DNA from: Candidatus Kapaibacterium sp.
Lineage (GTDB): Bacteria > Bacteroidota > Ignavibacteria > Kapaibacteriales > JAEUSM01
NCBI GenBank assembly: GCA_016788785.1
Contig: JAEUSM010000006.1
Coordinates: 248,001 to 312,000 of the forward strand
DNA: 64,000 bases
Direction of reading: 5' to 3'
Both the position numbers and the translations under genes were made by a program. Positions 1 through 64,000 of this stretch are shown piece by piece (within the stretch, counting starts at the first letter, position 1; the number at the start of each line of letters is the position of its first letter). The notes beneath the pieces were generated by a model. It saw nothing but the letters and a program-made list of their open reading frames with translations. It made no database searches and was not told the DNA's origin.

Positions 1-278
1 TCAAACAAGGTACATTCTATCAATGAAGATGTTATATTATTGACTTTAAAATATCCTCTTTCAATACATCCATCACTAAACAAAATAGGAATTGTATCAG
101 TAAAAGTACTTCCAAATTTCATAGTTGTTTGAAAAGGATACATTTCCAGATCAGCCAACCAACCTAAATTATGGATTTCATTATCAGAATTGTTGTCAGT
201 TGGGTATTCTTTACAACTAAAAGTTACAAGAGTAAAAACTGAACAGAGAATGAGTAGTAGTGTTTTTATAATTATCAA
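1..278 (-). CDS. Small lipoprotein, partial, first of three tandem paralogues
   Basis: The gene runs off the left edge of the window. Read on the minus strand it starts with a lipoprotein signal (KTLLLILCSVFTLVTFSCKE) and continues with a short secreted domain containing LGWL, GYFKV and an Asp/Thr-rich stretch. The next two genes (281-685 and 780-1187) share this pattern, so all three are paralogues. At the position where the others have ATG AAA ACA this gene has ATA AAA ACA; counted from there the lipobox cysteine is residue 19 in all three. An in-frame TTG at 276-278 could serve as start, but I see no Shine-Dalgarno site. It begins two bases after the stop of the upstream gene. Function unknown; an outer-membrane or periplasmic lipoprotein is inferred. 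It may be a dying copy. Confidence 0.6.
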   Translation of the reverse strand, partial: MIIIKTLLLILCSVFTLVTFSCKEYPTDNNSDNEIHNLGWLADLEMYPFQTTMKFGSTFTDTIPILFSDGCIERGYFKVNNITSSLIECTLF

Positions 279-280
279 AA

Positions 281-685
281 TTATCGTACAATTAACTTCT
301 TGAAAAAAGATTTATGTCTGTCTTTAAATTCTAAGGTATACACACCGGTTTGGGTTGGTGAACATTGGTAAGCTATTTTTTCAACTATTGGTATTCCACT
401 ACATTTGAAACTTTCACTGTAGTCATACAAAACAAAAAGGTAATGATACTCTTTAACCTGTGAAACTTTAAAATAGGTTCTTTTTACACAATCATCGAAT
501 CTCCAACAAGAAATAGAATCATTATATACATCTCCTAAGCGAATAGTATTCGACGTATGAAAATTGTCATAATGATTCAACATACCAAGCTGTTCTTTGG
601 GTATTTCAGATTCAGTAATTACTTCATGACAACCAAAAGACAATACTGCAAATACTGCAACCAAGATAAAATTCAGTGTTTTCAT
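281..685 (-). CDS. Small lipoprotein of a local paralogous family (middle copy)
   Basis: 134 residues. The N-terminus is a lipoprotein signal peptide with lipobox LSFGC and lipidation cysteine at residue 19, so the mature protein is expected to be membrane-anchored outside the cytoplasm. The mature part is about 115 residues with the shared features LGMLN, YFKV, a Tyr/Phe-rich strand, TGVYTLEF and DRH. The C-terminus ends in strand-like KKLIVR. Several extra cysteines (CW, DDC, KC, QC) suggest disulfides specific to this copy. It lies between two paralogues, 94 bases from the upstream one and two bases before the partial one, so the set looks like a tandem duplication that is co-transcribed leftward. 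No known family recognised; function unknown. Confidence 0.75.
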   Translation of the reverse strand: MKTLNFILVAVFAVLSFGCHEVITESEIPKEQLGMLNHYDNFHTSNTIRLGDVYNDSISCWRFDDCVKRTYFKVSQVKEYHYLFVLYDYSESFKCSGIPIVEKIAYQCSPTQTGVYTLEFKDRHKSFFKKLIVR

Positions 686-779
686 AATTTTCTTTCAAAA
701 TCAGTAATTGTTGTTTAGTTTTAACATTATCAACATCAAAACACACAAAAGAATATTTTGTTACAAAATAAATCTCTAT

Positions 780-1187
780 CTAATAAACTACCAATGATTT
801 TGAAATTGTATCCTGTCGGTCAATGATGAAAATTTTATATATTCCAGTTTTGGTTGGTTTAAAATAAAAAGGAGCTAAACCATGTCGCATATCATCAGTT
901 CCACCATTTCCATCATGTTTATCTATTAACAAGAATTGATAGGTAAAGTCATTTACTATTATAACTTTAAAGTATGATTCATATACACTTCCTATAGTCC
1001 AAAATACTGGTATTTGTGTTGTAATTTCCGCACCTAATTGTAATGAATCTGAAAAGTATTTTGGTGATTGATATGAATTCAATAACCCCATTTTTTCAAG
1101 TGAACTATCAATTAATGGTTCTTCGGATTCGCAAGCAGTTGAAACAAATGCTAAAATGGTTATTGCAAATAGCAAAACAGTTTTCAT
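780..1187 (-). CDS. Small lipoprotein of a local paralogous family (first copy)
   Basis: 135 residues from the ATG at 1187; an ATG five codons upstream is possible, but this start gives the same MKT beginning and the same cysteine-19 lipobox (STAC) as its two neighbours. The mature domain shares LGLLNSY, the YFKV strand, a Tyr/Phe/Leu-rich strand, TGIYKIF and DRQ near the C-terminus with the gene at 281-685. The repeat order suggests a small beta-sandwich of about 110 residues. It is probably the first gene of a leftward three-gene lipoprotein unit. Function unknown; I infer only a lipid-anchored envelope location. Confidence 0.75.
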   Translation of the reverse strand: MKTVLLFAITILAFVSTACESEEPLIDSSLEKMGLLNSYQSPKYFSDSLQLGAEITTQIPVFWTIGSVYESYFKVIIVNDFTYQFLLIDKHDGNGGTDDMRHGLAPFYFKPTKTGIYKIFIIDRQDTISKSLVVY

Positions 1188-1303
1188 TACAATTCCAATC
1201 AATAGTTTAAGGATATGAATTAAACGAAAATAACGAAATTTTCGATAGTAACATCACTTTCTACTATTTTCTGAAAAAAAATTTAATAAATAGATAAACA
1301 CAA

Positions 1304-1870
1304 ATGGAATACTTTGAGGATTTAACGTTCAAAAAGAAAGACTATACAAAAAATGCTCTTACAAATGGATTATATGAGCAGTGCAATTTTGAACATTGTG
1401 ATTTTAGCAAATCTGATTTGAATGATTGTAATTTTACTGATTGTACATTTTCATTTTGCAATCTTTCTTTGGCGAATGTTACAAACACCAAATTCAATGG
1501 ATGTACTTTCAAAGATTGTAAAATGATTGGCATAAAATTTCAATTGGTGAGTCAATTTGGACTTTCGTTTTCATTCTTCAATTGTAATCTCAATGATTCT
1601 CTCTTCACGAACTTACACTTGGAAGGTTCAACTTTTTCGAATTGTTCGTTGCAATTTGTGGATTTTACAGCTGCAAATTTGGAAAATGCAGTTTTGAAAG
1701 ATTGTGACTTGCAAGATGCCGTTTTCTTCAATACTAATTTGGTGAAAGTGAATTTTACCGGCTCATTTGGTTTTATAATTGATCCAGATGCAAATTCGAT
1801 ATTGAAAGCTACTTTTTCATCTGAAACGTTATCAGGTTTGTTGACAAAATACAAACTAACGATTGTGTAA
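1304..1870 (+). CDS. Pentapeptide-repeat protein
   Basis: 188 residues built almost wholly from pentapeptide repeats of the A(D/N)LXX/XXF type, seen as successive CNFEH, CDFSK, SDLND, CNFTD, CTFSF, ANLEN and CDLQD units. Such repeats fold into a right-handed quadrilateral beta-helix; the high cysteine content at the i-2 position is common in Qnr/MfpA-like and uncharacterised relatives. Two helical blocks are separated near residues 75-90 by a non-repeat stretch (KFQLVSQFG). The tail FIIDPDANSI followed by a Leu-rich segment (LSGLLTKY) is the usual C-terminal cap of this cytoplasmic family. No signal peptide. A role in protecting gyrase or binding protein partners would be inference only. Confidence 0.85.
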   Translation: MEYFEDLTFKKKDYTKNALTNGLYEQCNFEHCDFSKSDLNDCNFTDCTFSFCNLSLANVTNTKFNGCTFKDCKMIGIKFQLVSQFGLSFSFFNCNLNDSLFTNLHLEGSTFSNCSLQFVDFTAANLENAVLKDCDLQDAVFFNTNLVKVNFTGSFGFIIDPDANSILKATFSSETLSGLLTKYKLTIV

Positions 1871-1874
1871 AAAA

Positions 1875-1906
1875 AAAAGAGGCACATTCAATGAATGTAC
1901 CTCTTT
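1875..1906. terminator. Bidirectional hairpin between pentapeptide gene and tRNA-Arg
   Basis: An interrupted inverted repeat: AAAGAGG (1876-1882) pairs with CCTCTTT (1900-1906), and ACATTCA (1884-1890) with TGAATGT (1892-1898), giving a nearly continuous hairpin with a single mismatch. A poly-A run (1869-1878) lies on the left side, which is a U-tract when read on the minus strand. It directly follows the pentapeptide-repeat stop codon and lies just 3' of the tRNA on the opposite strand, so it can end both transcripts. Confidence 0.65.
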
Positions 1907-1909
1907 ACG

Positions 1910-1983
1910 TACGCCCGAAAGGATTCGAACCTTTGACCCACAGCTTAGAAGGCTGTTGCTCTATCCAGCTGAGCTACGGACGC
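1910..1983 (-). tRNA. tRNA-Arg (anticodon TCT)
   Basis: The minus strand folds into a standard cloverleaf of 74 nt. The acceptor GCGTCCG pairs with CGGGCGT plus discriminator A; the D-arm region is GCTCAGCTGGATAGAGC; the anticodon stem ACAGC/GCTGT encloses the loop CTTCTAA; the T-arm carries TTCGAAT. Bases 3-5 of the anticodon loop (34-36) are TCT, which reads AGA/AGG arginine codons. The 3' CCA is not encoded. A Bacteroidota-type promoter lies immediately upstream at 1995-2026. Confidence 0.95.
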
Positions 1984-1994
1984 AACTTAGAATA

Positions 1995-2026
1995 CAAATA
2001 TACGGTTTTTTCTTGATATTATCAAA
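1995..2026 (-). promoter_or_regulatory. Bacteroidota-type promoter of tRNA-Arg
   Basis: On the minus strand TTTG (forward 2023-2026) is followed after 20 bases by TATATTTG (forward 1995-2002), matching TTTG-N19/20-TAnnTTTG of the Bacteroidota housekeeping sigma factor. The -7 box ends 11 bases before the tRNA 5' end. The local sequence CCGTATATTTGTAT is shared with the tRNA-Ser promoter at 32723-32753. Confidence 0.75.
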
Positions 2027-2042
2027 AACTATGTCCAATTTT

Positions 2043-2249
2043 ATGAAAATATTTTCAGCTTTTCTCTTCATTATTCTTTGTTTTACAACTATCGGATGTG
2101 AAAAATTGAAATATAAAATGGCACAACGGGAAACTCGCCAACAGTATTTCAAAGATTATTTGGATTCTTCACGTAAACAAACCTACAAAAGGAATGATTC
2201 TATTCGACGTGCATTACTTCGACAAGATAGTGTCGCAGCTAATCGATAA
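2043..2249 (+). CDS. Very small charged lipoprotein
   Basis: 68 residues from the ATG at 2043 (an in-frame ATG at 2031 adds four residues). The lipoprotein signal MKIFSAFLFIILCFTTIGC places the lipidation cysteine at residue 19. The rest is a short, strongly charged, probably helical tail rich in Arg, Lys, Gln and Asp, with no recognisable domain. The reading frame stays open back through the tRNA-Arg on the other strand; that upstream part is spurious. The 3' end overlaps the convergent NlpC/P60 gene by 11 bases. Function unknown; an Lpp-like or small anchored peptide is possible, but there is no specific evidence. Confidence 0.6.
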   Translation: MKIFSAFLFIILCFTTIGCEKLKYKMAQRETRQQYFKDYLDSSRKQTYKRNDSIRRALLRQDSVAANR

Positions 2250-2751
2250 CCCGTTTGATTCCAACTAATTTTTGGGAATATGGTTTATCTTCCAAATTCT
2301 GCACAATCACTCCACGAGAAGTGGAAGCATGAATAAATTTGTTATTACCCACATACATTCCAACGTGGGAAATTGGACTGGAAGTAAAGGTAAAAAAGAC
2401 TAAATCTCCTACTTTTGGATTGTCAACCTTTTTCGAAATTGATTCATACTGCTGTGTAGAAGTTCTCGGTAACGAAATACCCACTGCTTTATAGACATTG
2501 CCTACAAATGCAGAACAATCAACCCCATCCATTGACTGACCACCCCATTTATACGGTACACCAATCCAACGTTCTGCTTCTGTAAGTAACTTCTCATAAA
2601 CACCATGTACAGTACCCTTCTCAATGGATATTGGTTGAGAACGACCTTTTTTGATTTGAGTAGTCTCAGTATTTTCACTGGAAAAACGAACTGAAGTACT
2701 ACAAGAAGCCAATAAAACAGTAAGAAAAACGGATATAATAATGTAGTTCAT
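2239..2751 (-). CDS. NlpC/P60-family peptidoglycan endopeptidase lipoprotein
   Basis: 170 residues. A lipoprotein signal with LLASC puts the lipidation cysteine at residue 17. Residues about 50-170 form an NlpC/P60 domain: WIGVPYKWGG, then DGVDCSAF with catalytic Cys79, SHVGMYVG with catalytic His129, and FIHAS with His141 as third polar residue. This family cleaves the D-Glu-DAP or L-Ala-D-Glu bonds of cell-wall stem peptides, and its size is that of the single-domain Spr/MepS-type enzymes. A role in wall growth or turnover at the outer membrane or periplasm is likely. The 3' end overlaps the small convergent lipoprotein by 11 bases. It is divergent from the T9SS gene at 2814. Confidence 0.92.
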   Translation of the reverse strand: MNYIIISVFLTVLLASCSTSVRFSSENTETTQIKKGRSQPISIEKGTVHGVYEKLLTEAERWIGVPYKWGGQSMDGVDCSAFVGNVYKAVGISLPRTSTQQYESISKKVDNPKVGDLVFFTFTSSPISHVGMYVGNNKFIHASTSRGVIVQNLEDKPYSQKLVGIKRVID

Positions 2752-2813
2752 AAATTACCTTCGCTACTTTATAAATTTAAAAGCAAATATTATTCCAAAA
2801 TAGAAAGACCTCT

Positions 2814-4094
2814 ATGAAAATTACTACAATTCTTCTTTTATTCTTCATTCAGATAACTTCTGTATTTGCACAACCTGGTCAAGGTTGGACAGCAATTAAT
2901 ACTGGTAATTCTGACTCCTATCTTGATGTTCATATTGTTAGTCAAAATGAGGCATGGATTGTTGGAACTGGTGGAGTAGTATTGAAATCAAATGGATATA
3001 TTGATTTATTTAATAAGGAAAACATCACGGATTTGGATTCTTCGTATATATTTCGTTCATTCCTAAGTTTAGGTGGTGACAAACGAATTATTGCTGGTGG
3101 TACTAATATTGCAGTTAATATCGTAGGTGGGAATGTTGTCAACCCAAATCGTGTTAGTGCCTTTCTCTCCAATGATGCTGGAGGAAACTGGACTGCTTTC
3201 AATGGAACAGGCGTTACCAGTACAAATCGCTGGATGAGCGATTTGGCTCGACGTGGTGCAACACAAATTTGGGCTCCAGGATACTTTTACAATCCAACGC
3301 AAAAAGTATATCTTTGTAGAATTTTGTATTCTCCAGATTTGGGAACAAATTGGATTCAACACCCAACCATCATTGACAAAAAAATGAACAAAATGGTCTT
3401 TTTGACTGATGAAGTAGGATTAATTTGTGCAGATGCTGGAACGGTAATTAGAACTGTGAATGGTGGTGGTGCTTGGACACAAGTTTCTACAATGACAAAT
3501 CAAGAATTAACAGATATTGTTAAAATCAATGAAACTACTGCTATAGCAGTTGGCAGAAACGGCACAATCGTTAAAACTGTTAATGGTGGCGAAACATGGA
3601 ATTCACTACTATCCAATACTACAAAACATTTGTTTTCAGTAGATTTTGTCAATAGTAATGAAGGTTATATTGCAGGTCAAAGTGGTACATTACTTTACAC
3701 TCAAGATGGTGGTAATACATGGACGTCAAATAATCTACCTACTACTCAAGATTTGAATGCTATTACCGTAACTAAAAGTGAAAATGACAGTTATGCTGCA
3801 ATTGTCGTTGGAAATAATGGTACAGCATTTTGGACACAGATTGCTAAAGTTTCTGTAGCAGAAACTAACCAAAATGACGTTGAAGTATATCCAAACCCAG
3901 TTGAAAAAGTATTACATTTGAATATAACTTCAAACGAAAACTTTACAGTTAGCATTCTTTCTCATTTAGGAACGGAAATGCTTTCTACTGCAAATCAAAC
4001 TTCAATAAACGTCTCTTCATTACCTTCTGGAACATATTACGTTCAAATTTCTACACCGAAAGGAATCCAAAGAAGCCGTTTTGTAAAAATGTAA
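2814..4094 (+). CDS. T9SS-secreted YCF48/BNR-type beta-propeller protein
   Basis: 426 residues. Signal peptide MKITTILLLFFIQITSVFAQ. Residues about 25-350 contain repeated blocks of the type GTxxxTxNGGxxW (for example VNGGGAWTQ, VNGGETWNS, QDGGNTWTS) alternating with GYIAGQ/AIAVGRNG strands. This is the signature of YCF48/BNR propellers, which often act as extracellular binding scaffolds. The last about 75 residues (VYPNPVEKVLHL to the end) form a type A T9SS sorting domain ending in RSRFVKM, so the protein is predicted to be exported through the outer membrane and either surface-attached or released. A strong terminator follows at 4111-4140. Ligand unknown. A degenerate copy of its last codons and terminator is at 6694-6776. 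Confidence 0.85.
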   Translation: MKITTILLLFFIQITSVFAQPGQGWTAINTGNSDSYLDVHIVSQNEAWIVGTGGVVLKSNGYIDLFNKENITDLDSSYIFRSFLSLGGDKRIIAGGTNIAVNIVGGNVVNPNRVSAFLSNDAGGNWTAFNGTGVTSTNRWMSDLARRGATQIWAPGYFYNPTQKVYLCRILYSPDLGTNWIQHPTIIDKKMNKMVFLTDEVGLICADAGTVIRTVNGGGAWTQVSTMTNQELTDIVKINETTAIAVGRNGTIVKTVNGGETWNSLLSNTTKHLFSVDFVNSNEGYIAGQSGTLLYTQDGGNTWTSNNLPTTQDLNAITVTKSENDSYAAIVVGNNGTAFWTQIAKVSVAETNQNDVEVYPNPVEKVLHLNITSNENFTVSILSHLGTEMLSTANQTSINVSSLPSGTYYVQISTPKGIQRSRFVKM

Positions 4095-4145
4095 TCGCCA
4101 TAAACATCATAAAAAAGGGAAGCAATTGCTTCCCTTTTTTGGTTT
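4064..4145 (+). repeat. Direct repeat copy 1: end of T9SS gene plus terminator
   Basis: This segment (last codons IQRSRFVKM-stop and the GGGAAGCAATTGCTTCCC hairpin) is repeated in the same orientation at 6694-6776. The first 17 bases are identical, the middle has diverged, and the hairpin differs by one base. The two copies bracket the paralogous lipoprotein pair 4183-6436. Confidence 0.7.
4111..4140. terminator. Strong bidirectional terminator
   Basis: Six A, the perfect palindrome GGGAAGCAATTGCTTCCC, then six T. It lies 16 bases after the stop of the T9SS gene and also 3' of the minus-strand lipoprotein ending at 4183, so it can stop both transcripts. Confidence 0.9.
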
Positions 4146-4182
4146 GTACTGAAATGCTTTATTTGAATGAATAAACGTCCCC

Positions 4183-5256
4183 CTAATTATTCGTAATCTT
4201 CCTGAGTATATTACCCTTCAAGTCCATTTCGTAGACATTGCCTTTGAGATTGTCGTGATAATGCATACTTGCAATAATTGTATTCATGGGCGTTAACAGA
4301 GCTGTTTTATCATATATGAAGAGACAATGCCTATATCCAGTATTTATCTTTGTTATTTCGGTGAATACTCCGGAAGATGTCCGTAGCTTTTCTACTTCCA
4401 TAATCCACAATTCTCTTCCTCTGGCATTGCTATCTTGTAATACAAAACCTTCAGTTTCTTGAGGAATTACTGTAAACATAACATACCTGTTATCAAATGA
4501 GAAATCAATATTTACAATATTCAAGTAGTTAATGGTATCTTGTAAAGATATCATCTTATCATTCAGATAAAAACTTTTATTATTTCTACTTATGGTATGG
4601 ACTTTGTACTCAAAATTTTTTGAGTATTTACCAATTATTGAATTATCTGATAAAAGAGTTTCGGTCTCTAAATGAAAGAAACTTCTATTAGTAGAACTCC
4701 TTGAAATAAAAAAAACGTTACTATCTTGTTTAGAAGTACCTACCCATTCTATAGATAATATTCCGCTGGTAATATCTCCAAATGATTTTGGTGTGATTAA
4801 CTTGATTTCATTTGAAATTATATCGTGTAAAACAATTTCATCTGTTACAATGTAATTTTTCCCATCTCCTATTGTATCTTTTTGTACTTTTGCAGAAAAA
4901 ACAACAAGATTAGAATTATATGGGCAAAATTTTCTATTTGAATACATAGAAATGTTTTTAATGTTTTGAAATTTTGCTTTGTCAAATTCTATTCTTGACA
5001 CAATACCTGTAGTTAAGTTTAAGTTGTCAAAATATGTATAACTCTTACTTAATATAGATGCATTGATTCCATCATATGAAACAGAATATAGATCAACACT
5101 TTCTGGAAAAGTTAAATCAGAGGGTACAAAATTCTTACAATCAGGGTAGTAAGTGGTGGAATCATCCGGTTTATTGTCTTTTGGGTCTACGATGGTATCG
5201 TTACAAGAAATAGCTAATAATAGCACTAAAACTAATAGATAAATTTGCGTTTTCAT
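4183..5256 (-). CDS. Lipoprotein, probable WD40/TolB-like propeller (second of a tandem pair)
   Basis: 357 residues from the ATG at 5256; an upstream extension is open but this start gives the lipoprotein signal MKTQIYLLVLVLLLAISC with cysteine at residue 18. The beginning SCNDTIVDP and the end (YEMDLKGNILRKITNN) nearly match the upstream gene 5270-6436, so these are tandem duplicates separated by 13 bases. The mature part is rich in Tyr, Ser and Asn, with repeating strands such as SFDNRYVMFTV, ELWIMEVEKL and FTEITKI, reminiscent of TolB/PD40-like propellers that describe a value then a unit (LWxMEVD). No catalytic motif. Likely an envelope lipoprotein; function unknown. Confidence 0.75.
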   Translation of the reverse strand: MKTQIYLLVLVLLLAISCNDTIVDPKDNKPDDSTTYYPDCKNFVPSDLTFPESVDLYSVSYDGINASILSKSYTYFDNLNLTTGIVSRIEFDKAKFQNIKNISMYSNRKFCPYNSNLVVFSAKVQKDTIGDGKNYIVTDEIVLHDIISNEIKLITPKSFGDITSGILSIEWVGTSKQDSNVFFISRSSTNRSFFHLETETLLSDNSIIGKYSKNFEYKVHTISRNNKSFYLNDKMISLQDTINYLNIVNIDFSFDNRYVMFTVIPQETEGFVLQDSNARGRELWIMEVEKLRTSSGVFTEITKINTGYRHCLFIYDKTALLTPMNTIIASMHYHDNLKGNVYEMDLKGNILRKITNN

Positions 5257-5269
5257 AGTGGTTTCCCCG

Positions 5270-6436
5270 TTAATTATTCGTAATCTTCCTAAGAATATTA
5301 CCATTCAAGTCCATTTCGTAGATGTTTGCTTGAGAATTGTTGTAAGGGTGCAACCCAACAATTAAAGTGTTTTGAGGAGTAAAAAAACAACCACTTGTAA
5401 AATAATGACATTCAGTAGTTCGAGGTTTGATTTTTCGTATTTCAGTAAATTCACCTGTAGATGCCATAAGTTTATCCACTTCCATCAGCCAAATTTCTGA
5501 ATTCCTGTACACGTATGTGGGTGTGCCATATTCCCCATTATTAGCTGTTACACCCACAGCTAAATATTTATTATCCTTCGAAAATGAACCGTTCCCAACT
5601 GCTTTTATAAGCAAAGAATCTTCAAGAAATACCTCTTTGTCATTCAAATAAAACAAGTAAGGTTCTTTCCAATTCCCATTTCCAGATTTGTAAAAGCGAT
5701 ACTGTCCATCTCCACTAATGATAGTGTTTGTTAAGTCTTTGATTGAATTTGTTTCTTCAAGTCTATCTTCTTGTAGATGATAAATATATGTTATTTTATT
5801 TGGATGAATAATGAGAAATTTATCATTCCCTTCTGATGATGTTGATAACCATTGACAAACTAATTGAATTCCAGTTTGATGACGTATACCCCATTTCCCA
5901 AATATCGATGGAGTAATCTTTTCCATTTCCATTGTTTGAATATTATAAGTAAAATAATTATAAAAGCTATAAAGATTTTTCTTATCTCCGATAGTATCAA
6001 TATCACATCTTGCTACAATGTTTATAATATTGCTATTATATGGACAGAATGAAAATCTACCAAATACTAACATTCTGTCGTATTCAGGAAATTGAAGTGT
6101 GTCAAATTCTATTGCACTTCCTGTTGCACCCAGTTTTCCATTTTCATTCCCACCAACAAGTATGTATTCACCTGTTTGTAGATTAAGAAGAAATCGGCTT
6201 GCTATTGTAACAACACTTTTTCCATCAAAATGTTTACGAATTACTGCAAATTTTCCATCGTGGGAAACCGAAAAAAGTTCATCATAGACTGGATCATAAT
6301 ACTTTTCATAGTCATAATTTGGACAATCGGGATAGGTGGTATCTTCATCTATCGGTTCTTTCGGGTCTACGATCGTTTCGTTGCAGGATGATACCACTAA
6401 TAGTAGCAAAGCAATTAAAAACAAATGTGTTTTCAT
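5270..6436 (-). CDS. Lipoprotein, probable WD40/TolB-like propeller (first of a tandem pair)
   Basis: 388 residues. Lipoprotein signal MKTHLFLIALLLLVVSSC with lipidation cysteine at residue 18, followed by NETIVDPKEP and an Asp/Thr/Pro-rich linker. Strand-turn repeats follow (LFSVSHDGKFAVI, NKYLAVGV, EIWLMEVDKL) and the C-terminus YEMDLNGNILRKITNN is shared with the downstream copy. The SHDGKFA and SKDNKYLA motifs are typical of PD40/WD40-like strands, supporting a propeller fold by inference. It starts the leftward pair that ends at the terminator 4111-4140. The 357-base gap upstream holds a T9SS-gene tail remnant and no obvious promoter match. Function unknown. Confidence 0.75.
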   Translation of the reverse strand: MKTHLFLIALLLLVVSSCNETIVDPKEPIDEDTTYPDCPNYDYEKYYDPVYDELFSVSHDGKFAVIRKHFDGKSVVTIASRFLLNLQTGEYILVGGNENGKLGATGSAIEFDTLQFPEYDRMLVFGRFSFCPYNSNIINIVARCDIDTIGDKKNLYSFYNYFTYNIQTMEMEKITPSIFGKWGIRHQTGIQLVCQWLSTSSEGNDKFLIIHPNKITYIYHLQEDRLEETNSIKDLTNTIISGDGQYRFYKSGNGNWKEPYLFYLNDKEVFLEDSLLIKAVGNGSFSKDNKYLAVGVTANNGEYGTPTYVYRNSEIWLMEVDKLMASTGEFTEIRKIKPRTTECHYFTSGCFFTPQNTLIVGLHPYNNSQANIYEMDLNGNILRKITNN

Positions 6437-6693
6437 AGTGATTTCCTTCTTATAGCATTATTGCAAATTTGGTATGTAAAAAATTCCCTTTTGAGGTTGT
6501 GAAGAAGGGTGATTGTAAACAGTGTTTTTTTGAGATTTATTTAATGTAAAAGAATGTGACATTTTAGAGCCTTGAAAGGGTATTAACTACAGGAGTTTTA
6601 TTAAACATAACCTTATTTCCTTTAAGTACCAAATATTTTTTTAAACGTACGATACTACATAGAGATAAATTCTTCGGATTATCAATAATTTAT

Positions 6694-6776
6694 AATCCAA
6701 AGAAGCCGTTATGTGAAACTGTAATAACAATACATATGTAATAAAAAAGGGAAGCATTTGCTTCCCTTTTTTTGTT
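6694..6776 (+). pseudogene. Remnant of a T9SS gene tail plus terminator (direct repeat copy 2)
   Basis: In the plus-strand frame the sequence reads IIQRSRYVKL-stop, matching GIQRSRFVKM-stop at the end of the T9SS protein 2814-4094. About 25 bases later it carries the same poly-A / GGGAAGC..GCTTCCC / poly-T hairpin. An in-frame stop lies two codons before the match, so no open gene precedes it. It is either the relic of a second copy of that gene or one end of a duplication that arose when the lipoprotein pair 4183-6436 came to lie between the copies. Confidence 0.65.
6743..6773. terminator. Bidirectional terminator, near-copy of 4111-4140
   Basis: Six A, hairpin GGGAAGC-ATTT-GCTTCCC, then seven T. 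One base differs from the terminator at 4111-4140. It lies 3' of the leftward alpha-2-macroglobulin gene that ends at 6794 and probably terminates that transcript; rightward there is only the gene remnant. Confidence 0.85.
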
Positions 6777-6793
6777 TGATGTATTAGCTGTTT

Positions 6794-9700
6794 CTATTGA
6801 ATGGAAAGTCGACCTGCTCCATTATACGAACGATAGTTTCCGTTGTACATCGCATCTGCCATCACAGGACCCATTGTGAAGGTTCCTTTCGAAACTGCTC
6901 GACACAATATGTAGATGTTTTTCACTTTTCCATCTGCAGTAACAAAGAAACTTACGCGGTCATCTCGAATATCCATATTGTCAACTGGTGCCGCATCTTT
7001 AATCCAATCAAGTCCTTGAACTGCACTAATTCGCGGATTTTCGATTTCCAATCCTGCTGGAAGAAGATCTGTCAATACGACATTATTCACAACACTTTTA
7101 TCATTGGTTGCAAGGCTGTACCGAATAACAATAAGGTCATTTTGTTTGAGAGAGTTCAAAGAAATTTGTGACCCATTGCGGTTGAAAAACGACTTTCTTG
7201 CTTGTAAGTACGAATCGATATCTTTGCTTGGAGACATTCCAATTCCTGAAGTTTCCCACGAATAATATAATTGACCTTTACCAGAAGTAGTGATTTTGAC
7301 CATTTTAGAATTTTCTAACCCATTCTTCAAAATCAAATCCTGTCCAGAGGTAAAATCAGCAACCTTTTTACCATCAATTTCGATAGATGCTGTCAGTGAA
7401 CTTTCACCCAAAGAACGAGAGTATTTCCCCAATGCCATCAATGCAAACGAGACCTCTTGCGTATGTAAAAACCCTGCTTTTTTCATTTGTTCTGATAAAT
7501 GGCGAACCAATTCAACCACTTGTTGATTAGAAGGGTCCACATCAACAAGACAACTTAATGCAAGTGCTTGATCACGAACAAATGATGAGAAACTACCAGA
7601 AAATTCTTGTACAGGAATATCGTTTGAGAATTTTGACGGCAATAATTCACTATAATTTGCATTATCACCAAGCAATTTATAGGTAACTGCTAACAAATAT
7701 TTCGAATCATCGGTAAGTAAGTTTTTATTCGATTTGAGATAGTTCATTGTCGACACTTCACGTTTTTGGTCTAACGCTAAAATGTACAATGAATATGCTA
7801 CTTCACGAGGAATGTATTCACCTTTTTTGATGTTTTGATTATTGATAAAGCGATATTCTACTAAGGTGGATATTTTCAAACGTCTTGTTAAATACTCCAA
7901 TGCCTTATCTAACACCATTCTATTCACTTGAAAACCAGCTTTTTCCGCTTCCAAAAGGAACTGACACGCATAAATTGATGACCACCAATGCTCTTGTGTA
8001 CCACCTTGCCAATAGTAAAATCCACCACTATATGATTGCATTGATTCCACTTTTCGAATTGCTTCTTGTACATTATCCGATGGGCTTGAAGATACAAGTC
8101 GAGTTGATTTTAATGCTCTTGATAAATCTGCAAAATACATTTGTGCAAATCCAGTCGAAATTGTTTGCTCTAAACATCCATACGGATAGGAAACCAACAT
8201 TGACAAATCTTTGCAGAATTGAGCAATTGGAGAATTTGATACCAATAATTTACGTTCTTCCGTACCTTTTACATACGGAGCTACCATCTCAAATGATTCG
8301 GTATTTCCTGCTGAAATAACACCATTTCCAGAAACTTTTTGAAGTGAAGATGCAGGTCGAACAGCTATATTTAACGAATCAATATAGGAATCTGAACCAG
8401 AATTTACCACCACTTGTAACGATGCTTCACCAATTTCATCGGTTGATGCACAAGTAAACGAGGCAATTTGTTCAGCCTTTCCATCAATTGACATTGAATT
8501 TGTCGAAGTGGAAAGTACTTTAATTGGTCCTTGTGTATTGATTTGCACTGAAACATTCTTTTTGTCTGTTGTTGTGTTTGTAACAATTACAGGTAAAGAG
8601 AAGGTGTCTTTTGGACTTAAAAATCTTGGCAAAGCTGTTGAAAGAACTAATGGATCTGCAACAACAATTGAGGCTTCAGCACCACCCATTGTTTTATCGT
8701 TGTATGCAACTGCCATTACTCGGAGAGTTCCAGAAAATTGCGGAACTTTGAAACTATACGTTGCTTTTCCATTTGCGTCAGTTCTCAAAACACCAGACCA
8801 AAACGTGACCAAATTTACTCGCTTATTGGTAATTGGATTGACACGACGAGAAAAATCTCCATCACCACCACCAAAACTAATTTTCCCAACAACAAATTCT
8901 GGATAGAGGAATTTATACATATCAAATGATTCGACAGTCAATGCACGTTTTTGAAAAAAGAAATCAAATGGATTTGGACTGACAAAGTTTTTCACTTGCA
9001 AAACCCCTTCATCAACAATTGCGACTGTTACTTCAGAATTTGGCTTTGCATTTACAGTTACTGTTTGCATGGTGTTTGCACGTGATGTTTTAGGAGCATC
9101 AACAGCAACATTCATTTTATAGGTTGTTTGGGACACATTGATATTATGATAACCATGAGCTACCGTTAATGGAATATCAGATTCTTGATGTGGTTTGATG
9201 AGAGTTGTCGAAATATACACATTCGGTGCAAATCCCTCTTTGATTGGTAATGATAGGGAAGCTGCACGATTGTCAGTTTGTAACACAAAACTTTCCATAA
9301 TATTATTGCGTTCCACAGTGACCAACAATTTCCCTTTAAATGGAGTTTTGAATAACAAATTCGCTGTTTCACCAACGGAATAAGTTTCTTTGTCGGAAAC
9401 AATAGTAACTTGACCTTCTTTGTTTACTTCAAAGGAAGATAAATCCGTAGTGCCATAATTATATGCATAAAAACTATAGTACGCATATCGAGATGCACCT
9501 GGTCGTTTGATTCGAATTTCATAATCACCAGATTGAACTACATTAACTGGCATTGTTGTTCCTGTTCCGCTTATAGCCATTGTTTTTTCAAACAAGATAT
9601 CTTCTTTCGTTTGAGAAACATAACGATAGCCTTCGTCATAACCGCGTTCTAACACAGTATTCCAACGTTTACGAACTAATTGTACCGTTGCTTGAACATT

Positions 9701-12217
9701 ATTAAGTGTTGCACCGTTTTTATCTAAAGCGATGATAGGAACAGAGAATTTCGTATTTGTTGAAATATACCGTTCAAACATTTTGATTCCAAAAAATGCA
9801 TCTTGAGTAATCACATTGAATGTTTCTAATCTATTTACTGGTCGTGACGTTTCGTCAAAAACAGTGATATAGGCTTTTCCTTGCAACACACCAACATCTG
9901 CATATTCTTTTGGAATTGTTATTTCTTCTACGAATGTTCCATCATCCTTAGTTTTTCCAGTTTTGAATGTATTTTCAAAATACATTGAATTATCATTGTT
10001 AATGGAAAAATCATAATCGGAATAAAACTTTGGAGCAAAGGTACTTTTTCTGAAGTTAACTGAAACTTCATACGGTCTATTCGCAGCTGCGGTCCCGTAA
10101 AAATTCATTACGGAAGCTTTAACTTGAATAGATTTTCCCGGTACAACTTCAGTTGAACTAAGTGAAGGTGTAACTTTAATTCTATCTGGTAAAAACTCTT
10201 CCACAGAAATTGGTTCAGAGGCTAAGAGAATCTCATTGGAACTATAAACTTCAACAGTGTAAGTTCCAGTTCTCATAGAAGCTGGAAGTGGAATATTTGT
10301 TTCAGTAGCACCAAATTCGTTCAATGTTTTTTTGTACGAACTAAACTCTTTTCCGTTAGGGTCAATGAATTTTAACACTACCGGAATATTTGGAACTACT
10401 TGATGTTGTTCATTACGAACAATCACATTAGAATGATAGGTTTCTCCTGGTCTATAGATATTTCTATCACCATACACATAGGCAATCATACCAGAAGCAT
10501 TTCCTGATAATCCATTGGTTTCATATCGAGCAGTCTCAACCCTCATACGTGAATTAAGCAGTAAAAACGTAAAGTCATTTTCACTTCTTGCTGTTACCAT
10601 ACCAGGTTTAAAATAGGTGCCACGAGCTTGTAAATTACTGAAGGTTGCAACACCTTTTGCATCTGTTTTTGCTGAGAAGAGTTCCTGATTAGAAGTAGAA
10701 AACACCTTAATTGTTATTCCTGCTAAAGGTTCTGCAGTGTTTAAAGAATTTGCAAACACCGTTAAAGAATTTTCACCTTGTTTTGCAATGAGTCCAACAT
10801 CAGAAAGAGAAACAATTTGAGTAGAACGTTGCCATAAATCCTCACTAGATTGAATTCGAACGACATACATTCCCTTCATATCGCTCATATCATTCATATC
10901 AAAATTCAAAAGCGATATACCGTTTCCAGCTTGAGGGAGTGATGAAGTTTCGAATGTTTTTTCAGAAACAACATCACCATAATCTGTTGCATCTATATAG
11001 CCAAAATCACCCATTGATTGTATCATTCCCTCTTCGGTATATTGATACTTTTGAGCATCTCTCATATAATGGATGATGTTATTTTCGTAAATCTTTGAAA
11101 TAGTTAATTTTGCTTTCGGTACATTTACGATTCGAGTTGCGATGTTTTTTGCGCCTTTTTTACTCAAATATCCTGAGCTAGAATTCACAAATTGAATAGT
11201 AGAAGGAATAGAACCAAACGAAATGGATTTTCCATAACGTTCTTTCAATTTTCCTCCCAAAATTCCTTTAAAAAGTGTATCATTAATTGTCAAATAATAC
11301 TCATAACCAGGCTGAAAATCACCCAAAAGTGCAATACCATCCTCTGTTTGTTTTGCCGTGAATTTCACTTGGGGATCAATTCCTATAACAGAGCCCACTA
11401 CAGCTGGTAAAAGAATTTCAGGTGCAATACTTTGTGAAGTTTTGATAGTAATCTGACCATTTGTTCCATCATAACTACCGTCGACTGATAAAATCTCTAA
11501 CTCATTTTTGTTCGTTATAGAAGTTTGGGTAACAATTTTTTCTTTCGTTAAGGAAGTACTTTCGTGTGCCTTTATACCTTCTTGGATTGTAAATTCAAAG
11601 TTATTGTCAGAAAAAGAATCAGCATTGATTGCTAAAAGTACATGGTTATCTATAGTAGTTGAAAGTAACTGAAAGGGAACATTCGCACCACCTGATGTAA
11701 CGGAAATTTTTTGAGAAATTTCGTTTGGATTCACTGGATAATTGAATGTTAGGGATGCTTTTACAAATCCTTTTGTCGATACTGTTGGTGAAGATGACCA
11801 AATTGTTTCTGAAGAAACTAATTTTAACAACGGAGTATTAAAAGCAATAGATTCGGATTTAACTGCAACTTGTTGTTGTTTTTTATCTAAAAATCGAGTA
11901 ATTTTATCCGTTACTACAGCAGAATATTCTGTTGAATTTCGTAATTTACTTGAAGGAGAAAAAAGGAGTTCTTTCGAAGAAATCCATCGAAATGAACCTG
12001 GGATTGGAGGGTTGAAAGTAATATATTCTGTAGAATCCCAAAGATTTAACTTTTCTTCGGGAGCCAAATCCTTATCAAATTTGAATACAAAATTTTGTTT
12101 CTGATTTACTTCTTTTCCAAAGTTCGTTTCGACTAAAGAAACAGTATTTGGAGTTGAGCAAGAAACAAAGAGAATCAACAACCCTACAAATGTCGAAATG
12201 AGTAATCGAATTTTCAT
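6794..12217 (-). CDS. Bacterial alpha-2-macroglobulin family lipoprotein
   Basis: 1807 residues. Lipoprotein signal with LFVSC and lipidation cysteine at residue 20, so it is membrane-anchored in the periplasm. The long N-terminal part holds repeated macroglobulin-like (MG) sandwich domains, including the signature YRPGETYHSNVIVRN near the MG2 region. The central A2M domain at about residues 1130-1210 has WSGVLRTDANGKATYSF followed by FSGTLRVMAVAY. The thioester motif CLEQ is intact with Cys1348, in the all-helical TED region (YPYGCLEQT). The thioester traps attacking proteases covalently after bait cleavage, protecting the envelope. The usual partner pbpC (PBP1C) is not adjacent; the neighbour 75 bases upstream is a small HMA protein. 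Length is at the upper end of the bacterial family. Confidence 0.93.
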   Translation of the reverse strand: MKIRLLISTFVGLLILFVSCSTPNTVSLVETNFGKEVNQKQNFVFKFDKDLAPEEKLNLWDSTEYITFNPPIPGSFRWISSKELLFSPSSKLRNSTEYSAVVTDKITRFLDKKQQQVAVKSESIAFNTPLLKLVSSETIWSSSPTVSTKGFVKASLTFNYPVNPNEISQKISVTSGGANVPFQLLSTTIDNHVLLAINADSFSDNNFEFTIQEGIKAHESTSLTKEKIVTQTSITNKNELEILSVDGSYDGTNGQITIKTSQSIAPEILLPAVVGSVIGIDPQVKFTAKQTEDGIALLGDFQPGYEYYLTINDTLFKGILGGKLKERYGKSISFGSIPSTIQFVNSSSGYLSKKGAKNIATRIVNVPKAKLTISKIYENNIIHYMRDAQKYQYTEEGMIQSMGDFGYIDATDYGDVVSEKTFETSSLPQAGNGISLLNFDMNDMSDMKGMYVVRIQSSEDLWQRSTQIVSLSDVGLIAKQGENSLTVFANSLNTAEPLAGITIKVFSTSNQELFSAKTDAKGVATFSNLQARGTYFKPGMVTARSENDFTFLLLNSRMRVETARYETNGLSGNASGMIAYVYGDRNIYRPGETYHSNVIVRNEQHQVVPNIPVVLKFIDPNGKEFSSYKKTLNEFGATETNIPLPASMRTGTYTVEVYSSNEILLASEPISVEEFLPDRIKVTPSLSSTEVVPGKSIQVKASVMNFYGTAAANRPYEVSVNFRKSTFAPKFYSDYDFSINNDNSMYFENTFKTGKTKDDGTFVEEITIPKEYADVGVLQGKAYITVFDETSRPVNRLETFNVITQDAFFGIKMFERYISTNTKFSVPIIALDKNGATLNNVQATVQLVRKRWNTVLERGYDEGYRYVSQTKEDILFEKTMAISGTGTTMPVNVVQSGDYEIRIKRPGASRYAYYSFYAYNYGTTDLSSFEVNKEGQVTIVSDKETYSVGETANLLFKTPFKGKLLVTVERNNIMESFVLQTDNRAASLSLPIKEGFAPNVYISTTLIKPHQESDIPLTVAHGYHNINVSQTTYKMNVAVDAPKTSRANTMQTVTVNAKPNSEVTVAIVDEGVLQVKNFVSPNPFDFFFQKRALTVESFDMYKFLYPEFVVGKISFGGGDGDFSRRVNPITNKRVNLVTFWSGVLRTDANGKATYSFKVPQFSGTLRVMAVAYNDKTMGGAEASIVVADPLVLSTALPRFLSPKDTFSLPVIVTNTTTDKKNVSVQINTQGPIKVLSTSTNSMSIDGKAEQIASFTCASTDEIGEASLQVVVNSGSDSYIDSLNIAVRPASSLQKVSGNGVISAGNTESFEMVAPYVKGTEERKLLVSNSPIAQFCKDLSMLVSYPYGCLEQTISTGFAQMYFADLSRALKSTRLVSSSPSDNVQEAIRKVESMQSYSGGFYYWQGGTQEHWWSSIYACQFLLEAEKAGFQVNRMVLDKALEYLTRRLKISTLVEYRFINNQNIKKGEYIPREVAYSLYILALDQKREVSTMNYLKSNKNLLTDDSKYLLAVTYKLLGDNANYSELLPSKFSNDIPVQEFSGSFSSFVRDQALALSCLVDVDPSNQQVVELVRHLSEQMKKAGFLHTQEVSFALMALGKYSRSLGESSLTASIEIDGKKVADFTSGQDLILKNGLENSKMVKITTSGKGQLYYSWETSGIGMSPSKDIDSYLQARKSFFNRNGSQISLNSLKQNDLIVIRYSLATNDKSVVNNVVLTDLLPAGLEIENPRISAVQGLDWIKDAAPVDNMDIRDDRVSFFVTADGKVKNIYILCRAVSKGTFTMGPVMADAMYNGNYRSYNGAGRLSIQ

Positions 12218-12253
12218 CGTAATGTAATTATGGTTTTTAGAAAAACTATCTTA

Positions 12254-12261
12254 CAAAACTA
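12254..12261 (-). promoter_or_regulatory. Possible -7 box of the alpha-2-macroglobulin gene
   Basis: On the minus strand TAGTTTTG matches TAnnTTTG and lies 36 bases before the ATG at 12217. I find no good TTTG at the expected -33 spacing, so this is a weak call; the gene could also be read through from the HMA gene. Confidence 0.3.
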
Positions 12262-12292
12262 CGAAATTTATAGGTCTAAATTCTAGATTTTA

Positions 12293-12550
12293 TCAATTTG
12301 TATCAGATGAAACAATTTTTGTAGTAAAACCAGCTTTTTCAATTAACTTTTGAACTTCTTTTTGAGACAAATCTGTTACTACTGTAAGTGGCTTATCTGG
12401 AGAATTTAGATCGACATTCCACTCACTAATGTTCGAAATTGCTTGAAACTCTTTTTCAATTTTTTGAACACATCCAGAACATTTTACATTCGTATTAAAT
12501 ATATATTTTGATGATTTCGTCTTTGATTTCGAAAATATATTAGAGAACAT
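12293..12550 (-). CDS. Small heavy-metal-associated (HMA) domain protein
   Basis: 85 residues with a short Lys/Ser-rich N-terminus and an HMA ferredoxin-like domain from about residue 15. The metal-binding CSGC motif (Cys24 and Cys27) follows the first strand (KYIFNTNVKC), and the helix VQKIEKEF and the C-terminal EKAGFTTKIV strand are typical. These proteins bind Cu(I) or another soft metal and act as chaperones or regulators of metal traffic in the cytoplasm. No P-type ATPase is next to it. Its start codon is only eight bases from the divergent crtW-like start, so at least one promoter must sit inside coding sequence. Possibly co-transcribed with the alpha-2-macroglobulin gene downstream. 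Confidence 0.85.
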   Translation of the reverse strand: MFSNIFSKSKTKSSKYIFNTNVKCSGCVQKIEKEFQAISNISEWNVDLNSPDKPLTVVTDLSQKEVQKLIEKAGFTTKIVSSDTN

Positions 12551-12558
12551 ATCTATTT

Positions 12559-13251
12559 ATGATTGGTTTAATAATTGCAATATCAGTAATATCCGTTTGG
12601 CTTTCACACTTATTGTATTGTCTAAACTTCGTACATCCAAATGAAAACATATTAGTGACTATCCTTCATGGGCTTACTCAAGCATATTTATTTACTGGAC
12701 TGTTTATAACAGCTCATGATGCTATGCATGGGACGGTTTCTAGATATAAAACTATCAATAAAGTCATTGGTACGATTGCATGTTTTCTCTTTGCAGGACT
12801 TTCTTACAAAAGGTTAATTCACTCTCACGCACTACATCATAAACATCCAACTGATACAGAAAAAGACCCGGATTTTCATCATTCGAATAACTATTTCCTA
12901 TGGTTTTTTTCCTTTATGGTTCGTTATACTACAATCTCACAAATTGTAATAATGGCAATTACATTTAATGTATTAAAAATCTGGTTTTTAGAAAGTTCGA
13001 TATTGGTCTTTTGGGTGATTCCATCACTTTTAGGTACAATTCAATTGTTTACCTTTGGAACATACTTTCCCCATAAAAAACCCCATACTACGGCTATGCA
13101 ACCACATTTCGCAAGAAGTTTACGAAAAAATCATATTGTTGCAATGATTACCTGTTATTTTTTTGGATATCACTCGGAACATCATCAATATCCTCACATT
13201 CCTTGGTGGAAATTATATTCCGTCAAAACTAATCAAACCGATAGCAAATGA
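12559..13251 (+). CDS. crtW: CrtW-type beta-carotene ketolase (fatty-acid-desaturase superfamily)
   Basis: 230 residues and strongly hydrophobic, with about four membrane segments. The three histidine clusters of the membrane di-iron desaturase/hydroxylase superfamily are present: HDAMH (53-57), HSHALHHKH (88-96) and HSEHH (205-209). The surrounding signatures, TAHDAMHGT, DPDFHH, FTFGTYFPH and YPHIPWWKL, are characteristic of the CrtW branch, which adds 4-keto groups to beta-ionone rings (echinenone, canthaxanthin). No other carotenoid gene lies in the window, so the substrate is inferred. It overlaps the next gene (subtilase) by ATGA, implying co-transcription. Alternative: another desaturase-like hydroxylase of the same superfamily. 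Confidence 0.8.
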   Translation: MIGLIIAISVISVWLSHLLYCLNFVHPNENILVTILHGLTQAYLFTGLFITAHDAMHGTVSRYKTINKVIGTIACFLFAGLSYKRLIHSHALHHKHPTDTEKDPDFHHSNNYFLWFFSFMVRYTTISQIVIMAITFNVLKIWFLESSILVFWVIPSLLGTIQLFTFGTYFPHKKPHTTAMQPHFARSLRKNHIVAMITCYFFGYHSEHHQYPHIPWWKLYSVKTNQTDSK

Positions 13252-16200
13252 AACATATACTCTTATTTTTTCTATTGATACTTTCTTTCCAAAAAGCAGT
13301 ATCAGGTACATTTCACGTCAAGTTACAATCTTCTGCTTTTCAACAACAATTTGAGAAATTCTGTGAAGGAAAAGTGAAGGTTAAGAAGCTTTATTCTTTC
13401 CCTAAAAAGATTGAAAATGTATTGAATTCATCGAGTAGAGAATTAGAAGAGAAACTTTCAACTTACTATACAGTTACCTTTAATGAGTCAGTATTATCTC
13501 CTCAATCACTCTATTTACTTTCGTATGTTGAATTCGTTATTCCTATTACAAGGCTTCAACTGTCTTCATTTGGCACTAAAAAATTTCAAAGCAGTGTTGA
13601 TCCACTAAAGGAAGAGCAATGGTATTTAAACCGAATTGGAGTTCCAAGTGCTTGGGAAGAAAGTACTGGTAAAGGAGTATTAATTGGTGTAATTGATACT
13701 GGGATTGAAGAAACCCATCCAGATTTACAAAAAAATTTATGGATTAACTCAAAAGAAGATATAAATAAGAATGGAAAAATTGATCCATATTCTTCTTCTA
13801 TCGAATTAAATGGAGTTTTCGGTGATTTCGATGGGATTGATAATGATGATAACGGATTTATTGATGATGTAATTGGGTATGATTTTGTTGATCAGGATCT
13901 TATTAATTCTGGAGATTATACCACACGTGATGGATATCCTTCCGACGAACGAGGACATGGAACTTCTGTAACAGGTATAATCGCTGCAGAAAAAGATAAT
14001 GGAATTGGAATAGCTGGAATTGCCCATAATGCCAAAGTAATGACCTTACGTGCTTTCGACATCACAGGAAATGGGCAAGATGATGATGTTGCTGCTTCAA
14101 TCATATATGCAACGCTCAATGGTGTTCGAATCCTCAATTGTTCTTTTGGTGATGTTTTCAAATCTCCATTGGTCGAAGATGCAATTCAATTTGCTATAGC
14201 GAATAATGTCTTGGTAGTTGTATCGGCAGGAAATGAACGTGCATCATTCGATAGATACCCAGCGAATATTGAAGGAGTCATCTCTGTTAGTGCTACCAAT
14301 AATCTTGACCGTAGTGCAAGTTTTTCGAGTTATGGGAATTTTATTTCACTTGCTGCACCCGGAGTGAATATAGTAACAACTGACATAAATGCTTCCTATC
14401 AATCCTTCGCAGGTACCAGCGCTTCTGCTCCAATCGTTAGTGCAGTTGCCGCTTTAGTGTTAGAAAAGAATCCTCAACTTCGACCAAATGAGTTAAAAAG
14501 TGTATTAGAATCAAGTTCTGAAGACATTGGTACACCTGGTTGGGATGTATTTTTTGGAGCAGGGTTAGTAAATGCAAAAAACGCAGTTCAAGGTGCCTAT
14601 TCCACATCTATGGCTATAGAATCTCCTCAACAAGAACAACTGTTTTTGAGAGAATCTACATTGTCAATACCAATTACTATTTCAACAATGAATCCATTGT
14701 TTGAATCTTCCGAACTTTCTTGGGGATATGGCAATTCACCAACATCATGGAATGTTCTCGATAATTCTTCTGTGCAAGTTAGAAACAAACAAGTTTCGCA
14801 GCTTTTATCATCAAATCTAATAGATTCAACTATCATACTTCGATTAGAAATCAAATTGAAAAATGGAAAAACAATTGAACACAGAAAAAAGATATATTTG
14901 TATTCAAAAGATTCGTTAAAATTAACTTCATACAGTATTTTCCCTTCACAATTTGGTGCTTTACAAGAATTGTATGTTCAAACGACCTATACTGCTCCTT
15001 TGAGAAATTCGGTTGAAAGAATATCAAACGGAACTTCAATTTACTCAACAAATCAGTTATCATTGACCAATGAACATTTTCACAAAGTTGGTTTTGTAAC
15101 AGATGAATCAGTGAATCAAATTTTTATAAAAGCTCAGCTACCAAATGATTCATTAGTATTAACAACAACATTTGTGGCAAAACCATCTTCTATGCCCGAA
15201 CGTACAGTACAAATGCTGTCAGAGAAATTACCTCCAGCATATATTTGTCCAATTGTTCATCCAATGTATGACAATAAACCTACTACTTTTTTGAGTGATT
15301 TCTCAAAAGGAGATTGGGGAATGTTAAGAACATATACCTACGAAAATGGCAAATTCACTTTACGTGATTCATTGTCAAGAAATTGGGTTCCACGAGCTAT
15401 GGGTAATACGAATGGAAATCAATTGCAAGAATTATTAGTGCAAGAATTTGGTAAAACGATACTGTACGAGCAAAATGAAGTAAACGGTAATCCATTTACA
15501 AATGTAATCTTTTCCGATACCATTGAACAAAACTTTTGGGGAGTTGGGTTAGATGATATTGATGGTGACGGAAATGATGATATTGTTGGGTTTAATGACT
15601 CAGCATTGGTTGTCAAATCTTGGAAAAACAATTCCTACATAGACCTTTATATTTTTCCAAATCCAAGTCGAGGTTCTAGATTTTCTGGGCGGAAATATGT
15701 TTTTGGAAATTTTGATTCAGATCTAAATAAAGAAATTGCTTATGTTGACTTTGACGCCGATATTTCCATTTATGAAATTTCATCGAATGGAATTAAACTA
15801 GAATATTTTTTAGAAAGAAATGGTATCGAAGCTACTCAAATGATTGCCTCTGGTGATTTGGATGGTGATGGAATTGATGAAATTGTTTCGGGTTTTGCTA
15901 CTTCAGAACGAATCTCCGCACTACGAAAACCAACAACACCATTTTGGAATTTTCATGTTTTCAAATTTAAAGGGAACAGTTTTCAAATCATTGATACATT
16001 GATTATCAGTGATGTGCGGATTGGAGGTCCTTTTTCAAACAGTATTTCTATCGAAACTATTGATTCTACAAACAGAAAGAAGATACTTTTTTCAATGTTT
16101 CCCTATTGTTACATTTTTGGACTTGAAAATGAGCAATTACAACCTATTGGACTGACGTTCTCTAATAGTCCAACTATCGTTGCATTACCAGATAAGTCTT

Positions 16201-17402
16201 TTTTACTCAACCGTGGTGATACAACAATTCAATACTCACTTATTGCACCAAAAATAGTTGAAGCTCCAACTATCTATGATGGTTTTGTAGAAAATCAATC
16301 TGTAGCTACTTTTCGTTGGATTGGAAATTCAATTTTTGAAAAATATAATATTGTCATCATAAACAATAACTCGCAAGTACTCATAGATTCTATTTTAACA
16401 TCTATGTCCTTTCAAACGAATGTCAGCAGTAATCAAACATATCGTGCTATAGTATACGGAATAACTGCATCTAATGATACCTCACTTCCATCGAGTGTTT
16501 ATACCATTATTTCAACACCGCAAATAAAGCCGATTTCTGCTCAAGTATACAGTAAAAATTCCTTGAAAATAGGTTTTAATGGTAAAATCTCTCAGTTGAA
16601 CCATCTTCCACAGTATTATTCAATTGTCAATAAAGAAACGAAAAGACAATTTCCAGTTTCAACAGCAAACCCATTTAGTGATAGTCTTGTTTTATTAACT
16701 ACATATTCGAGTTTGGATACTGGAGAGTATACAATTTCTGTCCAATCGTTTCGAGATTTTTTTGGTAATCCATCAATGGAAAAAACACTCACATTTCAAC
16801 AAACAAAAAGTGCCATTGATTTCAATTCTTTTTTTCTAAATTTTTCTGAATTACAAACCAATTCATTGTTACTACTATTTTTTAGTGAAAAATTTGATTG
16901 GAATTCTGTTACTTCTATAGAAAATTACTCTTTACAACCTTTCGGTTCGATAGCATCTGTAACAATTGTAGATTCAACGAAGGTTTTAGTTACATTTTCA
17001 GAGCAACTAAGACCTTTTGCAAGTGGAAAGACGTATACTATTACTGCAAAGAACATCTTCAATAGTACTAAAAATACTTTAATTGACTCAACTATTACTA
17101 CATCGTTCGTTATTTCATCATCTTCGGCTGAAAACTCGTATTTTTATCCAAATCCTTTTATTGTGTCAAAAGAGAAAACTGGTTTTTTTGCTAATATTCC
17201 AAAAAATTCCATTGTAGAAATTTATACAATTGATGGACAATTGAAACAATCATTAGCAGAAAAGAATGGTAATGGTGGAATTGAGTGGGATGGAAGAGGA
17301 TTTAGCGGAGAACAGCTTCCTGTAGGCATCTATATTTTCAAGGTTCGAAATGAATCAACTGATTGGAAAGAGTCAGATTTTAAGAAACTATTACTAAAGT
17401 AA
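13248..17402 (+). CDS. T9SS-secreted subtilisin-like serine protease (S8) with FG-GAP repeats
   Basis: 1384 residues. Signal peptide MKHILLFFLLILSFQKAVSG. A propeptide-like region to about 115 precedes an S8 catalytic domain with the full triad: Asp150 (VIDTGIEETHPDL), His237 (GHGTSVTG) and Ser391 (GTSASAPIVSA). After two or three beta-sandwich-like stretches there are calcium-binding FG-GAP/EF-hand-like blocks near residue 764 (DDIDGDGNDDI) and 867 (GDLDGDGIDEI). The C-terminal about 88 residues (FYPNPFIVSKE, then GEQLPVGIYIFKV) form a FlgD-like/T9SS sorting domain. Predicted to be an exported extracellular protease. Its ATG overlaps the crtW stop, and an OsmC gene follows four bases after it, so the three are probably one operon. 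Confidence 0.9.
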   Translation: MKHILLFFLLILSFQKAVSGTFHVKLQSSAFQQQFEKFCEGKVKVKKLYSFPKKIENVLNSSSRELEEKLSTYYTVTFNESVLSPQSLYLLSYVEFVIPITRLQLSSFGTKKFQSSVDPLKEEQWYLNRIGVPSAWEESTGKGVLIGVIDTGIEETHPDLQKNLWINSKEDINKNGKIDPYSSSIELNGVFGDFDGIDNDDNGFIDDVIGYDFVDQDLINSGDYTTRDGYPSDERGHGTSVTGIIAAEKDNGIGIAGIAHNAKVMTLRAFDITGNGQDDDVAASIIYATLNGVRILNCSFGDVFKSPLVEDAIQFAIANNVLVVVSAGNERASFDRYPANIEGVISVSATNNLDRSASFSSYGNFISLAAPGVNIVTTDINASYQSFAGTSASAPIVSAVAALVLEKNPQLRPNELKSVLESSSEDIGTPGWDVFFGAGLVNAKNAVQGAYSTSMAIESPQQEQLFLRESTLSIPITISTMNPLFESSELSWGYGNSPTSWNVLDNSSVQVRNKQVSQLLSSNLIDSTIILRLEIKLKNGKTIEHRKKIYLYSKDSLKLTSYSIFPSQFGALQELYVQTTYTAPLRNSVERISNGTSIYSTNQLSLTNEHFHKVGFVTDESVNQIFIKAQLPNDSLVLTTTFVAKPSSMPERTVQMLSEKLPPAYICPIVHPMYDNKPTTFLSDFSKGDWGMLRTYTYENGKFTLRDSLSRNWVPRAMGNTNGNQLQELLVQEFGKTILYEQNEVNGNPFTNVIFSDTIEQNFWGVGLDDIDGDGNDDIVGFNDSALVVKSWKNNSYIDLYIFPNPSRGSRFSGRKYVFGNFDSDLNKEIAYVDFDADISIYEISSNGIKLEYFLERNGIEATQMIASGDLDGDGIDEIVSGFATSERISALRKPTTPFWNFHVFKFKGNSFQIIDTLIISDVRIGGPFSNSISIETIDSTNRKKILFSMFPYCYIFGLENEQLQPIGLTFSNSPTIVALPDKSFLLNRGDTTIQYSLIAPKIVEAPTIYDGFVENQSVATFRWIGNSIFEKYNIVIINNNSQVLIDSILTSMSFQTNVSSNQTYRAIVYGITASNDTSLPSSVYTIISTPQIKPISAQVYSKNSLKIGFNGKISQLNHLPQYYSIVNKETKRQFPVSTANPFSDSLVLLTTYSSLDTGEYTISVQSFRDFFGNPSMEKTLTFQQTKSAIDFNSFFLNFSELQTNSLLLLFFSEKFDWNSVTSIENYSLQPFGSIASVTIVDSTKVLVTFSEQLRPFASGKTYTITAKNIFNSTKNTLIDSTITTSFVISSSSAENSYFYPNPFIVSKEKTGFFANIPKNSIVEIYTIDGQLKQSLAEKNGNGGIEWDGRGFSGEQLPVGIYIFKVRNESTDWKESDFKKLLLK

Positions 17403-17406
17403 CACA

Positions 17407-17802
17407 ATGAATCCGGGATTAACCACAGCTTCGTTAACTTCATCGTACACAACAAGAATTACCGTACGAACACATGAATTGTACGCTGACGAACCGATAG
17501 CGTTACAAGGTAACGATACGGCACCATCACCGATGGAATTACTGTGTGGAGCATTAGCATCATGCACTGCAATCACTCTCAAAATGTATTTTGGGCTAAA
17601 AAACATACAAACTGACCAAATTACTGTTGTTGTAGCAATGGAAGATGATGCAAATGGTCAAAAGAAGTTCATTCGTTCAGTTGAAGTACTTTCATCTGAG
17701 CTAAATGACACGCTCAAAGCAAAAATACTCGATATTGCGAACAAATGCCCAGTCCACCGAATGTTTGAACAACACACCATCATTACGAGTATATTGGAAT
17801 AA
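17407..17802 (+). CDS. OsmC/Ohr-family peroxiredoxin
   Basis: 131 residues, the normal length of a single OsmC domain. The two redox cysteines are present: Cys53 in GALASCTAITLKMY and Cys114 in NKCPVHRMF. The core sequence SPMELLCGALASC is diagnostic. These dimeric cytoplasmic enzymes reduce organic hydroperoxides with the two cysteines as peroxidatic and resolving residues. The YfhO/OsmC-like subgroup is more likely than Ohr from the short N-terminus, but this is not certain. It begins four bases after the subtilase stop and ends before a strong terminator at 17827-17864, so it is the last gene of the crtW-subtilase-OsmC unit. Confidence 0.92.
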   Translation: MNPGLTTASLTSSYTTRITVRTHELYADEPIALQGNDTAPSPMELLCGALASCTAITLKMYFGLKNIQTDQITVVVAMEDDANGQKKFIRSVEVLSSELNDTLKAKILDIANKCPVHRMFEQHTIITSILE

Positions 17803-17826
17803 GGTTTTACAACTAAATTTACAAAA

Positions 17827-17864
17827 TAAAAAAAGGGTTCTTGCCAAAAGCAAGAACCCTTTTT
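17827..17864. terminator. Bidirectional terminator
   Basis: Eight A, the ten-base stem GGGTTCTTGC / GCAAGAACCC with loop CAAAA, then five T. It serves the rightward OsmC gene and the leftward giant T9SS gene that ends at 17886. Confidence 0.92.
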
Positions 17865-17885
17865 GTTTGAGAACGAAATCAAATC

Positions 17886-20800
17886 TTATCGTTGGATAAC
17901 AATTGATTGTGATTTTACAACATCACCAGTCGCTACACGAATGTAGTAGGTTCCGTTAGGAAGTGAGCTTACATCAAATACAATTGAGTGTTCGCCAATT
18001 CCAAGCATCATTTCATTGTGGAAGACTTCAACTGTTTGACCAATTGAATTCATCAATGAAACAGTAACAGCTTGAGGAACTGTATTCATTACTTTTACAA
18101 CCCCATTTTTCATCATAGGATTTGGAGTAACGCCAGTGATAGAGAATACTTCACCTTTCAATTCACCAACAGAAGTTGGGTTACCGATTGTAAAGTTGAT
18201 AGTTCTATCATATTCCATTTCTGGATCATTCACTAAGATAGCACGAAGTTTTGCTTCTAATGTGTTCGCCATTGGTACAGTCCAATCGAACCAACCTTTA
18301 GCAGCTTGAACACCTTTCGCAGCGTCTACCCAAGTAACACCACCATTTAATGAATATTGAAGATCGAAATTCGTAATGTCTGAAGTCCAACGAACTCGTT
18401 CGATAGTTCCAGGCATATATTTCATTGTTGGATCCAACAAATCAACATTACCAGAAAGAACTTTGAATGAGCTAGAACGAGCCATTTCATCACCTGATTG
18501 AAGATCAATCATTCTTACAAGTGCAGTTTTGGTTGTAACACCTGCTGGAACTACCCAAGAAACTTGTCCTGTAGTAGCGTCAACAGTTGATGATACAGAA
18601 ACCCAAGAAACACCATCGTTTGAAGAAAATTCAAAACGAACGTTATCCAAACCAAGTTGAGACCAACGAATCAAATCTGTTGAACCAGAGCGATAAATTG
18701 GATCCATTTGAGATGGTTTAGAAATATCAGCCATAACATTTTGGATTCTGAATGTTGAAGCAGATCTGTCAACTTCATATCCAGTTTCTTTATCTACTAC
18801 ACGTATTAACGCTGCAGAAGAAGAAACAACAGGAGTAGTCCATGCGAATTGTCTGTCTTGAGCAGCTGCTTCACCGATTACATTCCAAGTTTGACCACCA
18901 TCTAATGAGTATTCGATACGAACAGTTGCAGATGAAGTACCTGACCATTCGATGTTATACTGACGGTTAGCTCTCCAACGCTCACCACCATCAGGAATCA
19001 TAATATTCGCTGTGTAAGAAAGTAATGCAGGAATAGGTTTGAAATCAGCATTTGAAGTAATGTTATTACCTTGAGTTTCGTAGATTGCAGAAGCCCATTG
19101 TTCCCAGTTAAAGGAGATTGGACGTTCTGTATCTTTGATTTCAAAACGTAAAGTTCCAAGGTAAGAGTTTGTATTTGGTACAACTTCACCCGAACGTTTT
19201 GAAAACGCATCGTAATTAACTTCAATAGTACGGATATTAGCTAATGGATTTGGAGTATTTGCATCTGGAGCAGATTTCACTACATCAACATATCCTTTTT
19301 CTGGTTTGTTGCTGAACAATACTTGATCAGCACCAGCAAATCCAACAAAGTCAAGAACTGCAGAATTATACCCTAATGCAAAAGTAGCATTAGCCATAGC
19401 CCAAGGCTGACCAACATTACGTACATATACAGGTACTTCAACAAAATTACCCAAACGAACAGGAGTTGCAGAAACTACAAAATTGTAGTTCGACATCAAT
19501 TGATTTGTTTGTTTGTACGGTAATTGAGCCGCAACCTTACCGTTGTTAATATAATCAGCAGCAAGTGCATTTACACGAGCAAATAACTCTGGGTTTTCAG
19601 ATGCAACCATCATTGCTTCTGCATTTTCATCACCAGATACATCTTTAGTATTTGATGCGAACATTAATGGGAATAATGGTTGAATTGAATTTGATTTACC
19701 AAAGTTACGTTGAACGATATTTCTATCAGAAGCATTGACGGTACCGTCACCAGTAACATCTGATTCGACATCAGCAGAACCACTTCTTGCTTGAACACGA
19801 ACCACGTCAGCAGCATTGATTTGATTATCTTTTACAACATTTCCACCGACCATTGCAGCAATAGAGTTTGCACCAATAACGCCAGAAATACCGTCATTAA
19901 AGATTAATCCTGTTGCAGAATAGTTTATGTTTGTTGTAGTACTTATTGCTTGACCATAAGCAGAATAACCAACAGCACCACGAGCATACGTTCCAGCAGT
20001 ACCTGCAGCGATAACAGCACCATCACCACCAGCACCATAACCAACATAGTTACCAAAAATAGGTGCATTTTGAGTTGCAGTCATAACAGTATTGTTTGCA
20101 CCGTTCCAAGAAAGGAAATCCCAACCTGACTCAATCAAATACGAAATGTAGTTGTCTCCAATAGGATTAAATCTTGCAGGGAAACGAGACATTACAGGTA
20201 AGTGATTCAAGTGTTGAACAACAACCCAATAATTACCAGCCGTCAAAGTTGAGAATACGTGTGGAATTGTTACGTACTCTGAAGCAGCAGCAGGAGGAGG
20301 AGAAACTAATTGGCTAAAAGCTAAAGGTGCAACAGTTGGACTTAAAGATCCGTAGCCAAATGTAGATTCAGCAGAATCAACTAACGCTCCTGGTATACCA
20401 CCATTATCAGCATATAAGTAGATTTTAGTTCCACCAGTATTATAAGTTGCAGGTAGGTTTACAGCATTTGCAGTTAGGTTGTTATGACGACCTTCCAATG
20501 CAACTCTCACAGAGAAGTTTGAAGAAGGTGCAACATCAAACAATGGACCTTGAGTAAAGGCAGTGTCAAATACTGAAGGAGCTGGGTTGTTTGGTAACGA
20601 GTACACACCACGCAAACGAAGTCTACCGTTTGCAGGAGCACCACTTAAACGACCAGCATCAGTTGTAGTACCATCATTATTAAAGTCAGGATCTGCGATT
20701 GATGCATTCAAATTACCAGCAAAACGTAGATTCGAACCAGTAGAACCAGCAAATACATATTGAGTTGTAGCAAAAGGACCAACAAGACCAAAAGCATTCG

Positions 20801-23800
20801 AAGCAGCTCCACCCCAAGCAGCGTTGGTAGTTGAAACTGGCTGATAAGGCTGAACCAAATTACCACCACCACCTAATAATGAGTATTCAACAGGTATACC
20901 TGCAGCAGTGATACCCGCAGCAGTTGAAAGGTTACCACCTTCATAAAAACCATTTGTTGCACCACCAGGACCAGTTGCATTATCATAGTTAAATCCAACC
21001 CAACGAACTTTTACGTTTGTAGCAGAAGCACGAACTAATTGTTTGTATGTTGGTTCAACTAATTTAATGAACGGTAATTGAGCGGTATAGGTTGGAGCTG
21101 TTCCAATAAATCTTGCACGAACATTAGGATTTGATGATGCAATGGATTTCCAATATCTTTCTGTAGATGTTGAAGGACCATTAACAAAACCACCCTGCTC
21201 TAAATTGAATGATGCAGCAAGATTTGTTGTATAGTTATTCGGAGTAGTTGCTAATTCATTTCCTTTTGCTGTTAAAGCACCTTGAATGAATTGATCTCTA
21301 TTAGCAACTTGTGCAGGAACAACTGAGGCTCCTGGAGTACCATTCCACATTCTCACTTCACGCATTTGACCAACAAAACCTTGAGTAGTTCCTGGTTCAA
21401 AACCGATGTAAGTAGGAAAAGTATTTGTAGTATTCAAACGAACGTTTGAACCTAATTTATTTGTAATAACTGTATCGTTTTGAGGAACACCATCAATATA
21501 GAAAACTACTTGAGATTGTCCTCCATTAGCTAAATTTACAAAAGCACCGACATGTGTCCAAGTTGAATCTGTTGTAGAAAAGTTCGGAGGTAATACTCTT
21601 TTTCCAATTGCTGAGTCAGATACAGCTACACGAATTGTTCCATTTGTATCGCGAACAGAAAATTCTAACTGACCAGAAGACAATAAACGCAATGCATAGT
21701 GTAATTGTCCAGTTGTACTGTCTTTTTTCACTAAAATTGGAAGTTTATTGGTTCCTGTTGGGAATTGATACGGACGAATCCAAGCTTCAAAGAAAGCAGT
21801 TTGACCACTAAAGTTCAAATCCGTTCCTCTTGAAACTACCAAAGGAGTTGTGGACAATCCAGAAATAGCAGAATAAGGAGCTAAAGTCGCTAAACTTGAA
21901 GTAAATCCATAAATTGAATCAGGATTGTTAGTATTCAAAGGTACACGGAATACGTTACCACGAATACGAACCAAAATAGGATTAGAATAGGAAGTAGTCG
22001 TCAAATCAACGTTTGCATCAGCACCGTAGACACCATCAGGTAACAATCCGTTTGAGTTGAATGGACGCCATAAAATCTTCCCTAATTCCAAAGGAATATT
22101 ATTTGCAACTGCACGATCACCACCAAGTTTATTTGCAGCAGTAGCACCAAGAGTGTTACGAGCAATTGACCAAGAAGCTCCGCTATTAATTGAATATTCA
22201 ATCATTAACTCAGATGCTGCTCCAGATCCATTGGCAGGATTTAATGTTGTTGCGTTATCTAATACATCAGTAACTCCAATACCATAGCCAACCCAACGAA
22301 TCTCAAAATCGGCAGTTGGGTTATTTGAAATACCCTCACCACCTGTTGGAGAGGTCAAACGAATATGTGGAAGATCTGGTCTGTAACGTATTGCTCCGTC
22401 ATTTGCAGGACCATTGACAGCGGTATATAAATTGATGTTATCAATACCAAATTGATAAATAGGGTTAATAGCCTGATCAATCAATGAACCTTCTAATGTG
22501 TACGATACATCTAAACCTAAAGTTAATAACGTTGGTATAGTAGGATCAACACTTGAAGGAGTTGCTAAACCAGAAACTCTTTGACGGATAGAATCTTGGT
22601 GAAGAGCAGTTCTCCAAACTCTTGCACCTTTGATACCAGCGTTCAAATAATCACCGCTGGTAATTACTGGATTAGGATTTATACCAACATAGTATCTTCC
22701 AGAACCAGGATTACCATCAATACCCATACGAATATTAGTTGGATGATTAGTATTTGTAACACGCTCAATAATTTCACCATCTAAATATAATGTTACAACA
22801 TTATTATTCACTGTAGCAGCTAAATGGTGCCAGTTATCTAAGTGTTGTGGTGTTAATGAAGCTGATGAAACGACCGGAAGTGGTTCTTTAGACCATACAT
22901 CAGCAATGTAACCATTTGGTCCACGACCTTCGATTTCTCTTGCTCTAAATGCAGGATAACGTCCATCTTTTAAATAGAGCATCCACGTACCTTCAGTTGT
23001 GGAATTTGGACCACCACTAAATGCAACAATACCCGTTTCAGAACCATTTGGTTTGTATTCATTCAAATTCACCCATGCTTCTACAGTTAATTGAGTAGAA
23101 TTAACATAGACACTTCTTGAACGTAAGAAATTTGATGCACCATCTAATTGAACAAAGAATAATCTACCAAGTACAAAATCATTATCGCTCATATCCATTC
23201 TATTTGCAAATGTTGAACGAGCAGTAATGTTTGTAGCAGTAAGTCCATCAAGAGCAGTAATACGAATTCTTGCGTTTTCAGATCGTTGTTGGAAATCTCT
23301 ATTTTGTCTCCATATTGCTAGTAATGGTCCAGCAAATGAACTGGTTTGTGGACCTGTCCATGCTGTATCTGCAGGTAACGCTGCACCATTTTGTAAACGC
23401 AAACTTGTTGCAGTAACGATTTCTATTTCACCAGATTGATCAGTACCCGCAACAGGAGCTGCATTTTCTTCAATACGACCAAATTCTGTCCAAGATGAAC
23501 CAGAATTTAGAGAATACTCAAATAAATATGCATTATCTGGATCGATACCCCCACCAGCAGTATGATAAACACTTGATGGGTCAACTGAACGCTCAAAATA
23601 AATTGGCCAACCATCTGCAATAGCATTGATAGTTGGAGCTTGTAAAGGATTATTTGGATTTGTAATACCACGATCTCTGTCGACAGTAGTATTTGCAGGT
23701 CCATTAGGGTACAAAACAGTAGTTCCTAAAATTGGAAAAGGAGCAATTGTTTCATATTGTATATTATTTGTAATATCTAATGAGTCGTGTGCAAATATTT

Positions 23801-24476
23801 TCACGGGACCGACTACACCATTGTTATTCCATTGGAATCTTGCCAAAGCTGTATCTGAAATTGAAGTTCCAGTTATACTAAAAATTAATTTTCCAACGAA
23901 AGTACCTCTACCCACAGTGTCTGGTACAAAAGCACCATTAGTACTAACTGCAGCTCTACGAACTTCAAATGAGAAAACTCCATCTGAAGGTAAACCATAA
24001 ACTTGTACTTGAGGGTCTAAATACCCATTGATTCCACCACCACCAGCGCCAGGATAAGCTACGTTTGCAATTTGTTGTGCTCCAGTTGTAGCACTTGGTA
24101 TGTAACGAACAGGTGCTGTTGCTGGAGTTGTAGCATCTACAATTCCGACATCAATAGAATCAGTAGTTAAGTAACGAACAAATTCGTTATTTACTTGATT
24201 TCCTGGGTTAGCAGCAGGAATCACTGGAGTTAGGTTTGTTGGGTCATATTTGACCGCAAACGACGCATATCCAAATCTTGGCGCTGAAGAGCTTGTCGCC
24301 TTCAACCAAATTTCGACATGGAGTTGATTGTATACCCTTCTTGGTCGCAACATTGCAATGTAATGCGTTTGAGCATAACTAATGCAAACATCCGTTAAAC
24401 CAAGGAGTACTACCAAGGTTACCAATAGGTAATTCTTGATTGAACTAATTGAAGAATGATTGTCTTGAACAGTCAT
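17886..24476 (-). CDS. Giant T9SS surface protein with LamG, dockerin-like and cohesin-like modules
   Basis: 2196 residues. Signal peptide ends near CISYAQ. The N-terminal about 210 residues look cohesin-like (FGYASFAVKYDPTNLTPV). Two LamG/concanavalin-type lectin domains are seen at about 435-635 (LTVEAWVNLNEY, WHHLAATVNNN, VTLYLDGE) and 860-1050 (AFFEAWIRPYQF, WTHVGAFVNL, VFYIDGVPQ). A dockerin-like pair of calcium loops lies at about 1540-1596 (DNQINAADV and DVTGDGTVNASDRN), followed by a second cohesin-like sandwich at about 1665-1805. Three or more Ig-like repeats with the IEYSLDGGQTW pattern occupy about 1815-2095. The last about 85 residues are a T9SS sorting domain. A strong Shine-Dalgarno site and regular codon use suggest high expression. 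Likely an adhesin or S-layer-like matrix protein; ligand unknown. Confidence 0.85.
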   Translation of the reverse strand: MTVQDNHSSISSIKNYLLVTLVVLLGLTDVCISYAQTHYIAMLRPRRVYNQLHVEIWLKATSSSAPRFGYASFAVKYDPTNLTPVIPAANPGNQVNNEFVRYLTTDSIDVGIVDATTPATAPVRYIPSATTGAQQIANVAYPGAGGGGINGYLDPQVQVYGLPSDGVFSFEVRRAAVSTNGAFVPDTVGRGTFVGKLIFSITGTSISDTALARFQWNNNGVVGPVKIFAHDSLDITNNIQYETIAPFPILGTTVLYPNGPANTTVDRDRGITNPNNPLQAPTINAIADGWPIYFERSVDPSSVYHTAGGGIDPDNAYLFEYSLNSGSSWTEFGRIEENAAPVAGTDQSGEIEIVTATSLRLQNGAALPADTAWTGPQTSSFAGPLLAIWRQNRDFQQRSENARIRITALDGLTATNITARSTFANRMDMSDNDFVLGRLFFVQLDGASNFLRSRSVYVNSTQLTVEAWVNLNEYKPNGSETGIVAFSGGPNSTTEGTWMLYLKDGRYPAFRAREIEGRGPNGYIADVWSKEPLPVVSSASLTPQHLDNWHHLAATVNNNVVTLYLDGEIIERVTNTNHPTNIRMGIDGNPGSGRYYVGINPNPVITSGDYLNAGIKGARVWRTALHQDSIRQRVSGLATPSSVDPTIPTLLTLGLDVSYTLEGSLIDQAINPIYQFGIDNINLYTAVNGPANDGAIRYRPDLPHIRLTSPTGGEGISNNPTADFEIRWVGYGIGVTDVLDNATTLNPANGSGAASELMIEYSINSGASWSIARNTLGATAANKLGGDRAVANNIPLELGKILWRPFNSNGLLPDGVYGADANVDLTTTSYSNPILVRIRGNVFRVPLNTNNPDSIYGFTSSLATLAPYSAISGLSTTPLVVSRGTDLNFSGQTAFFEAWIRPYQFPTGTNKLPILVKKDSTTGQLHYALRLLSSGQLEFSVRDTNGTIRVAVSDSAIGKRVLPPNFSTTDSTWTHVGAFVNLANGGQSQVVFYIDGVPQNDTVITNKLGSNVRLNTTNTFPTYIGFEPGTTQGFVGQMREVRMWNGTPGASVVPAQVANRDQFIQGALTAKGNELATTPNNYTTNLAASFNLEQGGFVNGPSTSTERYWKSIASSNPNVRARFIGTAPTYTAQLPFIKLVEPTYKQLVRASATNVKVRWVGFNYDNATGPGGATNGFYEGGNLSTAAGITAAGIPVEYSLLGGGGNLVQPYQPVSTTNAAWGGAASNAFGLVGPFATTQYVFAGSTGSNLRFAGNLNASIADPDFNNDGTTTDAGRLSGAPANGRLRLRGVYSLPNNPAPSVFDTAFTQGPLFDVAPSSNFSVRVALEGRHNNLTANAVNLPATYNTGGTKIYLYADNGGIPGALVDSAESTFGYGSLSPTVAPLAFSQLVSPPPAAASEYVTIPHVFSTLTAGNYWVVVQHLNHLPVMSRFPARFNPIGDNYISYLIESGWDFLSWNGANNTVMTATQNAPIFGNYVGYGAGGDGAVIAAGTAGTYARGAVGYSAYGQAISTTTNINYSATGLIFNDGISGVIGANSIAAMVGGNVVKDNQINAADVVRVQARSGSADVESDVTGDGTVNASDRNIVQRNFGKSNSIQPLFPLMFASNTKDVSGDENAEAMMVASENPELFARVNALAADYINNGKVAAQLPYKQTNQLMSNYNFVVSATPVRLGNFVEVPVYVRNVGQPWAMANATFALGYNSAVLDFVGFAGADQVLFSNKPEKGYVDVVKSAPDANTPNPLANIRTIEVNYDAFSKRSGEVVPNTNSYLGTLRFEIKDTERPISFNWEQWASAIYETQGNNITSNADFKPIPALLSYTANIMIPDGGERWRANRQYNIEWSGTSSATVRIEYSLDGGQTWNVIGEAAAQDRQFAWTTPVVSSSAALIRVVDKETGYEVDRSASTFRIQNVMADISKPSQMDPIYRSGSTDLIRWSQLGLDNVRFEFSSNDGVSWVSVSSTVDATTGQVSWVVPAGVTTKTALVRMIDLQSGDEMARSSSFKVLSGNVDLLDPTMKYMPGTIERVRWTSDITNFDLQYSLNGGVTWVDAAKGVQAAKGWFDWTVPMANTLEAKLRAILVNDPEMEYDRTINFTIGNPTSVGELKGEVFSITGVTPNPMMKNGVVKVMNTVPQAVTVSLMNSIGQTVEVFHNEMMLGIGEHSIVFDVSSLPNGTYYIRVATGDVVKSQSIVIQR

Positions 24477-24483
24477 TGTTCAT

Positions 24484-24488
24484 CTCCT
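24484..24488 (-). promoter_or_regulatory. Strong Shine-Dalgarno site of the giant T9SS gene
   Basis: On the minus strand AGGAG is followed by seven bases and ATG at 24476. It fixes the start of the 2196-residue protein and shows that this lineage uses canonical SD sites on at least some genes. Confidence 0.75.
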
Positions 24489-24575
24489 AAAATTATTGAT
24501 AAATGTATTTTAATTTATATATTTTTTACTTTTACACCAATCTATATTACAATATCGGTATTTGTACGTAGAACT

Positions 24576-26201
24576 TTACATTTCTTCTTTATTTTCTGAA
24601 GGTTTTTTTGGTTCTACAAATAATACCTCTTCTCGTTCCATAATTACTGCTCCATCAGCAAATCCTTTTTTTTTTCGAACATACTTTTTAAATGTATAAG
24701 AAACGGGCACCATCGTCCCATTTCTCGACTTGGAATAATACGCTACCAAAGCCGCTGCTTCCTCCAAAACTTCTTTTGGTGGAACAATTCCTTGTTTGGT
24801 ATTCATTTTGATAATTCCATGCGAACCACTTACTGATCTGGCATGCAACCAAATGTCATTTGGCTTTGCAAAACGGAATGTTAACTCATCATTATTTGAT
24901 GCACCCTTTCCAATGTACACCTTGTATTGGTTATGAATTGTAAATTCTTTAAACTTCGAAAATGTCTCATGTTTCCCCTTATGTTGTTGTAATCGTATAG
25001 TTTCTGCAAATTTAGTTAACTCTTTAAGTGTTGTAATTTGATCAAATTCTCTTTTTTTAGTTTTCAATCTTTCCAGTTCAGTGTCAACTATAATCCTCCT
25101 TTGCACCAATCGTTCTTTTGACTTCTGAACTTTTACTGATTTTTCCCGAAATAGTTGTGCATTTTCAGATATTGTTAATTGTAAATCAACTGGTATAGAA
25201 TATGTTTTTCCATCCCAATGGGTAATCTCCAATGGGGTTTTCGCTAATTGTGTATCCTTCGGTAAGGAGTAAAGTATCTCTGAGTAAGTTCTCGGAATTT
25301 CAATTTTATCCTCGTTATGAAAATCCTGAGAAATATTTCTCAAAATTGACTCGTTTTTAGCAATAGCTTTTTCAAAATAGTATTCTAACTTTTTATGAAG
25401 TTCTGAATATTCACCTTCATATTGTCTCATCCAACGCATTGTTCTGACACCATCAGAAACCAAAGTGAATGCCTTTTCAATTTTTGGAAATTTAGTTAGT
25501 GGTATTAACGAAAAGATTTTTTCCTTTTCATTGGATAAAATGAAATAGCTATTTGAAGTCAAAAGTTCTTGTTGCAATAACAGTGCTTCTGATCGAATTT
25601 GTTCTATTTTTTCAGAATCAAAGTTTTCTATTATATCATTAGCTTTTATTAAGCAACGTGAAGCTACTTCTTCTGAATAGTAACTGGAAAAGGCAAATTC
25701 AGAATTTGATAATAATTTTGAAACTTTTATTGAACTTGCAGTTGTAACAAAATATTCAAAACTTTTTCTTTCCAAAGAAGGTGCATCTTTGTCAGAAAGT
25801 ATTTTCAAACCTTCTACTAATTCATTTTCTGGCGAATATACGCCAATTGTACCATTTGCACCGCCATAGAACACACATTCTACTCTATAATTAGTAAAAT
25901 AAATGTTCAAAACTCGTTCCTGTGGCATAACAGTACTGAATTGAAATTCTTTCTGTAAAAGTATAGAAAATACATCGGTTACATTGTTTCTTTTCCTGCT
26001 AAATTGTGGGTCTAAATAAAAGGTTCCACTTATTGCATCTACAGAAATAACTATATTAGTTGAGTCCTGATTTTGGGGATGATACAAAGAAAGTACTACT
26101 GAATTTTTTTCTTGTGAAAACGCTTCAAAGACAACGTATCCTTTGAGTTTGGAATCAAGCTCTTTTGATAAATGAAGCAATGTATAATATTGTCTAATCA
26201 T
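24576..26201 (-). CDS. rqcH: NFACT-family protein (RqcH-like, ribosome-associated quality control)
   Basis: 541 residues, close to the family's usual length. An N-terminal NFACT-N domain (about 1-200) is followed by a Lys/Glu-rich coiled-coil region (about 240-410) and a C-terminal NFACT-R domain (about 420-520) with the hallmark YKVYIGKGASNNDELTFR and DIWLHARSVSGSHGIIKM. RqcH/NEMF proteins bind stalled 60S/50S-peptidyl-tRNA complexes and recruit tRNA-Ala to add C-terminal Ala tails for degradation. The usual DR pair in NFACT-N seems to be ER (MPQERVLNIYF), which is odd. It starts 74 bases from the divergent small membrane protein. Older names are fibronectin-binding protein A or FbpA-like; that role is unlikely here. 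Confidence 0.85.
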   Translation of the reverse strand: MIRQYYTLLHLSKELDSKLKGYVVFEAFSQEKNSVVLSLYHPQNQDSTNIVISVDAISGTFYLDPQFSRKRNNVTDVFSILLQKEFQFSTVMPQERVLNIYFTNYRVECVFYGGANGTIGVYSPENELVEGLKILSDKDAPSLERKSFEYFVTTASSIKVSKLLSNSEFAFSSYYSEEVASRCLIKANDIIENFDSEKIEQIRSEALLLQQELLTSNSYFILSNEKEKIFSLIPLTKFPKIEKAFTLVSDGVRTMRWMRQYEGEYSELHKKLEYYFEKAIAKNESILRNISQDFHNEDKIEIPRTYSEILYSLPKDTQLAKTPLEITHWDGKTYSIPVDLQLTISENAQLFREKSVKVQKSKERLVQRRIIVDTELERLKTKKREFDQITTLKELTKFAETIRLQQHKGKHETFSKFKEFTIHNQYKVYIGKGASNNDELTFRFAKPNDIWLHARSVSGSHGIIKMNTKQGIVPPKEVLEEAAALVAYYSKSRNGTMVPVSYTFKKYVRKKKGFADGAVIMEREEVLFVEPKKPSENKEEM

Positions 26202-26244
26202 GGTTAGATTATGAGTTTTAACTCAAAAACAAATGAAATTTTCG

Positions 26245-26252
26245 TACATTTG
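26245..26252 (+). promoter_or_regulatory. -7 box (TACATTTG) upstream of the membrane protein-MEMO-cmk-ispH run
   Basis: TACATTTG matches TAnnTTTG and lies 25 bases before the ATG at 26278. It is embedded in the palindrome GTACATTTGTAC, which could also be an operator. No clear TTTG is present at the -33 spacing, but the palindrome GAGTTTTAACTC (26213-26224) sits there. Confidence 0.45.
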
Positions 26253-26277
26253 TACAACATTTATAGTAAAGAATTAT

Positions 26278-26527
26278 GCCAACTACTCCAACTCTTTTAG
26301 AAAAACTTGATAAGGCGATGAAAGTTTCCTCTGGTGCGAACTTTTTGTCGTCAGCAGTTTTACTTGTTTTATTCCTTATTTTACGAAATCATCCAGACTT
26401 TGAAGCCATTTGGTTTTTATTAGGCAGTTCCTTGTTTGCTATTGCTGGTATTGGGATGATTTTGCTCATTCGTTCGTTCAAAAAACGACTTCAACAAAAA
26501 GAAGATGAAGCTGATTCCTCTGAATGA
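26278..26527 (+). CDS. Small two-helix membrane protein
   Basis: 83 residues from the ATG at 26278. A short polar N-terminus (LLEKLDKAMKV) precedes two hydrophobic segments, about 20-37 (NFLSSAVLLVLFLILR) and 43-66 (IWFLLGSSLFAIAGIGMILLI), then a strongly charged tail KKRLQQKEDEADSSE. No family recognised. The stop lies inside the next gene: MEMO starts at 26505, giving a 23-base overlap in another frame, so the two are translationally coupled. Function unknown; an integral inner-membrane protein is inferred from the two segments and the Lys/Arg-rich cytoplasmic side. Confidence 0.7.
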
Positions 26528-27737
26528 AGCAATTCCATTTATAAGAGATTCTATTCAGTTTTCTCTGATTCCTGAAGATAATGCACTAATTGCCTTTGAT
26601 ACAGATAAATATATAGAAGAGCCAATTGCATTTCATAGTCATATTCTTGAAATTTTAGAACTAATCAATGGCGAAAACACCATTATAGATCTTCATTCTA
26701 TTCTTCACTATCAAAAGGAAATTGAAGTTACATTAGAAGATGTACAATCTGTCATTAGTTATATTGATTCAATAGGTATTTTAGAATCTGAACAGTTTTT
26801 CTTGTTGCAACAAAAAATGGATTCCGAATACTTTAATTCTCCAATTCGTAATGCAATTTGTGCAGGTTCTTCCTATCCAAAGGAGAAAGAAGAACTCCAT
26901 ACCTATTTGGATTCTGTATTTAGCTCGAATGATTCAGAACAAACTATTGATTCTGTTGCTGCTCTCATTCCACATATTGACTTTCGTGTTGGTATTGAGC
27001 CGTATGTGGCTGCATATAAACACATTCGTTTTACAAATGCAATCACGTTTTTTATAATCGGTACTTCTCACTACAGTAATTTGGATCAGTTTATACTGAC
27101 CGATAAGGATTTTGACACTCCTTTAGGACTGGTGAAAACAAATAAAGAGATTATCCAACGTTTACATTCTTTGACGCAAAACAAGTTTACCAAAAATGAT
27201 ATAGCTCATAAGCCTGAACATTCCATTGAATTTCACGCTGTGATGTTGAAATATCTATTTCCAAATCGAGATTTTACCATTGTTCCTATTCTTGTTACAT
27301 CGTTTCAGCATTTTATTTCTTCTGGGAAACTACCGACAGAATCTCAAAAAATACAAGATTTTTCCAATGCATTGTCTTCAATAATTGAAGAGTTGGGGTC
27401 TAACGCTTATGTGATTTCGAGTGGTGATTTGGCACACGTAGGGAAAAAGTTTGGCGACGATGTAGATGCTTACAGCAAAAAAGAAGAAGTATCAATAAAT
27501 GATTCAAACCTTTTAGCGAAACTTGAATTAGGTGACAAAGATGCTTTTTATGCTAAAATTCAACAACAACACGATTCTTTTCGGATTTGTGGACTCCCAC
27601 CTACATATTCATTACTTGCAAGTATGAAACCATTACAAGGAACAACTGTCGCTTTGCAACAATGGTATGAAGAAGATACACATTCGATGGTATCGTTTGG
27701 TAGTGTTCTTTTTCAATATAAGGAGGAAATTGTATGA
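26505..27737 (+). CDS. MEMO-family protein (AmmeMemoRadiSam system protein B) with extra N-terminal domain
   Basis: 410 residues. The C-terminal about 280 residues form a MEMO1 domain, related to extradiol dioxygenases, with the conserved metal/active-site stretches AALIPHIDFR, GTSHYS, PEHSIEFHAV and SSGDLAH. The N-terminal about 110 residues are extra; the pattern LELINGENTIIDL...ISYIDSIGILES resembles a PqqD-like winged helix, which is inference. In many bacteria the B protein occurs with an AMMECR1 protein (A) and a radical SAM protein; neither is adjacent here. It overlaps the small membrane protein by 23 bases and cmk by ATGA, so the three are one transcription unit. Enzymatic function of the family is unsettled. 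Confidence 0.88.
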   Translation: MKLIPLNEAIPFIRDSIQFSLIPEDNALIAFDTDKYIEEPIAFHSHILEILELINGENTIIDLHSILHYQKEIEVTLEDVQSVISYIDSIGILESEQFFLLQQKMDSEYFNSPIRNAICAGSSYPKEKEELHTYLDSVFSSNDSEQTIDSVAALIPHIDFRVGIEPYVAAYKHIRFTNAITFFIIGTSHYSNLDQFILTDKDFDTPLGLVKTNKEIIQRLHSLTQNKFTKNDIAHKPEHSIEFHAVMLKYLFPNRDFTIVPILVTSFQHFISSGKLPTESQKIQDFSNALSSIIEELGSNAYVISSGDLAHVGKKFGDDVDAYSKKEEVSINDSNLLAKLELGDKDAFYAKIQQQHDSFRICGLPPTYSLLASMKPLQGTTVALQQWYEEDTHSMVSFGSVLFQYKEEIV

Positions 27738-28387
27738 TAATAGCCATTGATGGACCTGCAGGTTCTGGAAAATCTACCATTGCGAAAGAATTAGCCAAAA
27801 AATTAGGGATTCTCTATGTTGATTCAGGTGCGATGTTTCGTGCAATTACTTATTCACTCATTCATAACTCGATAGAACTGTCGAATGCTGCAGTGTTGGA
27901 ACATTTGCGTACCATCTCAGTTACATTAGAAATACAAAATGGTTCTCAGGAAACTTTTTTGAATGGAAAGAATGTTTCGGTAGAAATCCGAACAAAGGAA
28001 GTTACTTCTTTGGTTTCGTTGGTTTCAACATTACCGTCTGTTCGTGAGTGGATTTTGGTGCAACAAAGAATAGTTGCTGAAAACAATGACTTGATAATGG
28101 ATGGGCGTGATATTGGGACAGTTGTTTTTCCGAATGCAACCTACAAATTCTTTTTGACAGCGTCATTGGAAGAACGTGCTAAAAGAAGAACATTAGAAAT
28201 GAATCAAAAAGGTGTGGATGTTGAAAAAGTTACTATTCAACAGGAAATTGAAAAACGAGATGCCTTGGATTCATCTCGTTCTTTGGCACCGTTGCAAAAG
28301 GCAACGGATGCGATAGAAATTGACACAACCTTACTTACCATAGAAGAAGTTTCCTCAATTATTTTTACTACAGTAAATAAAGGCTAA
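27734..28387 (+). CDS. cmk: (d)CMP kinase
   Basis: 217 residues, normal for bacterial cytidylate kinase, which phosphorylates CMP and dCMP with ATP. The P-loop GPAGSGKST spans residues 7-15. The typical DSGAMFRAITY, MDGRDIGTVVFPNA and the lid sequence RAKRRTLEMNQKG with Arg residues are all present. The start overlaps the MEMO stop (ATGA), and a perfect AGGAGG Shine-Dalgarno site at 27721-27726 is placed seven bases before the ATG. ispH follows 54 bases after the stop; the cmk-ispH neighbourhood is common in bacteria. Cytoplasmic. Confidence 0.97.
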   Translation: MIIAIDGPAGSGKSTIAKELAKKLGILYVDSGAMFRAITYSLIHNSIELSNAAVLEHLRTISVTLEIQNGSQETFLNGKNVSVEIRTKEVTSLVSLVSTLPSVREWILVQQRIVAENNDLIMDGRDIGTVVFPNATYKFFLTASLEERAKRRTLEMNQKGVDVEKVTIQQEIEKRDALDSSRSLAPLQKATDAIEIDTTLLTIEEVSSIIFTTVNKG

Positions 28388-28441
28388 CGAAATATCAATC
28401 CTTTGAATTCGTTTACACACAAAAATTACATTGACAAAGCT

Positions 28442-29338
28442 ATGAACGTTACTATAGATAAATTTTCTGGATTCTGTTGGGGAGTAGTTAGAACAGTAAA
28501 AATTGCTGAAGAGCAATTAGAAAAACCTAAACGCCCTGATGTGTATGTATTAGGACATATCATTCACAACCCCAAAGAAATTGAACGGTTAGAATCCAAA
28601 GGTTTAAAAACCATTTCCGTTGCAGAGTTCCCAAATATTGCCCATTCAGGTGCAAAAGTTCTCATTCGTGCTCACGGTGAACCACCTGAAACCTACATTC
28701 AAGCGATGAAATTGGGAATTGAAATTATTGATGCAACCTGTCCAGTCGTTACTAAATTGCAGGAACGTGTTCGTAAATTCTACGACCAACAGTACCAAGT
28801 TGTCATATTTGGAAAATATGACCATGCCGAAGTTATCGGAATTCGTGGTGTATGTAATGATGAGTGTATCGTTGTCAAATCTGTTGAGGAATCGTTAGAG
28901 AGAATAGACTTCTCGAAAAAAACAGTTCTTTTTTCACAAACGACAATGGATAAAGCTACATTTTACAATATCAAGGTTGCTTTAGAAGCCAAAGTAAAAG
29001 ACCTTATTGTTGATACAATGGAAAACATTGCTACAGAATTTCACGCAAAAGACACCATTTGCGGACAAGTTTCTGGTCGTGAAACACAATTAGTCAAATT
29101 CGCTAATGAAAACGATGTCATTGTATTTGTTGCAGGAAGAACCTCCTCCAACGGCAAAGTGCTTTACGATGTCGCCAAAAGTGCCAATGAAAATACTTTT
29201 TTCATTGAGGATGCCTCCGAAATAAACCCTGAGTGGTTTTCAACTGCCCAAACTGTTGGCATCACTGGTGCTACTTCCACTCCACAATGGTATATGGAAC
29301 AAGTCCGCACAGAAATCTTAGAGAAATATTCTGCGTAA
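28442..29338 (+). CDS. ispH: 4-hydroxy-3-methylbut-2-enyl diphosphate reductase
   Basis: 298 residues from the ATG at 28442; an upstream TTG at 28403 is in frame, but the family begins just before the FSGFCWGV motif, so the ATG fits best. The three [4Fe-4S] cluster cysteines are present at Cys12 (GFCWGV), Cys100 (DATCPVV) and Cys207 (TICGQV). His42 (IIHN) and His128 (DHAE) with the AHGE motif (His78) complete the substrate-binding set. It performs the last step of the MEP pathway, reducing HMBPP to IPP and DMAPP, which feed quinones, undecaprenyl phosphate and the carotenoids implied by crtW. Last gene of the 26.3-29.3 kb run; no hairpin terminator is seen after it. Confidence 0.96.
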   Translation: MNVTIDKFSGFCWGVVRTVKIAEEQLEKPKRPDVYVLGHIIHNPKEIERLESKGLKTISVAEFPNIAHSGAKVLIRAHGEPPETYIQAMKLGIEIIDATCPVVTKLQERVRKFYDQQYQVVIFGKYDHAEVIGIRGVCNDECIVVKSVEESLERIDFSKKTVLFSQTTMDKATFYNIKVALEAKVKDLIVDTMENIATEFHAKDTICGQVSGRETQLVKFANENDVIVFVAGRTSSNGKVLYDVAKSANENTFFIEDASEINPEWFSTAQTVGITGATSTPQWYMEQVRTEILEKYSA

Positions 29339-29434
29339 ATAGATTTTCTTCCATTTACCACTTGCAATTAAAATAATTTCACTATTTTAGTTGAAGAATT
29401 GTGTCTTTTACTTCATTTTGTCATTGGAGGCGTT

Positions 29435-31003
29435 ATGGTTTCATTACGATTTACTTTTATTCTAGCCATTTTTGTGTTCGGATTTTCGAGTGCTTTTTCA
29501 CAAAAAGGCTCTCCAGCCTTTTTTAATTACGGTGGTCTTGATAACACTACGAACAAAATTTGGCTCCAATTTCAACCACCACAAGTTCAAACTTTTCTTT
29601 ATCATACCCTTGAAGAGTCTTCTGAATTAACAAGATTAGATGCAATTACTGAAAAACTTACCTTACAAAACTTTGAATCTTTCTCGTATTTTATTAGTGG
29701 AAAACATAGTGGTGAATTGTATACTGCTCATCAATTTTTTTGCTTTGATAATATCTACATCCTTCCTCTAAATTTTGGAATTCTTCCAGATATAGGGGAT
29801 ACAAACATGTTCGTTCAACTGAATAATAAATTTTATGATTTTAAAAATATAATTGGTTATTACGATATTGAAAAGTATATGTCATATACCAGAGAATGGT
29901 TTCAACAAAACAAGGGGAGTTATATACTTTTTAATGTATATCCATGGAATAATGACACAACAGAAATTGCTAACTTCAGACCACTTGAAGAAGATCAAAT
30001 TTTATCGAATTCCGGTTTAGTATCAAAAACCATAGGAACTTCTTTACAATTACAAAATAAGACTTATTATACAACACACAACACCGTAATTATAAATCAT
30101 AAGGGAGAAAACATCCCCATTTCTTCAATTTTAGAAGAGGATTTTGTTGAAATTAGTTATATAGTCTACATGAAGAAAAACCTTGCTTTGAAAATAACAA
30201 AACTTGAAAAACCCTTTGGTGTTTTACGTTATTCGGAGGATATTCAGCGAATTAGTGGTGATACGATTTATACGACAACTCATAAAATTCTAAAATCTGG
30301 AATAACAAAATTTCAAAATACTATTGGCTTGGAAACAGATGAAAGTTCATTTGTAAAAAATTCAGCTGCTATAACATTTACAAAATATAATCAGCATATT
30401 GTTAGTTCTTCTTTAGATCAAACCCCTTTCGTTTTAACCACACACGCGTACAATAACAGTAGTAATTCAATATATAAAGGTACTGTTTTTGGAAGAGTTA
30501 CAAATCAAAACTGGTCAGATATTTCATTAGGAAATAACACCTATACGACCAATGACCAAACAATGGTTCAATTACAAGACGGAAAAATATATCAAATTAA
30601 TCAATTATCATTACAACCCAATGAATTAGTAAAAATTTCCTATTTTATCGATAATGAAAAAGATTCATTGAAACCAGTTGTTTCGATGGTAAGCATTATA
30701 GATACTACAGTCTATACTTCAATTACGAACCAAAAAAATCTATTTGGTATAGAAGTATTCCCACATCCAGTGACTTCAAATCAAACTTCACTTCAGTATT
30801 ATTCAGAGCATGAGAATGTTGTAACTGTAACAGTCTATTCAATCGATGGTATTATTCAAACACAATCAAAACATAATGTTGTAAACGGAACAAATTCTAT
30901 TAATATTGATTGTTCAAAATTACCTACAGGTTCTTATTTTGTTAAAATAGTTGAATCTGTAAATTCTCCTTCAATTTCAATTCCATTACAAATTGTTCGA
31001 TAA
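29435..31003 (+). CDS. T9SS-secreted protein of a local paralogous pair (first copy)
   Basis: 522 residues from the ATG at 29435, chosen because GGAGG lies five bases before it; an open extension exists upstream. Signal peptide VSLRFTFILAIFVFGFSSAFSQ. The body shows blocks shared with the next gene: RYSEDIQRISGDTIYTTTH and YKGTVFGR followed by LGNNTYTTND. The second block resembles the OB-like DUF5666 strand pattern, which is inference. The C-terminal about 75 residues (EVFPHPVTSNQTSL, LPTGSYFVKIVES) are a T9SS sorting domain. Extracellular or surface localisation is predicted; function unknown. The gap to the second copy is only 35 bases, so they are probably co-transcribed. Confidence 0.78.
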   Translation: MVSLRFTFILAIFVFGFSSAFSQKGSPAFFNYGGLDNTTNKIWLQFQPPQVQTFLYHTLEESSELTRLDAITEKLTLQNFESFSYFISGKHSGELYTAHQFFCFDNIYILPLNFGILPDIGDTNMFVQLNNKFYDFKNIIGYYDIEKYMSYTREWFQQNKGSYILFNVYPWNNDTTEIANFRPLEEDQILSNSGLVSKTIGTSLQLQNKTYYTTHNTVIINHKGENIPISSILEEDFVEISYIVYMKKNLALKITKLEKPFGVLRYSEDIQRISGDTIYTTTHKILKSGITKFQNTIGLETDESSFVKNSAAITFTKYNQHIVSSSLDQTPFVLTTHAYNNSSNSIYKGTVFGRVTNQNWSDISLGNNTYTTNDQTMVQLQDGKIYQINQLSLQPNELVKISYFIDNEKDSLKPVVSMVSIIDTTVYTSITNQKNLFGIEVFPHPVTSNQTSLQYYSEHENVVTVTVYSIDGIIQTQSKHNVVNGTNSINIDCSKLPTGSYFVKIVESVNSPSISIPLQIVR

Positions 31004-31038
31004 TGTTTGTATGATTAACTTAATTATGTGAGGTATTT

Positions 31039-32655
31039 ATGAAAACTATGTTTCTATTTTGTGTTGTAAATTTATTCATTGTTTTTCAATTCGGAATGGC
31101 TCAAATTGCTATAAAAACACAAAGCAAGCCTGATATTCTTTATTTGTTTGTTTTCAATGTTACAGATAGTTCTTTTGAAACATACGATATTCTAACAGAT
31201 CAATCAATATCTTATCCAATTACAAACAATACAGTTTTAAAAATGTTAGATGGAACACTTCATACTCCTACTAAGTCAAAAATTGAAACACATGGAGGTT
31301 ATAAGTTTACTTTTTTTTCTGAATCAAACAATGCAAATGCAGACACGTTAGAACAAGTATTTATGTTAGGAAGTATTTCATTTAATTCTGAATTATGTTT
31401 TGGCATTTTAAATTCAACTTCAGATAATTCCAAAATTAAAAAGCTTGATAATACTGAGATTGATTTTCCTATTTTTAGCAGTACTTTGTATTATCCATTT
31501 TATAGTGAACTAACAAGTGATTGGTTTTCTAAAAACATCGGAACATATTTATTCTATGGAACTCGATTTTACTCATTTGATAATAAGACTGTTATAGGCT
31601 ATAGAAAACTTCCCAATAACAAAATTCAAAATTTCAAAGGTAAAATATCTCTTATCAATGGAAAAGAATTTATAATCTTTGGTAAATCCGTATTTATCTC
31701 ACCATCAACTAAATTTTACGATTCTTTTGGTAATTCCCTTATTTTAGATGATTTTTCTGTAAATGATATAATTGACATTGATTTCACTCATTACGATATA
31801 GAATCACAAAATGATTATTATAAAGCAACGAACATCAACAAATACATCGCTCTTCGCATTACAAAATTGCCTCACAAGGAAGAAATAAATCGATATTCTG
31901 AGGATGTAATTAAAGTGTCAAATGATACTATTTATACCACTTCGCATTTTCTAAAATTAAGTTCTGTTCAATCCAAAAAGGACGTGAATGGAGATGATAT
32001 AACTACAGATTCACTGTTTGCTCATTACCGAGCTGTTACTTTTGAAGTTTCGAGTAATGAAAATAGAAATGAAATTCGAAACGTAGATTTTCTTCATGTA
32101 ACGTTTAACCAAAAAGACAGTTTGCACTATCGTGGTACTGCAATTGGACGAATTAACTCGATACAATTTCCCAATTTATCTGTCGGAGCGAATCAATATA
32201 TTGTCGCAAATGATGCAAAAATTCGCAACAAATTTGGTGATTCGACTATTGCAAACGAGACTACTATTCCTAACAACGCTTTAGTAAAGTTGTTTTACTC
32301 AAGGGTTGAAAATGGAAATACAATTGACTTTGTAGTGAATTTTATTGCATTGGAAGATACGAGTACTTTTTCATCTGTTTTCGAACCAAAGGCCAATGTT
32401 CTTTCCGTCTTTCCAAATCCAATAACCAACGACCAAACGATGATTGAATTTGAAAGTGATGTTGATGAAATGATTCAGTTGAATATCGTATCCATAAATG
32501 GGAAAACGATACAATCACAAAATGTTAACGTTAACAATGGTATTAATACCATTATTACCAATTTGAAATCTATACCAAACGGACAATATTTCCTTGAAAT
32601 AGTTTCTTCAAACAACAAAAAACGATATTCGACACCAATTCAGTTAATGAGGTGA
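31039..32655 (+). CDS. T9SS-secreted protein of a local paralogous pair (second copy)
   Basis: 538 residues. Signal peptide MKTMFLFCVVNLFIVFQFGMAQ. The shared blocks with the upstream gene are NRYSEDVIKVSNDTIYTTSH near residue 290, and YRGTAIGRINS with LSVGANQYIVANDAKI near 375-400. The T9SS sorting domain is the last about 75 residues (SVFPNPITNDQTMIEFE to SIPNGQYFLEIV). The middle is a poorly conserved beta-rich domain with many Tyr, Asn and Ser. GAGG lies eight bases before the ATG. Function unknown; the pair is predicted to be exported and surface-associated. No terminator hairpin is visible before the tRNA-Ser promoter. Confidence 0.78.
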   Translation: MKTMFLFCVVNLFIVFQFGMAQIAIKTQSKPDILYLFVFNVTDSSFETYDILTDQSISYPITNNTVLKMLDGTLHTPTKSKIETHGGYKFTFFSESNNANADTLEQVFMLGSISFNSELCFGILNSTSDNSKIKKLDNTEIDFPIFSSTLYYPFYSELTSDWFSKNIGTYLFYGTRFYSFDNKTVIGYRKLPNNKIQNFKGKISLINGKEFIIFGKSVFISPSTKFYDSFGNSLILDDFSVNDIIDIDFTHYDIESQNDYYKATNINKYIALRITKLPHKEEINRYSEDVIKVSNDTIYTTSHFLKLSSVQSKKDVNGDDITTDSLFAHYRAVTFEVSSNENRNEIRNVDFLHVTFNQKDSLHYRGTAIGRINSIQFPNLSVGANQYIVANDAKIRNKFGDSTIANETTIPNNALVKLFYSRVENGNTIDFVVNFIALEDTSTFSSVFEPKANVLSVFPNPITNDQTMIEFESDVDEMIQLNIVSINGKTIQSQNVNVNNGINTIITNLKSIPNGQYFLEIVSSNNKKRYSTPIQLMR

Positions 32656-32722
32656 AATGTACAATTTTTGACACAAAACTATGATATTTTTCTGAAATTT
32701 CTGCTGTTTTTTGCGGAAAAAT

Positions 32723-32753
32723 TTTGTAGATTCAAAAAATACCCGTATATTTG
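32723..32753 (+). promoter_or_regulatory. Bacteroidota-type promoter of tRNA-Ser
   Basis: TTTG (32723-32726), 19 bases, then TATATTTG (32746-32753), an exact match to TTTG-N19-TAnnTTTG. The -7 box ends 15 bases before the tRNA. CCGTATATTTGTAT is shared with the tRNA-Arg promoter. Confidence 0.8.
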
Positions 32754-32768
32754 TATGCTAAAATGTAC

Positions 32769-32853
32769 GGAGAGTTCGCATAATGGTATTGCAGCGGTCT
32801 TGAAAACCGCCGTGAGAAATCACATGAGAGTTCGAGTCCCTCACTCTCCGCCA
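32769..32853 (+). tRNA. tRNA-Ser (anticodon TGA), CCA encoded
   Basis: 85 nt. The acceptor GGAGAGT pairs with ACTCTCC, then discriminator G and an encoded CCA. The anticodon stem GCGGT/ACCGC encloses CTTGAAA, giving anticodon TGA. The long variable arm (GTGA-GAAA-TCAC) marks a class II tRNA. The D-stem is short (GCA/TGC) and the T-stem GAGAG/CCCTC has one A-C mismatch, so it is slightly irregular. It reads UCA/UCG serine codons. Confidence 0.9.
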
Positions 32854-32943
32854 AGATAAAGAGAATGATTTTCATTCTCTTTTTTTTTATCAAAAATTGA
32901 TTTACCGTTCAAATTACAATAAGAGTAGTAAACCCAACGTTTT

Positions 32944-32974
32944 TTTGTCTTTGTAAACAATCTTTTTACATTTA
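32944..32974 (+). promoter_or_regulatory. Possible promoter with very short leader before the lipoprotein at 32983
   Basis: TTTG (32944-32947), 19 bases, then TACATTTA (32967-32974), one mismatch from TAnnTTTG. The expected start of transcription would be only a few bases before the ATG at 32983, implying a leaderless or near-leaderless message, or use of the ATG at 32989. Confidence 0.35.
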
Positions 32975-32982
32975 ATTTCTAA

Positions 32983-33765
32983 ATGAAAATGAAAAACATC
33001 ATCTTTTTATTCGCATTATCAGTTATAGCACTTTCTTCTTGCTCTGATGATAAAACTCCTACCGATCCAGGTGGAGATACAAATTCAGCCTTACTTCCTT
33101 CTACTGTAGGCTCCTATTGGATTAATACCAACGTAGAAACAACACCTCCACCAAACCCAGCTCCAGATGAAGATACAAGAACTACAGATTCTTCAGTAGT
33201 TATTGGAAATAGTACTTATCAAGGTAGACAAGCAACTTCTGTTGTATATTATGTGAATGGAGCTGTAGCTGAAACAACTTATTACAACCAAAATTCGAAT
33301 GAATTATTCTCTTACACATCAGGAATTCAAACTGATTTCTTCAGTTTACCTGCTGGATGGGTGAAATTGGCAGATTATACTGCAACTTCATGGAAACCAT
33401 TTCCAGATACTACATTAGTAGATAATCCAATCACCTTTCAAGGAATAAACGCAGTTGTCAACGGAACTGTTACTTCTAACTCTACAAGAGGTGGTACTTC
33501 TACCGTTACTATAGATAATAAATCTTATACCGCCACCCAATTTACTTCGACAATTTCTATGAATTTACGTGCAACGGCAATGTTTGGACCTCAACCAATT
33601 GAAATACCTTTAAAATTTGATATTGTTTCGAGAGTTCAGCACGTTAAAGGTATTGGAGTTGTCTCTGCAATAACTGACGGATTTAATGTTAGTGCTGGTT
33701 CTTTTGGATCATTTCCTTCCAACGGAAATCAAACAACCCTTCTTAGATTCAAGATTAATCCGTAA
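32983..33765 (+). CDS. Lipoprotein, paralogue of the gene at 34867
   Basis: 260 residues. Lipoprotein signal MKMKNIIFLFALSVIALSSC with lipidation cysteine at residue 20, then a Thr/Pro/Asp-rich linker. The mature part shares with the gene at 34867-35877 the opening LPSTVGSYWI (there FPKTLGNYWI), TYYNQ / SYYSQ, LPAGWVKLADY / LPRRWVKIADF and IVSRVQHVKGIGVV / TSRETIWFVNKIGIV. The core of about 220 residues is therefore a shared beta-rich lipoprotein domain. It is followed by the first 58-bp direct repeat, which holds its terminator. Function unknown; an outer-membrane or periplasmic anchor is inferred. Confidence 0.75.
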   Translation: MKMKNIIFLFALSVIALSSCSDDKTPTDPGGDTNSALLPSTVGSYWINTNVETTPPPNPAPDEDTRTTDSSVVIGNSTYQGRQATSVVYYVNGAVAETTYYNQNSNELFSYTSGIQTDFFSLPAGWVKLADYTATSWKPFPDTTLVDNPITFQGINAVVNGTVTSNSTRGGTSTVTIDNKSYTATQFTSTISMNLRATAMFGPQPIEIPLKFDIVSRVQHVKGIGVVSAITDGFNVSAGSFGSFPSNGNQTTLLRFKINP

Positions 33766-33791
33766 TTGGTCAATAAAATTTCCTTTATTTC

Positions 33792-33849
33792 AAAACCTCA
33801 CACCATAATGTGAGGTTTTTTTGTATCTTTGAAGAAATAGTTATTGAAA
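33792..33849 (+). repeat. 58-bp perfect direct repeat, left copy (terminator plus -7 box)
   Basis: Identical over 58 bases to 34795-34852, exactly 1003 bases away. It holds the terminator hairpin CCTCAC-ACCATAAT-GTGAGG with seven T, followed by TATCTTTG (33824-33831), a match to TAnnTTTG. The two copies bracket the gene 33888-34736. Confidence 0.9.
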
Positions 33850-33887
33850 TTATTTTATTTTCTTAATTTAGTAAATCAAAAGTTGAA

Positions 33888-34736
33888 ATGGAGCATTTAC
33901 TTTTACCTTTAAGGAAAGACCTAGAATGTCTTTACGAGAATAACTTTGTTGAAAATGCATTAAACTTAAATAAATCATTAGGTTCAAGTTTTTTAACTAA
34001 TGTTATACCTATGTATTTTACAGGACAATTTGATGCTAAAACTGTTTTTGTTATGTTAAATCCTGGAGATGGAAACGCTGTAGAAAGTTTCCTAACTGTA
34101 CATAAAGGTAAATTCAAGAATCTTGAAGAATTTATAATAGAAGAAATAAATTCTAAGATATGCTATGGCAGAATTGATAGGAAACGACTTGATAGTTTTG
34201 ATTTAAAACAAGCAGCTTTTTTAAGTAATTTTGAGGAAAGTGGAATATATATACCAGAACATTTTTGGGAAAAAGATATTTGTACAAAATATACAGCAAA
34301 AGAAAATGTATTAATGCAAAAGTTACAATTAGAATTGATTCCCTATGCTTCAAATACATTTAACCTCTTTAAAAATTTGAATGAAGCAATAAAGCATATT
34401 GAAAAATTTGAAAATCATATCTTTAGGATATTTGACTCTATTTTTGAATATGAAAGAAAATTTGTAATTTTTGGTTCTAAACAATTCTATAATATTTTCA
34501 AAACCCTTTCTGAAAAGTATCAAGATATAGTTTCTATTGACTTTGGAAACTTAAATATCGAAAAAATTCCAAATTTAAGTAAAAGAGTATCTTTTAGAAA
34601 CATTAAAATTCGTTATTTCAACAAATCTGTTAATGCATTAATTGCTAACTCATTCCCGAGGAGAGATTTACCTAATGCTTATCCTCAAATGAGTTTATAC
34701 GGAAGACTTTGTTTTCAGAATTATGGAAACATCTGA
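33888..34736 (+). CDS. Unrecognised AT-rich gene in a direct-repeat-bounded insertion (possible UDG-like fold)
   Basis: 282 residues, no signal peptide or membrane segment. The gene is visibly richer in A and T than its neighbours and does not belong to the surrounding lipoprotein family. Features seen: a strand followed by MLNPGDGNA near residue 60, LELIPYAS near 150, a strand KFVIFGSKQF near 190 that leads into a helix, and the conserved-looking SFPRRDLPNAYPQM near the C-terminus. The NPG after a buried strand, the IPYAS and the late Pro-rich loop recall uracil-DNA-glycosylase-like folds, but this is only inference and no catalytic residue is assured. It lies between two perfect 58-bp repeats, suggesting recent arrival by transfer or duplication. 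Could be a defence or DNA-repair accessory gene. Confidence 0.6.
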   Translation: MEHLLLPLRKDLECLYENNFVENALNLNKSLGSSFLTNVIPMYFTGQFDAKTVFVMLNPGDGNAVESFLTVHKGKFKNLEEFIIEEINSKICYGRIDRKRLDSFDLKQAAFLSNFEESGIYIPEHFWEKDICTKYTAKENVLMQKLQLELIPYASNTFNLFKNLNEAIKHIEKFENHIFRIFDSIFEYERKFVIFGSKQFYNIFKTLSEKYQDIVSIDFGNLNIEKIPNLSKRVSFRNIKIRYFNKSVNALIANSFPRRDLPNAYPQMSLYGRLCFQNYGNI

Positions 34737-34794
34737 ATTTTGTTTGGTTTGTTTTTACGAATCCAATTAGTTCAAGAAAATCACATAAAATTAA

Positions 34795-34852
34795 AAAACC
34801 TCACACCATAATGTGAGGTTTTTTTGTATCTTTGAAGAAATAGTTATTGAAA
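34795..34852 (+). repeat. 58-bp perfect direct repeat, right copy (terminator plus -7 box)
   Basis: Second identical copy of 33792-33849. It supplies a terminator for the inserted gene (hairpin, then seven T) and a TATCTTTG box (34827-34834) 32 bases before the GTG at 34867. Before insertion one copy would have served between the two paralogous lipoproteins. Confidence 0.9.
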
Positions 34853-34866
34853 CGTACATATAATTT

Positions 34867-35877
34867 GTGAAGTATTTTCTCCTTTCAATTCTCGTTTTGT
34901 TTATTTTGAACGGTTGTTCGGACGAACCAACTGCGGTTAACGGTGACAAAATTCAGTTGTTTGTTACTCCAAAACAAGCAGTAGTTTCAGCGGGATCGAC
35001 GTTTCAATTGAGGGCAGAATATCCATTTGATGTGAATCATCAACTGATTTGGAGTGTAACAAGAGGTCCTGGGGCAGTCACTAATCAGGGAATATACATT
35101 GCTCCTGGGTTTTTGGTTTTTAGCTCTGATACTGCCATCGTTACGTGCTTTTCATCAACTGATTTGACAGTAAAGGATAGTGCAATCATTATAATCACTC
35201 CTCAATCAGGGTTTGATTATTTTCCAAAAACACTTGGTAATTACTGGATTTACGAACGATTTACTATCGATTCGAATAACAACGAGCTTCCAGCTTCTCG
35301 TCAAGTAGATTCATTAGTCATCAAATATACGCCAAAAATATTAGGATATGATGCGATTGGTTTGCAAACCTACCGAGGTGGAACAAGGGTGAATGATACC
35401 AGTTATTATTCACAAATTGGTCCGATTCTGTATCAATATCGCTCTCCTATTAACTTTCCGTTGATTCAATTACCACGTCGCTGGGTGAAAATTGCAGATT
35501 TTGTGGGCGGAGGATGGTCAGTATTTGATACAACACTTAATAATGCTTCTATTTCAGGACTTCCATTCACTGTTACGGGAACCATACAAGCAAATGCAAT
35601 ACGAACTCCTAACGAGCAAATTACAGTCAGTGGAAACCAATATACATCACAAAAAGTTGTTATATCAACCATTTATAATATCACGTTGAATCAACAGTTT
35701 TTGCCCATTCCAATTACATTCAACACAACTTCACGAGAGACAATTTGGTTTGTAAATAAGATTGGAATTGTAAAAAGTGAAGTAACCTCTGCAAGAATTG
35801 CCATTCCAATTATTGGAAATATTGGAATTGATGGCAGTAGAAGAAATCTTTTACGATACAATGTTGCAGAAGAATGA
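34867..35877 (+). CDS. Lipoprotein with N-terminal Ig-like domain, paralogue of the gene at 32983
   Basis: 336 residues from a GTG start. Lipoprotein signal with ILNGC, lipidation cysteine at residue 17. Residues about 28-110 look like a bacterial Ig-like domain (IQLFVTPKQAVVSAGSTF, then WSVTRGPGAVT). The C-terminal about 220 residues are the domain shared with the lipoprotein at 32983 (YFPKTLGNYWI, WVKIADF, FVNKIGIVKSE). It has this extra N-terminal domain that the shorter paralogue lacks. The stop overlaps the flippase start (ATGA), so these two are translationally coupled. Function unknown. Confidence 0.78.
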   Translation: MKYFLLSILVLFILNGCSDEPTAVNGDKIQLFVTPKQAVVSAGSTFQLRAEYPFDVNHQLIWSVTRGPGAVTNQGIYIAPGFLVFSSDTAIVTCFSSTDLTVKDSAIIIITPQSGFDYFPKTLGNYWIYERFTIDSNNNELPASRQVDSLVIKYTPKILGYDAIGLQTYRGGTRVNDTSYYSQIGPILYQYRSPINFPLIQLPRRWVKIADFVGGGWSVFDTTLNNASISGLPFTVTGTIQANAIRTPNEQITVSGNQYTSQKVVISTIYNITLNQQFLPIPITFNTTSRETIWFVNKIGIVKSEVTSARIAIPIIGNIGIDGSRRNLLRYNVAEE

Positions 35878-37343
35878 GCAGTAAGATAAAAGCCTTACTC
35901 TCGGACACTGCAGTGTATGGGGTAAGTACTATCATCGGAAGATTTCTTACATTCTTGCTGACACCCCTCTATACAAACTATCTTCTCCCAGAAGAATTAG
36001 GAGTATTTGTAACGATATTTAGCTATATAGCCTTTGTAAACATCGCATTTTCATTTGGAATGGAATCTTCTTTTTTTCGATTCTACGACAAAGATTCAGA
36101 AGAAAAAACAAAAAAAGTCTTTTCGATTACGTTTTTCACGATTGTTTCAATTGCTACATTTCTAATACTCCTCTTTCATCTTACCATTGTTCCATTTGTT
36201 GAATTTACTTCTTTAGAAGTTTTTTCTTCAGCAAATAAGATACTGCTTTATTCATCGCTAATTCCTTTTTTTGATTGTTTTATGATTATTCCATTTGCAT
36301 TGTTACGAATGCAAAGAAAAGCAAAGAAATTTGCCGGAATCAAAATAGTCGGTATTGTCGTAAATGTAGCTGCAAACATCTATTTTGTTGTTTTTAAAGG
36401 GATGGGAATCGAAGGGGCATTATTAGCTGGGATAATTTCTTCCTTTATAGGAATTTTGTTCGTTTTGCCTGAGTTAAAACGATATTTACAACCACTTTTT
36501 GATTGGACATTGTTTAAAGAATTAGCAAAATTTGGATTGCCAACGATGCCATCGGGATTTGCATCCATGATGTTGCAAGTTGCCGATAGACCAATTTTAT
36601 TATTTTTGACAAATGCTCAAATCGTTGCAATTTATAATGTGAATTATCGGCTTGGAATTCCCATGATGTTGGCGACAACAGTATTTGAATACGCATGGAA
36701 GCCATTTTATATGACCCATGCTGAAGATAAAGAAGCTCCCCAACTATTCTCACGAGTTTTTACACTCTACAATCTTTATGCTTGTATTGTCTTTCTAATT
36801 TCAGCACTTTTTATTGAGTATGTTATACAAATTCCAATCAAGAACGGAACCATAATCAACAGTCAATATTGGGTTGGAGTTGGGATGATTCCAATCATAC
36901 TTTTTGGGTATATGCTCTATGGAATGTATGCTAATTTTTCCGCAGGACTGTATATTACCAAACAAACAGTCAAATTACCGTTGATAACAGGAACTGCTGC
37001 TGTAGTCAATGTACTTGGAGTCTTTGTTCTTTCTCCAATCTATTCTTACAATGGGGCAGCTTGGGCAACTGTATTGGCTTACGCAACATCGTCTATGATA
37101 ATGTACTACTACGCTCAAAAAGCATTTACAATTCCTTACGAATGGTCTAAAGTCGGTGTTTTGTATGTTTTCACTTTTTTACTGTATTTCGCAAGTAAAA
37201 TTTTGACAACATTAGAGCCAACTTGGATAAATTTTGCTATCAGAATAGGAATGTTCCCAATTCTTTTTGTACTTTTGTACTTCTGTAAATTCTTTCGACC
37301 TGATGAATTGTTGTTGTTTAAAAAACTTCTAAAGAAAAATTAA
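35874..37343 (+). CDS. Wzx-like polysaccharide flippase (MOP superfamily)
   Basis: 489 residues with about 12-14 hydrophobic segments spanning the whole length, no signal peptide. The N-terminus VYGVSTIIGRFLTFLLTPLYTNYL followed by PEELGVF, and the later FGMESSFFRFY and AKFGLPTMPSG are typical of RfbX/Wzx O-antigen or exopolysaccharide flippases. These inner-membrane proteins move undecaprenyl-linked oligosaccharides to the periplasm. No glycosyltransferase is next to it, so the transported glycan is unknown. It is coupled to the upstream lipoprotein (ATGA) and to the downstream SDR gene (five-base gap). Confidence 0.88.
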   Translation: MSSKIKALLSDTAVYGVSTIIGRFLTFLLTPLYTNYLLPEELGVFVTIFSYIAFVNIAFSFGMESSFFRFYDKDSEEKTKKVFSITFFTIVSIATFLILLFHLTIVPFVEFTSLEVFSSANKILLYSSLIPFFDCFMIIPFALLRMQRKAKKFAGIKIVGIVVNVAANIYFVVFKGMGIEGALLAGIISSFIGILFVLPELKRYLQPLFDWTLFKELAKFGLPTMPSGFASMMLQVADRPILLFLTNAQIVAIYNVNYRLGIPMMLATTVFEYAWKPFYMTHAEDKEAPQLFSRVFTLYNLYACIVFLISALFIEYVIQIPIKNGTIINSQYWVGVGMIPIILFGYMLYGMYANFSAGLYITKQTVKLPLITGTAAVVNVLGVFVLSPIYSYNGAAWATVLAYATSSMIMYYYAQKAFTIPYEWSKVGVLYVFTFLLYFASKILTTLEPTWINFAIRIGMFPILFVLLYFCKFFRPDELLLFKKLLKKN

Positions 37344-37348
37344 CGATT

Positions 37349-38053
37349 ATGAACCATGTACTCATCACTGGAGCAGCTGGAAATTTAGGATTAACTGTTA
37401 CTAAAATGTTTTTAAAAAACTCATGGAAAGTAACAGCATTAACAAAAGATAGTATTGAATCCAATGTGTTAGAATCAGCGTTTAAAGACTTTGAGAATGA
37501 TTTGACAATTTATAATTGTGATGTAACAAATGAAGAACAAGTAAAACAAATTTTTGAACTTCTTCATCTTCGTCATATTTCAGCAATTGTTCATTTAGTA
37601 GGAGGAATTTCAGCTGGACAACCAATTAATGATACACCATTAGTTGTTTTTGAAGAAATGATTTCTCTTAATACAACTTCTACATTTCTTATGCTTTCCC
37701 ATGGGATTGAACATTTCAAAAAAAATGAAATACAAGGCTCAATAATCACCATTGGAGCAAAAGACAATTACCATCAATCAAAAAATAGAAGTGCCTATGC
37801 GGCATCTAAAGCTGCTGTTCAATCTTTAACACTTACAGCATCAGAAGAAGGAAAAGATTACGGAATTCGAGCAAATATCATTCTTCCTGGAATTATAAGA
37901 ACACCTGCTAATTTGGCGTGGGCAGAAAATGGTGAAGAATCAAAATGGACTGACCCAAAAAGTATTGCTAACACTATTTTTTATCTTGCAACCCCTGTTT
38001 CAAAGGGAATTACGGGTACTGTTATAGAGATGTACGGTCAACTTCCAGCGTAA
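37349..38053 (+). CDS. Short-chain dehydrogenase/reductase
   Basis: 234 residues, the classical SDR size. A Rossmann fold with the NAD(P)-binding GAAGNLG (residues 8-14), CDVTNEEQV near 57-65 and the catalytic pair Tyr150 and Lys154 (YAASK), with IRANIILPGIIRTP after it. The residue normally occupied by the catalytic Ser, about 13 before the Tyr, is in ITIGAK and lacks a serine, as in a minority of SDR families. Cytoplasmic oxidoreductase; substrate unknown. It is the last gene of the lipoprotein-flippase-SDR set, and its stop lies one base from the convergent gene 38055-39605, with no hairpin between. Confidence 0.85.
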   Translation: MNHVLITGAAGNLGLTVTKMFLKNSWKVTALTKDSIESNVLESAFKDFENDLTIYNCDVTNEEQVKQIFELLHLRHISAIVHLVGGISAGQPINDTPLVVFEEMISLNTTSTFLMLSHGIEHFKKNEIQGSIITIGAKDNYHQSKNRSAYAASKAAVQSLTLTASEEGKDYGIRANIILPGIIRTPANLAWAENGEESKWTDPKSIANTIFYLATPVSKGITGTVIEMYGQLPA

Positions 38054-38054
38054 T

Positions 38055-39605
38055 TTATTCTTCGTTGCGTTTATTTCTTGCACCAATTGCAAATTTGGAT
38101 TTTAATCGAGGTAAAACTGAATCCCATAATTCGTTGAAGGGGATAAATTCATGTGGTCCGAGAAAGAACCCTGTATCACTTTGTTGTAATTCCAACATCA
38201 AATATCGTGTTGAACGAGATATTTCACCGGGATCATCACCTGATTTTATAAATTGTCGAACAATTCTCAGTAATAACAACAATCGTTTATTTCGAGCATC
38301 ATAGCGAAAATAATTTTCTAAATAGTACTCAATCAATTTTGTGAATTTTTGCAAATCTGTATCTTCTTTTTCAAAGGATTCTAAAAAAAACTGCAACAGC
38401 AATATAGACATTCCAACGGTAGTATCTTCACTTTTTGGCGATTGAAAGTATGGTTTTGTGATGAATTTTAGTGCTGAAAAACCTTTAGAAAACAATGACT
38501 CCACTTCGTTTTTATCAATTCCATGTAAATACACTGCGACAAAATAGAGCCAAATCCCACAGATATAAAACTCTTCTTGCTGATATAATGAGAGTTGATT
38601 AAATTGAGGATCTTTTCGTACGGTATAAAATGTATTTAACGCCGATCTGATAGATTGAAGTGACAGAAAAACCACAATAGCCAACTGTTGAATTTCTACC
38701 CAAGTACTAAAAGAAATATCAGTATTTTCTTGGTAGACTCGAAGTATATTTTCTGCAATTTCAAACTTTTTACACGCAATTAACGCCTCTAACCATACTA
38801 CAAAAACCTCAGGAGGAATGGTCAATATTTCTTTTTTACTTCTCGTTATATCTTCGTATTCTACTAAATATCCACATATCTTAGAATAATTTGCAGTATA
38901 TTTCAAACCTTTTGTCAATAATGAAAATGCTTTGAATTTAATTTCGGACTGTGGATAGAGCAATAACAAGGCATCCAAAGGTTCCAAAGTAGCATCAATT
39001 TGACGTTGAAATTCTGTAAAAGGACCAAAATTTGTTCCAAGAACCTTTATAAGCGAAACTTCAATTTTCTCTAATGTAGTCAGAATCTCAAATGATTTTG
39101 CTAAGGATTCTAACTCCAATTGTAATTTAATTATTTCATTTCGTGAATATTTGTCGCGATAGGAAAGGACCTTTCGTATACAATCCATTTGTAAAATGAC
39201 ATCAGAACAGTCTTTGGAAAGTGTGTGAGCTTTTTTTACCAAATCATAGGCTTCATCACTAAAATTATTCTCTTCTAAAACATCAACCAACCATAATAGT
39301 TTTCGTAATTGAAGAATAATTGATGTTTTGGAATATTTATCGTTAGAACTAAATTGGTGAATAAATAGTGAATTGAGTAAACGATCTTTCAACTTGTTTT
39401 TAAGAATTGCATAGGTTTGTTTGTTCATTTCTGACCCATACAAATCCTTTAACGCCTCTTCATCCGATTGATATTCATTTGATTTAATTTTGGAGTAAAG
39501 AGTTTTAATGAGAGAATCATCTTCTACTTTCATCGCAATGATGACAGGCTCTTTTTGTACTAACGGAGATTCCAACAATGTAATCAAATTCTTTAAATTC
39601 TGCAT
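38055..39605 (-). CDS. Large helical protein, possibly TPR-like, unknown function
   Basis: 516 residues, almost entirely helical, with no signal peptide. Regular amphipathic helix pairs (for example WLVDVLEENNFSDEAYDLVK, FEIAENILRVYQEN, RSALNTFYTVRK) suggest a TPR-like superhelix; the N-terminal ESPLVQKEP and KDLYGSEMNKQTYAI stretches look conserved-like. The charged C-terminus ends in GARNKRNEE. No named family is recognised. It is the last gene of an eleven-gene leftward run and starts one base after the T9SS gene stop (39607). It may be a scaffold or regulator for the envelope genes before it, which is inference. Confidence 0.65.
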   Translation of the reverse strand: MQNLKNLITLLESPLVQKEPVIIAMKVEDDSLIKTLYSKIKSNEYQSDEEALKDLYGSEMNKQTYAILKNKLKDRLLNSLFIHQFSSNDKYSKTSIILQLRKLLWLVDVLEENNFSDEAYDLVKKAHTLSKDCSDVILQMDCIRKVLSYRDKYSRNEIIKLQLELESLAKSFEILTTLEKIEVSLIKVLGTNFGPFTEFQRQIDATLEPLDALLLLYPQSEIKFKAFSLLTKGLKYTANYSKICGYLVEYEDITRSKKEILTIPPEVFVVWLEALIACKKFEIAENILRVYQENTDISFSTWVEIQQLAIVVFLSLQSIRSALNTFYTVRKDPQFNQLSLYQQEEFYICGIWLYFVAVYLHGIDKNEVESLFSKGFSALKFITKPYFQSPKSEDTTVGMSILLLQFFLESFEKEDTDLQKFTKLIEYYLENYFRYDARNKRLLLLLRIVRQFIKSGDDPGEISRSTRYLMLELQQSDTGFFLGPHEFIPFNELWDSVLPRLKSKFAIGARNKRNEE

Positions 39606-39606
39606 T

Positions 39607-42600
39607 CTATTGAATTTTAATAAACTGTTTTGAATAAACGCCTTTAGCAGTACTATACTTTACTGAATACAATCCACTCGGAAAATGTTGAACCGAAAAC
39701 TGAACATCTTTTGAATCATTTTGAAATGAAGTTACTAATGAACCAATTGCATTATAAATTTCAATTTTTGAAGTCATTTCTATGGTTGGGAATGACAAAT
39801 ATAAGTTATCAGTTACTGGATTAGGATTCATTGTAAAACCATCTTCTTCATTCGTTTCCTCAACAGACACTACAGGGAAAGTTGAAAAGCTCCACGTTGG
39901 CGACCAATCGCTCACCCAATTTACACCATAAGCTCGAACTTTCCAAAAGTAAATTCTGTTTTGCATCAACGAAGTTGGAAACGTTACTCTTTCGATTGAA
40001 AATCCACCATCATACACTGATGAAACCGAACTTTGTTCTGACAATTGCCATTCATAAAAAACGGTATTAGGGAATGTTGCCCACAAAAGTGGAGTAGTTA
40101 TTGGTATACTTGTTGCAAAATTTGGCGGAAAAACTAATTGTGGTCGGCTGTTATCTAATGAAGGAACATAGACTCTAATGCGTTTCTTTACTATAGTTCC
40201 ATTAGGAGATTCGAATTCTACAGCATACCAACCGATTGTTGTTCCTTCGGAAACAAATGCATTATAATTTCTACTCCCTTGTTGAGTAGTTTCTACAAAT
40301 GATTGGAGAGGGGGAAATTTTAAACTATCTCGCACTGAAATAGTAGCATTTGGTTTTCCAACACAGAAAGAATCTAACAATCGCAAAGTAAATCCGTATG
40401 TTTCCCCCTGCTGTAATGCTATGATTGAATCTAGCGGATACACTCGAAAAATCTCATTACTACTCGGAGCATTGACACGTAAAAACGTAGTTTCAGTATT
40501 TGATGCATCATACCCAAGTTTATTAGCGATTATATCGAATCTATGCAACCCATTAGCATTTAAACTGGAAATTTGAAACGGGAATTGAACTATACCTTGT
40601 GCATTAGAAATTCGAGTAATAAACTGCGGAATAACAGGAGCATTAGTTGTCATTGTTACTGATGCACCAGCGACTGGAATGAACATTCTATCCAAAACTT
40701 GAGCAGTTAATGTAACCGAATCACATTGTTGTCGAGTTATAGTTGTTGTGGAAGGGGAAACTTTCACAATTAACGGTTCTAATTGGGGAGATGTTGGATT
40801 TATTTTTACTGTTCTAAAAATTGTATCGGAAGTTTGAAAAGAATTTTTCGAAGCAACAAATTTCAAAAGATATATTCCTGGTTGAATAGTTGGTGGTACT
40901 ATAAACTGATACAAAGCAGTACCTTGAGAATTTGAAATTCTTTGTTCTGAAGAACTCAACATAGAATTGATTATTATAACGGTTGCTCCATTTTCAGGTA
41001 AACAAGTACCATTTTTAATAAAAGCTTGGTAAGAAATAGCATTTCCAATTGTAGATTCTATTTGAGCTATTGGAGTAACTTGTAAATACAGCGAATTAGG
41101 ATTAAGTGACGTTAAATTTATCGTTACAAAATTTGCAAAAGATGTAAATCCAAGTTTTGAATAAGTAAAACGAATTCTGTGTGTTCCAGTGCTTTGCAAA
41201 TTTCCAATAGTTGTGTAGGTGAATTCTCCTAGTGAATTTGTTGTTATGGTAACAACTTTACTAGGAAGAGACAACGAATCTACTACTTGTATGGTAACAC
41301 TATTTTGAGGAACTCCATTTGTATTCCTAACAATTCCTCGAATGATAACGGTATCGCAATTTTTTGCAGTAATTGAAGTAGGAGTTTGAAATTGAATAGA
41401 AAATTGTTGATTCGTTTGTTGGTTTTGGATTACCCTAACTATCCGTCTTTGTTCAATGGAAGGAGTATATCCACCTTTTGAGGCTATTGCACGTAATCTA
41501 TAAAAACCAAGCATTTTATTGTTAGTTCTAATTGTATAGGCAACTGTACCATTTAAACCAGTTATTCTCGCAGTAACTGCAATTGGTGAGGAAGCAGAAT
41601 CAACTAGGGTTATGAGTGCATTTGGAACTAACAATCCAGAACTATCTGTCACCACAAAAGTTACAATTGCAGAATCTGTAGATCCCATCACAACTGTATC
41701 AGGTGGTATTATTGACAAATTCAACAAATTTTGCAAAGTATCTACTAAAAGAACAACCCTTTGAACTGTTGCAGAGGCTTTATATTCTTGTTTGGTTGCA
41801 TTAAAACTTACTATGTATTGTTGTTTTGGACTCGTGGAGCTCGTAGACAGTCCAATTAAGGTATTTGGGTTTTGAATTTGAAAACTACTTACTCTATGAT
41901 TTGACAACAATGTATCAGTTATAGTCAGTGCACACACTACATTTTGCCCCATCTCATCAACCACAGTAGCAGTAAAGAAAACAGAATCACCTCTAGTAAT
42001 TTGTTGAGAGGTAATAGGTGCAACTGTAAGAAATAATTCCTTTGGTTTTAATCGTTCACCACCAAGACGAACTACCGCTCCAGTAGTAAAAAATAATTGA
42101 TCTAAGGTATCAAGATTGAAAATTGATCTTCCTTTTAAATTACCTCCAAAATGTATCCACGATGAGTCTTGAGAAACATCAACAGAAGTTGCTATTTCTA
42201 ATCCGTCACCTCCATAATTTGTAGCAGCAACAACATTTCCATTTAAATCAAATTGAATTAAGAAAATATCATTACTTCCTTTTGCAATCAATGGAATGGG
42301 ATAATCTTGAATTTGAAGTGTATTTCGAAAAGAACCCGTTACATATACATGAGATGAAGTAAAAGTAATATCATTTACACGTGAGAACATTGAAGCATTT
42401 AAGGACTTCGACCAAACCAAATTACCATTGGAAGAAAATTTTGCTATAAATGTATTCTGTTCACCTTTTGCAGCTAATGTCGAGCCATTTGTAAACAACA
42501 AAGTATCTCCAAATGAACCTCCGACGTAAATATCTCTATTGTTATCAATTGCTATTGCTTTTCCTTCATTTATTGCAGATTTGGAACGCATTGTTCTTGT

Positions 42601-43458
42601 CCAAATTAGTTGTCCGTTAGGGGCAAATTTTGAAAGAAATATATCATAACCTCCAAACGATATTAACGTATCTTGTCTGGTACCACCACTTATATAGGAT
42701 GTTTGTTGGAATCTACCTGTTGTATAAATAGTATCATTTTGATCACATACAACTCGATTCAGCTGTTCTTGTGAATTGATAATTGAAGAAGTTGTATCGA
42801 CAAATTGAAGCTCACCAATCGCATCATATTGTGCAATAAATGCATTGTAATGTGATGCTCCTTGTAATGTTAATGGTGTTGACGATTGAAAAGTAGTCGA
42901 ACCTGAGTAACTTCCTACAACTGTAGTACCAAGTTGTGAGTTCGAAGCAACACCTTCTAAAATCAAATTAGCTGGTCCATTGATAGTACGAACCCAAATT
43001 ATCTCTCCATTACTATCATATTTAACAATAAATAAATCGGTATTTCCAGTATTTTGAAATTGTAACGTATCGTTACTATCTGTTATAAAGACTGTAGCAG
43101 TGAATCTACCTACTACGGTGATATTATTAGCAGCATCAATTGCTATATTGGTGATATTTTCATCACCCAAACCGTAAATATGCCGAGTAAAAATTGGAGT
43201 CAGATTTTGTTGGTAAACAACAATTGCTGCATCTATTCCTGCTTTAGCATCTAAAGTAGTGTCCAACAACGGAGATTGAATAAATCCAGAAAAGTCAATA
43301 GATACAACAACACGTTGTAGTAAATCGATTTTGAGGTTTTGTATAGAACTTTGTGGGGATTGAAAAAGAGATATTCTGCCAATATCAGGAAACTGTGCGT
43401 GAACGGTACCAGCAACAACAAACAATATTACAATTATGTACTGGTAAAATTTTGACAT
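39607..43458 (-). CDS. Large T9SS-secreted beta-propeller and Ig-repeat protein
   Basis: 1283 residues. Signal peptide to about AGTVHAQ. Residues about 80-450 contain repeated SBBP-type propeller blocks (DLFIVKYDSNGEIIWVRTI, DIFLSKFAPNGQLIWTRTM, NTFIAKFSSNGNLVWSKSL), each about 55-60 residues. A long run of about six Ig-like domains (about 470-1080) follows, each starting with a strand like SIPPDTVVMGSTDS or ATPIAQIE-type turns. A fibronectin-like domain (about 1106-1196: YFWKVRAYGVNWVSDWSP) precedes the T9SS sorting domain (NPNPVTDNLYLSF to the end). Predicted to be exported and surface-attached. Adjacent small membrane genes may help its export or anchoring, which is speculation. Confidence 0.82.
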   Translation of the reverse strand: MSKFYQYIIVILFVVAGTVHAQFPDIGRISLFQSPQSSIQNLKIDLLQRVVVSIDFSGFIQSPLLDTTLDAKAGIDAAIVVYQQNLTPIFTRHIYGLGDENITNIAIDAANNITVVGRFTATVFITDSNDTLQFQNTGNTDLFIVKYDSNGEIIWVRTINGPANLILEGVASNSQLGTTVVGSYSGSTTFQSSTPLTLQGASHYNAFIAQYDAIGELQFVDTTSSIINSQEQLNRVVCDQNDTIYTTGRFQQTSYISGGTRQDTLISFGGYDIFLSKFAPNGQLIWTRTMRSKSAINEGKAIAIDNNRDIYVGGSFGDTLLFTNGSTLAAKGEQNTFIAKFSSNGNLVWSKSLNASMFSRVNDITFTSSHVYVTGSFRNTLQIQDYPIPLIAKGSNDIFLIQFDLNGNVVAATNYGGDGLEIATSVDVSQDSSWIHFGGNLKGRSIFNLDTLDQLFFTTGAVVRLGGERLKPKELFLTVAPITSQQITRGDSVFFTATVVDEMGQNVVCALTITDTLLSNHRVSSFQIQNPNTLIGLSTSSTSPKQQYIVSFNATKQEYKASATVQRVVLLVDTLQNLLNLSIIPPDTVVMGSTDSAIVTFVVTDSSGLLVPNALITLVDSASSPIAVTARITGLNGTVAYTIRTNNKMLGFYRLRAIASKGGYTPSIEQRRIVRVIQNQQTNQQFSIQFQTPTSITAKNCDTVIIRGIVRNTNGVPQNSVTIQVVDSLSLPSKVVTITTNSLGEFTYTTIGNLQSTGTHRIRFTYSKLGFTSFANFVTINLTSLNPNSLYLQVTPIAQIESTIGNAISYQAFIKNGTCLPENGATVIIINSMLSSSEQRISNSQGTALYQFIVPPTIQPGIYLLKFVASKNSFQTSDTIFRTVKINPTSPQLEPLIVKVSPSTTTITRQQCDSVTLTAQVLDRMFIPVAGASVTMTTNAPVIPQFITRISNAQGIVQFPFQISSLNANGLHRFDIIANKLGYDASNTETTFLRVNAPSSNEIFRVYPLDSIIALQQGETYGFTLRLLDSFCVGKPNATISVRDSLKFPPLQSFVETTQQGSRNYNAFVSEGTTIGWYAVEFESPNGTIVKKRIRVYVPSLDNSRPQLVFPPNFATSIPITTPLLWATFPNTVFYEWQLSEQSSVSSVYDGGFSIERVTFPTSLMQNRIYFWKVRAYGVNWVSDWSPTWSFSTFPVVSVEETNEEDGFTMNPNPVTDNLYLSFPTIEMTSKIEIYNAIGSLVTSFQNDSKDVQFSVQHFPSGLYSVKYSTAKGVYSKQFIKIQ

Positions 43459-43461
43459 TGA

Positions 43462-44064
43462 TTATTGAGTTCTTACAGTAAATAACAATAACAAAGTAAT
43501 CACAGCTGTACCTAAATACAAGACAGGAGTAAGAATTTCTTCAACGATACTTGTATTTGTTTGCGGTAATTCAGAAACAATAATTGAAGGTACTAATTTC
43601 AAAGTTCTTTTCGCTTCATTTATTGAAACATTAGTTTTAAAAGAAGAATTTATAGGAGCCACAATAGTTTGCATTGAAGCTGTTGTAGCAATAATTCTAC
43701 CTCGTAAAACCCCATTTTCTTCTAAGGAATCTTGAAATTGCTCTAAAACCTTCCATTTCAAGGAAAATTCTTCAGTTTGCATCCGTAAATGCAATGATTT
43801 CTTTATCGGCAATTTTCCTAAAAAATTAATACCCCTTTCTTGAAGAATTTGTGCAATTATTGGTTCTAAAAACGAATCATACTCATCTACTGTCGTTGTG
43901 AATGTTATTGATGTAATTGAATCAGTACTTTTAGCAATTAATTCAGAAATCGCAGTCTCTATTGACGTTTTTGAAAGTGAAAACACCGTTTTACCATCTG
44001 TATTGGCAAGAAATTGCATATTCATTGTGAAAAATGAAACTAAAAGAAGGAAATACGTTTTCAT
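43462..44064 (-). CDS. Secreted protein with C-terminal membrane anchor, unknown function
   Basis: 200 residues. A signal peptide (MKTYFLLLVSFFTMNMQFLA), a mixed alpha/beta body (AISELIAKSTDSITSI, IIAQILQERGINFLG, RIIATTASMQTIVAP) and one C-terminal hydrophobic segment at about 178-196 (VLYLGTAVITLLLLF) followed by TVRTQ. The topology would be a periplasmic domain anchored in the inner membrane by its C-terminus. It overlaps the gene upstream by four bases and lies three bases before the large T9SS gene. No known family recognised. Position suggests a partner of that T9SS protein or of the membrane gene upstream. Confidence 0.68.
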   Translation of the reverse strand: MKTYFLLLVSFFTMNMQFLANTDGKTVFSLSKTSIETAISELIAKSTDSITSITFTTTVDEYDSFLEPIIAQILQERGINFLGKLPIKKSLHLRMQTEEFSLKWKVLEQFQDSLEENGVLRGRIIATTASMQTIVAPINSSFKTNVSINEAKRTLKLVPSIIVSELPQTNTSIVEEILTPVLYLGTAVITLLLLFTVRTQ

Positions 44065-44525
44065 CTAAGTCCTTTAGCAAAATTTACTCTCAGCATATCA
44101 ATCGATTTCATAAGCTCTTTTGAATCAGAGTAAATGCTCGGTCTAATACGAAGAAACCATTTTCTATTTCGTATTTTCAATTTAATAATGGTAAAACGAC
44201 CTCTTGTTTTGATTTTATGTTCAAAAGTAACAGCAATTTTTTCTATGTCTTGTATGGAAAACCGTTTTTTTCGAAAACGATTTGCAAATTCTATATAATC
44301 TGAACCTATTGTTAATGTTCGATTTAGAATATAATTGATTATCCAAAAAAGAAATGTCAAAACGACAAACAAAAGTAAAAGTACTACTAAAGGGTCATGA
44401 AAACTAAAAGAGAAATTTTTAATATTCAACGTTCCTCTTATAAGAGAATATCCTATCAAAATAATCGAATAAATCAATAATGATTGCCAGTAAAAATCCA
44501 ATTTATATCGAAATTTTTTTTCCAT
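44061..44525 (-). CDS. Small membrane protein with PH-like C-terminal domain
   Basis: 154 residues. Two hydrophobic segments at about 14-32 and 45-66 (LLLLFVVLTFLFWIINYIL), then about 85 residues starting with LTIGSDYIEFANRF and RFSIQDIEKIAV, consistent with a bacterial PH-like (bPH2/DUF) domain on the cytoplasmic face. Basic residues (KKRF, KIKTRGR, RNRKWFLRIRP) are frequent. The gene overlaps the ABC permease upstream by one base and the next gene by four bases. Function unknown; a membrane-associated accessory protein is inferred from domain pattern only. Confidence 0.65.
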   Translation of the reverse strand: MEKKFRYKLDFYWQSLLIYSIILIGYSLIRGTLNIKNFSFSFHDPLVVLLLLFVVLTFLFWIINYILNRTLTIGSDYIEFANRFRKKRFSIQDIEKIAVTFEHKIKTRGRFTIIKLKIRNRKWFLRIRPSIYSDSKELMKSIDMLRVNFAKGLR

Positions 44526-45313
44526 TATGCACTCGCCCCTGAATATTTTTTTAGAGAATGCTTAAAGAATTTATACGCTCCGACAAAATAAATCGTAGCA
44601 ACTATTGCGGCTATAAACAACTCTATAATCCCAATTTGGGATAAAAGTGCTTTAGTTGGCAACGATGCTATCATTGATATTGGAAAAATGTACAAAAAGA
44701 ATTTTCTCAACAAATACGAAAAGATTGTATCAGGTTTCCCAGCAATTTGAAAGGTTGAGTAGAATGAGTTAACAATCGATTCACCTGCAATTGACTTGAT
44801 TATGATACCTGACAAAAGTACTTGTAATGATAGCAATATACTATTACCAAGAATAAAAAGCAACAAAAAGTTCAGAATATCCGAAATTGTTGGTGAATAG
44901 GACAATAAAGAAACACCCCAAAGTAAGAGAATTATACAACCAATTAGGTTGAAAATTGCAGAAATATACACATACCGGAATAAGACCATAAATGTCGTCG
45001 AAACAGGTTTCATCAGATAAAAATCCAAATCACCTTTTGACACATTTTCGGACATAGTCCAAAAGTTTTTTGCAAAGAGGAATTCATTGATGGAGTCAGA
45101 AAGAAAGAAGGTTGCAAGAAAAATTGTCATTTCTGGCTTTGTAAATCCTCCGATGGTATTTGTATGCAGAAAAATAACTTCAAACAAAGCTATTTGGGTA
45201 GAATACCAAACTACATCAACGACTATCATCGTTAAAAAATGACTTTTATACTCTAATTCACGCGAAAGTGAATTGAGGAAAAAATGCCACCATAAACGAA
45301 AGTATCGTATCAT
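44525..45313 (-). CDS. ABC-2 family transporter permease (DUF990/ABC2_membrane_6 type)
   Basis: 262 residues with six hydrophobic segments. The start RYFRLWWHFFLNSLSRELEYKSHF and the FLFAKNFWTMSENVSKGDLDFYLMKPVS segment are characteristic of the DUF990 ABC-2 permease family, which usually forms a heterodimeric exporter with a second permease and a separate ATPase. No ATP-binding subunit is present within this gene run, so the partners must be elsewhere or lost. Overlaps ptsI by four bases. Inner-membrane protein; substrate unknown. Confidence 0.82.
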   Translation of the reverse strand: MIRYFRLWWHFFLNSLSRELEYKSHFLTMIVVDVVWYSTQIALFEVIFLHTNTIGGFTKPEMTIFLATFFLSDSINEFLFAKNFWTMSENVSKGDLDFYLMKPVSTTFMVLFRYVYISAIFNLIGCIILLLWGVSLLSYSPTISDILNFLLLFILGNSILLSLQVLLSGIIIKSIAGESIVNSFYSTFQIAGKPDTIFSYLLRKFFLYIFPISMIASLPTKALLSQIGIIELFIAAIVATIYFVGAYKFFKHSLKKYSGASA

Positions 45314-47070
45314 TTTTTAGAACTTCTTTTGATAACCGAAATCTTTTTCCGAACTTCTTTTGCAGACAAACAATGTAACACTTCTTTTGCTAACATTTCA
45401 GAATTATGTAGCGTTAACTTTCTAATTCGTTTTTTTAATTCTAAAACATTTTGGGAGGAAACACTCAATTCATCAACGCCTAAACCAACTAACAATTCTG
45501 TTGCAGCAGAATGTCCGGCAAATTCACCACAAATACTGACAGGAATACTATTGATTTTTGCTCCATTGATTGTCAGTTTAATCAATTGCAGAACCGAAGG
45601 ATCGAAATAGTCAAAAATATCAGAAACTAAATCATTATTACGATCTGCTGCCAAAGTATATTGGGTCAAATCGTTTGTTCCTATTGATATAAAATCAACA
45701 TATTGCGAAAGTTTATCTGCAATGAGTGCAGCAGAAGGAGTTTCTACCATTATTCCTATTGGAGTATACGTGTCAAATTCCAAGTTATCTTTTCGCAAAG
45801 AGTGTTTTGCTTGATCTATAATTTTTAACGCGTAAAGCACTTCATCTATTCTACAAACCATCGGTATTAACATTTTGATATTTCTATGGCAAGAAGCTCG
45901 AAGTATAGCTCGAATTTGCGTTTTAAAAAGATGTTCATTTCTTTGAAGAAAACGTATACCCCGTATACCTAATGCCGGATTGGGCTGTTGATAGACTATT
46001 CCCTTTGTAAACTTATCAAATCCAACATCAAATGCACGAATAGTTACTGATTTGGGGTATGCACGTTCGGAAATTTCCAAATACCATTTGTATTGCTCTT
46101 CTTCAGTTGGATAACGGTTAAGAGCAATGACTAAGCTCTCTGAACGAACCAATCCAATACCTTCTGCACCTGCCATCATCGCTTCATCGACATCTTCTAA
46201 AGTATTGACATTTGCTTTAACTTTTACTTTGTGAAGATCCTTCGTTAAGGCTGGAAGTTTTGCTATTTTTTGAAGCTTTTGTTTGTAGGTAGTTTCCTTT
46301 TTTTGTTGTTCGTTGAATTTTGCAATTGTCTCTTGTTTCGGATTGACATAGACAATTCCTGAATATCCATCAACTAAAATGGTAGCACCTGATTTGATAG
46401 TTTTGAGTAACCCTTTTAGTCCAATAACTGATGGTAATCCCATTGACCTTGCTAAAATAGAAGTATGTGATGCAATTCCACCAACTTCTGTAAGGATTGC
46501 CGAAACTCCAGCTTCTGCAAGTTGCATCACATCAGTCGGCGAAACTGCACTCGCAATTACAATTGCATTTTCCGGTAGATTGTCAATAGAAATTTGCTCT
46601 TGTAGAAATGAAATCAATTGATTTTGAATGTGATCCAAATCCGCAGTTCTTTCACGAAGTACTCGATCTTTTGCTTTTTGGAATACTTTTTTATTTTCAA
46701 CAAATACATCAATTATGGCATTTTCAGCGAGAAAATTGTGATTGATTTTTTCTGTGATTGTTGCATTCAATGATGAATCCATCAATATCATTCTATATGT
46801 TTCTAAGATAGAAATGACATTGTGTTCATATTCTTGATTTTTTTCCACTAAGGAAATACTTAGGTCAATTTCTTCTAATGCCTGAATTTTTGCACGTTCG
46901 TAGCGTTCTAATTCGGTTTTTTTGTCTATTTTTTTGGGCGTTGTGAAGTGTTTGTTGTATGATTGTAAGTTGATGACATACGCAGTTCCTAAGGTGAGAC
47001 CCGGAGAGGATGCAACACCTTTTATTCTTTTTTCCGAAAAAGATTTTCGTTCAGGTTCCCCAGAACTCAT
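45310..47070 (-). CDS. ptsI: Phosphoenolpyruvate-protein phosphotransferase (enzyme I)
   Basis: 586 residues, close to the usual 570-575. The phosphohistidine is His202 in GGIASHTSILARSMGLPSV. The PEP-binding TIM barrel follows, with GIGLVRSE, RAFDVGFDK, GIRGIR, GIMVETPSAAL, SIGTNDLTQY and the catalytic Cys514 in ICGEFAGHSAATEL. It transfers phosphate from PEP to HPr, starting PTS sugar uptake or, in PTS organisms without sugar EIIs, a regulatory chain. No HPr or EII gene lies nearby, so a regulatory PTS is possible. The N-terminus has about 16 extra polar residues (SSGEPERKSF). Cytoplasmic. It starts eight bases after manC and overlaps the permease downstream by four bases. Confidence 0.95.
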   Translation of the reverse strand: MSSGEPERKSFSEKRIKGVASSPGLTLGTAYVINLQSYNKHFTTPKKIDKKTELERYERAKIQALEEIDLSISLVEKNQEYEHNVISILETYRMILMDSSLNATITEKINHNFLAENAIIDVFVENKKVFQKAKDRVLRERTADLDHIQNQLISFLQEQISIDNLPENAIVIASAVSPTDVMQLAEAGVSAILTEVGGIASHTSILARSMGLPSVIGLKGLLKTIKSGATILVDGYSGIVYVNPKQETIAKFNEQQKKETTYKQKLQKIAKLPALTKDLHKVKVKANVNTLEDVDEAMMAGAEGIGLVRSESLVIALNRYPTEEEQYKWYLEISERAYPKSVTIRAFDVGFDKFTKGIVYQQPNPALGIRGIRFLQRNEHLFKTQIRAILRASCHRNIKMLIPMVCRIDEVLYALKIIDQAKHSLRKDNLEFDTYTPIGIMVETPSAALIADKLSQYVDFISIGTNDLTQYTLAADRNNDLVSDIFDYFDPSVLQLIKLTINGAKINSIPVSICGEFAGHSAATELLVGLGVDELSVSSQNVLELKKRIRKLTLHNSEMLAKEVLHCLSAKEVRKKISVIKRSSKK

Positions 47071-47078
47071 TGTATACC

Positions 47079-48167
47079 TTATAATAAATTGTTTAAATTA
47101 TTTGATTTAATTTCAGAAATTACTTTTTTGACATCTTGAACTTTTTGCTGATTGCAGACCAATACTGCATCGTCAGTACATACAACAATCATATCTTCAA
47201 TTCCTAAAGTAGAAACTACTTTAGTAGTGTCATTTGAATAGTTCAAAACTAATGAATTTTTTGTATCTATAGTTATAGAATTTCCATAAACTAAATTACC
47301 CTCAGTATTTGATTGACGAATTCGTAGTAAAGAATTCCAAGAACCAACGTCGTCCCAACCAAAACTAGCTTTGTGGACAAAAACAGTTCTTGCTTGTTCC
47401 ATTAAAGTATAATCTATAGAAATATCAGGAAGATTTGCATACAAATCTACTAACTTTTCTTCATTTGCTGATTTAAAACTTTCAACATATTCGCCTAGCT
47501 CTTTCGAAACTGCTTGAAGTTCACGGAAAAAATAGTCCAATCTCCAAAAGAACATTCCACTATTCCATAAAAAGTTTCCTTTTTGGATATAATCTAATGC
47601 AATTTCTACCGTAGGTTTTTCAACGAAAGCATTTGTTGAATATAGTGCATCCTCGAGGTTTTCTCCTATTTGAATGTAACCATAACCAGTTTCTGGACGA
47701 GTAGGAACAATACCAATTGTTACAATTCCTTGTCCCATACTTGCAGTTGTACAACACTGTTGAAAACTTTTTTGGTAGAGTGAAATATCTGAAATAAAAT
47801 GATCAGCAGCCAAAATGGCTATAGTGAGTTGGTTCTCTTCAAATCCAAGCTGTTGATATTTATTTTTTAAAATGGTACTGACAAAAAGCAAACATGGTCC
47901 AGTGTTCTTTTTTGCAGGTTCAGCTATGACATTTTCCGTTGGAATCATCAAATGAGTTTTATTTTTCATTTGATGTGACAACAGTTCATTAGTAATGATG
48001 TAAATATCATTTCTATCTACAATTCCGTCAACTCGACTGATTGTTTGTTCTAACATGGTCTGAGATTCTGAAACAAGACATTGGAGTTGTTTTGGTTTGT
48101 TCATTCTACTTAAAGGCCAGAATCGTTCTCCATAACCACCAGCCATGATGACGACAATTTGTTTCAT
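47079..48167 (-). CDS. manC: Mannose-1-phosphate guanylyltransferase
   Basis: 362 residues, the short form without the fused isomerase domain. The nucleotide-binding signature MAGGYGERFWPLSRMNKPKQ starts near residue 8, and later FVEKPTVEIALDYI, WNSGMFFWR and VHKASFGWDDVGSW match the sugar-nucleotidyltransferase fold. It makes GDP-mannose from mannose-1-phosphate and GTP, a precursor for GDP-fucose, O-antigen and exopolysaccharide. Its stop is followed after eight bases by ptsI, and its start overlaps the asd stop by one base. Cytoplasmic. The phosphomannomutase partner is not adjacent; the GlmM-like enzyme at 61379 is a possible but unproven candidate. Confidence 0.94.
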   Translation of the reverse strand: MKQIVVIMAGGYGERFWPLSRMNKPKQLQCLVSESQTMLEQTISRVDGIVDRNDIYIITNELLSHQMKNKTHLMIPTENVIAEPAKKNTGPCLLFVSTILKNKYQQLGFEENQLTIAILAADHFISDISLYQKSFQQCCTTASMGQGIVTIGIVPTRPETGYGYIQIGENLEDALYSTNAFVEKPTVEIALDYIQKGNFLWNSGMFFWRLDYFFRELQAVSKELGEYVESFKSANEEKLVDLYANLPDISIDYTLMEQARTVFVHKASFGWDDVGSWNSLLRIRQSNTEGNLVYGNSITIDTKNSLVLNYSNDTTKVVSTLGIEDMIVVCTDDAVLVCNQQKVQDVKKVISEIKSNNLNNLL

Positions 48168-49174
48168 TACGCTGTCTTCTTTAATATAAATAGATTTTTT
48201 TCTAATAGTACTTGGAGTATATCTACTGCGTTGGATGCTGCACCTTTTCGTAAATTATCCGCCACTACCCATAAATGCAATTCATTGGGTGTCTCTAATC
48301 GTAATCGACCAACAAATGTTTCATCACGCCCATTACTGTGTTGAACCGTTGGGTACAAATGGTCTTGAGGGTTATCAACTAAAACTATAGATGATGAATT
48401 TGAAAAATCTTCACGAAGTGTTTGTAAATTCATCTCCATTGCTGTTTTCACATATACAGATTCCGCATGACCTCCTAAAATTGGAACCCGAACACATGTT
48501 GCAAAAACAGACAAATCTGGCATTGAAAGAATTTTTTTCGTTTCATTTTTAACTTTAATTTCTTCTTCACTATAAGGTGAATTATCAAATGAATGAAAGA
48601 CAGTATTATATGCTATTTGATGAGGAGAAATTCTTTGTTGTGGTGTTTCTCCTTTGATTTCACTTTGCAGGTGGTCAACACCCTTTTGTCCAGCTCCACT
48701 CACTGATTGATACGTCGAGACTATTACACGTTCTATCGTGTATTTTTTGAGTACAGAAATTGCTTCTACTAATTGAATTGTTGAACAATTAGGATTGGCA
48801 ATTATACCATTATGATTTTCAAGAGCGTCAGAATTCACTGAAGGAACTACCAAAGGAACTGTCGAATCCATTCTAAATGCACTGGAATTATCGATGACGA
48901 TACATCCTTTTTCAACTGCAATTGGAGCATACTTTTTTGATATGGTACCACCAGCTGAAAACAATGCAACATCTATCGTATTGAAAGAATCCTCTGTTAA
49001 TTCTTCAACTTCAATTTCAAATGAACCAAAATTTATCTTCTTCCCAGCTGAGTTTTTTGATGCTAACAACCGAACATCTTTCGAGAAAAGTCCACGCTCT
49101 TGAAGAACTGAAATCATAGTAGTACCAACTAATCCTGTGGCACCAACAATTGCAATTTGTTTTGAAGTACTCAT
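48167..49174 (-). CDS. asd: Aspartate-semialdehyde dehydrogenase
   Basis: 335 residues, normal for the family. Rossmann motif VGATGLVGTTM near residues 10-20, catalytic Cys130 in NPNCSTIQL and His236 in RVPILGGHAESV, plus the SGAGQKGV loop. It reduces aspartyl phosphate to aspartate-4-semialdehyde with NADPH, the branch point to DAP/lysine, threonine and methionine. It supplies the DAP pathway whose epimerase gene dapF lies at 59254. It begins 32 bases after the beta-barrel gene and overlaps manC by one base. Cytoplasmic. Confidence 0.96.
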   Translation of the reverse strand: MSTSKQIAIVGATGLVGTTMISVLQERGLFSKDVRLLASKNSAGKKINFGSFEIEVEELTEDSFNTIDVALFSAGGTISKKYAPIAVEKGCIVIDNSSAFRMDSTVPLVVPSVNSDALENHNGIIANPNCSTIQLVEAISVLKKYTIERVIVSTYQSVSGAGQKGVDHLQSEIKGETPQQRISPHQIAYNTVFHSFDNSPYSEEEIKVKNETKKILSMPDLSVFATCVRVPILGGHAESVYVKTAMEMNLQTLREDFSNSSSIVLVDNPQDHLYPTVQHSNGRDETFVGRLRLETPNELHLWVVADNLRKGAASNAVDILQVLLEKNLFILKKTA

Positions 49175-49206
49175 ATTTTGGTAAGAAAAGTTTTTGGATT
49201 TGAAAT

Positions 49207-50439
49207 TTAATATTGTTCACGTTTGAATGGTTGAAACCATGTTTCACCAATAGACAACGTAAAAGTAAATTTAGAATAATATTCTCGTAAAGAAGAAGAT
49301 AACGAAGATCCTCGTGTTCCAGCAACAGTTGCAACATTGAAAATAGCATCACCAAATGGAATATCCATTCCAAACGAAGCGTATAGATCTGAAATAGGGT
49401 TACCTTGTAAACTTGCAAAATGAGATGTTTGACCTATTCCAAAATGATACCCTAATTTTTCGGAATACGGTACAGAAAATCTTCTCGAACCATTTTTCGA
49501 AAAACTTGCAGAAATACGTTGCATTGCTCCAAAGGTCGTACCCTCAGGTCTTCTATAGGTAATCGAAGAATAATCTGCTCGTTCAAAGTCGGCTGCTATA
49601 GCATAGTCACCGAACGAGTAGCCAAGTCCAATTCCCAACATTGAAGGAAATGGTTCAGAATTTACTTGTGTGAAGGTTGTATCAGGAAGTAAATAGTACG
49701 TATAGCGAATAGTACTCGTTGTTTGAATATTCGATGTAACACTATATTTTGCACCGATGGTCAAATTGTCAATTCCCGTGTAAACAAATCCAATATTCGC
49801 AGTTGTACCTCGATACACATCTTCTATTCTATTGAATGAAGAAAAAACATCCTCACCAATGATATCTGTTTGTACACTTCTAGTTGAATTTCCTAATAAC
49901 GCAGCAAGATAAACACCGACAGTAAAATCTTGGATCGGGCTATATGAACCGGCTATATATGCATTCGTAATACCTCCTGCTCCTTCAAAAAAAGTTTTAC
50001 TTCTAATTGGCACATTTGCAATTGTATCCTTAAATTCAGTTGAAGCTCTGTAATTGATGGACGTTGAAGGATGTATTCCCAAACTAAATGATGATTTTGA
50101 AGCAGTATCTATCATGAATAATGCAGAAAAACCATCAAGTTTGCTATTAAATTGAGCAACCGAATTACCTTCTTGAGGTACATTCAAATGCTGATTAAAT
50201 CGAAAACCGACCTGCATTCTGGTAAATTCACCATATCCTAGCAATGCAGGATTGGATAAATTTATTCCATGTTTTGAAATAACACCTATTGACGTTCCTG
50301 CTCTTGCGTCATAGGTTGCACCTGTTACAGAACGTACATCACCAAAACCAAACAAGGAATAATTGGAACCACCTTGGGACAACAAATTTGTCGTTGTTAG
50401 AACAAACAACAAAGAAAATATTACTGGTAATTTCAACAT
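49207..50439 (-). CDS. Outer-membrane beta-barrel-like protein
   Basis: 410 residues. Signal peptide ends at about TTTNLLSQ. The rest alternates strands with aromatic and polar residues (NYSLFGFGDV, GFRFNQHLN, VGVYLAALLG, IGLGYSFGDYAIAADFERADYSS), with repeated Gly-rich turns, and resembles a FadL/OmpA-size barrel of about 14 strands. The sequence shows ISKHGINLSNPALLGYG, typical of Bacteroidota porin-like proteins annotated as hypothetical. No family name is certain. It overlaps the lipoprotein upstream by one base and may form an outer-membrane unit with it. Confidence 0.7.
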   Translation of the reverse strand: MLKLPVIFSLLFVLTTTNLLSQGGSNYSLFGFGDVRSVTGATYDARAGTSIGVISKHGINLSNPALLGYGEFTRMQVGFRFNQHLNVPQEGNSVAQFNSKLDGFSALFMIDTASKSSFSLGIHPSTSINYRASTEFKDTIANVPIRSKTFFEGAGGITNAYIAGSYSPIQDFTVGVYLAALLGNSTRSVQTDIIGEDVFSSFNRIEDVYRGTTANIGFVYTGIDNLTIGAKYSVTSNIQTTSTIRYTYYLLPDTTFTQVNSEPFPSMLGIGLGYSFGDYAIAADFERADYSSITYRRPEGTTFGAMQRISASFSKNGSRRFSVPYSEKLGYHFGIGQTSHFASLQGNPISDLYASFGMDIPFGDAIFNVATVAGTRGSSLSSSLREYYSKFTFTLSIGETWFQPFKREQY

Positions 50440-51689
50440 TATCTTCTTCCAAATCCTGGTCGTGAGGAGTAAATGATTTTTAATGATGGTCTTTTTGTTG
50501 AATCTGGACTTTGGATTCCGTAAAAAGTAACTTTATCAATTTCCAGCAGTTTACTAGCACCTTCAGGCTCTAAAAACGCTATTCCTTTTCCATTGGAATA
50601 ACGTAACCACTGTTCAACTAAAGAAACTATGGATTTAAAGGTATAGGTTTGTGTGTTTGCGGTTCTTTGTGCTAAAAATAATCTAGTAGGAGTTATTGAG
50701 GCGTCATCTGGATTTGCATAATACGCCAATCCAATTGTCTCATCAATTCCGTTTGTTCCACCTTTTGATTCTGCTTCATTTCGTTCAAATGACAATTGTG
50801 CATAATGGATAAAGGCATCATTCGGAATCATTGAAAGGTCAAATTCTATTTTTGCTCTATTCATTAATGAACCTTGAACAATTAAGTTTTGATTATTTTT
50901 TGGAGCTGCATCATTAACCATGGAAGCATCAACACCTGATTCCATAACTATGGTATCTAAAGCATTATTTTTCCGTTGATTTCTAAATACCACACGGAAA
51001 AACACATAGTTTGACTGATCAGCACTTGACAATGACTTTGTTGAAAACCTACGAATGATATTAGTATTTCCATTTGGTACTAATGCCAAACCGTAATTTG
51101 TTTTTCTTTTGTTAGTATCACTTTGTAAATCAAAAAATTCTGTTGCAATACTTTTATCTATGGCAACTTTTAAAGGAAGAGTATCTTTGGACGTAGATGT
51201 TCCAGAAAAACTTCCAAATTGCTGAGAAGTATAAAATGGTTGTTTTGATGGATCAACAATTGAATCCCACGTTGTTTGATTGAACCACTGATTGTTTATT
51301 CTATGAACTGTAAATTCTAATAGATTCGTATTTGTATCACCATAAGAATATCTTTGTGGAGTCAATTCTAACGTACATTCTTGGATATCGTTTTCCGTAA
51401 CGTAATTTAATGTGTCGGGTATATTTGTAAATCGAACGAAGGTAATAGCAGTTATGCCTTCATATTTTCCTAAAAGTAATCCACCTAAACGAAACAAACC
51501 AAAACGCTTTGTATCATTTGATGTTGAAGAAAACAATGAAGTATCAGAAGTGGAGATTGAATGCAATGTTACTGTATCGGGCCAAATATCCGTTCCAACT
51601 TCTGACGGTTGGTCATTACACGAGCTTAATAATAGAAGAAGGAGTACTGTTACAACAGATAAATAGAAATGAAAAGGGTGACGTATCAC
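50439..51689 (-). CDS. Lipoprotein with DNRLRE-like domain
   Basis: 416 residues. Lipoprotein signal with LLSSC, lipidation cysteine at residue 24. The body contains two beta-jelly-roll-like parts: one with VRFTNIPDTLNYVTENDIQ near 90, and one near 285-410 with AKIEFDLSMIPNDAFIHYAQLSF, then VEQWLRYSNGKGIAFLEPEG and SPDSTKRPSLKIIYSS. The last pattern, with W, a G, and the closing RPSLKIIY, matches the DNRLRE domain found in secreted surface proteins. Likely outer-membrane lipoprotein, partner of the barrel that follows with a one-base overlap; it overlaps glgA by four bases. Function unknown. Confidence 0.75.
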   Translation of the reverse strand: MIRHPFHFYLSVVTVLLLLLLSSCNDQPSEVGTDIWPDTVTLHSISTSDTSLFSSTSNDTKRFGLFRLGGLLLGKYEGITAITFVRFTNIPDTLNYVTENDIQECTLELTPQRYSYGDTNTNLLEFTVHRINNQWFNQTTWDSIVDPSKQPFYTSQQFGSFSGTSTSKDTLPLKVAIDKSIATEFFDLQSDTNKRKTNYGLALVPNGNTNIIRRFSTKSLSSADQSNYVFFRVVFRNQRKNNALDTIVMESGVDASMVNDAAPKNNQNLIVQGSLMNRAKIEFDLSMIPNDAFIHYAQLSFERNEAESKGGTNGIDETIGLAYYANPDDASITPTRLFLAQRTANTQTYTFKSIVSLVEQWLRYSNGKGIAFLEPEGASKLLEIDKVTFYGIQSPDSTKRPSLKIIYSSRPGFGRR

Positions 51690-53164
51690 TTGGAATTTAC
51701 TAATTTTGAATAGAGAGATAGATATTGTTCTGCACTTTTACTCCATTGAAACGATAAAGTCATTCCATTATTTATTATTTTTGACCACAAAGAGGAATTT
51801 TTGTATATTTCTAATGCTTTAGCAACTGTTTGAAGGAACGATTCTTTCGAATATTCTTGAAATTTGAAACCTGCACCTTTTTTGCTGTTTTGGAGATAGT
51901 CTATGTAGGTTTCTTTAATTCCACCAGTTTCAAATGAAATTGGTACAGTCCCAAAGGCTAACGAATACAAGTGATTTAATCCACATGGTTCCACAGTCGA
52001 TAAATTGAGAAACATATCTGAACCTGCTTCAATTTTATGTGCTAATTCCTCATTAAATTCAAAAAAACAAAATACATTTGAAGGGTACTTAGTCATTAAC
52101 GCACCCAATTTCGTTTTATACTTTTTATCACCTTCGCCCAAAATAACTATAACTGCACCTGTTTTTACTAACGAAGGTAACGATTCAATCAACAAATCAA
52201 CACCCTTTTCAGAGGAAAAATGACGAATAAACGAAAGTATTGGGATTTCTTTTTTACATTCAATACCTAAAATAGAACCCAGCTCCTCTTTATTTTCGAA
52301 CTTATCCTCAATCGTTTTTAATGAATAGTTCTTCCGTAAATGGGGATCTTTTTCCGGATTCCAAACATACGAATCTACACCATTGAGAATACCATGAAAT
52401 TTACGTTTTTTAGGAGCTATAAACGTATGCAAACCCGCAGTATCAACCGTTGCATTAAGAATTTCTTCTTTATACGTTTCGCTAACGGTAGTAATTGCGT
52501 CGGCAAATTGAATCCCACTTTTTAAAAAGTTTACAACTCCATTTTCAATAGCTGATTCTATAATCTTTTTGTGTAATCCTAATGACTCAATATCTTCCAA
52601 GGTAAAAGTTTGTCCAGCAGAAAAATTATGAATAGTCAGAACGGTTTTTGTTTTTGAAAATTCTTCTGGAAAATAGTGTCGAATTAATGCCGGCAATAAG
52701 GCAGTAGTCCAATCATTACAATGAATGATATCTGGAATCCATCCCAAAAGCAAACAAGTATGTAAAATAGAAAAGTTATAAATTAAAAAGCGTTCTGCAT
52801 TATCTTTATACGGCTTATCAGTTTCTGGTTCAGAATACAACCCACGTTTCATTTCAAAAAATGCAGGTAAGGTAGTAATATAGGTTTGAACTTTTGCTTT
52901 GGAATTGTGAATGGATGATGATGCAACAGATGCTATTTCTTCTTTTTTGTTGATTACCATTGGGATTTGAGAAAGTCTATGAATCTCATAAATCCTATGT
53001 TTTCTTTCATTAAACCCATGATACTTTGGTAATATCATTCTGATATCATGTCCTTTTTCTTTTATAGCCAAAGGAAGCGAAAAAGACACATCTGCTAAAC
53101 CACCATGTTTAGCAAATGGGTATGCCTCACTTGTAGCAAAAAGTATCGTCAAAGGTTCATTCAT
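51686..53164 (-). CDS. glgA: Glycogen synthase (GT5)
   Basis: 492 residues, slightly longer than usual. The GT5 start LFATSEAYPFAKHGGLADV carries the ADP-glucose-binding K-x-GG-L signature (Lys19), slightly varied by His in place of Thr/Val/Ser. The HCNDWTTALLPALIR motif, the NGVDSYVWNPEKD turn and SCEPCGLN-like region (STVEPCGLNHLYSLAFGTVP, with the catalytic Glu) are present. It transfers glucose from ADP-glucose to growing alpha-1,4-glucan. It is the first gene of an eleven-gene minus-strand run and has a good promoter at 53222-53253. No glgB or glgC is adjacent. Cytoplasmic. Confidence 0.92.
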   Translation of the reverse strand: MNEPLTILFATSEAYPFAKHGGLADVSFSLPLAIKEKGHDIRMILPKYHGFNERKHRIYEIHRLSQIPMVINKKEEIASVASSSIHNSKAKVQTYITTLPAFFEMKRGLYSEPETDKPYKDNAERFLIYNFSILHTCLLLGWIPDIIHCNDWTTALLPALIRHYFPEEFSKTKTVLTIHNFSAGQTFTLEDIESLGLHKKIIESAIENGVVNFLKSGIQFADAITTVSETYKEEILNATVDTAGLHTFIAPKKRKFHGILNGVDSYVWNPEKDPHLRKNYSLKTIEDKFENKEELGSILGIECKKEIPILSFIRHFSSEKGVDLLIESLPSLVKTGAVIVILGEGDKKYKTKLGALMTKYPSNVFCFFEFNEELAHKIEAGSDMFLNLSTVEPCGLNHLYSLAFGTVPISFETGGIKETYIDYLQNSKKGAGFKFQEYSKESFLQTVAKALEIYKNSSLWSKIINNGMTLSFQWSKSAEQYLSLYSKLVNSK

Positions 53165-53221
53165 GATGTTGTTTTTGGTAAATCAAACGTGATAATTTCA
53201 ACAGTTTTCAAAATAGATGTG

Positions 53222-53253
53222 CAAATATAAAGCCAAAAAGTGAATTGACCAAT
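53222..53253 (-). promoter_or_regulatory. Promoter of the glgA operon
   Basis: On the minus strand ATTG (forward 53250-53253), 20 bases, then TATATTTG (forward 53222-53229), close to TTTG-N19/20-TAnnTTTG. The start of transcription would lie about 50 bases before the glgA ATG at 53164. Confidence 0.65.
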
Positions 53254-53258
53254 TGGTC
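53247..53258. promoter_or_regulatory. 12-bp palindrome over the -33 region of the glgA promoter
   Basis: GACCAATTGGTC is a perfect palindrome that covers the ATTG of the -33 box. Its position suits an operator for a repressor. No regulator gene is adjacent, so the factor is unknown. Confidence 0.4.
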
Positions 53259-53270
53259 GGTATGTAATCT

Positions 53271-53296
53271 AAAAAAAAAAGCCCTTGAAAAAGGGC
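53271..53296 (-). terminator. Terminator of the T9SS gene pair at 53318-54752
   Basis: On the minus strand the hairpin GCCCTT-TTTC-AAGGGC is followed by ten T. It lies 21 bases after the stop of the gene ending at 53318 and separates it from the glgA promoter. Confidence 0.8.
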
Positions 53297-53317
53297 TATA
53301 AAATTTTAGGTTTAATA

Positions 53318-54043
53318 TTACCGAACAACCTGAAACGATGACTTTTGTAGTATTTGATTTGGAGTGGAAATTAGGTAATAATATGCACCTTGTTCCAATG
53401 TCGATGACTCCAGAGTAACTGCACCACTTCTATCTAAAACCTTTTCAAGTACTTTTGTTCCCGTTACAGAATACAAAGTAAGCTTAGCAGTTGAAATTGA
53501 AGAAGGTAAGGTATAACGAACAATCGAATTTGATGAAGTTGGATTGGGAGAGATAGTCGCAATTTGATCTTCAGCTTCTTTTACAGAAGTAAGTAAACCA
53601 ATTCTATAGTCAATACAAATATCAAAAACATCGGAAGGATTATTTACATTAATAAACTTTGCACACAATCTTGAATCTCCTTCTGGTAATTTTGTATAAT
53701 TGAAATCTTCGTCAATTGGTCCAACTAAATGTAATGAAAATAAAAATGAACCGTTTGAAGGAATTTCTTGACCAAAATTCAACGAATTTGTTTGCCCAGG
53801 TCCATAACAATTATCCCAACAGAAATAAAATTCGTGAAGTGGATTTAAGCCTGTGGTATCAATCACAACTCTGTAAGAAACAGGGTTCAATCCATTATTA
53901 AGAATATTAGATTCCCATTTGACATCTTCTTGTTCTATCGTACCTTTTTTAGTTCGAGTTGTATTCTCAATCATAGTTTGAGCATTCACATTCATTGTAA
54001 ACATACCAACAATAATTGCAATAAGTAAGAGTAAATTTTTCAT
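53318..54043 (-). CDS. T9SS-secreted CW..CY protein (second of a pair)
   Basis: 241 residues from the ATG at 54043, chosen because the signal peptide MKNLLLLIAIIVGMFTMNVNAQ follows directly; an open extension exists upstream. The mature part has FYFCWDNCYGPG with Cys75 and Cys79, a motif shared with the upstream gene, and two further cysteines (RLCAKF, DICIDY). The last about 75 residues (ISPNPTSSNSIVRY to SSFQVVR) are a T9SS sorting domain. Predicted to be exported; the CxxxC pair in a Trp/Tyr-rich context may form a disulfide or bind a ligand. Function unknown. Confidence 0.75.
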   Translation of the reverse strand: MKNLLLLIAIIVGMFTMNVNAQTMIENTTRTKKGTIEQEDVKWESNILNNGLNPVSYRVVIDTTGLNPLHEFYFCWDNCYGPGQTNSLNFGQEIPSNGSFLFSLHLVGPIDEDFNYTKLPEGDSRLCAKFINVNNPSDVFDICIDYRIGLLTSVKEAEDQIATISPNPTSSNSIVRYTLPSSISTAKLTLYSVTGTKVLEKVLDRSGAVTLESSTLEQGAYYYLISTPNQILQKSSFQVVR

Positions 54044-54044
54044 T

Positions 54045-54752
54045 TTAACGTTGAATAGAGATTGAATAAAAGTCAACTGGTTTTCCGTTGTTTCTGATTA
54101 TAACATAGTAAACACCACTTGCATAATTGGAAAGTGGAGTTAATATTTCATTAGTAAAATCTTCTTTGTAAACTACATTTGCATTAGGAGTAACTATTTC
54201 AAACGAGTTTTGACCAGTTAGTTGTTTGTTTGGAGTAGCTTGAAAATAATCATTTGTTGAAACTACCTTGAAATGGTTTTTAGGCATAAACGCCTCATTC
54301 ACAGAAACTGGACAACGTACATTAAAGACAATTGTAAATGATGTATTGTCGCTCGGATTATTACCATCAAAAATGGTATAGACTAATCTAGAAATTCCAC
54401 AAACATTATTTGGCTCTAAATGTGCAAAAAAACCAGGATACGTTGTTCCAGGAGGGACTGGTAGAAAGTCCTGAGAAACTGTATCACCAAAACCATAACA
54501 TAAATCCCAACAGAAATAAGATCTATGATGTTTAAGCAGACCACTAGTATCTACTTTCATCCAAGTTTCTAACATTGATGTTCTATCATTTCTAAATAAT
54601 GCAGTTGCTTCTAATTTAGAAGCTTCTTGCGGACCTATGATAGTTATCGGATTTTCTTCTGAAATCATTGTCAGAATTGGTGTAGAGGGTTGTGAGTACA
54701 AATTTGTACTTAAAAAAACAATTGCAGGTGCAATCAATAATAGAAATTTCAT
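54045..54752 (-). CDS. T9SS-like secreted CW..CY protein (first of a pair)
   Basis: 235 residues from the ATG at 54752; GGGAG lies just before it, while an ATG five codons upstream would place that site inside the gene. Signal peptide ends near NLYSQ. The mature part carries SYFCWDLCYGFGD with Cys81 and Cys85, then GISRLVYTIF and two more cysteines (NNVCGI, NVRCPV). The C-terminus (NYASGVYYVIIRNNG to SISIQR) resembles a T9SS sorting domain. The pair is read leftward, with a one-base gap to the second copy. The start is divergent from the TlpA-like gene at 55023 across 270 bases. Confidence 0.72.
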   Translation of the reverse strand: MKFLLLIAPAIVFLSTNLYSQPSTPILTMISEENPITIIGPQEASKLEATALFRNDRTSMLETWMKVDTSGLLKHHRSYFCWDLCYGFGDTVSQDFLPVPPGTTYPGFFAHLEPNNVCGISRLVYTIFDGNNPSDNTSFTIVFNVRCPVSVNEAFMPKNHFKVVSTNDYFQATPNKQLTGQNSFEIVTPNANVVYKEDFTNEILTPLSNYASGVYYVIIRNNGKPVDFYSISIQR

Positions 54753-54837
54753 TGTAAATTCTCCCAAAATTTATATATGAATGTATTCAAATCAGTAAAA
54801 AGTTATAAGTAGGTTGTAAACTAAAAATTTTTCCTAA

Positions 54838-54860
54838 AATAGGTTGTTATTGAACCTATT
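54838..54860. repeat. Inverted repeat in the divergent intergenic region
   Basis: AATAGGTT-GTTATTG-AACCTATT, an eight-base perfect inverted repeat. No U-tract follows on either side, so it is not an evident terminator; an operator between the divergent CW..CY and TlpA-like genes is possible. Confidence 0.35.
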
Positions 54861-55022
54861 ACCGATTAAATTTACGTAATATTTTACACTATAACAAATT
54901 ATGTATCATTTTTGTTACATTTTCAGAGAATTTATTACAATTCAAAACAAATCGAAATACCTTGCGTCTAAATTTGAAAAGTGAATAATTACTGAATATA
55001 TTGCGAAATTTGGAGTATATCG

Positions 55023-55577
55023 ATGAAAAAAATGTTAGTTCTTTGTAGTTGTTTTTTGTTTGGAATTGTTTCTGTCTTATCTCAAGAAACTTCTACAAAT
55101 ACTGATCTTGTTGTTTTAGAAAAAGATCAAACACCTTCAACATTATTGCCACAAGTAAAAATTAAAAACTTGAATGGTTCACAAATTGGTGCAGAGTCTT
55201 TGGTTAATGAGTTAGGCGGTCCAACCATCGTTTCATTTTGGGCAACTTGGTGTAAACCTTGCCTATTAGAATTAAATACTTTGAATAAATTATATGAGCA
55301 ATGGCAAAAGGAATTGAATGTCAAAATCATAGCAATTTCTTACGACGATGCACGAACTATTTCTAAAGTAGGACCAATGGTGAAATCGAAGTCATGGAAA
55401 TTTGACATTTACACTGACGAAAACCAAGAACTTGCTCGTGTTATGGGAGTAAACATGATTCCCCATTCATTTATTTATGATGCTTCTGGTAAACTAATTA
55501 AACAACATAATTCATTTGCACCTGGTGATGAAGAAACATTGTATGAAGAGTTAAAAGCATTGGCTGGAAAAAAATAA
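55023..55577 (+). CDS. TlpA-like periplasmic thioredoxin
   Basis: 184 residues. Signal peptide (MLVLCSCFLFGIVSVLSQ). The thioredoxin fold carries FWATWCKPCLLEL with redox Cys77 and Cys80 and the cis-Pro context MIPHSFIYD near 150. The AhpC/TSA-like insert pattern (IAISYDDARTISKV) matches the TlpA/ResA/DsbE group, which reduces disulfides in the periplasm. It is probably followed by the DUF6029-like barrel and two Omp28-like CGPC proteins, so it may provide electrons to an envelope redox system. A strong terminator follows at 55601-55634, so the link with the next gene is genetic neighbourhood, not one transcript. Confidence 0.9.
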   Translation: MKKMLVLCSCFLFGIVSVLSQETSTNTDLVVLEKDQTPSTLLPQVKIKNLNGSQIGAESLVNELGGPTIVSFWATWCKPCLLELNTLNKLYEQWQKELNVKIIAISYDDARTISKVGPMVKSKSWKFDIYTDENQELARVMGVNMIPHSFIYDASGKLIKQHNSFAPGDEETLYEELKALAGKK

Positions 55578-55600
55578 CCCTCTCTTACAAAGAATTAAAA

Positions 55601-55634
55601 ACCACTCAAAAATCAAAATTTTGAGTGGTTTTTT
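55601..55634. terminator. Terminator after the TlpA-like gene
   Basis: ACCACTCAAAA (55601-55611), a seven-base loop, then TTTTGAGTGGT (55619-55629), followed by five T (55630-55634), a C and four more T. Strong hairpin; it ends the TlpA-like transcript 23 bases after its stop. Confidence 0.85.
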
Positions 55635-55703
55635 CTTTTAGAGTGGAATTTTCACTATATTTAACAAAATAAAACTTGATACTATCATTACAAAAGGTCT
55701 GAA

Positions 55704-57371
55704 GTGAATAGATTTTTACTATGCATTCTTGGTGTTATCTTCATTGGAAGTTTTAACGTTGCAACTGTTTTTTCTCAAACTGATTTCGGAAAAATCTCTG
55801 GAAATTTCCAAATGGAAGCTCAATACTACAATCCTGATAGTATCATTGGAGCACCTCCTGTTGCAGAAAAAATCCTCTCAAATTCCTTTGCTAATATCAT
55901 TTATAAAAAAGGTAATTTCACTGCTGGAATGCGGTATGAATCCTATCGTAATGCTTTATTAGGATACCCTGAAGGTTTTTCTAACCAATCTGGTATTGCA
56001 TATCGATTTGCTCAGTTTTCCTCAGATGAATTTGATGTAACTGTAGGTAATTTCTTCGAACAATTCGGAACAGGTATGATTTTCCGTTCCTATGAAAATA
56101 GACCTCTTGGTTTTGATAATGCGATGGAAGGTGTACGCGTCAAATTTCGACCTACCTATGGTTTAGAAATGACTGGGCTAATTGGAAAAAATAGATTATA
56201 TTTTGGTTTAGGTCAAGGGATAGTCCGAGGATTTAATGTCGACGCAAATGTTGGAGATATGTTCAAAGACTTACTTCCTGCTGATATGGTTTTGAAAATT
56301 GGTGGCTCTGCCGTTTCTAAATTTGAAAATCCATCAAGTGCAACATTGAATTTACCTGGAAATGTTTTAGCAACTTCTGCAAGAGTAAATTTTATTTATG
56401 ATGCGTTTTCTCTTGAATCTGAATTTGCTTATAAAGTAAATGACCCAACTGATTTTAACAATAGCACATTCAATCCTGGAAATGGTGCTTTTTTACAAGC
56501 ATCTTATGTTGGTGAAGGATATGGATTTACCTTCGGTGCTAAACGAATAGACAACATGGATATGCGTTCCCAACGTTCATCGTTGTTATTCGAAACTGCT
56601 ATGAACTTTTTACCGCCTTTAACAAAGGTGCATACACGTCGTTTGCCAACGCTTTATCCTTACGCAACGCAAAACAATGGTGAATTTGGAATACAAGGTG
56701 ATGCATTTTTTGTTATTCCTGAAGATGCTCCATTAGGGTTAGGTGGTTTAAACGGAACAACGGTTAATGTGAACTATTCTGAAATTCACGGTTTAGATAC
56801 TGTTGCAACCGGTGATTTACGATACGAAGCTGATTTTGGAGTTGATTTCTTTCAAGGTGATAAATTATATTTCCGTGATTTCAATATAGATATCGAAACA
56901 TATCTTAGCAAAAAAGTAAAAATTAATTTTGGATATATTGGTATTACCTACGATCAAGGTGTTATTGAATCTCCGGGAAAATCTATGTTGAATGCTCATA
57001 CAATCTATGGCGATTTGTCCTACACATTAGCAAGAAACAATACGATTCGATTCGAAGCTCAACACATGTCTGTTTCTCATAAAGATTTAAACAAAGTTCA
57101 GCCTATCAATGGATCTTGGGTAATGGGATTAGTAGAGTATTCATTGGCACCTTCATTCTTTTTGAGTGCTTGGAATGAATATAATTATGGGAATAAAGAT
57201 GAAGCACTTCGACAAAATTATTATGGCTCTCAGTTTATCTATGTAAAGGAATCAAATAGGTTAACATTCGGTTACTCACGTCAACGAGCTGGTATTCTCT
57301 GCGTTGGTGGTGTCTGTCGATTTGTTCCTGCGTCCAATGGATTTTCATTATCATTAACAGGTTCATTTTAA
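55704..57371 (+). CDS. DUF6029-like outer-membrane beta-barrel protein
   Basis: 555 residues. Signal peptide MNRFLLCILGVIFIGSFNVATVFSQ. The opening GKISGNFQMEAQYYNPDSIIGAP, the DVTVGNFFEQFGTGMIFRSYE stretch and EGVRVKF match the DUF6029 family of Bacteroidota. The remainder is strand-rich with aromatic residues and ends in a phenylalanine (SLSLTGSF), as expected for outer-membrane barrels. The family is often next to Omp28-like proteins, as it is here; its role is unknown, and a channel or a secretion-related barrel is inferred. Two cysteines, CVGGVC, occur near the C-terminus. Confidence 0.8.
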   Translation: MNRFLLCILGVIFIGSFNVATVFSQTDFGKISGNFQMEAQYYNPDSIIGAPPVAEKILSNSFANIIYKKGNFTAGMRYESYRNALLGYPEGFSNQSGIAYRFAQFSSDEFDVTVGNFFEQFGTGMIFRSYENRPLGFDNAMEGVRVKFRPTYGLEMTGLIGKNRLYFGLGQGIVRGFNVDANVGDMFKDLLPADMVLKIGGSAVSKFENPSSATLNLPGNVLATSARVNFIYDAFSLESEFAYKVNDPTDFNNSTFNPGNGAFLQASYVGEGYGFTFGAKRIDNMDMRSQRSSLLFETAMNFLPPLTKVHTRRLPTLYPYATQNNGEFGIQGDAFFVIPEDAPLGLGGLNGTTVNVNYSEIHGLDTVATGDLRYEADFGVDFFQGDKLYFRDFNIDIETYLSKKVKINFGYIGITYDQGVIESPGKSMLNAHTIYGDLSYTLARNNTIRFEAQHMSVSHKDLNKVQPINGSWVMGLVEYSLAPSFFLSAWNEYNYGNKDEALRQNYYGSQFIYVKESNRLTFGYSRQRAGILCVGGVCRFVPASNGFSLSLTGSF

Positions 57372-57443
57372 TTAATTTGTAATATAGAAACTAATTATCT
57401 CGAAAAGTCGTTAATTGTAGTAGTACTACTGAAAGAAATCACT

Positions 57444-58331
57444 ATGAAATATTTACTTCTCTGTTTAGTTTCTGTCGCAGTTTTAACATCCTGCGATATA
57501 ATTGATGCACCATATAGAAAAGAAGTGAAAAATCCTGATCCAATTGACCCTGAGGACACATTATCACCACTTCGGTACGTGTTATTAGAAAAATTTACTG
57601 GTCATACTTGCGGTCCTTGTCCTCAAGCAAATGATGAAGCTCAAAGTGTTATTCAAGATTTAAAAAATGTAAGTATTATTTCTTATCATGCTGGACAAAA
57701 TGCAAGGATTGAACCTTCTAACGGATATTTGTACGAATTTCGTACACAGTCAGGAAATGAAATAGGAACATCATATTTTAAAGTAGTACATGAAAGTATT
57801 ATAACTCCTATTGGTGTTGTTGATAGATTAGGATATGGTACTGCTTCCACTATTCGAGTTGGTTGGAGAAATTGGAAAACAGTCATTTCTAACAGATTTG
57901 CAGATAGTTCACCAGTAGCAATTCGATTATATCCTTGGTATAATCCAAATACTAAAACTATCACTGTTTCAGGTTCTATCCACTATCTAGAAGATGGATT
58001 TAAAGATTATCATTTAACTATTGCATTAACAGAAGACAGTATAATAAAACCGCAAAAACTTCTTGATGGCTCAAAAGACACCAATTATGTTCATAAGTTT
58101 GTGTTTAGATCTAATATTCCCAATAATACTTGGGGTTTACCGATATCATCCGCAGATCAACAAAAAGATACTAAAATAGAATTTACAAGAAGTCTTCAAT
58201 TTGCTAATGATTCGGATTGGAATCCAAAGCATCTAAAAGTTGTTGCTTTTGTCTATAGAAATTTAGATGCCCCAATTGTGTCTCGTGAAGTTCTTCAATC
58301 TAAAACAGAAAAAGTAAAAATTGTTCCATAA
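57444..58331 (+). CDS. Omp28-like lipoprotein with thioredoxin-type CGPC motif (first copy)
   Basis: 295 residues. Lipoprotein signal with LTSC, lipidation cysteine at residue 17, followed by DIIDAPYRKE. The thioredoxin-like domain starts with RYVLLEKFTGHTCGPCPQA, containing Cys56 and Cys59, and continues with NVSIISYHAG and GVVDRLGYG. This is the Omp28-related arrangement, a lipid-anchored redox-active or redox-derived domain. A C-terminal beta-rich region (SGSIHYLEDG, HLTIALTED, VHKFVFR) follows and ends in SREVLQSKTEK. The tandem copy begins four bases later. Likely periplasmic or surface lipoprotein. Confidence 0.85.
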   Translation: MKYLLLCLVSVAVLTSCDIIDAPYRKEVKNPDPIDPEDTLSPLRYVLLEKFTGHTCGPCPQANDEAQSVIQDLKNVSIISYHAGQNARIEPSNGYLYEFRTQSGNEIGTSYFKVVHESIITPIGVVDRLGYGTASTIRVGWRNWKTVISNRFADSSPVAIRLYPWYNPNTKTITVSGSIHYLEDGFKDYHLTIALTEDSIIKPQKLLDGSKDTNYVHKFVFRSNIPNNTWGLPISSADQQKDTKIEFTRSLQFANDSDWNPKHLKVVAFVYRNLDAPIVSREVLQSKTEKVKIVP

Positions 58332-58335
58332 AGAT

Positions 58336-59229
58336 ATGAAAAAACTTTTGGCTTTATTTGTTCTGTCTTTTCTTAGTTTTACGACTGGTTGTGATATCAT
58401 CGATGCACCATATAGAAAAGAAATAGAAAAAAAACCTATAGAAAAGAGTGATTCAACAAATAGGTTTAGAACAGTTTTATTGGAAAAATTTACTGGTTCT
58501 AATTGTGGTCCTTGTCCTGAAGTGAATACAATTGCTCAGTCAGTTTACAAAGATTTTATTCGTGTAAATGTTATTTCCTATCATGCTGGTGGATTGGCAA
58601 GACCTGATCCTGCATCTGGTTTAGTCTATGATTTCCGAACCTCACAAGGTACAGCAATTGGTATGGATTTATTAGATGGTTCTACTCCTTTGAATATCAA
58701 TACTCCTACTGTAGTTATGGATAGATTAAATTATGGTACTTCGAGTTCTATTCCTGTTCCAAAAAGTTTGATTATTACTGAAGTATCGAAACGAATTGAT
58801 ATCCTATCACCTATAAGTCTTACTATTTACCCATGGTATAATCCTGATAATAGAACTGTTGAAGTTTCTGGTAATGTTATTTTTTACGAAGCAGTAGATA
58901 AAGATATGTTGTTGACAATCGCATTAGTAGAAAATGATTTTGTCAAACCTCAAAAAAAAGCAGATGGAAAAATTGATTCTAATTATGTCCATCAATTTGT
59001 TTTTAGAACGAATATACCAGATTTTGCATGGGGTTCTGAAGTAAGCCCCAACGATGTGCCAGTTGGTTCAATCATTCCGTATAATCGAACGTTCCAACTT
59101 CCAGCAAATGTAGATTGGAATCCTGCAAAATTTACTGCAGTTGCGTATGTATATAGAAATACCGATGCACCAATTTTAACGCGAGAGGTACTACAGTCAA
59201 GCAGTAAACAAGTTTCAATTGTCCCATAA
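58336..59229 (+). CDS. Omp28-like lipoprotein with thioredoxin-type CGPC motif (second copy)
   Basis: 297 residues from the ATG at 58336; an ATG five codons upstream is possible but gives no better signal. Lipoprotein signal with FTTGC, lipidation cysteine at residue 19, then the same DIIDAPYRKE as the first copy. The redox motif FTGSNCGPCPEV carries Cys57 and Cys60, followed by NVISYHAG and VVMDRLNYG. The C-terminal VHQFVFRTNIPDFAWG and REVLQSSSKQVSIVP match the first copy closely. The tandem duplication with a four-base gap suggests one transcript. Terminator follows. Confidence 0.86.
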   Translation: MKKLLALFVLSFLSFTTGCDIIDAPYRKEIEKKPIEKSDSTNRFRTVLLEKFTGSNCGPCPEVNTIAQSVYKDFIRVNVISYHAGGLARPDPASGLVYDFRTSQGTAIGMDLLDGSTPLNINTPTVVMDRLNYGTSSSIPVPKSLIITEVSKRIDILSPISLTIYPWYNPDNRTVEVSGNVIFYEAVDKDMLLTIALVENDFVKPQKKADGKIDSNYVHQFVFRTNIPDFAWGSEVSPNDVPVGSIIPYNRTFQLPANVDWNPAKFTAVAYVYRNTDAPILTREVLQSSSKQVSIVP

Positions 59230-59256
59230 AAAAAGCTCCAATTGGAGCTTTTTTTA
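59227..59256. terminator. Bidirectional terminator between the Omp28 pair and dapF
   Basis: Perfect palindrome around AGCTCCAATTGGAGCT flanked by poly-A on the left and poly-T on the right. It ends the rightward Omp28 pair and the leftward dapF transcript, whose stop at 59254 lies inside its right arm. Confidence 0.88.
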
Positions 59257-60099
59257 TGGAAGTTCTATTGTCTTGGATTCGGTATAAAGAGCATTCCCTT
59301 CTAAGATGAATGAATTTTTTGTTTCATCAGTTTGGTAATCTACCCAAATTCGTTGTTGTGATGTTGGAACAATTTCAATGGGAAAATCCACAATATGAAA
59401 ATGATTCACAACGGTTGCAACTGATATTGCACCAGTTCCACAAGCACCAGTTTCAGCTTCTACTCCTCGCTCATACGTACGCATCTGAACTACATTATCC
59501 TCACCAATCATGTAAATCGATACATTCACCCCACGTGGTTCAAAACCTGGAGAGAATCGTATTTGTTTTGCATCTTCGGTAAAATCGTACGACCAAAATT
59601 CTTCATCAGAAATTCCAAATTGATTTTTGTGAACGATAAAGTGATCAGAACCAACATTCACATACGAACCTACATACACTTTGTCAGCAACTCTTACTGA
59701 AACTTCTTTTGTAAATTCAATATAGTCAGGCATTGTGACTGCAACACCTTTAGTAGTAAAGGTAGCAGAATACAAAGAATTTGCCATTGTAAATGCTATT
59801 TGTTGCTGTTCATTGACAATTCCTAAAGACTTAGCAAATTCAACTGCACAACGAGAACCATTTCCGCACATAGCTCCGTATGAACCATCGGAATTAAAAA
59901 ACCATACATCAAAATCTGTAAGGTCTTCTTTTGGGGAATTTATTGCCATAATTCCCTCAGTTTTCTCACCAAATGCAGTTGATAATTGGTGTGAATTAGA
60001 TTGGATTTCTTGAGTAGTTAATACTGATTCTCTATTATCAAAAATAGTAAAGATATTTCCAGCACCAGTCATTTTATGGATTTGAAGAGTTGTTTTCAT
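59254..60099 (-). CDS. dapF: Diaminopimelate epimerase
   Basis: 281 residues, normal length. The two-cysteine catalytic pair is present: Cys78 in MCGNGSRC and Cys220 in ETGACGTGAIS. Substrate-binding stretches FFNSDGSYGAM and NVGSDHFIV also match. It interconverts LL- and meso-DAP for peptidoglycan and lysine. Its start overlaps the stop of the TolC-family gene by four bases. It complements asd at 48167. Cytoplasmic. Confidence 0.96.
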   Translation of the reverse strand: MKTTLQIHKMTGAGNIFTIFDNRESVLTTQEIQSNSHQLSTAFGEKTEGIMAINSPKEDLTDFDVWFFNSDGSYGAMCGNGSRCAVEFAKSLGIVNEQQQIAFTMANSLYSATFTTKGVAVTMPDYIEFTKEVSVRVADKVYVGSYVNVGSDHFIVHKNQFGISDEEFWSYDFTEDAKQIRFSPGFEPRGVNVSIYMIGEDNVVQMRTYERGVEAETGACGTGAISVATVVNHFHIVDFPIEIVPTSQQRIWVDYQTDETKNSFILEGNALYTESKTIELP

Positions 60100-61382
60100 C
60101 GTTGTAGCAGCAATAATTCTAATTCAACAGTTGATTGTAATTCTTCTAATTTTGAAGTTGATAATATCCTTTTTCTTCGAAGACCGTCTAATTGCAAATT
60201 ACGGAAATCAATGCCGGAAATCTGTCCCAAATCTAATTTAGATTTGTCTATACTGAGAATTTTATCGGAAACTTCCACTGTTTCTTTGTTCAACATCACC
60301 AATTGTTGTAGGCGTTGAATTTGGTCAATACGTCGTTCCAAATCATTCGAAACATCATTTTCTAATCGTTTCAATGCAAGCTCTTCAATCGATACATCCA
60401 ATTGAGAATTTTCAACTCTCGATGAAAAATCGAATGCTTGAGAAATTGGATACGACAATTGTAGTCCGAATTGAACTTGTGAAGTGATGTTCGATGCCAA
60501 AAACCCTGCTTCACTTGCTGAACGATTCAAACTAACTGACGAAACAAAATCAATTGAGGGTAATTGGGTAGCCATCAACGATTTTTTTCTGATTTTTGCC
60601 GATTCCATTCGAACAAGTGCTTCTTTGTAAAAAGGATTATTGGCATAATACTGCTGTTTCACAGCTTCTAACGTTGATACAGAATATGTTTTTGTTGGTG
60701 AAACAAATTGATAATTTTTCAAAGATTTTCCAACGATTCTGGAAAGTTGCAGAATTTGATTTGCTTGAAGATTTTCTAATTGCAAATAACTTATCGAATC
60801 ATCTATAACTGCTTGTGATGCTAAAAGAACGTCATATTCAGTTGATAAACCTATGGATTTTCTGTACGAAGTTAATTCCAATCTTTCTCGAGAAATTGCA
60901 ATATTTTCTTGCAGAATAGGAAGTTGTTCACTGGTTGTAAGAACAGAAAAAAATGACTGAGTAGCAATTATTTTCGTAGTGAGTTTTTGTTGATACGTTC
61001 GTTCATTCGATTCTAAAGCTGTCGACTCAAAAAGACTTTTACGATGAAACATCCCAAAACCATCAAACAAATTCCAAACAACTTGTACAGCAGCAGAGGT
61101 ATTGGAAGCATTGGCTCCAGTTCGCACTAATTCTCGACCGTCAACAAAGGTTTGATTGGTATTATTAACACTTCCCGATGTTCCAAGTTGCAATTGAAGT
61201 TCTGGCAATTGACCAGAATTGAAACGAGAATTGGAATTTTCAAATTGTTGTTGCTGCAATGTAGCAATTTTAACATTCTCAGAATTTAGCACAGCTAATT
61301 GAAGTACTTCTTCCAAAGTAATTTTTTGAGCATAGACAAAAAACACATTTATGTAGAAGAACAAACAAACCAATATTTTCAT
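60096..61382 (-). CDS. TolC-family outer-membrane efflux protein
   Basis: 428 residues. Signal peptide MKILVCLFFYINVFFVYAQ. Long amphipathic helices with repeated Gln/Asn/Leu-rich heptads (ENVKIATLQQQQFENSN, ISRERLELTSYRKSIGLSTEYDVLLASQAV) are typical of the TolC trimer barrel-tunnel, and the AVQVVWNLFDGFG and FGLQLSYPISQAFD strands form the outer-membrane part. The repeat halves of the fold are visible as two similar helix-strand units. The inner-membrane pump and adaptor genes are not adjacent. It overlaps glmM upstream and dapF downstream, both by four bases. Confidence 0.9.
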   Translation of the reverse strand: MKILVCLFFYINVFFVYAQKITLEEVLQLAVLNSENVKIATLQQQQFENSNSRFNSGQLPELQLQLGTSGSVNNTNQTFVDGRELVRTGANASNTSAAVQVVWNLFDGFGMFHRKSLFESTALESNERTYQQKLTTKIIATQSFFSVLTTSEQLPILQENIAISRERLELTSYRKSIGLSTEYDVLLASQAVIDDSISYLQLENLQANQILQLSRIVGKSLKNYQFVSPTKTYSVSTLEAVKQQYYANNPFYKEALVRMESAKIRKKSLMATQLPSIDFVSSVSLNRSASEAGFLASNITSQVQFGLQLSYPISQAFDFSSRVENSQLDVSIEELALKRLENDVSNDLERRIDQIQRLQQLVMLNKETVEVSDKILSIDKSKLDLGQISGIDFRNLQLDGLRRKRILSTSKLEELQSTVELELLLLQR

Positions 61383-62740
61383 GAAAGTAATGACAAAAAT
61401 GATGTAGCAAGATTGTAAGCCTCAATTTCTGTTGGAGCTTCTGCGATACAACGCACAATCGGTTCGGTATTAGACGTTCTAAAGTGAACCCATGAATTTT
61501 CAAAATATACTTTTACACCATCGCGAATGTCAATTTCATTGTAAGGATAGTTGTTTTGTATTAATTTTATGATTTCAGAAAAACTTCCTTGAAAATTTTT
61601 CTTCATTTTCACCATAGAATATTGTGATAAATTAGAAGAAAGTTCTGAAAGAGATACGTTTTTCTCTGCCATTAAACCCAAAATCAACAATATACCGACA
61701 AAGGAATCTCTACCGTAATGACTTGCAGGAAGAATCACCCCCCCAGAGCCTTCACCACCGATGACAGAATTAGTTTGTTTCATTTCACCAACAACATTCA
61801 CCTCTCCGACTGGACTTCGATGAATAGTGGCACCATATTTTTTTGCAACATCTTCTACCATTTTTGAAGTAGATAAATTGACAGAAACTGCATTATCATA
61901 GTCAGTTAATATTCCATACTTTTGTTTGAAGTATAATATTGATTCTGCTGCCAAGGCAATAGTTTTTTCTTCTCCAATTGGTTCACCCATCTCATTAATT
62001 AAAACTAATCTGTCTGCATCAGGGTCAACAGCTATTCCAATTGAAGCATTTTCAGTTTTAGTACGAGTAGCAAGCTCAACAAGATTTTCAGAAATTGGCT
62101 CAGGTGTATGGGGAAAAACTCCTGATTCATCGCAATAGAGTTTTACAACAGTACATCCCAAAGATTCTAAAAATGCAGGGATTCGAATAGAACCAGATGC
62201 ATTCACCGCATCAACAACACAATGATATTTTTTTGCACGAATTTTTTCAACCAAATTCAACGATTGTACAAATGGTAAAGATAGCAACGATGAATTATCA
62301 AAAAAGGGTTCAGTTATTGTAAAGTCTGTTAGTTTATCTGGATAGGAAACAATCGGTTCGTCAACTAATTTGAATAAATCAGTATTTTGTTCATGAGACA
62401 AACAAATTCCATCGACGGTAAGAAATTTTAATCCGTTCCATTCTTGTGGATTGTGTGAAGCAGAAATAGAAATCCCACCTATTGCATGAAATTCTTTCAC
62501 TGCCAGTTGAATAGTTGGAGTTGGGGCAACTCCTATGTTGATAACTGATATTCCTTTGGCTGCTAACGTTCCAATAACAATATGTTGTATCCATTGACCA
62601 GTTGGTCTTCCGTCATTACCGATTACCACTGTTCCTTCTGAAATCCAAGTAGCAAATGCATCAATGTATTTTGAAATAATTTGAGGTGTGGTATCTCCTC
62701 CAATTGTAAAACGTACACCAGAAACTGAACGTAAGAGCAT
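61379..62740 (-). CDS. glmM: Phosphoglucosamine mutase (alpha-D-phosphohexomutase family)
   Basis: 453 residues. The active-site phosphoserine is Ser95 in ISASHNPQEWNGLKF; the metal-binding loop is VDPDADRL with Asp239, Asp241 and Asp243; the sugar-binding loop GGEGSGGVILP and the C-terminal phosphate-binding RTSNTEP are in place. The family isomerises hexose-1/6-phosphates; the GGEGSGG form is common in phosphoglucosamine mutases of this group, giving glucosamine-1-phosphate for UDP-GlcNAc, but phosphomannomutase activity for manC cannot be excluded. First gene of the leftward glmM-TolC-dapF unit. Cytoplasmic. Confidence 0.88.
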   Translation of the reverse strand: MLLRSVSGVRFTIGGDTTPQIISKYIDAFATWISEGTVVIGNDGRPTGQWIQHIVIGTLAAKGISVINIGVAPTPTIQLAVKEFHAIGGISISASHNPQEWNGLKFLTVDGICLSHEQNTDLFKLVDEPIVSYPDKLTDFTITEPFFDNSSLLSLPFVQSLNLVEKIRAKKYHCVVDAVNASGSIRIPAFLESLGCTVVKLYCDESGVFPHTPEPISENLVELATRTKTENASIGIAVDPDADRLVLINEMGEPIGEEKTIALAAESILYFKQKYGILTDYDNAVSVNLSTSKMVEDVAKKYGATIHRSPVGEVNVVGEMKQTNSVIGGEGSGGVILPASHYGRDSFVGILLILGLMAEKNVSLSELSSNLSQYSMVKMKKNFQGSFSEIIKLIQNNYPYNEIDIRDGVKVYFENSWVHFRTSNTEPIVRCIAEAPTEIEAYNLATSFLSLLS

Positions 62741-62909
62741 AGTATTGTTGGTTAATACTTAATGAATTTAAAAATCAAAAACGTAAACGATATTAGAGAA
62801 AATAAGTTGCATCAATAATTAGAAAATCTCCCATTAATCCACGAATTATGGAAAAACAATAAAATCATTTGTTATTTGTCGTTTCAGAAAAACAATTTCG
62901 TAGGTTTTA

Positions 62910-63230
62910 ATGTTCAATATTCCTGAGTTAATGGGTCAGTTTCAGAAAATGAAACAAGACCTTGAAAAAGCAAAAGAATCACTATCACACAAAACAACCA
63001 CAACAGAAGTTGGTGGAGGCATGGTAACAGTCGTTATGTCAGGGGATTTAAAAGTTCATTCTATCACCATAAGTGATGAACTAATAGGCATGAACGACAA
63101 AAAAATGATGGAAAATTTAGTTGCTACTTGTGTTTCAAAAGCCATTGAAACCACTCAAGAAATGATGCAATCAGAATTAGGTTCATTGACGAATGGTATG
63201 ATGCCATTTTTGCAAGGATTAAAATTTTAA
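62910..63230 (+). CDS. YbaB/EbfC nucleoid-associated protein
   Basis: 106 residues, the normal length. A helical N-terminus with many Lys and Gln (MGQFQKMKQDLEKAKESL) is followed by the central sheet TTEVGGGMVTVVMSGDLKVHSITI and a C-terminal helix. YbaB dimers bind DNA non-specifically. It ends one base before recR, the usual ybaB-recR gene order, which supports both calls. Confidence 0.93.
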   Translation: MFNIPELMGQFQKMKQDLEKAKESLSHKTTTTEVGGGMVTVVMSGDLKVHSITISDELIGMNDKKMMENLVATCVSKAIETTQEMMQSELGSLTNGMMPFLQGLKF

Positions 63231-63827
63231 ATGTTCACATCAAAACCTATTGAAAAAATAGTTGAATTGTTTTCGACACTTCCATCTATTGGAAAAAAAA
63301 CAGCTCAGCGATTGGTGTTTTATATTTTGCGACAAGATAAAGATTTTGCACTTTCGTTAGCAAATGCTTTAATCGAACTTCATGAACATACTCTTTACTG
63401 CTCTACTTGTTTCAACTTTACTGACACAGATCCATGCATAGTTTGTTCTTCTCAAACGAGAAAGAGTAGGCTTATTTGTGTTGTTGAAGAACCGCAAGAT
63501 GTTACTGCTATAGAAAAAACGCGTGAATATAAAGGTATGTATCATGTACTTCATGGTACGTTGAATCCATTAGAAGGCATCGGTCCCAATGAAATCAAAG
63601 TTCGAGAGTTATTGCAACGCTGCACTACGGAGGTAGAGGAAGTTATTTTAGCATTAAACGCATCCGTTGAAGCCGAATTGACAATTCAATACATTGCAAA
63701 ATTACTAAAACCACTTTCAATAACCGTAACAAGGTTATCAAGAGGATTACCAGTTGGAACTGATTTGGAATATACCGATGAGGCTACATTGGCTCGTGCG
63801 TTAGAAGGAAGAGTGAATGTACAATAA
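63231..63827 (+). CDS. recR: Recombination protein RecR
   Basis: 198 residues, the standard size. The N-terminal HhH region LPSIGKKTAQRLVFYIL is followed by the C4 zinc finger with Cys57, Cys60, Cys69 and Cys72, and the Toprim domain (ICVVEEPQDVTAIEKT, with HVLHGTLNPLEGIGPNEI). RecR works with RecO (and RecF) to load RecA at gaps. The neighbour upstream is ybaB. The downstream methyltransferase starts inside its last codons in another frame. Confidence 0.97.
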   Translation: MFTSKPIEKIVELFSTLPSIGKKTAQRLVFYILRQDKDFALSLANALIELHEHTLYCSTCFNFTDTDPCIVCSSQTRKSRLICVVEEPQDVTAIEKTREYKGMYHVLHGTLNPLEGIGPNEIKVRELLQRCTTEVEEVILALNASVEAELTIQYIAKLLKPLSITVTRLSRGLPVGTDLEYTDEATLARALEGRVNVQ

Positions 63828-64000
63828 GAGAAGACCATATCATCAAGAATGGTTTACAAAATGGTTTGAAAGTCCTTGGTATACGACACTCTATGCTCAC
63901 CGTCATACTGAAGAAGCGGCTTTAGCCATTGGTTTGATGCTTGATGCAACTCAATTAGAATTTGGTTCGAAAATATTAGATTTATGCTGTGGTAATGGAA
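63817..64000 (+). CDS. SAM-dependent methyltransferase, partial (start only)
   Basis: The first 61 codons are visible and the gene runs off the right edge. It starts inside the end of recR in another frame. After a Tyr/Trp-rich N-terminus (YHQEWFTKWFESPWYTTLY) and the helix TEEAALAIGLMLDATQ, the motif ILDLCCGNG appears, which is the SAM-binding motif I of class I methyltransferases. The substrate cannot be inferred from this part. Confidence 0.82.
   Translation, partial: MYNKRRPYHQEWFTKWFESPWYTTLYAHRHTEEAALAIGLMLDATQLEFGSKILDLCCGNG

Follow-up and report, generated by a model that had tools for sequence, protein, structure and literature searches.

A probably horizontally acquired gene with a predicted UDG-superfamily fold between duplicated 58-bp terminators in a Candidatus Kapaibacterium genome

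The window analysed here, a 64,000-nt stretch of a Candidatus Kapaibacterium genome, contains a lone gene lodged between two lipoprotein genes and bounded on each side by the same 58-bp terminator/leader junction. The gene is probably horizontally acquired, and its family moves between phyla. Structure prediction indicates that its product is a DNA-glycosylase-like protein of the UDG superfamily.

All features of the locus lie on the forward strand. Lipoprotein A (260 aa) is encoded at 32983..33765, and its paralogue lipoprotein B (336 aa, GTG start) at 34867..35877. In the first repeat copy, R1 (33792..33849, 58 bp), the hairpin that terminates lipoprotein A is accompanied by a T tract, TATCTTTG and a leader. 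The identical second copy, R2 (34795..34852, 58 bp), provides the terminator behind the inserted gene and the leader of lipoprotein B. The segment between them (33850..34794, 945 bp) is unique in the genome and holds one gene (33888..34736), with 38 bp ahead of the start codon and 58 bp behind the stop. The encoded protein (282 aa) contains LNPG at residues 57-60 and KLQLELIP at residues 145-152. A first-pass annotation had described the gene as AT-rich, and the GC content of the ORF was indeed 26.4%, the fourth lowest of 185 genes (mean 33.9%, sd 2.9). The paralogy of the two lipoproteins, claimed at the same time, was borne out (29% identity, E 5e-23). A standard insertion sequence had been ruled out for lack of a transposase and of inverted repeats. 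Consistently, the glycosylase ORF was the sole ORF in the insert, no inverted-repeat pair was found at the insert borders except the hairpins themselves, and no integrase or other recombinase gene adjoined the insert. Further upstream, at 29399-32655 of the window, two neighbouring proteins of similar size are encoded, the second with a C-terminal T9SS sorting domain (Por_Secre_tail) and the first with an end that looks alike by eye; a tRNA-Ser lies behind them (32769-32853).

The 58-bp direct repeat is exact, as had been noted: it extends by 0 bases further to the left, ends after 58 bases on the right, and its two starts are 1003 bp apart. No other exact direct repeat of the 64-kb window exceeded 21 bp, and the one after that measured 20 bp. 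The genome (18 contigs totalling 2.97 Mb, completeness 99.45%) contains exactly two copies, and a search with a 39-nt core that tolerated up to 3 mismatches found just the R1 and R2 sites. A search for the 1003-base unit elsewhere in the genome, as earlier proposed, returned its single occurrence. As a control, 211 ORFs in a 304-kb sample of the same genome were scored for a direct repeat common to both flanks. The window ORF scored 58.5 and the next best 14.5 in the version used, in which the flanks did not overlap the ORF. When the flanks reached 40 bp into the ORF, some other ORFs of the same genome scored 37-44; these are probably adjacent paralogues. Each repeat copy had also been said to carry a complete terminator hairpin. 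Both hairpins resemble intrinsic terminators (11 and 13 pairs, with a T tract), and their folding energies (-13.9 and -15.6 kcal/mol) were never matched by shuffled sequences. The proposed promoter fared less well. TATCTTTG, which matches the Bacteroidota -7 consensus, is present in both copies (33824-33831 and 34827-34834), but no TTG was found at the usual -33 spacing, and a promoter in the repeat is for this reason only weakly indicated. TANNTTTG was modestly commoner upstream of genes in this genome (1.26 vs 0.72 per kb). The perfect identity of R1 and R2 is compatible with a recent event; local gene conversion may also account for it.

The nearest kin available for comparison of the locus belong to the same order. 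One such relative carries three tandem lipoproteins of the same family, separated by spacers of 28 and 18 bp, with no insert. This gene-free tandem, together with the hairpin-bracketed homologues described below, supports the earlier reading that a foreign gene was inserted at the terminator/leader junction, which is now doubled.

Searches of the window protein against Pfam, PADLOC, NCBIfam and PDB sequences gave no match, and those against PHROGs gave matches at noise level only. An AlphaFold2 model was built on 11 aligned homologues (pLDDT 92.3, pTM 0.91). All 50 entries listed by VIA-align for this model were UDG4, UdgX, TDG or other UDGs (Z 8.4-10.2 over 153-182 residues). Foldseek matches were weak, with thymine-DNA glycosylase (TDG) first (E 6e-3) and UdgX also present. 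The viral structure library returned weak matches only, including phage proteins named uracil-DNA glycosylase. The window protein thus has its predicted fold and an NPG motif in common with UDG4, UdgX and TDG/MUG, but differs from them by an identity of 5-12% over aligned residues and by the lack of a Pfam UDG match; the hhalign comparison of the family profile with ordinary UDGs was not significant (E 0.12) and covered the motif A region only. LNPG comes where the first core strand of the model ends, and TDG/MUG carry NPG after this strand. Brig3 likewise has NP where the first core strand stops, in the form of N50-P51-S52 at the corresponding place, and N50 is required for defence (PMC13160076). 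Brig1 uses E147 on the strand where UDG4 has an Asn (PMC11078745). The conserved Glu149 (QLEL) of the window protein would lie on the same strand as E147, an equivalence taken from the order of the elements and not from superposed coordinates.

The family is patchily distributed. A single-sequence search of the genome contig, viral contig and phage collections found no homologue. With tblastn against plasmids, a full-length relative (32%) was found on the 6.5-kb Psychrobacter plasmid pA14P1, and an alignment of this relative with the window protein, used as the query, led to 13 loci among genome contigs. They come from Flavobacteriia and Sphingobacteriales MAGs (43-47% identity), rumen Bacteroidales, Treponema/Spirochaetaceae and a Psychrobacter chromosome. 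A second Psychrobacter plasmid carries a further homologue, and one of the Flavobacteriia genomes has an additional copy; about 15 homologues were found in all, in Bacteroidota, Spirochaetota and Gammaproteobacteria. None of 394 further genomes in the phylum yielded a real homologue; the best apparent matches that were checked (L035, L038 and L039) turned out to be unrelated proteins. The conserved blocks are DAKTVFVMLNPG, FDLKQAAFL, VLMQKLQLELIPY-S, ER-YVIFG and the C-terminal IA-SF ... M--YG--CF. In the tree, the window protein grouped with Flavobacteriia (85/92), and the rumen Treponema/spirochaete and Bacteroidales sequences were intermixed, not separated. At one locus (L063), a YifB/ComM gene is split by a 9-kb island (385-10832) with two tyrosine integrases and the glycosylase homologue; the same genome holds a second homologue (L167). 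Another homologue (L073:4974-5956) is split over two frames. We regard the family as new within a known fold and previously unclassified; it probably adds a variant to the anti-phage or base-excision glycosylases.

Two UDG-superfamily glycosylases, Brig1 and Brig3, excise modified cytosines of T-even phage DNA, and the resulting abasic sites stop replication (PMC11078745, PMC13160076). They are like the window protein, as modelled, in the superfamily fold, in having UDG4 as the best structural match and in their accessory distribution, a likeness by description and not by sequence comparison. The UDG of S. tokodaii was matched by Brig1 with a DALI Z of 9.2 (PMC11078745) and by the window model with a VIA-align Z of 10.2. 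The Brig genes differ in being reported from defence islands and in not being bracketed by duplicated terminators. Window neighbours were scanned by Pfam and homologue loci by PADLOC. PADLOC gave no defence-family match for the window gene itself, and in two homologue loci it gave candidates, PDC-S13 in L064 and PDC-S26 in L067, with weaker matches in L071 and L073. We consider it somewhat more likely than not that the window gene is an anti-phage glycosylase with a Brig-like role, judging from the fold, the accessory and AT-rich character of the gene, its homologues on small plasmids and in an integrase island, and the defence candidates that are sometimes nearby. The gene could instead encode a base-excision repair or housekeeping glycosylase of unusual sequence without a defence role. 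The UDG fold would suit this as well, and the defence role is itself reached by inference. However, the genome carries a separate ordinary UDG (G000:C4:19329-19766), so the window gene would not be the housekeeping repair enzyme, and the patchy distribution, the plasmid and island locations and the extreme AT content also argue against such a role, which we consider rather unlikely. At a distance of a few kb from the glycosylase homologue of L064 there is a second UDG-like gene (L064:272-1162), whose Pfam match (E 1e-4) narrowly misses the cut-off of the family.

Repeats similar in arrangement to R1 and R2 were found at other homologues. At the Psychrobacter chromosomal locus (L074), a 40-nt hairpin repeat (90%) flanks the gene on both sides. 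All three genomic copies of this hairpin element belong to the array dnaJ-T-gene-T-Sel1A-T-Sel1B. In the other readable Psychrobacter dnaJ loci, dnaJ is followed by a different terminator, and the recognisable next gene is dapB. A terminator of this usual type is still present in L074, ahead of dapB, so the whole array is an insertion. The L074 hairpin is not dnaJ's own terminator, so it may predate the insert or have arrived with it. As a side observation, the terminator behind dnaJ in the Psychrobacter loci L093-L121 usually has the palindrome TTTCACGTGAAA or a variant of it (TTTCATGTGAAA, TTTCACATGAAA) in the stem. At a spirochaete locus (L068), the repeat is about 36 nt long, and its 18-nt core occurs twice in 2.4 Mb, both times beside the glycosylase gene. 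On a plasmid (L061), the final codons of the upstream gene recur in decayed form 3' of the glycosylase gene. With the window included, 4 of 14 homologue loci were bracketed, compared with none of 210 other ORFs of this genome (p 1e-5). Without the window, 3 of 13 homologues were bracketed, and adenylate-kinase loci gave none among 84 ORFs (p 0.002). When the other ORFs of the homologue loci, which are accessory neighbours, served as the reference (5 of about 87 bracketed), p was only 0.07, and 10 of the 14 homologues had no detectable bracketing repeat. Since these accessory neighbours are bracketed as well, the repeats mark landing places of such genes and are not private to the glycosylase family.

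Several genes near the homologues showed related arrangements. A PDC-S26-like PD-(D/E)XK nuclease gene (L067:3831-4916), which directly precedes the glycosylase homologue, is enclosed by two copies of its upstream gene's zinc-ribbon 3' end (53 nt, 79%). A Bro-N gene matching PDC-S13 (L064:2166-3044, E 4e-134) has repeats at 1953-2068 and 3139-3434, and it adjoins an incomplete second copy of a neighbouring 419-aa gene's 3' end, in which 65 nt match at 97% and the following 42 nt at 93%. A homologue of this 419-aa gene (32% identity) adjoins the glycosylase gene in L066.

To account for the locus, we propose that a horizontally acquired single glycosylase-like gene entered between two tandem lipoprotein genes and left one 58-bp terminator/leader junction on each side. 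Lipoprotein A would retain its terminator and lipoprotein B its leader, and the new gene would acquire a leader ahead of it and a terminator after it. The insertion would be tolerated and kept because a junction copy on both sides lets every gene keep or gain a terminator. The unit may have spread by homologous recombination of incoming DNA at the repeat, for instance of a gene-plus-repeat circle or of transforming DNA with the repeat, and it may be lost precisely through recombination between the 58-bp copies. No dedicated enzyme would be needed, because both entry and loss would run through homologous recombination at a repeat that is already carried. The protein would then excise a non-canonical base, most likely of invading phage DNA, and the abasic sites would block phage replication by the mechanism known for Brig1 and Brig3. 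Taken as a whole, this account of an acquired UDG-superfamily gene, a doubled junction, an anti-phage role and recombination-based spread is the one towards which we lean on balance.

Other origins of the repeats were weighed against it. R1 and R2 could be a long target-site duplication, made by an unfamiliar recombinase or by staggered-break repair on a captured single-gene fragment. Perfect direct repeats stand exactly at the insert borders without terminal inverted repeats, and the inserts are single CDSs with short flanks in several cases, as such an event would produce. On the other hand, the repeat length varies by case (about 36, 40, 46 or more, and 58 nt), and no recombinase gene lies beside the window insert. 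Ku, and hence classical NHEJ, is missing from this genome and from ten others, so capture by NHEJ at staggered breaks is disfavoured and was set aside. Target-site duplication is in our judgement improbable. We give no more credit to the idea that the repeats arose by tandem duplication in the lipoprotein array, or by gene conversion between terminators, and that the gene slipped in later. The lipoproteins are tandem paralogues, relatives have tandem sets, and the Psychrobacter hairpin is also repeated ahead of the second Sel1 paralogue; yet the paralogues are 29% identical against 58/58 for the repeat, and a third repeat copy is missing from the genome. An assembly artefact, to which nothing more than the perfect identity of the copies points, is highly implausible, given that 58 bp is shorter than usual reads, that unique sequence lies on both sides within a 645-kb contig, and that comparable bracketing occurs in unrelated assemblies.

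Bracketing repeats were also looked for at PDC-S13 genes. In a first count, 6 of 28 PDC-S13 loci were bracketed, compared with 0 of 30 adenylate kinase genes. After inspection, L134 and L136 were rejected as dispersed intergenic repeats and L142 as an incomplete tandem copy of the PDC-S13 gene, and just L130, L151 and L152 stayed plausible. Because only these three are left and the result is thus mixed, we do not claim that all single defence genes share a general mechanism. The repeats that flank the PDC-S13 genes in L134 and L136 (genus g85) are dispersed around GTATCGAGGCGC / GATACGCGCTTTGCGCTACTC and seem to belong to a repeat family of this genus. That a transposase-free route lodges single defence-type genes between duplicated terminators or gene 3' ends in several phyla, with the UDG-like family as one passenger, is a speculative and rather doubtful reading.

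Two known mobile systems resemble the window unit in part. Minimal mobile elements of Neisseria are exchanged via their flanking genes. Like the window unit, they place one accessory gene between two conserved genes without a transposase or integrase, but the duplicated borders, which are the feature of the window unit, are not known to be part of their definition. Integron gene cassettes are likewise single genes bounded by foldable direct repeats of about 60 bp. They differ in that the window repeat is a terminator hairpin plus leader with just two copies in the genome, and no attC core sites were seen in it by eye. Our narrow literature search found nothing relevant on single-gene insertions between duplicated terminators, an absence that proves little.

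The identity of the gene, a putative UDG-superfamily member that crosses phyla, is the more informative half of the finding, and the earlier reading had left the gene unnamed. This identification gives a name to a family that moves among Bacteroidota, spirochaetes and Psychrobacter and is a promising candidate for a further type of anti-phage DNA glycosylase. The doubling of the terminator offers a concrete and testable model in which a lone gene is added without harming its neighbours and is removable by simple recombination. If the transposase-free route is true, self-insulated and precisely reversible one-gene cassettes would exist in several phyla.
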